A stretch of DNA of 35,101 bases from Lachnospiraceae bacterium (GTDB taxonomy: Bacteria > Bacillota > Clostridia > Lachnospirales > Lachnospiraceae): assembly GCA_024683645.1 (NCBI GenBank), contig JAIKYA010000039.1:1-35101 (forward strand), in the 5' to 3' direction. Positions 1-35,101 of the stretch are shown here, piece by piece. Position 1 is the first letter of the stretch; each line of letters starts with the position of its first letter. Under the pieces are notes generated by a model, which ran no database searches, was not told where the DNA came from, and saw only the letters and a program-made list of their open reading frames with translations. Both the position numbers and the translations under genes were made by a program.

Positions 1-6
1 CTGTCC

Positions 7-870
7 TCAGGCATGCGTTATCGCCTGGAACATGAATTCATCCGCATCATGTTCATCAAAGAATCTGCCTTTCACGAATAATGTGGTATCTTCTTCATGC
101 AATTCCCGCCGGATAAACCCATCCGCATCCTTTGGTGTAAAACACAGTATTACTTTTTTCACGCCATCTCCAAATGCCGCGATCACAGTATCTATATCAG
201 CTTCTCCGATAATGGCATGGAGTATCAACGTGTCTCCCTCTTCTTCAGCTATAACATATGTATCCGCCTCCGGCAGATGATATACGCTCTCCTGCATAAA
301 CTGTGAAAGATAAAACATATACAGTCCGCTGTTTCCGACCATATACATAGCGCTGTTCTGCTCTCTTTCATTTAGTATCTGTACCATCTTAAGCCAGTCA
401 TTTTGATCCCGCATCGGTACGGATACAGCGCTCCTCTCTGACAAAACGGATACTTCTTTACTGTACTGATATTCCCTGCCTTCCCGGAATCCGAATCTCG
501 GATAAAACTGCTTTACGGAATCGTTCGCGAAAAGATATATCCCGTCAACCTTATCTTCATAATCTTCCATGATCTTTTCCATGATCATCCGTGAATACCC
601 GTTTCCTCTGTGATCCGGATCTGTCATAACGGTTCCCAGCTGCAAGAGCCTGATCACCCATCCCTTATAATTCATATCACAAATATTAACAGACACATTG
701 GAAACCACTTTTCCGTCGATCACAACGGAATAGGGATCATAATTATCCTTCCAGAATCCGTTCTGATACCAGCCCTCAAAATCTATGCCGAATATATTTT
801 TCGCCAACGCATTAAAAGATGATCTAAGCTGTTCATTATCTCTGTAATTACTCTTTATACTTGTACTCAT
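7..870 (-). CDS. GNAT-family N-acetyltransferase, two-domain
   Basis: Predicted acetyl-CoA-dependent N-acetyltransferase of 287 residues; the substrate is unknown. The N-terminal half is a GNAT domain with the acetyl-CoA pyrophosphate-binding motif HRGNGYSR (residues about 87-94) preceded by the strand LGTVMTDP, and the FYPRFGF strand typical of motif B. The C-terminal ~130 residues form a separate domain seen in many clostridial ~290-residue GNATs. I chose the ATG at 870 because AAAGGAG lies just upstream; an in-frame start at 921 would read through a GC-rich palindrome and has no ribosome site. The stop codon sits in a CTGTCCTCA string that also ends the repeats at 949-1014, so another copy of that repeat probably lies just outside the window. 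It follows the ABC-F gene in the same direction and may be cotranscribed. Confidence 0.8.
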   Translation of the reverse strand: MSTSIKSNYRDNEQLRSSFNALAKNIFGIDFEGWYQNGFWKDNYDPYSVVIDGKVVSNVSVNICDMNYKGWVIRLLQLGTVMTDPDHRGNGYSRMIMEKIMEDYEDKVDGIYLFANDSVKQFYPRFGFREGREYQYSKEVSVLSERSAVSVPMRDQNDWLKMVQILNEREQNSAMYMVGNSGLYMFYLSQFMQESVYHLPEADTYVIAEEEGDTLILHAIIGEADIDTVIAAFGDGVKKVILCFTPKDADGFIRRELHEEDTTLFVKGRFFDEHDADEFMFQAITHA

Positions 871-898
871 TTCTAACTCCTTTAAATATTTGCCTCCT

Positions 899-927
899 GA
901 GGACGTGGGGTCTGTCCCCATGTCCTC
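899..927. repeat. Short palindromic GC-rich element between ABC-F and GNAT genes
   Basis: A 12-bp stem with one G-T mismatch around the loop TCTGT (arms 899-910 and 916-927). Both arm ends carry the GAGGAC/GTCCTC string that also occurs in the tandem repeat at 949-1014 and at the very start of the window. It looks like a dispersed REP-type element; it has no T-tract, so it is a poor intrinsic terminator. Confidence 0.6.
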
Positions 928-945
928 TGATTGTTTATCGCAGCA

Positions 946-2547
946 TCATTTTGAGGGCAAAAGAACCGTCCCCCTGTCCTCTTTTGAGGGCAAAAGAACC
1001 GTCCCCCTGTCCTCATGCAAGCCTTCCTGGGTCAGGCGGTATACCTTATCGCACACTTCATCCAGATATTTTCTGTCATGCGATACGCTGATAACTGCTC
1101 CCGGAAATTCCTTAAGCATCCTTCGTATCACAGGTCCGGATAAGGGTGAAAAGTTACGTGTGGGTTCGTCAAGTATCAGCACATTTGCTCCTGACATGCT
1201 GAGCTTGAGCAACAGAACTTTTGCCTTCTGCCCGCCGGAAAGTTCACGTATCGGATGTTCCATCTCATCCGCCGTATACTTAAGCGATCCGAGATATGTT
1301 CGTATCCTTGTCCGTTCTTCCTTATCACCTGTAGTATCCAGATAATCCACCGGCGTCTCATCCATGTCCAGCAGTTTTTCGTAATCCTGCGGCATGTATT
1401 CGGCTTTAAGGTCTTTTCTCGCCAGCAGTATCTCTGCCAGTATGCCCAGCAGCGTTGTTTTACCGCAGCCGTTAGTTCCTACGATGGCGATCTTTTCCGA
1501 TCCCCGTATCCTCAGCTCCACATGAGCAGCCAGATCCCTGCTGCCGTCCACGGTTCTCAGTCTGTCCGATTCATACTCAAGCACCCACTTTCCGGAAGGG
1601 ATGGCACTGTCCTTATCGCCAAGCTTAAAGAAGAGGGCTTCTTCCTGCTCAGGCATTTCGGTCATATCCTCATCTTCGCGCTCAAAGCGTTTCTCCATAG
1701 CCTTTACATTCTTCATCTTCTTTTTCAGCAGCCTGCCTATCATATCCCTGTCCGCATGACTGATATTGTCAAGACGTGCTCCCACTCTCTGCTCCATTTT
1801 CCGCAGCTTCTCATCACGGATTGTTTTTTCCCTGCGCTCGCCAAGAGCCAGCGACTCCTGTTTTTCAAAGTTATGCAGTCTCTCTTCCACATACTGCCTA
1901 TACGGCATATTAGCCACAGTGTGACGGCATTTTGTTTTACGGCGTATCTGCTCAAAATGCACCACACGGTTTGCGGTATGTTCTATGAGCGTTTCATCAT
2001 GTGAGATAAACAGCACCGCTCCATCCCATCCGTTGATCAGCTTCTCCATCAGCACAAGCGTATCAATGTCGATATCATTGGATGGCTCATCCAGAAGCAG
2101 TATTGTCGGCCTTCCCATCAGGATGCGCATCATCTGTGCCTTTACACGCTCCCCTCCGGAAAGTGTCCGCATCTCCTGCTCCCGGTAAAAGAACTCCTGC
2201 TCCACGCCGAAATCCCTTGCCATGCCGGATAATTCCTTCGGTGTCTGCTCTGCAAAATACTGGCTCTCACAGAAATACTCATAAACAGTTTTTTGCTTAT
2301 CACCCTCCGGCAGCTCCTGCGGAAGATAGCCGGGCTTTTCTCTGTTCATCACTCTTTCGCCTGCAGCCTCGATATAATCCTCCACCAGTTCCGGCTCGTA
2401 TATCCACTTCATTAAGCTGGATTTCCCGTTTCCTTCTTCTCCTATCATCACAACACGGTCACCGTCATTAAGCACCAGGGAAAAATCCTCAATGATCGTT
2501 CTTAAATCTTTTCTGTGTACCAGTGTCACTTTTTTTATCTGAAACAT
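946..2547 (-). CDS. ABC-F family ATPase, possible ribosome-protection (antibiotic resistance) type
   Basis: Soluble twin-ATPase protein of 533 residues without membrane segments. Site 1 has Walker A GEEGNGKS (about 36-43), signature LSGGE (about 129-133) and Walker B ending DEPSND (about 153). A charged helical linker of about 130 residues follows, then site 2 with Walker A GTNGCGKT (about 357-364), signature LSGGQ, and the DEPTRNFSPLSGPV segment. ABC-F proteins act on the ribosomal E site; some are housekeeping factors and others displace antibiotics. The attenuator in its leader (2591-2628) favours the antibiotic-responsive kind, but this is inference. I chose ATG 2547: AGGTGAT lies 8 bases upstream, while GTG 2556 and ATG 2553 overlap that site. 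The last 22 residues are two copies of EDRGTVLLPSK from a tandem DNA repeat and are not part of the family fold. Confidence 0.88.
   Translation of the reverse strand: MFQIKKVTLVHRKDLRTIIEDFSLVLNDGDRVVMIGEEGNGKSSLMKWIYEPELVEDYIEAAGERVMNREKPGYLPQELPEGDKQKTVYEYFCESQYFAEQTPKELSGMARDFGVEQEFFYREQEMRTLSGGERVKAQMMRILMGRPTILLLDEPSNDIDIDTLVLMEKLINGWDGAVLFISHDETLIEHTANRVVHFEQIRRKTKCRHTVANMPYRQYVEERLHNFEKQESLALGERREKTIRDEKLRKMEQRVGARLDNISHADRDMIGRLLKKKMKNVKAMEKRFEREDEDMTEMPEQEEALFFKLGDKDSAIPSGKWVLEYESDRLRTVDGSRDLAAHVELRIRGSEKIAIVGTNGCGKTTLLGILAEILLARKDLKAEYMPQDYEKLLDMDETPVDYLDTTGDKEERTRIRTYLGSLKYTADEMEHPIRELSGGQKAKVLLLKLSMSGANVLILDEPTRNFSPLSGPVIRRMLKEFPGAVISVSHDRKYLDEVCDKVYRLTQEGLHEDRGTVLLPSKEDRGTVLLPSK
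949..1014. repeat. Two perfect 33-bp tandem repeats inside the ABC-F gene end
   Basis: Copies at 949-981 and 982-1014 are identical. Each has the core AAAGAACCGTCCCCCTGTCC, which reads GGGGGACGGTTCTTTT on the coding strand. Because 33 is a multiple of three, the copies are translated as two EDRGTVLLPSK units at the ABC-F C-terminus. The stop codon (946-948) directly follows. Confidence 0.9.
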
Positions 2548-2590
2548 GATCATCACCTGCTTTCATAAGGCTGCGGATAAGGGTACAAGC

Positions 2591-2628
2591 AAAAAATGAG
2601 TCTGTTTCACGTACGCAAAACAGACTCA
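2591..2628 (-). terminator. Intrinsic terminator/attenuator in the ABC-F leader
   Basis: Read on the minus strand, an 11-bp perfect stem (arms 2628-2618 and 2607-2597, TGAGTCTGTTT/AAACAGACTCA) with a 10-base loop is followed at once by six T residues (2596-2591). It lies about 44 bases upstream of the ABC-F start and downstream of a good promoter, the arrangement expected of transcription attenuation. Confidence 0.8.
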
Positions 2629-2697
2629 CACAATAAAACACCCTATATTCAAACAGGTGATAAGAGCATGATAATCCGGATAAGCGTACACAAACAT
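2626..2697 (-). CDS. Possible 23-codon leader peptide upstream of ABC-F
   Basis: Minus-strand ATG at 2697 opens a 23-residue ORF beginning MFVYAYPDYHAL. Its stop codon is the first three bases of the attenuator stem. A translating or stalled ribosome here would cover the 5' arm and could prevent terminator formation. The ribosome site is weak (a GGGG string about 20 bases upstream), so this may be chance. Confidence 0.3.
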   Translation of the reverse strand: MFVYAYPDYHALITCLNIGCFIV

Positions 2698-2746
2698 GCT
2701 GCAGATAACCGCAACCCCTTACTTAATCGTGTAAACTCAAACCAAA

Positions 2747-2761
2747 TTATCTAATACGCAT
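2747..2761 (-). CDS. Possible four-codon leader peptide (MRIR)
   Basis: ATG at 2761 starts ATG-CGT-ATT-AGA-TAA. An AGGTG ribosome site lies 8-10 bases upstream (2770-2774). The seven bases around that site (2770-2776) can pair perfectly with 2653-2659 further down the leader, which could link uORF translation to attenuator folding. Very short uORFs of this sort are known in leaders of resistance ABC-F genes; the specific assignment is inference. Confidence 0.3.
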   Translation of the reverse strand: MRIR

Positions 2762-2810
2762 CTATCTCACACCTGTGCGCTAACGCGCCCTTTCTTTATC
2801 TTCAATCGGC

Positions 2811-2839
2811 ATCATAACATACGCCGGAAATATATGCAA
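2811..2839 (-). promoter_or_regulatory. Sigma-A promoter for the ABC-F transcript
   Basis: Minus-strand -35 TTGCAT (2839-2834), 17-base spacer, -10 TATGAT (2816-2811) preceded by the extended TG motif. Predicted start is near 2804, giving a leader of about 255 bases, far longer than for neighbouring genes. Confidence 0.6.
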
Positions 2840-2873
2840 GAACTTTTTGAGAACGGAACCTGCGCCTGATATT

Positions 2874-2990
2874 TTAAAGGGATAAGTACGATGCTCTTTG
2901 CTCCGGCTCCGGTAAGTAACTTATACCACAGCAGACCGACATGATACAGGCCTTCGTCTTATATCCTTCGAGCAGTTTTTCAAAATCCAT
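2874..2990 (-). pseudogene. 38-codon ORF, likely the 5' remnant of a larger regulatory gene
   Basis: ATG at 2990 lies three bases after the PHP gene stop and has an AGGG ribosome site, so it is coupled to that gene. The product begins MDFEKLLEGYKTKACIMSV and stops after 38 residues. From memory this opening resembles the N-terminus of large Lachnospiraceae sensor/GGDEF-EAL proteins; the rest would be missing. The residues after about position 19 look unrelated. It could instead be a genuine small protein or chance. Confidence 0.35.
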
Positions 2991-2993
2991 CTG

Positions 2994-3863
2994 TCATCCC
3001 TCTTGCAGGATCGCGGCTATCTTTGCTGCTATACCTTCCGGCTGTCCGTCGGCATCTTCGCCTGCAGCCCCCGCTTCCGATATCCATTTCATTATCTCAC
3101 TGTTATCAATATCTTCCCACGCGCCGTTACGTCTTATCTCAACCGGAAGTTTTATCTTTATACCGCTCATATTCTTAAAGAATTCCTCCGGGAAAAAGAT
3201 CTTCGGTCTTTCTCTCCGCAGGAGCCGCTTTGCATAATCCGCTTCCGACTCGATGGGCTTATCATACATTATACCACCGTTACCGTCTCCGATGCTCATC
3301 TTAAAATGCGTATCCGAACCCGCCTGTATCATAAGCGAATGATGCAGGGCATAACACAATGCCGCCAGATTATCATTTGCCGTATTGGCTGTATTTATAC
3401 CTTCTATCCCTTCTATATCCTCCGGATACAGATGTATCTTTTTTATATAGTCCCTGTCTCTGAAAGGATGGGCCTGCATAACAGCTCCGCCCGCGGCATG
3501 AACTGCTTTTATCATTTCCTCCCGGCTCCAGTGCGGTATCTCGGGATGAGCCAGAAGAAATGCCCTGTCAACTCCGTAAAGCAGATATTCATCTCCTTCA
3601 AAGTTTTCCTCTATTCCGAAAAAGACCTTAAAGCCTATCTCATCGCCTGCTTTCTTCGCTTCCTCATAACCTTTCATATAAGCATCCACATAGTCCGGCC
3701 AGGGCAGTTCCCTGGACGGTCTGGTGTTTCCGTGAAAGAAATGATCGGTTATAAATATCCCGTCATAGCCTCTTTCCTTAAATATCTCCGGATACTCCCT
3801 GCCCGGCGTTACGCCACAGGCACTGCCTTCCACGGTATGCAGATGTGTTTCGTAAAGATACAT
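2994..3863 (-). CDS. PHP-domain metal-dependent phosphoesterase/hydrolase
   Basis: A 289-residue cytoplasmic protein of the PHP superfamily, which binds two or three metal ions and hydrolyses phosphoesters. The expected ligand motifs are present in order: HLH (residues 7-9), TDH (39-41), GIEE (83-86), QAHPF (130-134) and GSDTH (182-186). No polymerase or HisJ-specific domain is attached, so the substrate cannot be read from sequence. I chose ATG 3863, which has GGAGGG seven bases upstream; the GTG at 3881 overlaps the end of the upstream oxidoreductase gene and has no ribosome site. The close spacing (15 bases) to that gene suggests cotranscription. Confidence 0.85.
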   Translation of the reverse strand: MYLYETHLHTVEGSACGVTPGREYPEIFKERGYDGIFITDHFFHGNTRPSRELPWPDYVDAYMKGYEEAKKAGDEIGFKVFFGIEENFEGDEYLLYGVDRAFLLAHPEIPHWSREEMIKAVHAAGGAVMQAHPFRDRDYIKKIHLYPEDIEGIEGINTANTANDNLAALCYALHHSLMIQAGSDTHFKMSIGDGNGGIMYDKPIESEADYAKRLLRRERPKIFFPEEFFKNMSGIKIKLPVEIRRNGAWEDIDNSEIMKWISEAGAAGEDADGQPEGIAAKIAAILQEG

Positions 3864-3877
3864 TTTTGTTCCCTCCG

Positions 3878-5692
3878 TCACAGATCAGGATGTTCGCCGG
3901 ACCAGCCGCGTTCGGGCAGACATGAGAGCATCGACATGTCATCGTCCGAAATGCTGAAGCCGAAAACATCGAGATTTTCTTTCATTCGCTCCATAGCCGA
4001 AGCCTTGGGGATCACCGGTATGCAGCGCTGCAGAAGATAGCGCAGCAGTATCTGCGCATTGCTCTTCTTATACTTCGCTGCAAGAAGTGATACGAGCGGG
4101 TCATTTATCACCCTTGCTCTTCCGAGCGGACTCCATGCCTGTGCGAGTATCCCTTCCTTCTTAAGATAAGCAAGCGCATACTCCTGCATATATCCGACAT
4201 GCAGCTCCAGCTGGTCTGTCATCGGCTTTATCCTTGCTGTCTCAAGCAGCGGCCTTATATGATGCGGCAGGAAATTGGAAAGGCCTATCGCTCTCACCCT
4301 TCCCTGCTCATACAGTTCCTCCATCAGCGCCCAGCTTTCCCTTACTCCGTCTATCCATGCAGGATCATTCTTATCAGCCTTCGGCCAGTGTATCAGATAC
4401 ATATCAAGATAGTCTGTCTTAAGCCTCTTACATGATGCCTCAAAGCTGGCAAGTGTCTTCTCGCGGCCCAGGTCCGAAGGCCATACTTTACTGCACAGAA
4501 ACAGTTCTTCTCTTGCGATCCCGTATTCCCCGATCGCATTTCCTATCTGTTCCTCATTATCATAAAAACTTGCCGTATCGATATAACGATAGCCCGCGTC
4601 AAGAGCATCCTTTATGGTCTCCTCTCCTCCTTTTGTAGCGAGATATGAACCGTAACCGACTGCCGGTATCACCACTCCGTTATCCAGCACGAATTCCCTG
4701 CGTTCCTCAGTAAAACCTGACAGGTCAAGTATGCGGTCAAGCAGATGCATGTTCTTAAGTGAAAACTCCTCGCTGATATGAGGCTTTGCCCCGTTTCGTA
4801 TACAGTCGTTCATCTGCTCGAGTTCCAGACTGTAGTTTGAGGATGCAGTGAGCTTTTCCCTGTGTGCTATCCTCTCGCCCTTATCATTTTTGACCCATAC
4901 GCTGAACTCAAGCTCGCCTTCCTGATTGTATTCCACATCCGAACGTATATAGCCCTTTGAGCCGTGTATAAACAGCCTGTCATATCTGTCACAGCTATCG
5001 ATGCCAAGTGCCATACCGGCATTTAAAGATGCCCTTGCACCATTCTCAAAACCTATAAGCGCCGATGCCATATGATCGACTTTTACACTGTCAAGCTCTG
5101 CATCGGCTTTTACATAGGCAATGGGAGAATCTATGAGCGATAGTATCATGGTCGTACAGTAACAGCCAACGTCCAGTATGCCTCCGCCGCCGTATTCCTT
5201 ATGCAGTCTGAAATCCTCGGAATAGTCCTGTGTGATGAATGCGGTATCGATATAATCGATACTGCCGATCTCACCGGATGCCGTGATCTTTTTCAGTGCT
5301 TCCACATAAGGGCTGTGCAGATAAGCATAAGCTTCCATAAGGATCACGCCGTTTTCCTTCGCTGCCGCAAACATACGCTTCATCTCTGCTTCGTTCATAG
5401 CCATCGGCTTTTCGCACAGAACATGCTTATGTGCCTTCAGCGCCGCCACCACCCATTCGCAGTGGATATGATTGGGAAGCGGCACATAGACCGCCTCGAC
5501 TTCGGGATCGTTCAAAAGCGCATCATAACCCTCATAAGCTTTTTTAAACCCGAAACGTTCCTTAAACTCTTCCGCCTTTTTCAGGCTTCTTCCCGCAATG
5601 GCATACAGTTCACAGCCCCCGGCTTTCTGCATACCCGGTATGGTACAGCCTGCCGCTATACCTGCAGTACCCAACACACCCCATTTAACCAT
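3878..5692 (-). CDS. Fusion of Gfo/Idh/MocA oxidoreductase and aldo/keto reductase
   Basis: A 604-residue protein joining two NAD(P)-dependent enzymes of different folds. Residues 1-330 form a Gfo/Idh/MocA oxidoreductase: Rossmann start WGVLGTAGIA and the EKP motif (94-96, catalytic-type Lys95). Residues about 333-604 form a complete aldo/keto reductase with tetrad Asp372, Tyr377, Lys402 and His435, plus the GLSNF and IPKAS segments. Each half is close to the usual length of its family, and they are joined directly without a linker or stop. The likely role is two linked redox steps on a sugar or polyol; the substrate is unknown. Start ATG 5692 has GGAGG upstream; an in-frame start at 5761 would overlap the end of the lipoprotein gene. 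Gene and PHP neighbour probably form one unit. Confidence 0.87.
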   Translation of the reverse strand: MVKWGVLGTAGIAAGCTIPGMQKAGGCELYAIAGRSLKKAEEFKERFGFKKAYEGYDALLNDPEVEAVYVPLPNHIHCEWVVAALKAHKHVLCEKPMAMNEAEMKRMFAAAKENGVILMEAYAYLHSPYVEALKKITASGEIGSIDYIDTAFITQDYSEDFRLHKEYGGGGILDVGCYCTTMILSLIDSPIAYVKADAELDSVKVDHMASALIGFENGARASLNAGMALGIDSCDRYDRLFIHGSKGYIRSDVEYNQEGELEFSVWVKNDKGERIAHREKLTASSNYSLELEQMNDCIRNGAKPHISEEFSLKNMHLLDRILDLSGFTEERREFVLDNGVVIPAVGYGSYLATKGGEETIKDALDAGYRYIDTASFYDNEEQIGNAIGEYGIAREELFLCSKVWPSDLGREKTLASFEASCKRLKTDYLDMYLIHWPKADKNDPAWIDGVRESWALMEELYEQGRVRAIGLSNFLPHHIRPLLETARIKPMTDQLELHVGYMQEYALAYLKKEGILAQAWSPLGRARVINDPLVSLLAAKYKKSNAQILLRYLLQRCIPVIPKASAMERMKENLDVFGFSISDDDMSMLSCLPERGWSGEHPDL

Positions 5693-5710
5693 AAACCTAC
5701 CTCCATATAT

Positions 5711-5739
5711 AAAAGACCACAAGGTCCATCCCCGTGGTT
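5711..5739 (-). terminator. Weak hairpin after the exosortase operon
   Basis: Minus strand ACCAC/GTGGT stem (5738-5734 with 5720-5716) followed by CTTTTATAT, directly after the lipoprotein stop. The stem is short, so termination may be partial. Confidence 0.35.
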
Positions 5740-7917
5740 TTATTTTAGTTCGCCGAAACACTCCTGCATTATATAATACGATTCCTTCAGCCGCTCATGA
5801 AAACGAACGCTGTTCCAGTCATCCCAGGTATATTCGGCACTCACCGAACGATCTCCGGCTTTTACACAGCCGATGTAGATCGCTTCTATCTTTTCTCCGA
5901 CTCCGAGCCGTTTATTGCTCCAGAAATCACCTTCCACCGTTTTTGTGGATGGATCCCTGAAATTAAGCAGTGCCCAGGGTATCCTGATCTCAAGGAATTT
6001 ACCTGTGAAATTAAAATCCGTCAGAGGATCGTATCCTTCCGAAGCGGGATCGCTGATCCCTTTTTTCAGCTTGCCCGTCTCATATCTTTCCGCTCCTCTT
6101 TCCTCTCCCGTGGTCGGTATGGTGAACGGCTTGTTCAGGCACAGATATATCGGTGTAAAGATGTCATTATCCTCTTCCCTGTATTTTTTCCACTCCAGCC
6201 TGTCATCCATGTATCTGTACATAAATGCATAACGGTCATAATAGCTGTGATTATAAATATGGCTGTTGCTGGCTCCGTCTATATCTATCACAAAATCGAC
6301 ATCACGGTCGAATACGGAACTGCCGTAAACACTGCTGCCCGACAGCGGCGTAACATCGATGGGCAGGTATAGATGCGCTGCCGCGATCCCTTCCTTCTCA
6401 AGCTGCACAGCTAAATAGAGATAACGTTCATCATGCTTTGCCGATAATCTGATATCCTCTTCTTCGTATATCACGTCTTCTTCCGTCCAGTCATCTTTTT
6501 CACCGTCTATATTTACGATGAAACCGTTTTCGCCCGGATCGAAAGCCAGCAGTCCGAAACTCTGCTCGCTGGTCTGTATATCCGACCAGAAGGGACGCCT
6601 GCCTGCATCCGAATAGTCCATGGTATTCCAGGTACGCTTGAACCATTCATCCTGCCAGGCAAATACCAGTCCGCCTGCGCAGCCGCACTCGTGGATATCT
6701 TCTGCCATATGTTTAAGTGCTTCTCCCTGCTGCTTCTCATCAAGCGCACCCTGATTGTAACCGCTGTAGGGATTGACATGTGTGCAGCCTCTGGAAGTCG
6801 GCACACCGAATTCCGCAATAAGAACAGGTATGTTATGTATGGACATCAGATCTTTGAGATAAGCCTCATAAGTATCGATCTCACCGTTCTCGTCACGGTA
6901 ATCCACATAATCCTGCTGCAGTATCATATACTCGGGATAGTAGGGATATACATGATATGAGGCAAAGATCCCCGCCGAAAAACTCTCCCTTAAATGGAAA
7001 CGCTCAACATTCATTTCCACGGCATCCTCTATATCATAGAGCGGCTCACCGGGATGAGACAGCTCATCGGCAGTCTGCCAGTTGGCCCAGCTTAAAGGCC
7101 TCTGCATCTTATACTCCTGAAGCTCATAGCTTACCACCCGGTCACCGAACTCGCAGAGAAATGCATCAAAAGGCTGCACCTCATCATCGGTATACAGATA
7201 GTTCCCTTTATAACAGGTTTTATCGGGATTTCGCATATTCGTAGTCTTTATAAAATACGCATCCGACTCTATACCGAGTATCCAGCCGAGCACATATTCG
7301 GAAATGTCGCAATTGTATACGCCGTAAGCCTTTCCCACACGTTTTTCCACGGAGCCCTTGCCGTGGATGATATCTATCTGTTCCTTTGCTTCGGCAACAG
7401 CATCTTCCAGAACATCGAAAGCATCCCCGCTCGCTTCTATCATATCTTCGTCATACCATACGCCCATGATCAGATAGAGCTTGTCATCCGACACCCTGTT
7501 GTATTCGTAAAGAGCATTGTAAAATGCAGGCATCATCGTAGTATAGATACGTATGGTATTGCAGTTCATCTTTGAAATGTCTTCGAACCAGTCGAAATAA
7601 ACAGACTCGGGCACTGCCAGTTCGCCCGGAAAACTTCCCGGATAACCGGAACCGACATTCACCCCGTTTAAATATGTTCTTACGAACTCAGATCCGTTAT
7701 ATATCTTAAAACAGCCGTCCTCCGCCTTGAATGCCATATCAGAACCGGAATAGGTATCATGGTAGAGCGGCTGTTTCCATGCATCGGGAAGACTTTCGGT
7801 TTCGGTGCCGAAATGAGTTTCATTCCCCATCGGGATCTCTGTTGCTTTTTCCCACGGCATACTGCAGGAACATAAGAATATAAATACCAGCGCTGAAAAA
7901 ACCGTCAGCTTCCTCAT
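5740..7917 (-). CDS. Lipoprotein with glycoside-hydrolase-like TIM barrel and CBM9/DOMON-like domain
   Basis: A 725-residue exported lipoprotein, the last gene of the exosortase operon. The N-terminus MRKLTVFSALVFIFLCSC is a lipoprotein signal with a probable lipid-modified Cys18. Residues about 70-440 resemble a clan-A (GH2/GH5/GH72-like) barrel: NTIRIY after a first strand, Glu217 in GIESDA as possible acid/base, HVYPYYP, and Glu369 in LIAEFG as possible nucleophile. From about residue 475 a domain starting NIDGEKDDW looks like a family-9 carbohydrate-binding or DOMON fold and recalls the ITIDGNFSDW start in the secreted protein of the same operon. It probably remodels or transfers a surface glycan; family and activity are inferred. 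Start ATG 7917 overlaps the preceding stop (ATGA). Confidence 0.72.
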   Translation of the reverse strand: MRKLTVFSALVFIFLCSCSMPWEKATEIPMGNETHFGTETESLPDAWKQPLYHDTYSGSDMAFKAEDGCFKIYNGSEFVRTYLNGVNVGSGYPGSFPGELAVPESVYFDWFEDISKMNCNTIRIYTTMMPAFYNALYEYNRVSDDKLYLIMGVWYDEDMIEASGDAFDVLEDAVAEAKEQIDIIHGKGSVEKRVGKAYGVYNCDISEYVLGWILGIESDAYFIKTTNMRNPDKTCYKGNYLYTDDEVQPFDAFLCEFGDRVVSYELQEYKMQRPLSWANWQTADELSHPGEPLYDIEDAVEMNVERFHLRESFSAGIFASYHVYPYYPEYMILQQDYVDYRDENGEIDTYEAYLKDLMSIHNIPVLIAEFGVPTSRGCTHVNPYSGYNQGALDEKQQGEALKHMAEDIHECGCAGGLVFAWQDEWFKRTWNTMDYSDAGRRPFWSDIQTSEQSFGLLAFDPGENGFIVNIDGEKDDWTEEDVIYEEEDIRLSAKHDERYLYLAVQLEKEGIAAAHLYLPIDVTPLSGSSVYGSSVFDRDVDFVIDIDGASNSHIYNHSYYDRYAFMYRYMDDRLEWKKYREEDNDIFTPIYLCLNKPFTIPTTGEERGAERYETGKLKKGISDPASEGYDPLTDFNFTGKFLEIRIPWALLNFRDPSTKTVEGDFWSNKRLGVGEKIEAIYIGCVKAGDRSVSAEYTWDDWNSVRFHERLKESYYIMQECFGELK

Positions 7918-10394
7918 GCCACACCTCCGGTCCGTCTCAGTTCCTCCAGCTCCTTTCTCCTCTTCCTGTTCCTCTCCACGACAGTAACCGCGATCACAAG
8001 TCCCAGCAGTATGATGACTCCTGCGACACACCACAGCACACCGGAGAGTACATACGGTTCCTGCATATATATGACGGTATGTCCTTTGTCCACGTGAACC
8101 AGTCTGTTCACACTCTCAAAGCCTTCGCCGGTAAACATATCGTGCATTGCGATCGTAGTGTCCACATTATCGTAATCGGAATCGATCTCGATACGGTCAT
8201 TACCGTATTCAACCTTTATGGGAACCGTCTGCCTGAGCGGCATCTGACCGATCTCCATCTTGAACAGTTCGGTAAGTATGGGGGTCACCGATCTGTCCTT
8301 GGTCAGTGCATAATGGTATGTCAGGTTGATAGCAAGGACCATGATATTATCATTCTTTACGGAACCGTAAAAATCAAGGCTGACACCGTCTTCACGCGTT
8401 CTCGCATAAGTCTTGTCAAGGCCTGTCACATATACCGTACGCCATGTCGTATACCCCTGGGGGAACAGATCCGTATTAATGATACCCCAGGTCGCTGTCT
8501 CCAGCTCCGGATAGCCGTTCGAGAATATGACATCATGAGCGGTAACTCCCAGAAACTCTCTTTTCTTTGAAACCTCATCTTCCGGTATGCCGTCCGCAAG
8601 TATAACTACACGCACGCCGTTCTCGGCAAGAGTTGTCAGCAGTTCTTCCGCTGCCTTCTTGTCTTCATAGGTAAAACCGTTTAAGTAAATGGTCTTATAC
8701 TTTGACAGTTCTTCATAGGTATAGTCATTGATGTTGGTAGATTCACGCTCTTCCACGGTAGGGAAATCCAGACTGACCATACCGGCTCCGCTTCCTATGC
8801 CGATAGCCGAAAAGTCGCTGAGCACACCGAACTGCCCTTCAACATTATGGTGGTACAGCCTGTAATCTTCATTCATATCCACCAGATTATATCCGCTGCG
8901 GGACGCCGCCGCATCTATCTCTCCCACGGCATCTTCATCCCAGCTGACCGGTTCCATCCAGATGATCACGCTGTCATTACCCAGCTCCAGACATCTGTCG
9001 AAAAGATAGGAAAACTGTCCGCCCGAATATGACTTATCCAGCTGCGTTATATTATATGCGTTTCTGGCACTTCTGTAGTCGGAACCGTAGGTTCCCATCA
9101 GAGGTACATCATAAGCCGATACAAGGAATGATCCGTCGGCCCCCAGGTCCTGCAGATCCATCAAAGCCAGTCTCTGTCTGGTGATATTCTGTGCTTTTTT
9201 GATCAGGGTATCTTCTGCCATCTTCTCCAGTCTGATATCCGCCCCGTCTCCGTCCCCTGCAAGCAGCATCATCGAAGGGATCGCATCCAGTGCCAGTACC
9301 ACCAGCACTCCGACGATGACGGGCCTTTTCAGTGTTTTCCAGGTAAGCAGTGAAAAAAGGATGAGACAGGATGCCAGCGGCAGGTAATTCAGCATTCCCA
9401 GTTTACCCGCTCCGGGTAAAAGCCTGATCAGCGGATAGGCCATGCTCGTTGATGCAAAGAATATGATCCCCGCCGTTCCGAAACCTGCCCCGCTCTTTTT
9501 ATTTGAAGCTATCAGTCCGAAGATTATCAGCAGGAAAAATGCCAGTCCGAAGTAATATCCGTGATCCTCGGACAGCACCCTCAGCAAGGGGTTCAGACTC
9601 TTAAAACCATTCTGAAAGTAGAATGAAAGATTTTCCAGGTCGGCGGTAACTGCATTTCTTCCCTTGGAATAAGATGCCAGCCACAGCCCCGATATCATTG
9701 CCGATGCGATGTAGGAGATCAGCATCAGGCCGAAGCGTCTGAATGTGTGATTAAGCACGGAATAAAGCACAAAGTAAACCGCAAAAGTAAGTGCGGTGAT
9801 AAGTGCAAATACCGGATCAGACAGTGTCAGCACGGAAAAAAGCAGACACACGGCTATAAGCTCATGTCTCCCCAGTTCTTTGGTCCTGGTCAGATAGCTT
9901 TCCGTAAGATGTATCAGCCAGGGCAGCAATACGAAGCAGAACATCCGCTGAAGATTGCCGTCTTCATAGCTTACCTTCATACAGGACGGAGCAAAGAACC
10001 AGAGCAGTCCGAGAAAGCCTCCGAGAAACTGCCTGTTCCTTCTTTTTCCTATCATCATAAATGAGAATGCACCCGCAAAGAACATCAGACCGTTCCATAG
10101 AATGTAAGCCCCCAGCGGACTGCCCCCGCTGATGAACTGAAGTATTGCATAAATATATGCGGGTATGGGTGCCCAGTATCTGAAAGGTGATACGCCGTTG
10201 TACCAGAACCTGTCGTAGAGCGGCCATAATATGCCCTTTTTCAGTGCATCATAAGCTGTACCGCCTTTGTAGATGTGATTCATCACATCCTCTCCCAAAG
10301 GGTAGGCCGGATTGGCGACGATCACTGCCATCAGCACTACAGCAAGTATGATATAGACCACTGTCCATATGACTGTCTGCAGGTGCTTCTTCAA
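7914..10394 (-). CDS. Large polytopic membrane protein, PTPS-related family (PF10131-like)
   Basis: An 826-residue membrane protein. Residues 1-400 contain about ten to eleven hydrophobic segments. The first loop carries PLGEDVMNH, then WYNGVSPFRYWAP, resembling the acidic first loop of GT-C glycosyltransferases that use polyprenyl-phosphate sugars. Residues about 420-770 form an extracytoplasmic domain; the part around ADGIPEDE recalls a class-I glutamine-amidotransferase-like fold without visible catalytic residues. A last TM helix (about 785-807) ends in a basic cytoplasmic tail. The family is called PTPS-related because it occurs with PTPS-like proteins, and it sits directly after one here. 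The start is TTG at 10394, overlapping the upstream stop (TTGA) with GGAGG nine bases before it. Likely role: transfer or modification of a lipid-linked sugar outside the cell (inference). Confidence 0.75.
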   Translation of the reverse strand: MKKHLQTVIWTVVYIILAVVLMAVIVANPAYPLGEDVMNHIYKGGTAYDALKKGILWPLYDRFWYNGVSPFRYWAPIPAYIYAILQFISGGSPLGAYILWNGLMFFAGAFSFMMIGKRRNRQFLGGFLGLLWFFAPSCMKVSYEDGNLQRMFCFVLLPWLIHLTESYLTRTKELGRHELIAVCLLFSVLTLSDPVFALITALTFAVYFVLYSVLNHTFRRFGLMLISYIASAMISGLWLASYSKGRNAVTADLENLSFYFQNGFKSLNPLLRVLSEDHGYYFGLAFFLLIIFGLIASNKKSGAGFGTAGIIFFASTSMAYPLIRLLPGAGKLGMLNYLPLASCLILFSLLTWKTLKRPVIVGVLVVLALDAIPSMMLLAGDGDGADIRLEKMAEDTLIKKAQNITRQRLALMDLQDLGADGSFLVSAYDVPLMGTYGSDYRSARNAYNITQLDKSYSGGQFSYLFDRCLELGNDSVIIWMEPVSWDEDAVGEIDAAASRSGYNLVDMNEDYRLYHHNVEGQFGVLSDFSAIGIGSGAGMVSLDFPTVEERESTNINDYTYEELSKYKTIYLNGFTYEDKKAAEELLTTLAENGVRVVILADGIPEDEVSKKREFLGVTAHDVIFSNGYPELETATWGIINTDLFPQGYTTWRTVYVTGLDKTYARTREDGVSLDFYGSVKNDNIMVLAINLTYHYALTKDRSVTPILTELFKMEIGQMPLRQTVPIKVEYGNDRIEIDSDYDNVDTTIAMHDMFTGEGFESVNRLVHVDKGHTVIYMQEPYVLSGVLWCVAGVIILLGLVIAVTVVERNRKRRKELEELRRTGGVA

Positions 10395-10879
10395 TTTACG
10401 CTTCCTCCCATGTCCTCCAGTATGTCGTCAAGCACGGCATCTATCACGTTATGCATTACTTCCTCGGTATACTCTTCCAGATGAAAACTGTCAAAAGCAT
10501 CATTGAAATTGATGATGTAGCTTCTGGTCGGTGTCTCACTGCCTTCTATGGAGAGCAGCCTTCCTCCTATCTTTTTCACCAGTTCCTGTATGCCGTTGCC
10601 GAAAAACTCCACCATGTTCTCGAGTGTGGGAGCTATGGCATCAAAAGGATCCACGTCGTTCAGTACCCTGTTCTGGTAAGGCCTGAAAAAAGCTTCAATG
10701 GCTTTCTCATATATATTGAACTCCACAAAGCTCTCCCGTCCGATCAGGATATTCAGGGTAAACTCCCAGGTATGCGGATGGGTCTCACCTCTCTTATTGT
10801 TAAAGATGACCCAGTGGTTACCGTTAAGATAAAACTTCAGCCTGTATTCCTGAAATAATCTGTTCTCTATGTTTTTCAT
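10391..10879 (-). CDS. PTPS-like protein A (XrtG-system 6-pyruvoyl-tetrahydropterin-synthase-related)
   Basis: A 162-residue cytoplasmic protein with the PTPS/QueD fold pattern. The three zinc histidines appear as NHW (His22) and HPHTW (His34, His36), and the substrate-anchoring Glu of the ExPT motif is kept in SETPTRSY. The catalytic residues are not: there is no Cys before the HxH pair, and the LDHHYLND segment of QueD reads YQNRVLND here. It therefore should not catalyse pterin synthesis; it may bind a pterin or other small molecule, or act as a scaffold. Families of this type (TIGR03112-like) are found beside XrtG. ATG 10879 overlaps the stop of the sensor gene (ATGA), and its own stop overlaps the next start. 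Confidence 0.78.
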   Translation of the reverse strand: MKNIENRLFQEYRLKFYLNGNHWVIFNNKRGETHPHTWEFTLNILIGRESFVEFNIYEKAIEAFFRPYQNRVLNDVDPFDAIAPTLENMVEFFGNGIQELVKKIGGRLLSIEGSETPTRSYIINFNDAFDSFHLEEYTEEVMHNVIDAVLDDILEDMGGSVN

Positions 10880-11958
10880 ACGTTCCGCTCCCTAAGCACT
10901 CTCACATATTCGTGTATATCGCCGTACTCGGGCGTCCACATCTCCACACTCCTGAGTGTTACGTTTATCCCTATAATGGGTCTCAGTCTCTCATAGGTCT
11001 GGGCTCTCTCACTTCTTAGGAATACGAGAAGTATCTGACCCGCAACATTTGCATCCTCATAAGCGCGGTCGCCTGAGAGTCTGAACCGTATCACGCTGCG
11101 GTCAAGCATCAGCTGGGCTTTTGCAAGGAATTCTTCTTCATTTGCGCAGTTGAAAAGTGCAAATGTAACAGGCGTTATTCCCTTGCCCTGTATCCTGTCC
11201 AGGAAGTCGTCAAGTATGCTCTCCTGGAAAAGTGTACGCTGCATATCATAAGTATTCTTAACGAGCAGTTTGTCATTCAGCTTGTTTATGCTGGCGTTGA
11301 GTCCGGTGATGACCTTTTCCCGCTCTGTGCTTTCTTTCTTTTCCTGTCCGATCCTGTGCGCGAAGATCATCGCTTCAACAACCATTATCAAAACCGAAAG
11401 TGCATAGCAGATAACAAGGTTTATCTCGGAACCAAGGAAAGAGTTATTATCCAGAAATACATCCTTGTTGGTAAGCAGGCACAGCCTGTAGGTGTTTTCT
11501 CCGTACTCAAAGATAACACCGCTGGCCACATAGTTCTTCTGCTCTATGCTTATCTGTCTGTGCGTCACGTGATTGAGCATCAGCTCATCCAGAAACTTCT
11601 GCGCACTCTCGGATATATAGTAGGTTCTGGTAGTAAAACCTTTGTATTTGTTGGTCTCCGTTACGTCCTTGACAAAGAGCATCGCCTCGTTTTTGGAGAA
11701 GGTCCAGTATTTGTTGGTAGAGGCATCAAGTGTTCCCAGTATCTCCTCTATGATCGATGCATCATCACGGTTGTCTTTGATATATATCTGATCCAGAACC
11801 AACTGCACATATGCGTCCTGCTGGTCAGCACATACTTCGATGATACCGTTTTCAAACTGGTGAACGAACAAAAGCCCCAATGCCAGAAGAATCAGACCCA
11901 GCATGGTAGCTATGGTCGCCACCGATGCGAAATAATGTTTTTTTACAAGCTCTTTCAT
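10876..11958 (-). CDS. Two-TM sensor protein with degenerate GGDEF-like cytoplasmic domain
   Basis: A 360-residue membrane protein. TM1 (about 10-33) and TM2 (about 179-200) enclose a ~145-residue extracytoplasmic domain that could sense a ligand. After TM2 comes a coiled-coil stretch (205-245) and then a ~90-residue domain with the alternating strand/helix pattern of nucleotide cyclases (PVTFALFNCANEEEF, then ILLVFLRS). No GGDEF signature is present, so it should not make cyclic di-GMP. It is embedded in the exosortase operon, with a TAATG overlap to the glycosyltransferase and ATGA overlap to PTPS-like A, and a GGAGG ribosome site. A role in sensing the state of the exported glycan or protein and controlling the glycosyltransferase would fit but is inference. 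Confidence 0.65.
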   Translation of the reverse strand: MKELVKKHYFASVATIATMLGLILLALGLLFVHQFENGIIEVCADQQDAYVQLVLDQIYIKDNRDDASIIEEILGTLDASTNKYWTFSKNEAMLFVKDVTETNKYKGFTTRTYYISESAQKFLDELMLNHVTHRQISIEQKNYVASGVIFEYGENTYRLCLLTNKDVFLDNNSFLGSEINLVICYALSVLIMVVEAMIFAHRIGQEKKESTEREKVITGLNASINKLNDKLLVKNTYDMQRTLFQESILDDFLDRIQGKGITPVTFALFNCANEEEFLAKAQLMLDRSVIRFRLSGDRAYEDANVAGQILLVFLRSERAQTYERLRPIIGINVTLRSVEMWTPEYGDIHEYVRVLRERNV

Positions 11959-13331
11959 TACTCCTCCTGATAATTAACGAGTTCCCTGAATTTTCTGAAG
12001 AGACCCAGCGGCTTTGAAAAATCATCTTTAACGACAGCCATGAAGGCATGTCCCTCCTCGCTTAAGTTTCTCGTCTTCCACGAAGAATCCGTACCTATAC
12101 TGTTTATTATACCGGCAAGCCTTATAAAGAATACCGCAAAATTGAAGAACGGAAGCAGTACTATGACCCACCAGTGTTTAGAATAATAGTCCCTCAGAAC
12201 CGGAAATTCTCTCATGAAATAATGGACCGTAAAGAAATACATGTATCCCACGATGATGTAAATAAAGAAGATGAATCCCGTGGAGAGCAGTATCATTCTG
12301 GAAGAATAATGCATCATCAGCATACACAGCAGAGCCAGATACCATATGGCTCTCGGGAAAGCAAAGGTGTGGTCGTAGAGCAGAGTCCTGACACTGACAT
12401 CCATAAAGCTCTTTCCAAAATTGCCTTTTGAATCGAGGAACTGTCTTGCCACCTCGAGCGAACCTCGCTGCCAGCGCTGTCTCTGGGTATACAGCTTGTT
12501 CACGCCTTCAATCGGATCGACATAGAACAGCGCGTTCTCGCATATCTCCACTCTTTCCTTCTGTATATAACGCATCTGGAAAGTGATGTGGGTATCCTCG
12601 CAGATAGTATTCGTATTATAAAGTCTGGATTTTAGTATGGCTGATTTTCTGAATGCCGAAAAAGCACCGGATAAGGTATATACGGCGTTCAGCTCGGAAG
12701 CATAGCTCCTGCCCGCAAGAAACGCCTGGGCATATTCCATAAACTCGATCTCCCTGAAAAGCCTCGGGAAAAAATCGCGAAACTGCAGTATGAGCCTGGG
12801 CTCCGTAAGCACCGCACCCGTCATACAGTTAAGATCGGGCCTGTTTTCAAACTTGTCTACCAGATTGGTCAGGGCATGCGGTTCCAGCACGCCGTCACTG
12901 TCAAGGTTTATGATATACTTTCCCTCACTGTTGTACAGTGCCAGGTTCAGCGCCCTTGATTTTCCCTGCTGGGCGTTCAGCCACTGCATGTTCAGCTCGG
13001 GAAATACGCGCTGGCATTCCCTGTATATCTCAAAACTGTTATCCTTACCCTGGTTGTTCACCAGATATATCCTTATCTTGTCCGAATCATAAGTGGAATT
13101 CTTGATGGAACGTATGCACGCCGAAAGCGTCTGCGCCGAATTATAAACCGGGATTATCAGCGATATCTCCGGATACACCTTCGGTTTTACCAGCTTCTTC
13201 CCTGCCTTTGCCCGTCTGATGAGCAGCAGGAAAAAGCCTCCGAAAGCAGGCACTATCTCCATCAGCACAGGGATGATGATCCATGCGCCCCAGAATATAA
13301 AAGAATGCAGAAAACTGTTAAGTGCTCTCAT
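11958..13331 (-). CDS. Membrane family-2 glycosyltransferase, exosortase G-associated
   Basis: A 457-residue processive-type GT2 enzyme. An N-terminal TM helix (about 9-38) precedes the catalytic domain, which has ISLIIPVYN (57-64), DSD (144-146, metal/nucleotide binding), the acceptor ED motif (245-246) and QRQRW (283-287), the set used by cellulose- and hyaluronan-synthase-like enzymes. Three or four TM helices (about 320-415) follow. Length and context match the family TIGR03111 named for its link with XrtG. It probably builds a polysaccharide or oligosaccharide on a lipid or protein carrier at the membrane; the sugar is unknown. The start ATG 13331 overlaps the XrtG gene by 14 bases and has only a weak ribosome site, so its translation probably depends on coupling to XrtG. 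Confidence 0.88.
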   Translation of the reverse strand: MRALNSFLHSFIFWGAWIIIPVLMEIVPAFGGFFLLLIRRAKAGKKLVKPKVYPEISLIIPVYNSAQTLSACIRSIKNSTYDSDKIRIYLVNNQGKDNSFEIYRECQRVFPELNMQWLNAQQGKSRALNLALYNSEGKYIINLDSDGVLEPHALTNLVDKFENRPDLNCMTGAVLTEPRLILQFRDFFPRLFREIEFMEYAQAFLAGRSYASELNAVYTLSGAFSAFRKSAILKSRLYNTNTICEDTHITFQMRYIQKERVEICENALFYVDPIEGVNKLYTQRQRWQRGSLEVARQFLDSKGNFGKSFMDVSVRTLLYDHTFAFPRAIWYLALLCMLMMHYSSRMILLSTGFIFFIYIIVGYMYFFTVHYFMREFPVLRDYYSKHWWVIVLLPFFNFAVFFIRLAGIINSIGTDSSWKTRNLSEEGHAFMAVVKDDFSKPLGLFRKFRELVNYQEE

Positions 13332-13911
13332 AGTTGAATATCCCGACTTTCATCTTCACTATCTGCGGTTTCGTAAAGACATAGAAATACAAAAGTACCG
13401 ACAGCACATAGAAGAAGATGCGTCCTATATAGGTATGCGCCATATAATAAAACCCACTTCCGCCGAAATGGATTATCTCACATATCAGAGTGATGCGGAG
13501 AGCATTTGCGATAAGGATATACAGTGTACCGAGGATAGATACCAGTATCTTTTCCTGCTTTGTATAAACCTCAAAGAAAAGGAGCAAAGCCAGAAATGCC
13601 ATTATCTCCAGTATACCGGAGCACTCAAAATCTATCTGCAGGGTCATCGCGCCTGCAGGCGTATCAACAAATATCGTACCGTATTTGAAATATGGAACGA
13701 AGGTTCCCGTAGCTCTTCCGATAAATCCCGCTAAAGCAGATACGCCCTGTGCCAGAGGTTCCGTCAGCACCGGGCGTATAAACACCATCATCAATATGAA
13801 CAGGCCGGCACTGCCCCAAAAGAATCTCCATGCTAGTATCTTTGCTTTGTTGAGGACATGGAGCACGTACAGCCAAACCAACGTCCCGATGATTGCGATC
13901 AGCGGGTACAT
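13318..13911 (-). CDS. xrtG: Exosortase family protein XrtG
   Basis: A 197-residue integral membrane transpeptidase/protease of the exosortase/archaeosortase superfamily. The three signature residues are all present: Cys97 in FECSGILE, Arg139 in NALRIT and His159 in AHTYIGR, placed in or beside successive TM helices as in the family. About five to six hydrophobic segments are visible. Exosortases recognise a C-terminal tail (motif, TM helix, basic residues) on exported proteins, cleave it and probably attach the product to another molecule. The gene lies 12 bases after a secreted protein with such a tail and overlaps the partner glycosyltransferase. AAGGAG precedes ATG 13911. The Gram-positive family is known from comparative genomics; I know of no direct biochemical proof of its reaction. 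Confidence 0.92.
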   Translation of the reverse strand: MYPLIAIIGTLVWLYVLHVLNKAKILAWRFFWGSAGLFILMMVFIRPVLTEPLAQGVSALAGFIGRATGTFVPYFKYGTIFVDTPAGAMTLQIDFECSGILEIMAFLALLLFFEVYTKQEKILVSILGTLYILIANALRITLICEIIHFGGSGFYYMAHTYIGRIFFYVLSVLLYFYVFTKPQIVKMKVGIFNYEST

Positions 13912-13923
13912 GATCCGTTCTCC

Positions 13924-15564
13924 TTACAGCAGCTCTGCTGTTTTCTTTTTTCTGAGTATAAGGGCTCCCCCTGCTACTGCCATGCTTAAAAGTATGCCTG
14001 CGACAGGTCCCGATGAAGCACCTGCTGTCTGCAGCCACTTATCACCTATACGTTCATACTTGACTTCGAGGAGCTGCATATCCGTCTCCTGCAGTCCGAA
14101 GAGATCGGCGATCTTGCCCAGCTCCAGATACCATTCAGCCTCATCTCTTGAAGCTGTCTTGGTGATCATCATCTTACCGTATACTTCATTACCGAGTATA
14201 TCGGCCAGCTTCTTCTGATCCTGTCCCGACCAGCCTCTGTGATAAGTAATGTAATACTCATAAGTTCCTTCTGCGAGACGGTTGGTGTCAGGATTCCATA
14301 TAACGTTTCCTTCCTCGTCAGCCGTAACCAGTCTGAACTCAAACCAGAGATTGTTATCACCGTTGATGCGGAGTACAACACCGTAAGTCATCTCGTCGCC
14401 GTGCTCGGTAAGATGAGTGCTCATCTTGGTATATACATGGCCGTAAAGCCTGTTGCCCTGGGTATATAAAGCGCCCTCGCCGTCGGCAACTTCCTTCCAT
14501 GTGCCGGGAGTTGCATACTGTATGAGAGTGTGCGGATAGTATGTCCAGTCTCCGTAAAGGCCGTCATAAACTATGCCGTCGAATTCCTTTGAATGGTCCT
14601 CATGGCTCGTATCAACGATACCCGTTATATAGGGATCGACCATGTAGAAGCCGAAACCATAGGTCGAATTGTTAAGAGGGAGCTGTGATGCCGGGAAAGA
14701 TATCTCCCACTCACCGCCCTGATCCCACTCACCGGTGGTATAGGCAACCTGCGCACCTTCTATACCGCTGACACTGTATACAGCGCCGTTATTCTCTGAA
14801 TTAAGCTGAAGCACCTTCCTGTATCCCAGGTCGGAGATCAGTTCGAAAGTACCGTTCATATTGGGGCCCGACCATGAAGCGGTACCGCAACCCGTATCTC
14901 TTATATAAACGTATACCATATCATCCTGCTGGACTACTGCAACCGCAGTCACTCCGCAGTAGAAATCACTTGCGCCTGCGGGTGTTTTCGACACTGCATC
15001 CCAGTCCGAAAAATTACCGTCTATCGTGATACCGGTAAATACTCCGGTCGGCTCGTCATCTTTAACCGTCTCTTCGGCTTCCTTTTCGCTCACACCGTCA
15101 TCTTCAAGCACTTCCGGTGTGGTTATCTCAGGAACGTCATCGCCGCCTTCGACCTCAACATCATTATTCTCGGGAACCGTCTCCCAGGGGAAGCACTCTT
15201 CGGAATCCTCGGATACCGTCTCTTCCTCGACCGGCTCTTCCACTGTATCCTCATTAACGGTCTCGGTCTCCGGAGCCTCTTCGCTCACATTCTCGGGAGC
15301 GGGATCAGAAACCGGAACCTCCTCTTCTGTAACCTCAGGAGCCTCTTCAACAGGTGCCGGCTCTTCGGTGACCGCAGTGTTGTCATCAGCACTCTCTGTC
15401 TCTTCCGCTGTCACATCCTGCTCGGCAGAAGTCTCCTCGTTCTCTGCGGCAGTGCTTTCTTCCACGCTGTCAGCAGCCGCATAAACGGGCGCAGGCAATG
15501 AAGCCGTGAGCATCATCACGCTTCCTGCCATCGCTATTAATTTCTGAATGAATTTCCTTTTCAT
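13924..15564 (-). CDS. Secreted acidic protein with DOMON-like domain and C-terminal sorting-like tail; candidate XrtG substrate
   Basis: A 546-residue exported protein. The signal peptide ends near PVYA (about residue 29). Residues about 33-180 are a low-complexity Glu/Thr/Val/Asp/Pro linker. ITIDGNFSDW then opens a CBM9/DOMON-like beta-sandwich, and GIVYDGLYGDW opens a second related segment. The C-terminus has a short GASSGP motif (about 515-520), a hydrophobic helix (521-537) and RKKK (538-541), which is the tripartite layout of exosortase or sortase substrates; there is no LPXTG. It matches what is called a Firmicu-CTERM tail, as I recall the naming. Its position directly before xrtG makes it the obvious substrate. 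ATG 15564 has GAGGAG upstream; an in-frame start at 15594 falls inside the preceding gene and is unlikely. Confidence 0.82.
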   Translation of the reverse strand: MKRKFIQKLIAMAGSVMMLTASLPAPVYAAADSVEESTAAENEETSAEQDVTAEETESADDNTAVTEEPAPVEEAPEVTEEEVPVSDPAPENVSEEAPETETVNEDTVEEPVEEETVSEDSEECFPWETVPENNDVEVEGGDDVPEITTPEVLEDDGVSEKEAEETVKDDEPTGVFTGITIDGNFSDWDAVSKTPAGASDFYCGVTAVAVVQQDDMVYVYIRDTGCGTASWSGPNMNGTFELISDLGYRKVLQLNSENNGAVYSVSGIEGAQVAYTTGEWDQGGEWEISFPASQLPLNNSTYGFGFYMVDPYITGIVDTSHEDHSKEFDGIVYDGLYGDWTYYPHTLIQYATPGTWKEVADGEGALYTQGNRLYGHVYTKMSTHLTEHGDEMTYGVVLRINGDNNLWFEFRLVTADEEGNVIWNPDTNRLAEGTYEYYITYHRGWSGQDQKKLADILGNEVYGKMMITKTASRDEAEWYLELGKIADLFGLQETDMQLLEVKYERIGDKWLQTAGASSGPVAGILLSMAVAGGALILRKKKTAELL

Positions 15565-15574
15565 TTTTTTCTCC

Positions 15575-15892
15575 TCACATATAAGTCGAAACAATGTAGG
15601 TTCTGAGGGGATTCTCTCCTATCTCAAGCCTTTCCATATCAACATGGTTAAAATCCAGCCTGTCCCTGATATCATCAAAAAGTCTGTTTCCGATATTCTC
15701 TATACTGGCTTCGCCGCCGAACTCGGGCATATCGTTCAGATACCTGTTTTCGTAATGCCCCAGCACCTCCGCCGCGTATTTCTCTATCTCTTCAAACTTT
15801 TTGCCTTCTTCATCCCTGGGTCTCACATAAGTTGTGATCTCCAGTGTATGCGAATGTTCGTGCTCACGGTTGTTGTCTGCACTGTGTGTCAT
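15575..15892 (-). CDS. PTPS-like protein B, start uncertain
   Basis: A PTPS/QueD-fold protein, first gene of the exosortase operon. Zinc histidines fit THS and HSH; YLNDMPEF matches the QueD YLND segment and the anchoring Glu is in GENPLRTY. As in PTPS-like A, the catalytic Cys is missing and the residues before YLND read YENR instead of LDHH. From ATG 15892 the product is 105 residues, but that ATG has no ribosome site and the frame upstream still reads like the first family strand (VYCFHYYLP). The open frame continues to ACG-GCT-ACG-GTT at 15952, just after an in-frame TGA at 15953-15955. An ATG-to-ACG change, a non-AUG start or a small frameshift would explain this. The stop lies ten bases before the secreted-protein gene. 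Confidence 0.7.
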   Translation of the reverse strand: MTHSADNNREHEHSHTLEITTYVRPRDEEGKKFEEIEKYAAEVLGHYENRYLNDMPEFGGEASIENIGNRLFDDIRDRLDFNHVDMERLEIGENPLRTYIVSTYM

Positions 15893-15961
15893 CGGCAGAT
15901 AATAATGAAAACAATATACTGTTTGAGCTGAATTCTGATTAACCGTAGCCGTTCACCCGCT

Positions 15962-15975
15962 TGTAAGCGTTTTCA
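15962..15975. promoter_or_regulatory. CcpA catabolite-responsive element (cre box)
   Basis: TGTAAGCGTTTTCA matches the cre consensus TGWAANCGNTNWCA at every defined position and on both strands. It lies about 35-48 bases downstream of the predicted transcription start of the exosortase operon, where bound CcpA would block elongation. This predicts repression of the operon by preferred sugars. Confidence 0.75.
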
Positions 15976-16016
15976 CACTTGAGGATACTATATTTATCGA
16001 CACTTATACCAAAAAA

Positions 16017-16045
16017 ATTATAGAATAGTTAACAAAACTTGGCAA
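16017..16045 (-). promoter_or_regulatory. Sigma-A promoter of the exosortase operon
   Basis: Minus-strand -35 TTGCCA (16045-16040), exactly 17 bases, -10 TATAAT (16022-16017). This is the best promoter match in the window. Predicted start is near 16010, giving a short leader that contains the cre box. All eight operon genes follow without another clear promoter or strong terminator. Confidence 0.78.
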
Positions 16046-16073
16046 GTAAAAAACCCGGGGGTGCTTTCACACT

Positions 16074-16095
16074 TTTTTGTGCAATATCACAAAAA
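16074..16095. promoter_or_regulatory. Crp/Fnr-like dyad upstream of the exosortase promoter
   Basis: Perfect inverted repeat TTTTTGTG-CAATAT-CACAAAAA, centred about 74 bases upstream of the predicted start. The TTGTG-N6-CACAA core resembles Crp/Fnr-family operators, and the position suits an activator. It could also act as a small hairpin. Confidence 0.45.
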
Positions 16096-16225
16096 CACCG
16101 ATCAGATTTTCTCCTGATTGCATCATATCAAATACAACCACCGCAAACAAGCCCATTCATGACTCTTTATTCATTACTGGTCGCAGTTTACACACTTACC
16201 TTAGCACCCTTCCCGCACAACACAG

Positions 16226-16361
16226 CCGGTCTGTATATATATCTGACATCCGGACTGTGTGAGGCCGCCGGCGCTTAACGAGCGGAGCGAGTTTAGCGTC
16301 CGCTGCGAGCCGAACCCAAGCGGGAGCGGGTCCGGTGACAGATATATGGCAGTACCGGCTG
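16226..16361. repeat. Large imperfect inverted repeat after the GH3 gene
   Basis: Arms of about 30 bases (16226-16257 and 16332-16361) share GCCGGT, CTG, ATATAT, CTG and CCGGA in mirrored order. The loop is GC-rich and contains further short palindromes (GAGCGGAGCGAG, CCGCTGCG). It begins 12 bases after the GH3 stop. It resembles a complex REP-type element rather than a simple terminator. Confidence 0.5.
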
Positions 16362-16372
16362 TATATGTCGTA

Positions 16373-18610
16373 TCAGATCTTTACTGTCTTTGTGCATCTG
16401 ATATCGGCGCTGGAGGCTCCGATATAGATCACCATATCGCCGCTCATGACTTCCCATTTCATGCTTTCGTTTGAGAAGTGGGAGAAGGCTTTCTCATCAA
16501 GTTTAAACTTGAATGTCTTTGTCTGGCCGGGTTTTATTTCAGCCTTGTCAAAGCCTTTCAGTTCCTTGACCGGATTGCCCGCAGATACATTCTTCTCTCC
16601 GACATAGAGCTGAACGGTCTCCTTGGCGCTTACGTGGCCGGTATTCTTTACCTGTACACTTACGGTAAAGGCTGTCTTTCCCTTCACTTTCTCGACCTTC
16701 AGGCCGCTGTACTTAAAGTCTGCATAAGAGAGACCGTGGCCGAAGGGGAACTGTACCTTCACGTTTTCCTTTTCATAATATCTGTAGCCGACAAATACGC
16801 CTTCGTTGAAGTTCTGGGTCAGCCGCGCGTTCATACGCTTCTTCTCGGCTGCGGTCAGCTTTCTTCCGGGGTAATCGCCGTACTTTGCAACGGGCGTATC
16901 CTTAAAGTCTGCAGGAAGGCTCTCAGGCAGTTTGCCCGAAGGAACGATACTTCCGCTGATCACTTCCGCAAGGGCAGCTCCGCCTTCCATACCGTTATAG
17001 CTCATCCACAGTATTGCCTTTGCCTTATCCATCCAGGCACTCATATCAACAGGCGAACCGGATACCATAACGACAGCCGCATTGGGATTTACTTCCAGGA
17101 CAGCCTTTATCAGCTCATCCTGACCATAGGGCAGCTTTAAGCTTTCCTTGTCTTTTCCTTCAACGTCAAGGTCATGATCAAGTCCTCCGACTATCACTAC
17201 CTTGTCATATTCTTTTGCCAGGGCAACAGCTTCGTCCCGGAGCTTCTTTATCAGCTTCTTCTCTTCTGCGGTAAAGCCGCCCTTCTTTCTCTGCTCCCTG
17301 TTGATCTCCTCGATATTAACGCTGCCTTCCTGCCAGTTCACTATATCCGCTGTCTTTCTCGGAACGTAATATCCTCTCGCATACTTTACTTCCGTATTGC
17401 CGCCGTATTCATTGGCCAGTCCCAGAAGCGGAGTCTTCTCGTAAAGCGCCTTTATCTCGGCACTTCCGCCGCCCGCAGCATGCATCCTGTTCGCGTTGTC
17501 ACCGATCACTAAAAGTCTCTGTGTCTCGGAAGGCTTGAAAGGAAGGAGTTTTTTATCATTCTTGAGCATGACCACCGCTTCCTCTGCGGTCTTTCTTACA
17601 AAAGTATGGCATACATCGGCGTTTACACAGCCCGGATCCCTGTCGGGAACCCTCACTGCCTTTGCAGTCACTTTTCCGTTCTTCTGCTTTTTCAGTTCTA
17701 TCTCTATGAGGCGGACTCTCAGCATGAATCTTAAGATATTGCGAACCATCTCATCTACGCGTTCTTCCGATATCTCGCCTTTTTTGATGGCTTCCTTCAG
17801 AGGGTTTGCAAGATAATACTCATCAAAATCCGGAGTAACGCTCATCTCTATGTCCAGTCCGCTTTCGGCCGCAAGCTTTGTATCGTGTACAGCGCCCCAG
17901 TCGCTTACCACCAGACCGTCATACTTCCATTCCTTACGGAGTATGTCTGTCAGCAGGAACCTGTTCTGGGAACCGTGCACACCCCGCACCAGATTGTATG
18001 AGCCCATAAGTCCCCAGGTCTTTGCACGCTTTACAGCCGCCTCAAACCCCGGAAGATATATCTCGCGGAGTGTCCTTTCATCCAGTTCAACATTTACGAA
18101 AAGTCTCTCATATTCCTGCGCATTGCAGGCAAAATGCTTGACACAGGCAGATACGTCATTCTCCTGTATGCCTTCGATCAGAGGTACCACCATCTCGGAT
18201 ATAAGATAGGGATCCTCGCTCATATACTCAAAGTTACGTCCGCAGAGCGGATTTCTCTTTATGTTTATACCGGGTGCCAGGATCATATCCTTGCCGCGTC
18301 CTCTGGCCTCCCTGCCGAGTACTTCGCCGGAAGTCTTTGCCAGTTCCCTGTTCCAGGTTGCGGCTATAGCGGAATTACTGGGCAGATAACTTGTCGAATC
18401 CGCAGTGGTGCCTATGGTCACCCATTTGTCAGGTTCAAATTCGTTTCTTACACCCATGGGGCCGTCATTCATGCTTATCCTGGGAATTCCCAGTCTCGGT
18501 ACACCGCCCGATCTGAAGAATTCAGCGCTGTGTATCATGCTTATCTTTTCGTCAAGTGTAAGCTCTGCAAGCAGTGCTTCTATCTTCTGTTCCCATTCCC
18601 TGTTTTTCAT
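16373..18610 (-). CDS. Glycoside hydrolase family 3 (beta-glucosidase type)
   Basis: A 745-residue enzyme without a signal peptide, so it acts in the cytoplasm on imported oligosaccharides. Residues about 15-300 form the GH3 N-terminal barrel: NDGPMGVR, KHFACN, and the nucleophile Asp237 in LVVSDWGA. The GH3 C-terminal domain follows (about 335-600, with LLVIGDNA and VMVSGSP), then a fibronectin-III-like domain (about 640-745, QLYVGEKN). This three-domain layout is typical of bacterial beta-glucosidases and beta-xylosidases; the precise sugar cannot be told. GGAGGAG precedes ATG 18610. The upstream gap holds its own promoter with a palindrome that could be an operator. Confidence 0.92.
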   Translation of the reverse strand: MKNREWEQKIEALLAELTLDEKISMIHSAEFFRSGGVPRLGIPRISMNDGPMGVRNEFEPDKWVTIGTTADSTSYLPSNSAIAATWNRELAKTSGEVLGREARGRGKDMILAPGINIKRNPLCGRNFEYMSEDPYLISEMVVPLIEGIQENDVSACVKHFACNAQEYERLFVNVELDERTLREIYLPGFEAAVKRAKTWGLMGSYNLVRGVHGSQNRFLLTDILRKEWKYDGLVVSDWGAVHDTKLAAESGLDIEMSVTPDFDEYYLANPLKEAIKKGEISEERVDEMVRNILRFMLRVRLIEIELKKQKNGKVTAKAVRVPDRDPGCVNADVCHTFVRKTAEEAVVMLKNDKKLLPFKPSETQRLLVIGDNANRMHAAGGGSAEIKALYEKTPLLGLANEYGGNTEVKYARGYYVPRKTADIVNWQEGSVNIEEINREQRKKGGFTAEEKKLIKKLRDEAVALAKEYDKVVIVGGLDHDLDVEGKDKESLKLPYGQDELIKAVLEVNPNAAVVMVSGSPVDMSAWMDKAKAILWMSYNGMEGGAALAEVISGSIVPSGKLPESLPADFKDTPVAKYGDYPGRKLTAAEKKRMNARLTQNFNEGVFVGYRYYEKENVKVQFPFGHGLSYADFKYSGLKVEKVKGKTAFTVSVQVKNTGHVSAKETVQLYVGEKNVSAGNPVKELKGFDKAEIKPGQTKTFKFKLDEKAFSHFSNESMKWEVMSGDMVIYIGASSADIRCTKTVKI

Positions 18611-18630
18611 TCCGCTCCTCCTATCAGCTC

Positions 18631-18644
18631 CGGGATCGTTCCCG
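18631..18644 (-). promoter_or_regulatory. Small hairpin in the GH3 leader
   Basis: CGGGA-ACGA-TCCCG in the 5' untranslated region, about ten bases before the GGAGGAG ribosome site. It might tune translation; there is no T-tract. Confidence 0.3.
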
Positions 18645-18659
18645 CATTTTCAGAATTTT

Positions 18660-18689
18660 ATTATATGCCGCACTATACCGGCAATCCAA
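18660..18689 (-). promoter_or_regulatory. GH3 promoter with dyad operator in the spacer
   Basis: Minus-strand -10 TATAAT (18665-18660), weak -35 TTGGAT (18689-18684), spacer 18. The whole spacer (18683-18666) is the dyad TGCCG-N8-CGGCA, which is well placed for a repressor that blocks polymerase. Confidence 0.5.
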
Positions 18690-18734
18690 AGGCTTTTTGC
18701 CCCGTTCTGCCCGTTCTTTGTCATAAATTGCGGA

Positions 18735-19475
18735 TCAGCTTCTTTTATGCTTAAGTCTTACGCCGGTAAGGTAGATGACGCTCTTCATGTAACTGATTAT
18801 GAACTTTACAAGCTGCCTCTTGGATTCCCCGTACATCCTCTTTTCAAAAGTGATCGGGACTTCACGTACCCTGAATCTTTTCTCTTCATCCTGTTTATCA
18901 AGTTTCAGATAAAGAAGCACTTCCTGCAGCACATCATAGTTTTTGCACTTAAGCTTATCAACGACTCTTTTAAGTCTTACTGTCCGGTACATACGGTAAT
19001 CGGTGGACATGTCCTTTGCCTTTATTCCAAGCACCACTCCGTATACGGTATTTAAGATGTGAGACATCACCTTTGACGTAAACGCATCGTTGCTGACTCC
19101 GCCCTTAACATATCTGGAGCCTATCACCACATCTGCCTTCTCTCCCACAAACTTTGAATAGATATCCGGAATATATTTCGGATCATGGCTCATATCCGCA
19201 TCCAGTATCAGAAATGTCCTGTAGGCAGCTTCCCTTATACCTTTCTTAAAAGCTTCGGCAAAGCCGGGCAGTTCCTGGTTATAATATCTCGCTCCGTTTT
19301 CCGAACAGATCCCGGCACTGTCGTCCGTCTGCTTCGGGCCGTCCACTACCACCACCTCATAAGCTTCGCCGGTAGCTTCAAGCTTCTCCTTTATCATGGG
19401 GATCAGCACCTTCAGATTTTCCCCTTCTCCGTAAGCCAGCAGCACAGCACTTATGCCTTTTTTCAGCGTTTCCAT
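18735..19475 (-). CDS. Family-2 glycosyltransferase, DPM1/polyprenyl-phosphate sugar synthase-like
   Basis: A 246-residue GT2 enzyme of the soluble dolichol/polyprenyl-phosphate mannosyltransferase type: ISAVLLAYGEGENL at the start, VVVVDGP, then DADMSHDP (metal and nucleotide-sugar binding) and GSRYVKGG. The C-terminal region has no clear TM helices, unlike the longer two-domain homologues. It probably moves a sugar from a nucleotide donor to a polyprenyl phosphate, or a related acceptor. Such a lipid-linked sugar could feed GT-C type enzymes like the polytopic protein of the nearby exosortase operon, but that link is inference. ATG 19475 has GGAGGG upstream, and the gene begins ten bases after the GH43 stop. 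An in-frame start at 19559 would lie inside GH43. Confidence 0.82.
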   Translation of the reverse strand: METLKKGISAVLLAYGEGENLKVLIPMIKEKLEATGEAYEVVVVDGPKQTDDSAGICSENGARYYNQELPGFAEAFKKGIREAAYRTFLILDADMSHDPKYIPDIYSKFVGEKADVVIGSRYVKGGVSNDAFTSKVMSHILNTVYGVVLGIKAKDMSTDYRMYRTVRLKRVVDKLKCKNYDVLQEVLLYLKLDKQDEEKRFRVREVPITFEKRMYGESKRQLVKFIISYMKSVIYLTGVRLKHKRS

Positions 19476-19485
19476 TTTTCCCTCC

Positions 19486-20919
19486 TCAGTCAAAAGTAAA
19501 GCTGTCGAATATAAAACTCTCATCCTCATCTTCCGAAAGGAATTCGAAATACACGGCATGCTTTCCTATTATACCACAGTTTAAGGCCGCTGAAACTTCT
19601 TTTGTACTGCCGTCAAAGGATAACGTTGCAGCCACCCGCCCGCGGTAAGAGTCGAGACGCAGATTCACCTTAAGCTTTGCTTCCTTTTCAAGCCAAAGCG
19701 TCACAGAGTCCGGAGTATTGTTACCAAACTGCAGATAACGGAAACCCACCGTGGTACCGGTAGTGATATCGCATACAGGGGTCGATATTTCATCACTCTG
19801 CTCGTAACCCGGTCTTATATATGCACGTTTTCTGCTGCCGTAGATATGGCAGGCATAGCCGGCGGATATCATAAGCCTTGCATCTATGCCGTTTATCTGT
19901 GCGCCCTGTGAAGTCATCTCCACGGGCTTTGAGGAAACAGGTTCGCCGTTAAGGTATTTTATATCCCCGATATAAAGCTTTCCGTCGCTTCCCATCGCCA
20001 CATCAACAGGTTCTATCATCGCCTGTCTTGAATACTCGTTGAGCCCGGTCTGGCGGTGGTAGAAGATATACCACTTTCCGTTCACTTCCATTATCGAGCC
20101 ATGGTTATTTCCCCACTGATAGGTCATGGTCCCGCAGCCTTCCGAATCCTTAAGTATCTCACCGCCGTTAAAGCTGATATCCCCGCCGTCATGGAAAGGT
20201 CCGAAGGGCGTATCGCTTATGCGGTATGACAGGAAGCCGTTGTTGGGATAATAAACTCCCAGTTCGGGTACCGGTTTTTCATAACGCCTTGAGAAGATAT
20301 ATACATATTTTCCCATCACCTTTCTCGGGCTGGAAGCTTCGAAAAATGCATCTATGAGAGATATATGACCGTCATCCTTCGGATCCCACGGGCAGGTGGA
20401 ATGTCCGAGAGGATTTGAAACAAGAGTATCCTCCTTTATCGTAGCCATATCATCTTCCATCTCCGCAATGTAACAGGGGGCGGCACAGCCACCCCAGTAT
20501 GCATACACTTTTCCGTCATCATCCACCAGCACGCCGGGATCAAAACCGAGTTTTGTCTCGACCGGGTTTTCGAAAGGACCGGCAGGATCCTTTGAAGAAG
20601 CCACAACTACCAGGCTCCCCTTTTTCTCCGCCGCATACATGTAATAGGTATCTCCCTTCTTTACCACATCCGGCGCATACAGGATCGAGTCATAATGCGT
20701 TTCATATGCAACCCCGTGGTATTTCCAGTCGGTAAGATCGGATACGGGAGCAGACCACACCACATAATTCCTTCCGCAGTACTGTTCTTTCTCGATATCG
20801 TGAGAACCGTACACATACACACGCTTTTCCCCGTTATGTTCAAACACCCTCGGTTCGCCATCGGGAACATGCTCCCAGAGCGGCATATACGGATTTGCAC
20901 CGTTTACAAAACGCTTCAT
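19486..20919 (-). CDS. Glycoside hydrolase family 43
   Basis: A 477-residue enzyme without a signal peptide. The five-bladed beta-propeller shows the GH43 catalytic set: Asp20 (general base, in VPDGEPRVF), Asp84 (in LYAPDVV) and Glu194 (general acid, in AFFEASSP). Residues about 340-477 form a beta-sandwich resembling a CBM6-type module, common in GH43 arabinofuranosidases and xylosidases. It would trim arabinose or xylose from plant-type oligosaccharides in the cytoplasm. AAAGGAG precedes ATG 20919. It sits ten bases before the glycosyltransferase gene and 47 bases after a DUF4176 gene, so it could be read from the upstream module as well. Confidence 0.9.
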   Translation of the reverse strand: MKRFVNGANPYMPLWEHVPDGEPRVFEHNGEKRVYVYGSHDIEKEQYCGRNYVVWSAPVSDLTDWKYHGVAYETHYDSILYAPDVVKKGDTYYMYAAEKKGSLVVVASSKDPAGPFENPVETKLGFDPGVLVDDDGKVYAYWGGCAAPCYIAEMEDDMATIKEDTLVSNPLGHSTCPWDPKDDGHISLIDAFFEASSPRKVMGKYVYIFSRRYEKPVPELGVYYPNNGFLSYRISDTPFGPFHDGGDISFNGGEILKDSEGCGTMTYQWGNNHGSIMEVNGKWYIFYHRQTGLNEYSRQAMIEPVDVAMGSDGKLYIGDIKYLNGEPVSSKPVEMTSQGAQINGIDARLMISAGYACHIYGSRKRAYIRPGYEQSDEISTPVCDITTGTTVGFRYLQFGNNTPDSVTLWLEKEAKLKVNLRLDSYRGRVAATLSFDGSTKEVSAALNCGIIGKHAVYFEFLSEDEDESFIFDSFTFD

Positions 20920-20966
20920 TTTTTCTCTCCTTTATTGTTTTTTAGATTTTCCGTTCAGCTGTTTGA

Positions 20967-21266
20967 TCATGCCTCCGTTATCTTTCCGTCGGCTGCTTTA
21001 AGTTCACCGAGTGTCCCCAGCACTTCCTCGCGGTAATCCAGTTCCTGCTTATCCTGAAATCCTATGAACAGTATACTTTCAATGGCCGCTCTGTCAAAAA
21101 ACAGCGTATTGTCACTTCCCGACATTCCTTCCGGATAAAAGCATCCCGCATAATCAAAGATGTGGTCGTTTCCGTCGGCCAGCACCACACGGCCGCAGAT
21201 CATCACATAATGATCCCCTTCAGAAAGTTTGACTATTGAGCCGCAAGGCAGCAGATCTTCATACAT
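20967..21266 (-). CDS. DUF4176 protein B
   Basis: A 99-residue soluble protein of the DUF4176 family: LLPCGSIVKL, MICGRVV, FDYAGCFYPEG, FFDRAAIESILFIGFQD. It is a clear paralogue of the 109-residue protein at 23374-23703, with the same motif order. DUF4176 proteins are commonly found next to LXG-type cargo of type VII secretion systems; their exact role (chaperone, adaptor or immunity) is not settled to my knowledge. GGGAGG precedes ATG 21266. The gene starts 18 bases after the large orphan protein gene, so the three genes form one operon. Confidence 0.82.
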   Translation of the reverse strand: MYEDLLPCGSIVKLSEGDHYVMICGRVVLADGNDHIFDYAGCFYPEGMSGSDNTLFFDRAAIESILFIGFQDKQELDYREEVLGTLGELKAADGKITEA

Positions 21267-21284
21267 TTTTTTATTCCTCCCTCT

Positions 21285-23381
21285 TTACTTTTTACCGGGC
21301 CCCGCCTGGCCCTTTCCCTTATCTTCTTTTTCTATCACTTCGAATTCACTTAGAAGGTCTTTCTTTTCACCGTTCTTCTCTGCCTTCTCCCGTGCCTTCT
21401 TTTCTCTCAGCTTCTTATGCTGCTGGCCCCGCTTGCGCCAGTTTTTGAACTTTTCCTTGAGGCCCGAGATATCGACGGATACCTCAAAGCCCGCACCGAG
21501 TCCGAGCATGGCAGAAAGGCCGAAGCTTAATACGTCACCTGTCAAAACAAATCTGTTCTTAAAACCTATTCCCGCAGCCGCTCCGGTCACTTTTCCTCCG
21601 AAACGAACACCGAAGATGGTTATGCCTCCGCTTACGCTGCCTTCAAAAACAGCCGCACCCACAGTCACATCCGCAACAACACCGAAACCCTCCCTGTCAT
21701 TCTCCTTGTCGTCCTTATAGCGCACCATTCCCAGACCACCCTGGGCAATGGCAGCGGCCGAACCGATGTTGCCTTCAACCTTGCCGTCATGCTTAAGCCA
21801 GTCCTTGCGGATACCCATGCTGTATTTTCCGACACCGCGCACACCGTATGCATTTGCCGACGCATTAGCATATATCTTGGTCTCCCACAGATGACTGGAG
21901 GAAATGGATGCGCCCACATTGGCCGCCGTCTTTACGGTGCCCATTGTCACATGTGCTCCGGCCTGAACACTTCCGTGCTCGCTTTTAACCTTGCCGCCAA
22001 GCTTTGCCACACGGTATTTTCCTTTTAAGACATTTGTCCCGACATTCAGGAAATCTCCGTATTCCTTAACACCGTTGGTAAACGCCGTAGTGGCATCCGA
22101 ATACTTCACACCGAACTTATGCGCGCCGAAATATTCCTTAAAGCCCTTCTTTGTAAATATCTCCTTTATCGATTTTCCGCCGTGGTCCTCATATCTGGTA
22201 TTGAATGCAAGCGTAGTGCTCGTCTTCTTCCCGCCTGCCTTATCCAGTAAACTGTCCTTCCTGTTAAGCGTACTCTCCGGATTTTCCATTACACCGTATT
22301 CCGCCATACCCTTAAGCTTCTTCATATCCTCAAGCAGCCTTTTACGATCGGCGTTTTCGGCATCTTCCGCATCTGCCACAGCTATCTCGTTATCAAGTTC
22401 TTCAATGCTCATCTTCCTGAAGCGCTTCCTTGCATCTTCATTCATTGAGATATATGCCGGATTGGCAACGATATCCGCTCTTACATCAAGATACTCGCCC
22501 TCAAGCTCTATGACATTGATCTTGTCCGACATGTCATCAAAGGCCTTCTGTGTCATATGCATCTTGCCGAGCGCCTCGCGGAACTTCACCTCGTCTTTTT
22601 CCTTCAGTTCCTCCAGCTCTCTGTAGTTCTTTACCGACTTGTATATCGTCAGGCGGTACTTGTCATAGTTTTTGACAAAACCTGCATCGGTATTGAAATC
22701 CAGTATATCTCCGCGATGCAGCTTATAACCGGCGGACATGTCATCCACCGTATCCTTTCCGTATGCGGCATTTTTTATCTTTCTGTCGTAAGCCTCCCTG
22801 TCGACATTCATCTTCATCTTCGATGAGATGACAGTTGCCTGCACGTCCCTGACAGCTTTTTCGTCGTCCTCCATAAGCTTAAGCTGCTGGAGGCTCAGTG
22901 CCCTTCGCGTAACCCTCTCTTTTCCGGGATCATTGAGTGCAAGTTCTCTTTTTGCCTGCTCCTCCTGCTTTGCCTGTTCTATCAGCCCGTCGTTTATTCT
23001 TCCCATGAATTCGGCCAGGCCGCGGAGTTCGTCCGCAGCTTCCAGACGGGTACGTTTATCACCCTTTGCCTTTTTTATATCGTTGCCGGCATCTCCCTGC
23101 AGCGAATATCCGCCTTTTTTATTCTTGGAATCGATATAGTCTCCGGCATTCTTCTTCAGCTCGTCTATCATGAGCTTGAGCTGCTGTCCCTGCTCTGCGG
23201 ACAGACTGTCCTGATCATAATATCCTTCCAGGATCAGACATACATTCTCGACCCCGGCGACCAGCTTGTCATGAGCCTCCGAAAACCCTCTTCCGAATAT
23301 AACGCCGCGTCCGGTATCCAGCTTTTCCTGAAGGCTTTTCAGTTGTGCGAGCCATAAAGCTCTCTGTTCTTTATCATTCAT
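21285..23381 (-). CDS. Large orphan protein between DUF4176 genes; possible type VII-like cargo
   Basis: I do not recognise this 698-residue protein. Residues 1-400 are charged and mostly helical (many Lys/Glu/Asp/Ala), with no signal peptide. Residues about 400-650 change to Gly/Ala/Val-rich alternating sequence (for example GGKVTGAAAGIGF, SGGITIFGVRFGG), which suggests extended beta-structure or a membrane-inserting domain. The last ~45 residues are strongly basic and acidic mixed. The layout of a helical front and a variable back end recalls polymorphic toxins, and the flanking DUF4176 genes point to type VII-like export, but I see no LXG motif, no nuclease motif and no immunity gene of known type. 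ATG 23381 overlaps the upstream DUF4176 gene by eight bases and has GAGG before it. Confidence 0.6.
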   Translation of the reverse strand: MNDKEQRALWLAQLKSLQEKLDTGRGVIFGRGFSEAHDKLVAGVENVCLILEGYYDQDSLSAEQGQQLKLMIDELKKNAGDYIDSKNKKGGYSLQGDAGNDIKKAKGDKRTRLEAADELRGLAEFMGRINDGLIEQAKQEEQAKRELALNDPGKERVTRRALSLQQLKLMEDDEKAVRDVQATVISSKMKMNVDREAYDRKIKNAAYGKDTVDDMSAGYKLHRGDILDFNTDAGFVKNYDKYRLTIYKSVKNYRELEELKEKDEVKFREALGKMHMTQKAFDDMSDKINVIELEGEYLDVRADIVANPAYISMNEDARKRFRKMSIEELDNEIAVADAEDAENADRKRLLEDMKKLKGMAEYGVMENPESTLNRKDSLLDKAGGKKTSTTLAFNTRYEDHGGKSIKEIFTKKGFKEYFGAHKFGVKYSDATTAFTNGVKEYGDFLNVGTNVLKGKYRVAKLGGKVKSEHGSVQAGAHVTMGTVKTAANVGASISSSHLWETKIYANASANAYGVRGVGKYSMGIRKDWLKHDGKVEGNIGSAAAIAQGGLGMVRYKDDKENDREGFGVVADVTVGAAVFEGSVSGGITIFGVRFGGKVTGAAAGIGFKNRFVLTGDVLSFGLSAMLGLGAGFEVSVDISGLKEKFKNWRKRGQQHKKLREKKAREKAEKNGEKKDLLSEFEVIEKEDKGKGQAGPGKK

Positions 23382-23703
23382 CGGCAGCCTCTTTCTCTAC
23401 CATCTCACCGTCAATTATTTCCAGTTCCCCTAACTTATCAAGTACCTCTGTCCTGTACATCAACTCGTATTCATCCTGGTATCCGATGAAATAAACCTGC
23501 TCAACAGCTTCCCTGTCAAAAAATACCAGTTCATCATCCTTACCTATACCTTCGGGATAAAGACAGCCCACATAATCATAGATACGCTCATCACCCTCTG
23601 CACACACTATGCGTCCGCAGATGAGAATATACGGATCGGTATCCGTAAGACTTACAACCGATCCGATGGGCAGCAGCCCCTTATAGTCTTTTTTTCCAGC
23701 CAT
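23374..23703 (-). CDS. DUF4176 protein A
   Basis: A 109-residue soluble protein with the DUF4176 pattern LLPIGSVVSL, LICGRIV, YDYVGCLYPEG, FFDREAVEQVYFIGYQDE. It is the first gene of the DUF4176 - orphan - DUF4176 operon and overlaps the orphan gene by eight bases, so the two products are made together, in keeping with an adaptor for that protein. GGAGG precedes ATG 23703. The C-terminus is more acidic (EMVEKEAADE) than in its paralogue. Confidence 0.85.
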   Translation of the reverse strand: MAGKKDYKGLLPIGSVVSLTDTDPYILICGRIVCAEGDERIYDYVGCLYPEGIGKDDELVFFDREAVEQVYFIGYQDEYELMYRTEVLDKLGELEIIDGEMVEKEAADE

Positions 23704-23773
23704 GATATCTACCTCCGTTCTGATTTGTTCTTCATTTTATCTGATATGCCTGATTTTCCTTTGCTTACAATAG

Positions 23774-23802
23774 AATATAACAAAACGCGATACAAAAGTG
23801 AA
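23774..23802 (-). promoter_or_regulatory. Promoter of the DUF4176 operon
   Basis: Minus-strand -35 TTCACT (23802-23797), 17 bases, -10 TATATT (23779-23774) with the extended TG motif. It overlaps the divergent AraC promoter region, so both may be controlled together. Confidence 0.5.
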
Positions 23803-23819
23803 GCAATATGTGCTATACT
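23791..23819 (+). promoter_or_regulatory. AraC-gene promoter, probably giving a leaderless mRNA
   Basis: -10 TATACT (23814-23819) with extended TGC, 17-base spacer, weak -35 TACAAA (23791-23796). The -10 ends only seven bases before ATG 23827, so transcription should start at or next to the start codon. Confidence 0.5.
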
Positions 23820-23826
23820 CCGAACT

Positions 23827-24759
23827 ATGAGGATCTATGAGGATTTTTACGAAAACACAAATATGGATTATCCCGTAGCCGTCTACTATGTGGATCTGCA
23901 CAACATGTTTCTTGAATGTGTTCCTCCGCACTGGCACGGAGAGATGGAGATAGATCTGATCCGCAGCGGCAGTGCCGTTTTTTCCGTCGGCGAACAGGAA
24001 GCTACTCTCTCGGCAGGTGATGTGATCTGGATCAATTCGGAACACCTCCACAGTGTACATCCCGCCTCCGGCGATGACTGTGTCATGCTTTCGATACTCT
24101 TCAATCCTTCCTATCTTTTTGAACAGGCGGACTCCTTTCTCACCACAAAGTATTACCTCCCGCTCATAGAGAACAGGCAGCTGGGTTTCGCCGTGATACC
24201 CGCCAGCGATCCTTCCTCAGCAAAAAGCCTTGATGCCGTGGATTCGATCTTTGCCGCCAACCTGAACAAGGAATACGGTTACGAGCTTGAGACAAAAAGC
24301 CTGCTTTCCACCTTCTGGCTGCGGCTGCTGGAGTTCGGTGCCTCCGGTGCCGGCGATGCCGGACCCAAAGCCCTCACGGACGAGGAGCGTGTAAAATCCG
24401 CCATCCATTTTATACATAACGAATACATGCGTGAACTCAAACTTGATGACATAGCCGGAAGCATACATGTCAGCAACAGTGAATGCTGCCGCTGCTTCAA
24501 GCGTTCCACCTCGCTCACGCCTTTTGAATATCTTCTGAAATACAGGATCTTTGAAGCAGCAAGAAGGCTGCAGAAAAATGATCCCACGGCAGCCTCGATG
24601 CAAAAGCTCTCGGATACCGTGGGTTTCAATACTCCCAGTTATTTTAACCGCATATTCAAAAAATATCTGGATGCCACTCCCGGCGAATACCGGGATAGGA
24701 TAAGGGCCAGCCACCGCGATGCGCTGAATCCTTATGGGATATCCATCGCAAGACTGTAA
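23827..24759 (+). CDS. AraC-family transcriptional regulator with cupin sensor
   Basis: A 310-residue regulator. The N-terminal half is a cupin-type sensor (PHWHGEMEIDLI, then LSAGDVIWINSEHLHSV) that normally binds a sugar or similar ligand. The C-terminal ~105 residues hold two helix-turn-helix motifs: LKLDDIAGSIHVSNSECCR and the conserved VGFNTPSYFNRIFKKYLDA. It is divergent from the DUF4176 operon and shares its upstream region, and the glycosidase genes lie further along the same minus-strand run, so these are its likely targets. I chose ATG 23827; a longer frame from TTG 23725 has no ribosome site. ATG 23827 also has none, which fits a leaderless transcript. The stop is only six bases from the convergent prfA stop. 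Confidence 0.87.
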   Translation: MRIYEDFYENTNMDYPVAVYYVDLHNMFLECVPPHWHGEMEIDLIRSGSAVFSVGEQEATLSAGDVIWINSEHLHSVHPASGDDCVMLSILFNPSYLFEQADSFLTTKYYLPLIENRQLGFAVIPASDPSSAKSLDAVDSIFAANLNKEYGYELETKSLLSTFWLRLLEFGASGAGDAGPKALTDEERVKSAIHFIHNEYMRELKLDDIAGSIHVSNSECCRCFKRSTSLTPFEYLLKYRIFEAARRLQKNDPTAASMQKLSDTVGFNTPSYFNRIFKKYLDATPGEYRDRIRASHRDALNPYGISIARL

Positions 24760-24765
24760 CATTTG

Positions 24766-25839
24766 TTAAGCTTCGTTCATGCGGCTCAGTTTCGCCGCCT
24801 GATCTGCCGTCGTGCAGGCATCGATAAGCTCCTGCAGATCGCCTCCGAGCACCTTATCTATCTTATAGAGGGTCAGCCCTATCCGGTGATCAGTAACTCT
24901 ACCCTGCGGAAAGTTATATGTTCTTATCTTTTCCGAACGGTCCCCCGTTCCTATCTGACTGCGCCTCAGATCAGCTTCGGCATCATGTGCTTTCTGACAC
25001 TCAAGATCGTAGAGTCTCGCTCTCAGTATCTGGAACGCTTTTTCCTTATTCTGTATCTGGCTTTTTTCCGTCTGTGAGTAAATGACTATACCGGTAGGAT
25101 AATGAGTAAGCCTTACCGCCGAGTCTGTGGTATTGACGCACTGGCCGCCGTTTCCGCTGGCCCTCGTCACGTCGATGCGTATATCCTTCTCATCTATCTG
25201 CACGTCCACATCTTCCGCTTCCGGCATCACCGCCACTGTAGCAGTGGATGTATGTATACGTCCGCCGGATTCGGTCTCGGGCACACGCTGCACCCTGTGA
25301 ACGCCGCTTTCGTATTTCAGCACGGAATATGCGCCGGCTCCGCTTACCATGAATTCCACTTCCTTCATGCCGCCGATCCCGGTTTCATCCACGCTCACCA
25401 GCTCGCTCTTCCAGTTCCTGCTCTCAACATAATGCGAATACATCCTGTAAAGCTCCGCTGCAAAAAGAGCCGCCTCGTCTCCGCCGGCACCGGCCCTTAT
25501 CTCCACATATACATTTTTATCATCGTTGGGATCCTTTGGCAGGAGCAGTATCTTAAGCTCCTTTTCCAGCTCTTCCAGACGCTTTTTTGCTGCAGCCTGT
25601 TCCTCTTTGAGCATGGTACGCATCTCTTCGTCTTTCTCGGATTCAAGCATGGATACTGCATCCGCCTCATCGTCCCTGCACTTTTTATACTCTTTATATG
25701 CCGTTACTATCGGCTCCAGTTCCGCCTGCTCTTTCATGAGCTTCTTAAAACGGTCCGCATCGTTTGCCACATCCGGCATCTGCAGCTCGTTCATCAGCTC
25801 CTCGTATCGTCCGAGCAGTGCTTCCAGTTTATCAAACAT
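24766..25839 (-). CDS. prfA: Peptide chain release factor 1
   Basis: RF1 of 357 residues, usual length. It recognises UAA and UAG in the ribosomal A site and triggers peptide release. The codon-reading PxT motif is PET (187-189), the RF1 form rather than the SPF of RF2. The GGQ motif is at 231-233 in SGNGGQCVN. The gene starts three bases after prmC, whose product methylates this Gln, and AAGGG lies before ATG 25839. It ends six bases from the convergent AraC gene, with no room for a separate terminator. Confidence 0.97.
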
Positions 25840-25842
25840 TTC

Positions 25843-26670
25843 TTACACCCTTCCTGTTACGACTCTGTCAAGCCTTGCATAATCACGTATTATACGTACT
25901 TCCTTAAAACCGTTCGCTTCAAGCAGTCCCGAAACTGCCTCTCCCTGCTCCGAGCCTATCTCCAGATACAGCCTTCCGCCTGCATTCAGAAAAGCCGGAG
26001 CATCCGCAGCTATCTTCCTGTAGTAATCCAGGCCGTCCTCTCCGCCGTCAAGCGCCGTTCTCGGTTCATACTTCCTTACCTCAGGCATCAGATGCTCTAT
26101 CTCCGAAGTCCTGATATAAGGCGGATTGGAACAGATCACGTCAAACGTCCCCTTTATCTTTGCATACAGATCCGAAAGCACCCATTCGGCGCTCACTCCC
26201 TGCGCCGCAGCATTTTCCTTTGCTATCTTAAGTGCCGCTTCCGACAGATCTGCACCTGTCCCCTTTATGCCACTCTCATTTTTCATCAGTCCCAAAAGTA
26301 TGCAGCCGCTTCCAGTGCACAGATCCAGAACGCTCATATCCTTTACGCCGTCATTCAGCACCTGTTCTACGAGTACCTCTGTATCCTGTCTGGGGATCAG
26401 TACATCGGGAGTCACTTTCAGTTCCATTCCCATAAAACCCTGCGTCCCGATTATATACTGAAGCGGCATTGAAACTTTTCTCTTCTGCAGCATCTCATCG
26501 TATTTTCTCAGAGCTTCCGTAGTCACCAGCTTGTCGGGCTGCATAAAAAAAGTATTTTTATCGATGCCGCAGGCATACTGCAGCAGAAGTCTTGCCTCCG
26601 GCTCCGCCTCTTCCTTTCCCGCCGCTATCAGCTCTCTTTTTCCCTTCAGGTACAATTCCCGGAGTGTCAT
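25843..26670 (-). CDS. prmC: Release factor glutamine methyltransferase
   Basis: A 275-residue SAM-dependent methyltransferase that N5-methylates the Gln of the GGQ motif in release factors. It shows the N-terminal helical substrate domain (about 1-80), IPRQDTE (92-98), SAM-binding motif DLCTGSGC (116-123) and the catalytic NPPY (182-185). It sits directly before prfA, its substrate, as in most Firmicutes. GGAGG precedes ATG 26670. Confidence 0.96.
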   Translation of the reverse strand: MTLRELYLKGKRELIAAGKEEAEPEARLLLQYACGIDKNTFFMQPDKLVTTEALRKYDEMLQKRKVSMPLQYIIGTQGFMGMELKVTPDVLIPRQDTEVLVEQVLNDGVKDMSVLDLCTGSGCILLGLMKNESGIKGTGADLSEAALKIAKENAAAQGVSAEWVLSDLYAKIKGTFDVICSNPPYIRTSEIEHLMPEVRKYEPRTALDGGEDGLDYYRKIAADAPAFLNAGGRLYLEIGSEQGEAVSGLLEANGFKEVRIIRDYARLDRVVTGRV

Positions 26671-26727
26671 GGCATTTACCTCCCCAATACTTCACTTTTT
26701 TCGTGACTGCTGCTTCTCTTCCGTGTC

Positions 26728-26755
26728 ATTCTGAGGGCAACGCCCGGAGAATCTT
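26728..26755. repeat. Short imperfect palindrome between DUF1385 and prmC
   Basis: ATTCT-N3-GGGC-AAC-GCCC-N2-AGAAT arrangement just after the DUF1385 stop. The outer TCATTCTGAG/AGAATCT strings resemble a dispersed repeat seen in many bacterial genomes. No T-tract follows. Confidence 0.45.
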
Positions 26756-26756
26756 C

Positions 26757-27833
26757 TCAGACATCCCTTCGTTCATCCTCATGTTTTTTTTCAAGATAGT
26801 CTTCTATTTCCTTAACCGATATCTCAAGCGTCTCTTCATCGGTCTCAACCATGCTGCCATCCGGCTCCTTACGTTTTCTCTTTACCACTTTTGACGTAAA
26901 GTGCTTACTCTGGAATGTCTCCCAGTCAAATACCGCTTCGGTGGCGGCAATGGCAACTTCTATCATATCATCATCCGGTTCCTTGGTCGTGATACGCTGC
27001 ATCCACAGGCCGGGTGCTGATATTATCGAAAGCAGTATGCTGTCCCTGCGCCCCGCCAGTCTGAGTATTTCATAACTGATCCCCGCGATCACCGGTATGA
27101 GTAAAAGCCTGTATCCGATCCGCAGCAGTCTTGAGTCCGTTTTTATAAAGAAACACAGCACTATACCTATCAGTACTATAAATATCATAAAGCTCGTGCC
27201 GCATCTTTTATGAAAACGCGATGACCTTCTCACATTCTTAATATTCAGTGTCCTGCCGCTTTCAATACAGTTGATGCATTTATGCTCAGCCCCGTGATAC
27301 ATGTAGAGTCGTTTTATATCTTTCATAAGCGCTATGGATGCCACATATATCAGGAATACAGCGATCCTTAAAACGCCCTCCATGAGAAGCACCAGCGTCT
27401 GATCCTTAAGATATTTTCCTGCCAGCTCGGAGACAAAATACGGCAGTCCCATAAACAGCAGTACTGCTATGACAAGCGAAAGCACAACTGTAAATCCCGT
27501 CACGACCGCATCAGCTTTTGATCCGAATATCTTCTCTAGCAGCCGGTCACCTGCGGTCGGTTCTTCCTCATCCTCAACCTCGGTCGCCGAAAAAGTAAGT
27601 ATATCCATCCCCAGGCTCAGTGAATCGATAAAGGCAATGATCCCCCGCACAAAGGGTATCTTCCTGGGTATGCTCTCCGGATTGTAGGCAAGAGTGTGCG
27701 TACTTACGTCTATGCTGCCGTCCGCCTTTCTGAGCGCCACCGCATACTCTTCCTTATTTTTCATCATCACGCCTTCGAGTACGGCCTGTCCGCCTATCCC
27801 CGAATATACGCTCTTACGTTTCTTCTTTGCCAT
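26757..27833 (-). CDS. DUF1385 membrane protein
   Basis: A 358-residue integral membrane protein of unknown function, conserved in Firmicutes, Thermotoga and others. The family signature GIGGQAVLEGVMMK is at the N-terminus (about 12-25), followed by IPFVRGIIAF. Hydrophobic segments lie at about 110-135, 145-170 and 215-265; YHGAEHKCINC is another family-conserved block with His and Cys residues. The C-terminal ~80 residues are charged and probably cytoplasmic. It lies between rpmE and prmC, the usual clostridial order. An extended -10 (TGATATAAT, 27874-27867) in the gap suggests its own promoter after the rpmE terminator. Confidence 0.9.
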   Translation of the reverse strand: MAKKKRKSVYSGIGGQAVLEGVMMKNKEEYAVALRKADGSIDVSTHTLAYNPESIPRKIPFVRGIIAFIDSLSLGMDILTFSATEVEDEEEPTAGDRLLEKIFGSKADAVVTGFTVVLSLVIAVLLFMGLPYFVSELAGKYLKDQTLVLLMEGVLRIAVFLIYVASIALMKDIKRLYMYHGAEHKCINCIESGRTLNIKNVRRSSRFHKRCGTSFMIFIVLIGIVLCFFIKTDSRLLRIGYRLLLIPVIAGISYEILRLAGRRDSILLSIISAPGLWMQRITTKEPDDDMIEVAIAATEAVFDWETFQSKHFTSKVVKRKRKEPDGSMVETDEETLEISVKEIEDYLEKKHEDERRDV

Positions 27834-27866
27834 ATCTATGCTTTCCCATCATCCCGGTCTTTTCTC

Positions 27867-27875
27867 ATTATATCA
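27867..27875 (-). promoter_or_regulatory. Extended -10 promoter for DUF1385-prmC-prfA
   Basis: Minus strand TGATATAAT: perfect TATAAT (27872-27867) with the TGn extension; no clear -35 (TTTATT at 17 bases). It follows directly on the rpmE terminator. Confidence 0.5.
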
Positions 27876-27908
27876 AAAGATGAGACAGAAATAAATCTGT
27901 CTCATCTT
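27875..27908 (-). terminator. Terminator of rpmE
   Basis: Perfect 13-bp stem (27908-27896 with 27889-27877, AAGATGAGACAGA/TCTGTCTCATCTT), six-base loop, then a short run of T residues that overlaps the stem end. Located 22 bases after the rpmE stop. Confidence 0.75.
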
Positions 27909-27929
27909 CCTGGATTCTTTGCAAATAAA

Positions 27930-28139
27930 CTACTTGCCGGCGTTTACGCCGTACTTCTTATTGAACTTATCTACACGGCCTCTTGCCTGAGCAGCCTTCT
28001 GCTGACCGGTGTAGAAAGGATGGCACTTGGAACAGATTTCCACGTGGATTTCCTTCTTGGTAGAACCGGTTACAAAAGTGTTACCACAGTTGCAGGTTAC
28101 CGTTGCCTGATAATACTCAGGATGTATTCCTTCTCTCAT
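27930..28139 (-). CDS. rpmE: 50S ribosomal protein L31
   Basis: A 69-residue large-subunit protein with the zinc-binding form of L31: the pair CNC near residue 16-18 and CSKC near 37-40, plus HPFYTGQQ and the C-terminal [11 protein letters not shown]. The Cys-containing form suggests zinc-replete conditions; the Cys-free paralogue is not in this window. Start ATG 28139 has AAAGGAGG upstream; eight more in-frame codons upstream overlap the ribosome site and are not part of the protein. Confidence 0.97.
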
Positions 28140-28227
28140 CGTACGTTCCTCCTTTCGCCTCACAAATAAACCATAAGGATTCGGTCATACCTGTGTGTGA
28201 AATTCCAAGTTACAAAACAGCTTAATA

Positions 28228-28256
28228 AATTTATCACATTTAAACGCGCATTGCAA
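28228..28256 (-). promoter_or_regulatory. rpmE promoter
   Basis: Minus strand TTGCAA (28256-28251), 17 bases, TAAATT (28233-28228) with the extended TGA element. Predicted leader of about 80 bases. Confidence 0.6.
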
Positions 28257-28292
28257 GCACTTTTTTTCGGCTTAATACCAATGCGTTTTTTG

Positions 28293-28369
28293 GATAATGA
28301 TCGCAGCAGGCTGCGATCATTATCGCAATTCGGGCAATGGAGTGTGCCTCCGGCACAGGCCCGAATTGC
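28293..28369. repeat. Nested perfect palindromes after rho
   Basis: Two adjacent hairpins: a 15-bp perfect stem with two-base loop (28293-28307 and 28310-28324, GATAATGATCGCAGC) and an 11-bp stem (28325-28335 and 28359-28369, GCAATTCGGGC) whose loop holds GTGCC-TCC-GGCAC. They start about 40 bases after the rho stop on the rho strand. Without a T-tract they look more like a REP-type element, though they could protect the 3' end of rho mRNA. Confidence 0.7.
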
Positions 28370-28409
28370 CGCATGTCTCGGGATTCGCAAGCTCACCCTC
28401 GCGGTATCG

Positions 28410-29930
28410 TCAATACCAGTGTGTCTTTTGTACCATATCCACGAAGTCGCGGTTGCTGGCGGTGCGGGCAAACATGTCGATGATCTTGTCCACGGATTCT
28501 TCCGGCCGCAGCCCGTTCATCGCTTTCCGGAGTATGCTGATAGCCTGAAGCTCGTCAGGTGTGAGCAACAGATCCTCACGTCTTGTTGACGACTTCGGTA
28601 TGTCGATTGCAGGGAAGATCCTGCGCTCGGAAAGCTTACGGTCAAGGACGAGTTCCATGTTACCGGTTCCCTTGAATTCCTCGTATACCACGTCATCCAT
28701 CTTGCTTCCGGTATCAACCAGTGCGGTGGCGAGTATCGTAAGGCTTCCGCCTTCTCTCATATTTCTTGCCGCACCGAAAAACCTCTTGGGACCGTGCAGC
28801 GCCGCGGGATCAAGACCACCCGAAAGTGTACGTCCGCTGGGGGGTATTACCTGGTTGTAAGCTCTGGTAAGTCTTGTTATGGAATCCAGAAGTATGATAA
28901 CGTCCTTCTTATATTCCACCAGTCTCCTTGCTCTTTCCACCACCATCTCGGCCACACGCTTGTGATGTTCTGCCGTTTCATCAAAGGTTGAGTAGATGAC
29001 TTCCACTCCGGGTCCGCCCACTTCTTCCTTCATGTCGGTCACTTCCTCGGGACGCTCATCGATCAGAAGTATGATCATGTGCATATCCGGATTTGTCACC
29101 TTTATGGACTTGGCCACATCCTTAAGAAGCGTGGTCTTACCTGCTTTGGGCTGGGACACGATCATGCCTCGCTGTCCTTTGCCTACGGGGCTTATCAGAT
29201 CCATGATCCTCATGGATACCGGTGCTCCGGGTCTTTCAAGCCTTATCTTTTCATTGGGGAAGATAGGAGTCATATCTTCGAAATTGTATCGCTTCGCAGC
29301 CTCCTCGGTAGGCAGGCCGTTCACCGTCGTAAGATACAGAAGTGCTCTGAACTTTTCATTCTGGGTACGTATCCTGGTGTTACCCTTGACTATATCGCCG
29401 GTCTTTAGACCGAACTTCCTGATCTGGCTCGGAGAAACATATACATCATTTTCACCCGGCAGATAATTCTCGCATCTTATGAAGCCGAAACCGTCAGGCA
29501 TTACTTCCAGGATGTCACAGACAGTCTGTCCGCTGTCCAGCTCGGCAATGGTCTTCTCATCCATCTCCGGTTCGGGCTCGTACTTTCTGCCCTTATCCTT
29601 ACCCTGAAGATTTTTCTGCTGTGGTATGGCTACCGCAGGTGCCTGGGCTACTTCCTTTGCCTCTGACCTGTTTTCTTTTTTCTCTGCCTTAACTTCTTTT
29701 TTGTCTGCCCTTGCTTCAAGCGCTGCCGCTTTTGCTGCCTGCTTTGCCTGAGCAGAAGCTTCGGCTGCTTCCCTTGCCTTTATCTGGGCATCTTCTTCGT
29801 CTTTTTTCAGCATCTCTTCTATGATATCGGCTTTTTTCATTCCGGATACGCCTTTGATGCCGCGGAATTTTGCCATTTCTTTAAGATCAGCCAAAGAAAT
29901 GGTTTCATACCTTTCTTTCATATTGATCAT
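28410..29930 (-). CDS. rho: Transcription termination factor Rho
   Basis: A 506-residue hexameric RNA helicase. The SAP-like Rho N-terminal domain (about 8-45) is followed by an inserted low-complexity Lys/Glu/Ala linker (about 46-120), which makes the protein longer than the ~420 residues of E. coli Rho; such insertions are common in Firmicutes and Actinobacteria. The cold-shock-like RNA site has GFGFIR (147-152). The motor has Walker A PKAGKT (261-266), Walker B VIILLDS (344-350), RTLSGG and the Q/R-loop blocks. GGGAGG lies eight bases before ATG 29930. It ends in HWY. Confidence 0.97.
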
Positions 29931-30012
29931 CCGTAAAACCTCCCTATCTGAAAATCAATAATGGGTAAAAATGAATATTATCGGATTTCAAGATAAATAA
30001 TGACTGGCGCAC

Positions 30013-30042
30013 TTGCACCACAGTCTCCATATGTGTTACTAT
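30013..30042 (+). promoter_or_regulatory. Malic-enzyme promoter
   Basis: -35 TTGCAC (30013-30018), 18 bases, -10 TACTAT (30037-30042) with extended TG. It overlaps the divergent rho promoter base for base at the -10. Confidence 0.45.
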
Positions 30043-30065
30043 ATCACAGAATCCCAAAAAATCAA
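30038..30065 (-). promoter_or_regulatory. rho promoter
   Basis: Minus strand -35 TTGATT (30065-30060), 16 bases, -10 TATAGT (30043-30038) with extended TGA. It gives a rho leader of about 100 bases and shares its -10 with the divergent malic-enzyme promoter. Confidence 0.45.
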
Positions 30066-30101
30066 GAATTTTTAATCATACATAACGGAGGAATTTCAAA
30101 A

Positions 30102-31250
30102 ATGACTACCAACGAAGAAGCATTACTTAAGCATGAGGAGTGGAAAGGAAAACTCGATGTATGCTCCAAAGCAGCCGTAGACAGTGCGCATGCGCTGTCC
30201 ATAGCATATACTCCCGGCGTGGCTGAGCCCTGCCGGAAGATAGCTGCAGATCCGGATCTCGCATATAAGTACACCATCAAGCAGAACACGATCCTTGTGG
30301 TTTCCGACGGAAGCGCAGTCCTTGGTCTCGGCAATATCGGTCCCAAAGCCGCTATGCCGGTTATGGAAGGCAAGGCCGTTCTCTTCAAGGAATTCGGAGG
30401 CGTCAATGCGGTTCCCATCTGCCTTGATACCCAGGATCCCGATGAGATCGTAAAAGCCGTTACCTGGCTCGCTCCCGGCTACGGCGGTGTCAATCTTGAG
30501 GATATCTCTGCTCCCCGCTGCTTCGAGATAGAAGAACGTCTTAAAGAAACCCTGGACATCCCTGTTTTCCATGATGACCAGCACGGTACGGCAATCGTTG
30601 TACTTGCAGCTCTGATCAACTCACTAAAGATCGTTGACAAGAAGCCCGGCGACTGCAAGGTTGTAGTCAGTGGTGCGGGAGCTGCCGGTGTAGCCATCAC
30701 CAAGCTCATGATGACCTACGGATTCAAAAACGTGATACTCTGCAATTCAAAGGGCATCGTTTCCAAGGGGGCAAAGGGCCTTAACTGGATGCAGGAGAAA
30801 ATGGCCGAGGTCACCAATCCCGAAAACATCAGCGGTTCCCTTGCAGATGCACTTAAAGGCGCGGATATCTTCATCGGTGTTTCCGCACCCGGCATCGTTA
30901 CAAAAGACATGGTACGCAGCATGAACAGTGATGCGATACTCTTTGCTATGGCCAATCCCGATCCCGAGATACTGCCTTCCGATGCAAAGGAAGCAGGAGC
31001 CCGCATAGTCGGTACCGGCCGCAGTGACTTCCCCAATCAGGTGAACAACGTCATCGCCTTCCCCGGCATCTTCAAGGGCGCACTCGAAGGACGCGCTCCC
31101 CAGATAACCGAGGAGATGAAGATGGCTGCAGCTCTGGCCATAGCTTCCATGGTACCTGAAGACAAACTCAGTGAAGAGTATGTGATCCCCGCTCCTTTCA
31201 TGCCGGGTATCGCTGACAAAGTAGCGGAAGAGATAAAGAAACTGATCTGA
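30102..31250 (+). CDS. NAD(P)-dependent malic enzyme (short bacterial type)
   Basis: A 382-residue enzyme that converts malate to pyruvate and CO2 with reduction of NAD(P). The short bacterial form is indicated by length and by YTPGVAEPC (36-44, catalytic Tyr), VSDGSAVLGLGNIGP, the Lys in MEGKAVLFKEF, FHDDQHGTA (metal-binding Asp residues) and the nucleotide-binding VVSGAGAAGVAI. I chose ATG 30102, with GGAGG about ten bases before it; the longer frame from 30000 overlaps the promoter. The radical SAM gene follows after six bases. Confidence 0.95.
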   Translation: MTTNEEALLKHEEWKGKLDVCSKAAVDSAHALSIAYTPGVAEPCRKIAADPDLAYKYTIKQNTILVVSDGSAVLGLGNIGPKAAMPVMEGKAVLFKEFGGVNAVPICLDTQDPDEIVKAVTWLAPGYGGVNLEDISAPRCFEIEERLKETLDIPVFHDDQHGTAIVVLAALINSLKIVDKKPGDCKVVVSGAGAAGVAITKLMMTYGFKNVILCNSKGIVSKGAKGLNWMQEKMAEVTNPENISGSLADALKGADIFIGVSAPGIVTKDMVRSMNSDAILFAMANPDPEILPSDAKEAGARIVGTGRSDFPNQVNNVIAFPGIFKGALEGRAPQITEEMKMAAALAIASMVPEDKLSEEYVIPAPFMPGIADKVAEEIKKLI

Positions 31251-31256
31251 TAAGAT

Positions 31257-32237
31257 ATGGAACATTTAAGGTGGAACGGTAAACCCTATTACTCTCTGGA
31301 TTCGTATTTCAAGAGCGTCTATGGTGAAAAGATCTACAAGATCTCCCTGGACGGGGGTTTTACCTGCCCTGTAAGGGACGGCCTTATTTCCGATAAAGGA
31401 TGTATATTCTGTTCAGCCGGAGGCAGCGGAGAATTTTCCGCTGCTTCTTTACTGTCTTCCGAACGTCCTTCCATAAGCGGGCAGATAACCGCCGGTAAGG
31501 AATTCATCCGCAGCAAATTTGACGGCCGGCACTTTGTAGCCTATCTTCAGCCTTATACAAACACCTACGGTCCCGTGGATAAACTGCGCTCCGTATACAC
31601 GGAAGCTCTCTCGGACAAGGACATCATCGGTCTGTCCATAGCTACGAGGCCTGACTGTCTCGGTCCCGAAGTCCTTTCCCTGCTTGAAGAGATGAAGCGC
31701 AGCTTTCCCGGCAAATTCATCTGGATAGAGCTTGGACTTCAGACCATACATCCCGCCAGCATCAGCTATATAAGACGCGGTTACGATACCTCCGTTTTTG
31801 AAAAAGCAATGCATGCGCTGATGGACCTGCATATACCGGTTATCGTACATCTTATACTCGGCCTTCCCGGCGAAGACCGCTCCATGATGCTCTCAAATAT
31901 AGAGTATATCAATACCTTCCCTGTCTTCGGCATCAAGCTGCAGCTGCTTCATGTGCTTAAGGACACGGATCTTGCCGCGGATTTTGCCGAAAGGAAATTT
32001 GATGTGCTTACAAAAGATGAATATATAGATATCGTTATAGACTGCCTCGAGCATCTTTCTCCCGACACTGTCATACACCGCGTTACAGGCGATGGTCCCA
32101 AGAGCATACTCATCGCTCCTTCCTGGAGCGCAAACAAAAAAGGAGTCCTTAACCTCCTTCATTCCGAAATGGAAACCCGCGGTTCCTACCAGGGCCGCCT
32201 CTACATCCCCGATCCCGCCGGCTTCAGGACTGTGTAA
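31257..32237 (+). CDS. TIGR01212-type radical SAM protein (YhcC/YtqA-like)
   Basis: A 326-residue radical SAM enzyme. The 4Fe-4S cysteines Cys37, Cys49 and Cys52 form the family-specific CX11CX2C pattern (FTCPVRDG, then GCIFCSAGG). Other family blocks are YLQPYTNTY, IATRPDCL, WIELGLQTIH and HLILGLPGE. The function of the YhcC/YtqA family is not firmly known to me; it is widespread in Firmicutes and Proteobacteria. The gene starts six bases after the malic enzyme with a weak ribosome site, so it is probably read by coupling from that transcript. Confidence 0.9.
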   Translation: MEHLRWNGKPYYSLDSYFKSVYGEKIYKISLDGGFTCPVRDGLISDKGCIFCSAGGSGEFSAASLLSSERPSISGQITAGKEFIRSKFDGRHFVAYLQPYTNTYGPVDKLRSVYTEALSDKDIIGLSIATRPDCLGPEVLSLLEEMKRSFPGKFIWIELGLQTIHPASISYIRRGYDTSVFEKAMHALMDLHIPVIVHLILGLPGEDRSMMLSNIEYINTFPVFGIKLQLLHVLKDTDLAADFAERKFDVLTKDEYIDIVIDCLEHLSPDTVIHRVTGDGPKSILIAPSWSANKKGVLNLLHSEMETRGSYQGRLYIPDPAGFRTV

Positions 32238-32242
32238 ATAAA

Positions 32243-32266
32243 CGGGGCGGTTCCCCAACCGCCCCG
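32243..32266 (+). terminator. GC-rich hairpin after the radical SAM gene
   Basis: Perfect 10-bp stem CGGGGCGGTT/AACCGCCCCG with a CCCC loop, six bases after the stop. Only a weak T-tract follows (CTATTAC), so it may be a partial terminator or an mRNA end-stabiliser. Confidence 0.65.
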
Positions 32267-32463
32267 CTATTACATTTCCATACCGTTACAGTCATCTGCC
32301 GAAGGGATCTAAGGAGAACCTTGAAATGTATCCCTGTTATCGCATGACAATGCGTGCACCAGTGAGCTAAGGCAAATATCGTCCCGGTATTTATAACGCA
32401 AAACAAATGATATACTTTTGCAAAGCCGTATGTTCCTTCATGTCGGAATCGGACGTTTATATG

Positions 32464-33201
32464 TCATATTTTGTCCTTAGCCCCGGTGATAGCCAGATAA
32501 TAAGTCGAATATCTTCCGACGGATCCCGAAGCATGGGAGCGGCTGACACTGAGCACTGTCCCGTCCTCCATAACCGCCTCAGTCGCGGAAAACTGTTCCA
32601 GCCTTGTCACATTGACCATGCAGGATTTCTGAATACGTATGAATAGCCTGTCGGACGCAGCAAGCCGTTCCTCCGCCTCCTCCATTTTCATATAGCATTC
32701 AAAATACCTTCCTTCGGTGCAGTATATACCGATCTTTCTGTTGTAGTGGTACAGATATAAGATATGGTCTACAAGAATCGCGTAATAGATCTTATTGTAT
32801 CTGAAATGAAATTTAAACCTTCTCCGTTCTTCTACGAAGCGTGAGAGTACAGCATCCAGTTCTTTTCTCTCAAGCGGTTTCTCCAGACAGCAGTATGGTC
32901 TTATCCCGAATATACTTCTGTAGGGCCGCCCCCTTTGGGTCACTACGACCACATCCGTGGCAGGATACCTGAGCCTTAATCTCATTAAGATCTCGTACCT
33001 GTCGATCCCTTTTTCAAATTCCACTTCGGTAAAAACCAGATCGACGCCTCCGTATTCTTCACACTCGTATTCCAGTTCCCCGGGATCCCTCACCCCGAAA
33101 CAGTCTGCCTCCATTCCCGCAGTCAGCATCCATTCATTTGTCCAGTGTAACAAAAGACTGCGTGTATGCTCTGATCCGTCGCATGCCGCTATTCTGATCA
33201 T
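32464..33201 (-). CDS. LytTR-family response regulator with altered receiver site
   Basis: A 245-residue DNA-binding regulator. Residues 1-120 have the receiver fold, with the conserved Lys108 in CLEKPLE, but the phospho-acceptor position reads FTEVE instead of the usual FLDIE/D, so Glu59 replaces the Asp. Residues about 135-235 form a LytTR domain (ILYLYHYNRKIGIY, RLFIRIQKSCMVNV). A Glu here may mimic phosphorylation or make the protein phosphorylation-independent. No histidine kinase lies beside it, although LytTR regulators usually come with one. A GGGGG string precedes ATG 33201. Neighbour: acyltransferase in the same direction, separated by a strong terminator. Confidence 0.85.
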   Translation of the reverse strand: MIRIAACDGSEHTRSLLLHWTNEWMLTAGMEADCFGVRDPGELEYECEEYGGVDLVFTEVEFEKGIDRYEILMRLRLRYPATDVVVVTQRGRPYRSIFGIRPYCCLEKPLERKELDAVLSRFVEERRRFKFHFRYNKIYYAILVDHILYLYHYNRKIGIYCTEGRYFECYMKMEEAEERLAASDRLFIRIQKSCMVNVTRLEQFSATEAVMEDGTVLSVSRSHASGSVGRYSTYYLAITGAKDKI

Positions 33202-33340
33202 AAAGTTTACCCCCGTTTCCTCTGATCATGTTTCTGTCTCTGCTACAGTTTTTAACCTCCCTTCCGGTCTAAAGACCCTTGATCTGTCAGTCGACGCGAG
33301 TAGTGGTTTACATAATTCAGTTTGGAGTAATCTACGCATT

Positions 33341-33386
33341 AAAAAAACACGCTATAGTGCATCATTCTCACACCATAGCGTGTTTT
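33341..33386 (-). terminator. Terminator of the acyltransferase gene
   Basis: Minus strand 12-bp perfect stem AAAACACGCTAT/ATAGCGTGTTTT (33386-33375 with 33355-33344) followed by a run of seven T residues overlapping the stem end (33347-33341). It lies 17 bases after the stop. Confidence 0.85.
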
Positions 33387-33403
33387 GATGTTTCTCCGAA
33401 TCC

Positions 33404-34561
33404 TTAACGCGCAGCGAACAGCTTCTTTACCATCCCGACAATATACCTGATCAGCAGTGCCGAAGATATTCCGAGCGCAAACACCACAACTACATACAGC
33501 AGCTGGTTTTTGATATAGAAGCTCTTAAGCGAGCCGTCAAAAGCAAAGCAGAAGAGTTCCGAAAACAGTCCGTGTATAAGATAAAATTCCAGAGTGATCT
33601 TACCCATCAGCTTAAGGAACGGATTTCCGATCTTCACTTTCAGACTTATGATAAAGGCAGTCAGCACCACCACGGAAGAAAAGAGCACTTCACCCGAAAG
33701 ACTGACAACCCTTCTGAATACTTTATCCGGGGCATCCCAGTACTCAGCATAGTATGAGAATACGCCCTTAAGATACTCGCTCAGTATGAACAGCGGCAAT
33801 ATCAATAAGAGACCTATTATCAGAAATAACTTATAATGCTTCTTTATCCCAGGGATCAGTTTCTCCTCGTTCTTCGCAAACCAGATTCCCACTACGAACA
33901 GGTGGACGGAATTGTACCACCACTCTCCCCGCATCCACCAGTCGTTATGATCCAGTGAAGCTCCGAGAAACTGGAAGGCTATTGTAAATATCAGTATTGC
34001 AAACAATGCGGCTTTTTCGCTTTTCATGAACCTGAAGGCCAGATAAAACGCCAGATAGAAAAAAGGGATCACTATGACGTACCAGCCGTTCGGATTGGCC
34101 AGCTTAAGTCCCAGCACATACCAGAGCCCGTTGTTATCCAGCTTTAAGTTTTCTCCCAGCAGGATACGTACCAACAGGAATATCATCGCCACGAGATAAC
34201 CCGTGCCGATTATCGGAAATATCCTGTGCGCTATAAAGCTTTTTTTCAGATAATCCTTCTTGGTCTTGAGACTCTTATAAAGCCCATAACCCGAACAGAA
34301 AGTAAAGAATGATACCAGCACAAAGCCTATGGGCACGAAAAATTCCATCCCTCCCGTATAATAGCGCTCGTCTATCCATGAAGCACTGTTCTTCTGTCCG
34401 CAGTGATGACACATTATCAAGACTGCGATAAAACCCTGCAGCATCTTCATCTGATCCAGAGAAAAAGCCTCCTCATTCCATTCTTTCTTTTTTGCAACCC
34501 TGCTCCCGATCAGAAGCGCCGCCAAAAGCAGCGGGTAAATAATGTAGATCAGCTTATCCAT
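33404..34561 (-). CDS. Acyltransferase-3 family membrane protein (O-acetyltransferase type)
   Basis: A 385-residue protein with about ten hydrophobic segments. The first part carries QGFIAVLIMCHH with His52-His53, in the position of the active-site His of acyltransferase-3 enzymes, followed by GMEFFVPIGF and FCSGYGLYKS, the usual early family blocks. Such proteins move acyl groups (often acetyl) from the cytoplasm to sugars of surface polymers. The N-terminus has an additional TM anchor (about 3-20). GGGAGG precedes ATG 34561. It might decorate the glycans made by the exosortase operon, but the genes are 18 kb apart, so this is only a guess. Confidence 0.82.
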   Translation of the reverse strand: MDKLIYIIYPLLLAALLIGSRVAKKKEWNEEAFSLDQMKMLQGFIAVLIMCHHCGQKNSASWIDERYYTGGMEFFVPIGFVLVSFFTFCSGYGLYKSLKTKKDYLKKSFIAHRIFPIIGTGYLVAMIFLLVRILLGENLKLDNNGLWYVLGLKLANPNGWYVIVIPFFYLAFYLAFRFMKSEKAALFAILIFTIAFQFLGASLDHNDWWMRGEWWYNSVHLFVVGIWFAKNEEKLIPGIKKHYKLFLIIGLLLILPLFILSEYLKGVFSYYAEYWDAPDKVFRRVVSLSGEVLFSSVVVLTAFIISLKVKIGNPFLKLMGKITLEFYLIHGLFSELFCFAFDGSLKSFYIKNQLLYVVVVFALGISSALLIRYIVGMVKKLFAAR

Positions 34562-34692
34562 TTCATCCTCCCCATGATCATTTTCACAAAACCTTTCCCA
34601 TTATACCACTTTTTATGAATCCGTTCATATCTGCTACGTATCGCCCGCTCCGGTTCCGTGACATCGTCGCAGCCCATCCCGGGTCGCTTGAT

Positions 34693-34834
34693 GCGGTATT
34701 TTCTAATGCAGCGTTTCCGGACCGTCATACAATACGGGTCGCTCGCACACCGCCATCCGGGCGGTGGGCTCCCTCATATCGCCATCCATGGCGATATGCC
34801 CCTCAGTACCGACGCCGCATAAGAAAATACACGC
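34693..34834. repeat. Large composite inverted repeat
   Basis: Outer arms (34693-34714 and 34812-34834) share GCGG/TATTTTCT/ATGC/GCGT in mirrored order. Inside are the 10-bp perfect hairpin ATATCGCCAT-CC-ATGGCGATAT (34776-34797) and CACCGCC-ATCCG-GGCGGTG (34749-34767). Same architecture as the element at 16226-16361, different sequence. Confidence 0.5.
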
Positions 34835-35016
34835 ACCCGCTTAAGGGATGTTCTGCGACTGATGTCCGGTTCTGGAGCGTAATATAATGCAGAAGCACTT
34901 AAGTACTGCAACCCTACAGAGCAGTAATGCTTTCTGAACAACGTGATTTTTATATAAATGAGCGCCCGGGCAGAATGGTATTGATGCCGGCGGCTTAGCG
35001 CAGCACTTAGTGAAAA

Positions 35017-35086
35017 CGAGCAGCATATTCCCGACGCAGCAACTCATCGAAGATGACGTTGCGAGTCAGGGAATAGTCCTGCTGCG
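35017..35086. repeat. Imperfect 27-bp inverted repeat at the window end
   Basis: Arms 35017-35043 and 35058-35086 share ATTCCC, GAC and GCAAC blocks in mirrored order; the loop contains TCATC-GAA-GATGA. Likely a REP-type element. Confidence 0.5.
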
Positions 35087-35101
35087 AAGTTTGAACTTAT
35101 G

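Follow-up and report, generated by a model that had tools for sequence, protein, structure and literature searches.

An exosortase G operon of a Lachnospiraceae bacterium as a possible synthase-type machine for one surface polysaccharide with a dedicated membrane-held protein

Introduction

The closest described relatives of the locus analysed here are the exosortase G (XrtG)/Firmicu-CTERM systems, including that of L. plantarum (LP_RS09090-09075), in which the families TIGR03110, TIGR03111, TIGR03112 and TIGR04145 stand in a conserved order that our locus shares. L. plantarum strains that induce interferon and self-aggregate over-express XrtG-system transcripts, a statement that in the cited part of the report concerns transcript levels only (PMC12854382), and in L. 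brevis an XrtG-associated GT2 is listed in a table (PMC8951740). Among the literature matches listed, from a search that mostly excluded subscription journals, none reports a product or a linkage for an XrtG system.

Other systems share parts of this architecture. The Listeria pssA-E genes likewise combine a PgaC/IcaA-like GT2 with a degenerate-GGDEF protein, but in Pss the I-site is functional and a BcsB-like protein is encoded as well, whereas the corresponding protein of our locus has lost its I-site; XrtG goes unmentioned in the cited parts of that paper (PMC4125290). In the gts operon of L. acidophilus a GT2 also lies beside a degenerate c-di-GMP-type protein, although that receptor is a degenerate EAL protein, unlike ours (PMC6123363). 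PEP-CTERM/EpsH systems resemble the present locus in uniting an exosortase, a C-terminal tag and polysaccharide genes (PMC1569441), but have a median of eight substrates against one in our locus, whose host is Gram-positive. New here, compared with the described XrtG systems, are the recognition of gene E as a sensor with a decayed GGDEF fold, the addition of a lipoprotein (H) with a GH157-like GH-A barrel, and the fusions of GT2 to an LtaS/OpgB-like domain.

The operon and its surroundings

The stretch of DNA analysed (the window, 35,101 nt) is one entire contig of a Lachnospiraceae assembly of 3.1 Mb in 203 contigs (91% complete, 5.75% contamination), and its host is a gut bacterium, probably of rumen origin. 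Eight open reading frames lie head to tail on the minus strand from 15892 to 5740, in a region that reaches 16045 when the promoter is included:

16017..16045, minus strand: promoter-like TTGCCA-17-TATAAT, sigma-70-like, 11 of 12 consensus matches, the best of 17 matches
15962..15975, minus strand: candidate cre (CcpA) site, a perfect consensus match, between promoter and gene A
15575..15892, minus strand: A, PTPS-related T-fold protein 1 (TIGR03112, 83.4 bits, cut-off 69.35)
13924..15564, minus strand: B, Firmicu-CTERM surface protein (TIGR04145, 103.7 bits, cut-off 50)
13996..14025, minus strand: tail motif of B, AGASSGPVAG, followed by a hydrophobic helix and RKKK
13318..13911, minus strand: C, exosortase G, XrtG (TIGR03110, 187.6 bits, cut-off 102.75)
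11958..13331, minus strand: D, XrtG-associated GT2 of the processive-synthase type (TIGR03111, 597.5 bits, cut-off 363.95)
10876..11958, minus strand: E, membrane sensor with an outside sensor domain, a coiled coil and a decayed GGDEF fold (GGDEF part about 10879-11247)
10391..10879, minus strand: F, PTPS-related T-fold protein 2 (TIGR03112, 126.4 bits, cut-off 69.35)
7914..10394, minus strand: G, PF10131 polytopic membrane protein, a probable GT-C type transferase (PF10131, 368 bits, cut-off 26.4)
5740..7917, minus strand: H, lipoprotein-like clan GH-A barrel (about 6529-7785) with a C-terminal beta domain
5716..5738, minus strand: terminator-like hairpin of 9 pairs, right after H

A and B are separated by 10 nt and B and C by 12 nt; C and D overlap by 14 nt, D and E by 1 nt, and E/F, F/G and G/H by 4 nt each. 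With no gap longer than 12 nt, the first-pass annotation, made from the letters before any search, was right to call an eight-gene operon with near-zero spacing. The hairpin after H closes this unit. Of the flanking signals, the promoter scan is no proof when taken alone, as it gave 17 matches in the region against 17.3 expected from shuffles, and terminator-like sites numbered 12 against 7.5 in shuffles. The pattern that we take to be the cre consensus matched three times on two sites in the window, against an expectation of 0.12, and a single one of 100 shuffles gave as many as 3. As a conserved regulator the site was rejected, since a perfect match is absent from the 17 related loci L031-L047; L031, a close relative, has a near match to this stretch at the gene start.

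The 5' end of A is abnormal in the present assembly, because the conserved N-terminal stretch stays in frame upstream of 15892 without an ATG, GTG or TTG. Relatives of A begin about 20 or more codons earlier with a normal start, and compared with L031 the window holds extra in-frame bases between 15892 and 16020, with a stop where the relatives begin. Next to the operon, a single reading frame at 3878-5761 joins a Gfo/Idh/MocA oxidoreductase to an aldo/keto reductase, and GH3, GT2 and GH43 genes on the same strand upstream (16373-20919) form a separate carbohydrate cluster.

The families proposed in the first-pass annotation were recovered by profile search, with TIGR03110, TIGR03111, TIGR03112 (for both A and F), TIGR04145 and PF10131 all above their curated cut-offs. 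E and H gave no NCBIfam match at E 1 and no Pfam match near cut-off.

Distribution and gene content

Co-occurrence was counted, on the same strand, in the 54 of 80 named loci with at least 4.5 kb before and at least 8 kb after XrtG; G was counted with a profile free of PTPS-fused seeds, plus score floors. F is present in all 54, D, G and B in 53 each, E in 52, A in 33 and H in 11, and in the one locus that lacks a separate B (L167) this gene is fused to XrtG. H, missing from 43 of these loci, lies outside the conserved core. The window had been called unusually complete, which holds for H alone; B to G are the usual set. The A-G order is common to 11 other loci of the genus except for losses at contig ends (L035 and L041 lack A, and L041 has a truncated G), while no neighbouring genes were recovered for L046 and L047. 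In L158 a broken XrtG locus was seen, in which a 177-aa reading frame (10575-11108) joins a GT2 start to a PTPS domain, without D proper, E or G.

Within the genus, 12 of the 35 genomes encode XrtG, and among 60 genomes searched an E homologue was found in exactly those 12, with one further weak match in a genome of the order (G003). In a sample of the order 6 of 295 genomes carry XrtG, 5 of them over cut-off, against none of 14 control genomes. Across 398 Bacillota genomes XrtG matched in 13 (9 over cut-off). TIGR03111, searched by scoring the best few candidates per genome, was over cut-off in 10, every one with XrtG adjacent, and in none of the 385 genomes without an XrtG match; the three XrtG genomes without it have the GT2 in two pieces beside XrtG (G340), XrtG at a contig end (G541) or a weak XrtG (G437). 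The first-pass annotation had named missing profile matches, or genes that never occur together, as outcomes that would speak against it; what we found is a match for each profile and genes that travel together. The named relatives are mostly MAGs of Lachnospiraceae and other Bacillota, many from the rumen, the nearest with 97% XrtG identity.

A polysaccharide synthase and its partners

Processive GT2 polysaccharide synthases carry the motifs DxD, (E)D and QxxRW. In D, D144-x-D146, D246 and Q283RQRW287 are invariant over 76 aligned rows, of which 75 also have E245, and among NCBIfam families PgaC/IcaA (123 bits) ranks directly behind the one to which D belongs. At 14 of the 80 loci the GT2 is 946-994 aa long. 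The second half of one of these proteins (L107:909-3866) matches Sulfatase PF00884 at 64 bits and, among PDB sequences, VP1736 and lipoteichoic acid synthases; the other 13 second halves are 42-71% identical to it over 469-511 columns. Within the 80 loci this LtaS/OpgB-like domain was never seen unfused. Enzymes of the OpgB/LtaS type transfer phosphoglycerol to glycans or lipids, and the fusion of such a domain to the GT2 indicates an exported polymer.

G had been noted as a possible GT-C enzyme, and its match to PF10131 makes this probable. The family belongs to the GT-C clan of Pfam and is listed there as of unknown function (PMC7801869). Several relatives of the operon include a DPMS-like GT2 and GtrA, by Pfam in L043 and, fused, in L166, and by eye in L160 and L165, with a similar-looking reading frame after G in L159. 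Such a pair is the usual polyprenyl-phosphate sugar supply for GT-C enzymes. The window operon itself has no DPMS or GtrA gene, and by analogy with its relatives G may draw on polyprenyl-phosphate sugars.

The glycosidase-like barrel that had been noticed in the lipoprotein H agrees with the predicted fold, which is of clan GH-A and closest to GH157 beta-1,3-glucanase. Compared with LaGH157, H has 17% identity over the aligned part and an extra C-terminal beta domain. In clan GH-A the placement of the two catalytic Glu residues follows a rule, and E217 and E369 of H are positioned as such a pair. Window H has no Pfam family; in its own family of 22 members, two match GH72 (best 6e-5) and four match GH113, weakly. 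Where H homologues occur elsewhere, a D-like GT2 lies alongside in 15 of 17 loci. A tandem H pair was seen in L035 (8345-10636 and 10655-12802), and in L044 a GH16 gene stands immediately upstream of A. H-family genes also occur in another recurring operon with a GT2 (L076-L092), apparently another polysaccharide system, where a scan of L079 adds VTC, CotH and HEAT (for CotH/VTC see PMC7112168).

Sensor and T-fold proteins

The first-pass annotation called E a sensor but did not recognise its make-up of an outside sensor domain and a decayed GGDEF fold, the latter predicted from structure and without A-site or I-site. PF00990 does not match window E and matches only one of 13 members, that of L043, which retains an RKSD I-site; the E of L160 has a GGDEF_2 match below cut-off. 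The RxxD I-site is absent from window E, and its aligned R and D occur together in L043 only (1 of 75 rows), a looser RxxD..R being found elsewhere in five other rows, the window not among them. From its fold E was expected to be a c-di-GMP receptor, an idea set aside for the window lineage, where the I-site is lost, and kept as a rival below.

A and F look like metal-binding T-folds without PTPS chemistry. The His triad is kept in 33 of 35 rows of A, and in F His22, His34 and His36 are kept in all 61 rows and Glu115 in 60. A true PTPS/QueD enzyme has a catalytic Cys, and no Cys is found among the conserved columns of the 61 F and 35 A rows. TIGR03367, the family of true PTPS/QueD, gives 22.4 and 18.1 bits for the two proteins against a cut-off of 89.25, and F has no PTPS match among PDB sequences. 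In five fusions (L044, L159, L167, L168 and L172) a PTPS domain occupies the place of the GGDEF part of E, and in eight loci (L042, L043, L045, L175, L177, L178, L180 and L182) a PTPS domain and PF10131 share one reading frame. Literature searches by family name found no publication on PTPS-like T-fold proteins in signal relay.

The substrate and XrtG

Both TIGR04145 matches in the genome fall inside the reading frame of B, and no second Firmicu-CTERM protein was found. Its C-terminus (...AGASSGPVAGILLSMAVAGGALILRKKKTAELL) has the Firmicu-CTERM layout of motif, helix and basic end, and the sorting-like tail noted in the first-pass annotation is present, in the form G-x-(S/P)-(S/T)-(G/A)-(P/A/T/V/M), near the end of 67 of 69 homologues. 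Of the remaining two, L118 reads GTSTYP, and in the fusion L141 the motif has an internal position. In XrtG, Cys97, Arg139 and His159, which we take to be the exosortase Cys, Arg and His residues, are all kept in 69 of 69 aligned rows. TIGR04145 is over cut-off in only 2 of the 398 Bacillota genomes against 9 for XrtG, which means that the substrate sequence changes more rapidly than that of the enzyme, and the profile was dropped as a phylum-wide marker.

The N-terminal region of B is acidic or Thr/Pro-rich and of low complexity, and a low-complexity N-terminus is also present in the B of L044. The B domain has no PDB match, and among 14 scanned members no two have a Pfam family in common; B as a carbohydrate-binding module was therefore not adopted, and sugar binding by B is a guess. 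The B domain and the C-terminal domain of H both start IDG..DW, but we do not group them into one family (2% in profile comparison; 20% and 8% with other sets).

Fusions of substrate and XrtG

The substrate and XrtG are found in one reading frame in three separate lineages, namely L141, L164/L167 and a deep clade, all from assemblies that are mostly MAGs:

L141:8448-10319: substrate-XrtG fusion with Cys
L164:437-1753: substrate-XrtG fusion with Cys
L167:9278-10567: substrate-XrtG fusion with Cys
L175:7014-8216: substrate-XrtG fusion, Asn for Cys
L182:6214-7416: substrate-XrtG fusion, Asn for Cys
L176:226-1428: substrate-XrtG fusion, Asn for Cys
L184, L186-L189 and L196: further loci with Asn-for-Cys fusions, nine copies in all from L175 on

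In L141 and L164/L167 the tail motif (AGASTGPIIG, GTSTGPVVG, GTPTGPVV) abuts the first membrane helix of XrtG and the Cys is kept, so that cleavage may persist there. In the deep clade Asn replaces the catalytic Cys in all nine fused copies (8 genomes); the Cys is kept in six of six unfused kin with the same family label, and also in the more distant L177, L178 and L180. Each of the six unfused kin has a separate upstream reading frame similar to the fused domain, with E values from 7e-28 to 5e-41 in five of them and 1.8e-10 in the sixth (G747). In an XrtG tree of 114 rows the three fusion groups fall apart, and the Asn fusions form a single clade (support 98/86) and hence count as one event. 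Profile comparison of the fused domain with the Firmicu-CTERM domain gave 72% over 17 columns and 32% with another set, which is only suggestive of homology. The GT2 still adjoins the Cys-less fusion in all four loci examined (L175, L176, L182 and L187).

A model for the operon and its rivals

With this in mind, we consider it somewhat probable that the operon is a synthase-type machine for one surface polysaccharide, with a dedicated protein B held at the membrane. The synthase-type polymer is suggested by the motifs of D, its PgaC/IcaA kinship and the LtaS-like fusions, by the GT-C clan of PF10131 and the DPMS/GtrA genes of relatives, and by the GH157-like H, the D-like GT2 beside H homologues and the GH16 of L044; the single B found in this genome and the three branches of B-XrtG fusions point to the dedicated, membrane-held substrate. 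According to this model, D would polymerise the glycan and push it through the membrane, G would attach sugars outside from polyprenyl-phosphate donors, and H, in the window lineage, would trim or rearrange the product. XrtG would process the AGASSGPVAG tail of B, whose domain would stay at the outer face of the membrane beside the synthase, via a lipid or XrtG, and unjoined to the glycan. E would sense an outside signal and pass it to the T-fold protein F and on to G, a relay for which the sensor-PTPS and PTPS-PF10131 fusions speak. What the analysis shows directly are families, motifs, conservation, fusions and predicted folds, from which export of a polymer, the sugar donors, the activity of H, the processing of the tail, the place where B is attached and the course of the signal are inferred.

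A first rival concerns the attachment of B. XrtG could cut B and join it to the glycan made by D and G, so that H would remodel a glycan-linked protein, much as the first-pass annotation had proposed. A transpeptidase role, with a tie to exopolysaccharide loci, has been proposed for exosortases (PMC1569441), and B and D are nearly always together; but a Cys-less XrtG, fused for good to its domain in nine of nine copies, cannot pass that domain to a glycan, its GT2 neighbour is retained nonetheless, and we found no sign of a glycan acceptor, which leaves this rival unlikely. The exported polymer and outside remodelling of that earlier proposal are favoured by the GT2 motifs, the LtaS-like fusions, the GH-A lipoprotein and the GH16 of L044, whereas its protein-glycan linkage gained no support, and the Cys-less fusions speak against it at least in their own clade. 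Control by c-di-GMP as in Listeria Pss, with E as the receptor, would suit the predicted GGDEF fold, the L043 homologue with its PF00990 match and RKSD I-site, and the 36 GGDEF matches in the genome, and degenerate-GGDEF receptors of the I-site type are described from Listeria (PssE) and B. cereus (PelD). We consider it improbable for the window, given that the I-site residues align in L043 alone, that the looser form never occurs in the window and that a PTPS domain can replace the GGDEF part altogether. Equally hard to favour is protein glycosylation, in which D and G would build an oligosaccharide for the N-terminal region of B: the low-complexity N-termini of B and of the B of L044 would offer a target, but the short substrates of L043 (207 aa) and L160 (235 aa) are almost without such a region, D has all the processive motifs, and the LtaS-like fusions and GH-A/GH16 partners suit a polymer.

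Returning to the membrane-held B, the fusions favour it over a glycan-tied B, as a Cys-less fused XrtG would be useless for passing B to a glycan and yet its neighbourhood is kept. If XrtG serves to hold the B domain at the membrane, fusion would substitute for this task and the loss of the Cys would follow. The argument is an evolutionary one and not a chemical one. One may thus speculate, and we do so tentatively, as we hold it possible but short of probable, that the role of XrtG is to anchor a surface domain at the synthase of the polysaccharide, with no release to the glycan, that fusion replaced this chemistry, and that in the Cys-less clade the protein has become a membrane scaffold, a pseudo-exosortase. 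The window lineage would arrive at the same end state through processing of the tail, with a lipid or the enzyme as anchor. Lipid-anchored substrates of haloarchaeal archaeosortases (PMC7157517) fit such a membrane-held B.

For the biology of the family, the locus bears on the attachment partner of XrtG, since here a single enzyme occurs together with a single substrate and a single synthase. The sensor-PTPS and PTPS-PF10131 fusions suggest a signal relay through PTPS-like T-fold proteins. Fusions that keep the catalytic Cys and fusions that lack it are natural mutants that separate a membrane-held from a glycan-linked substrate, and as the system is scattered across gut and rumen Lachnospiraceae, other Bacillota and L. 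plantarum, it is testable.
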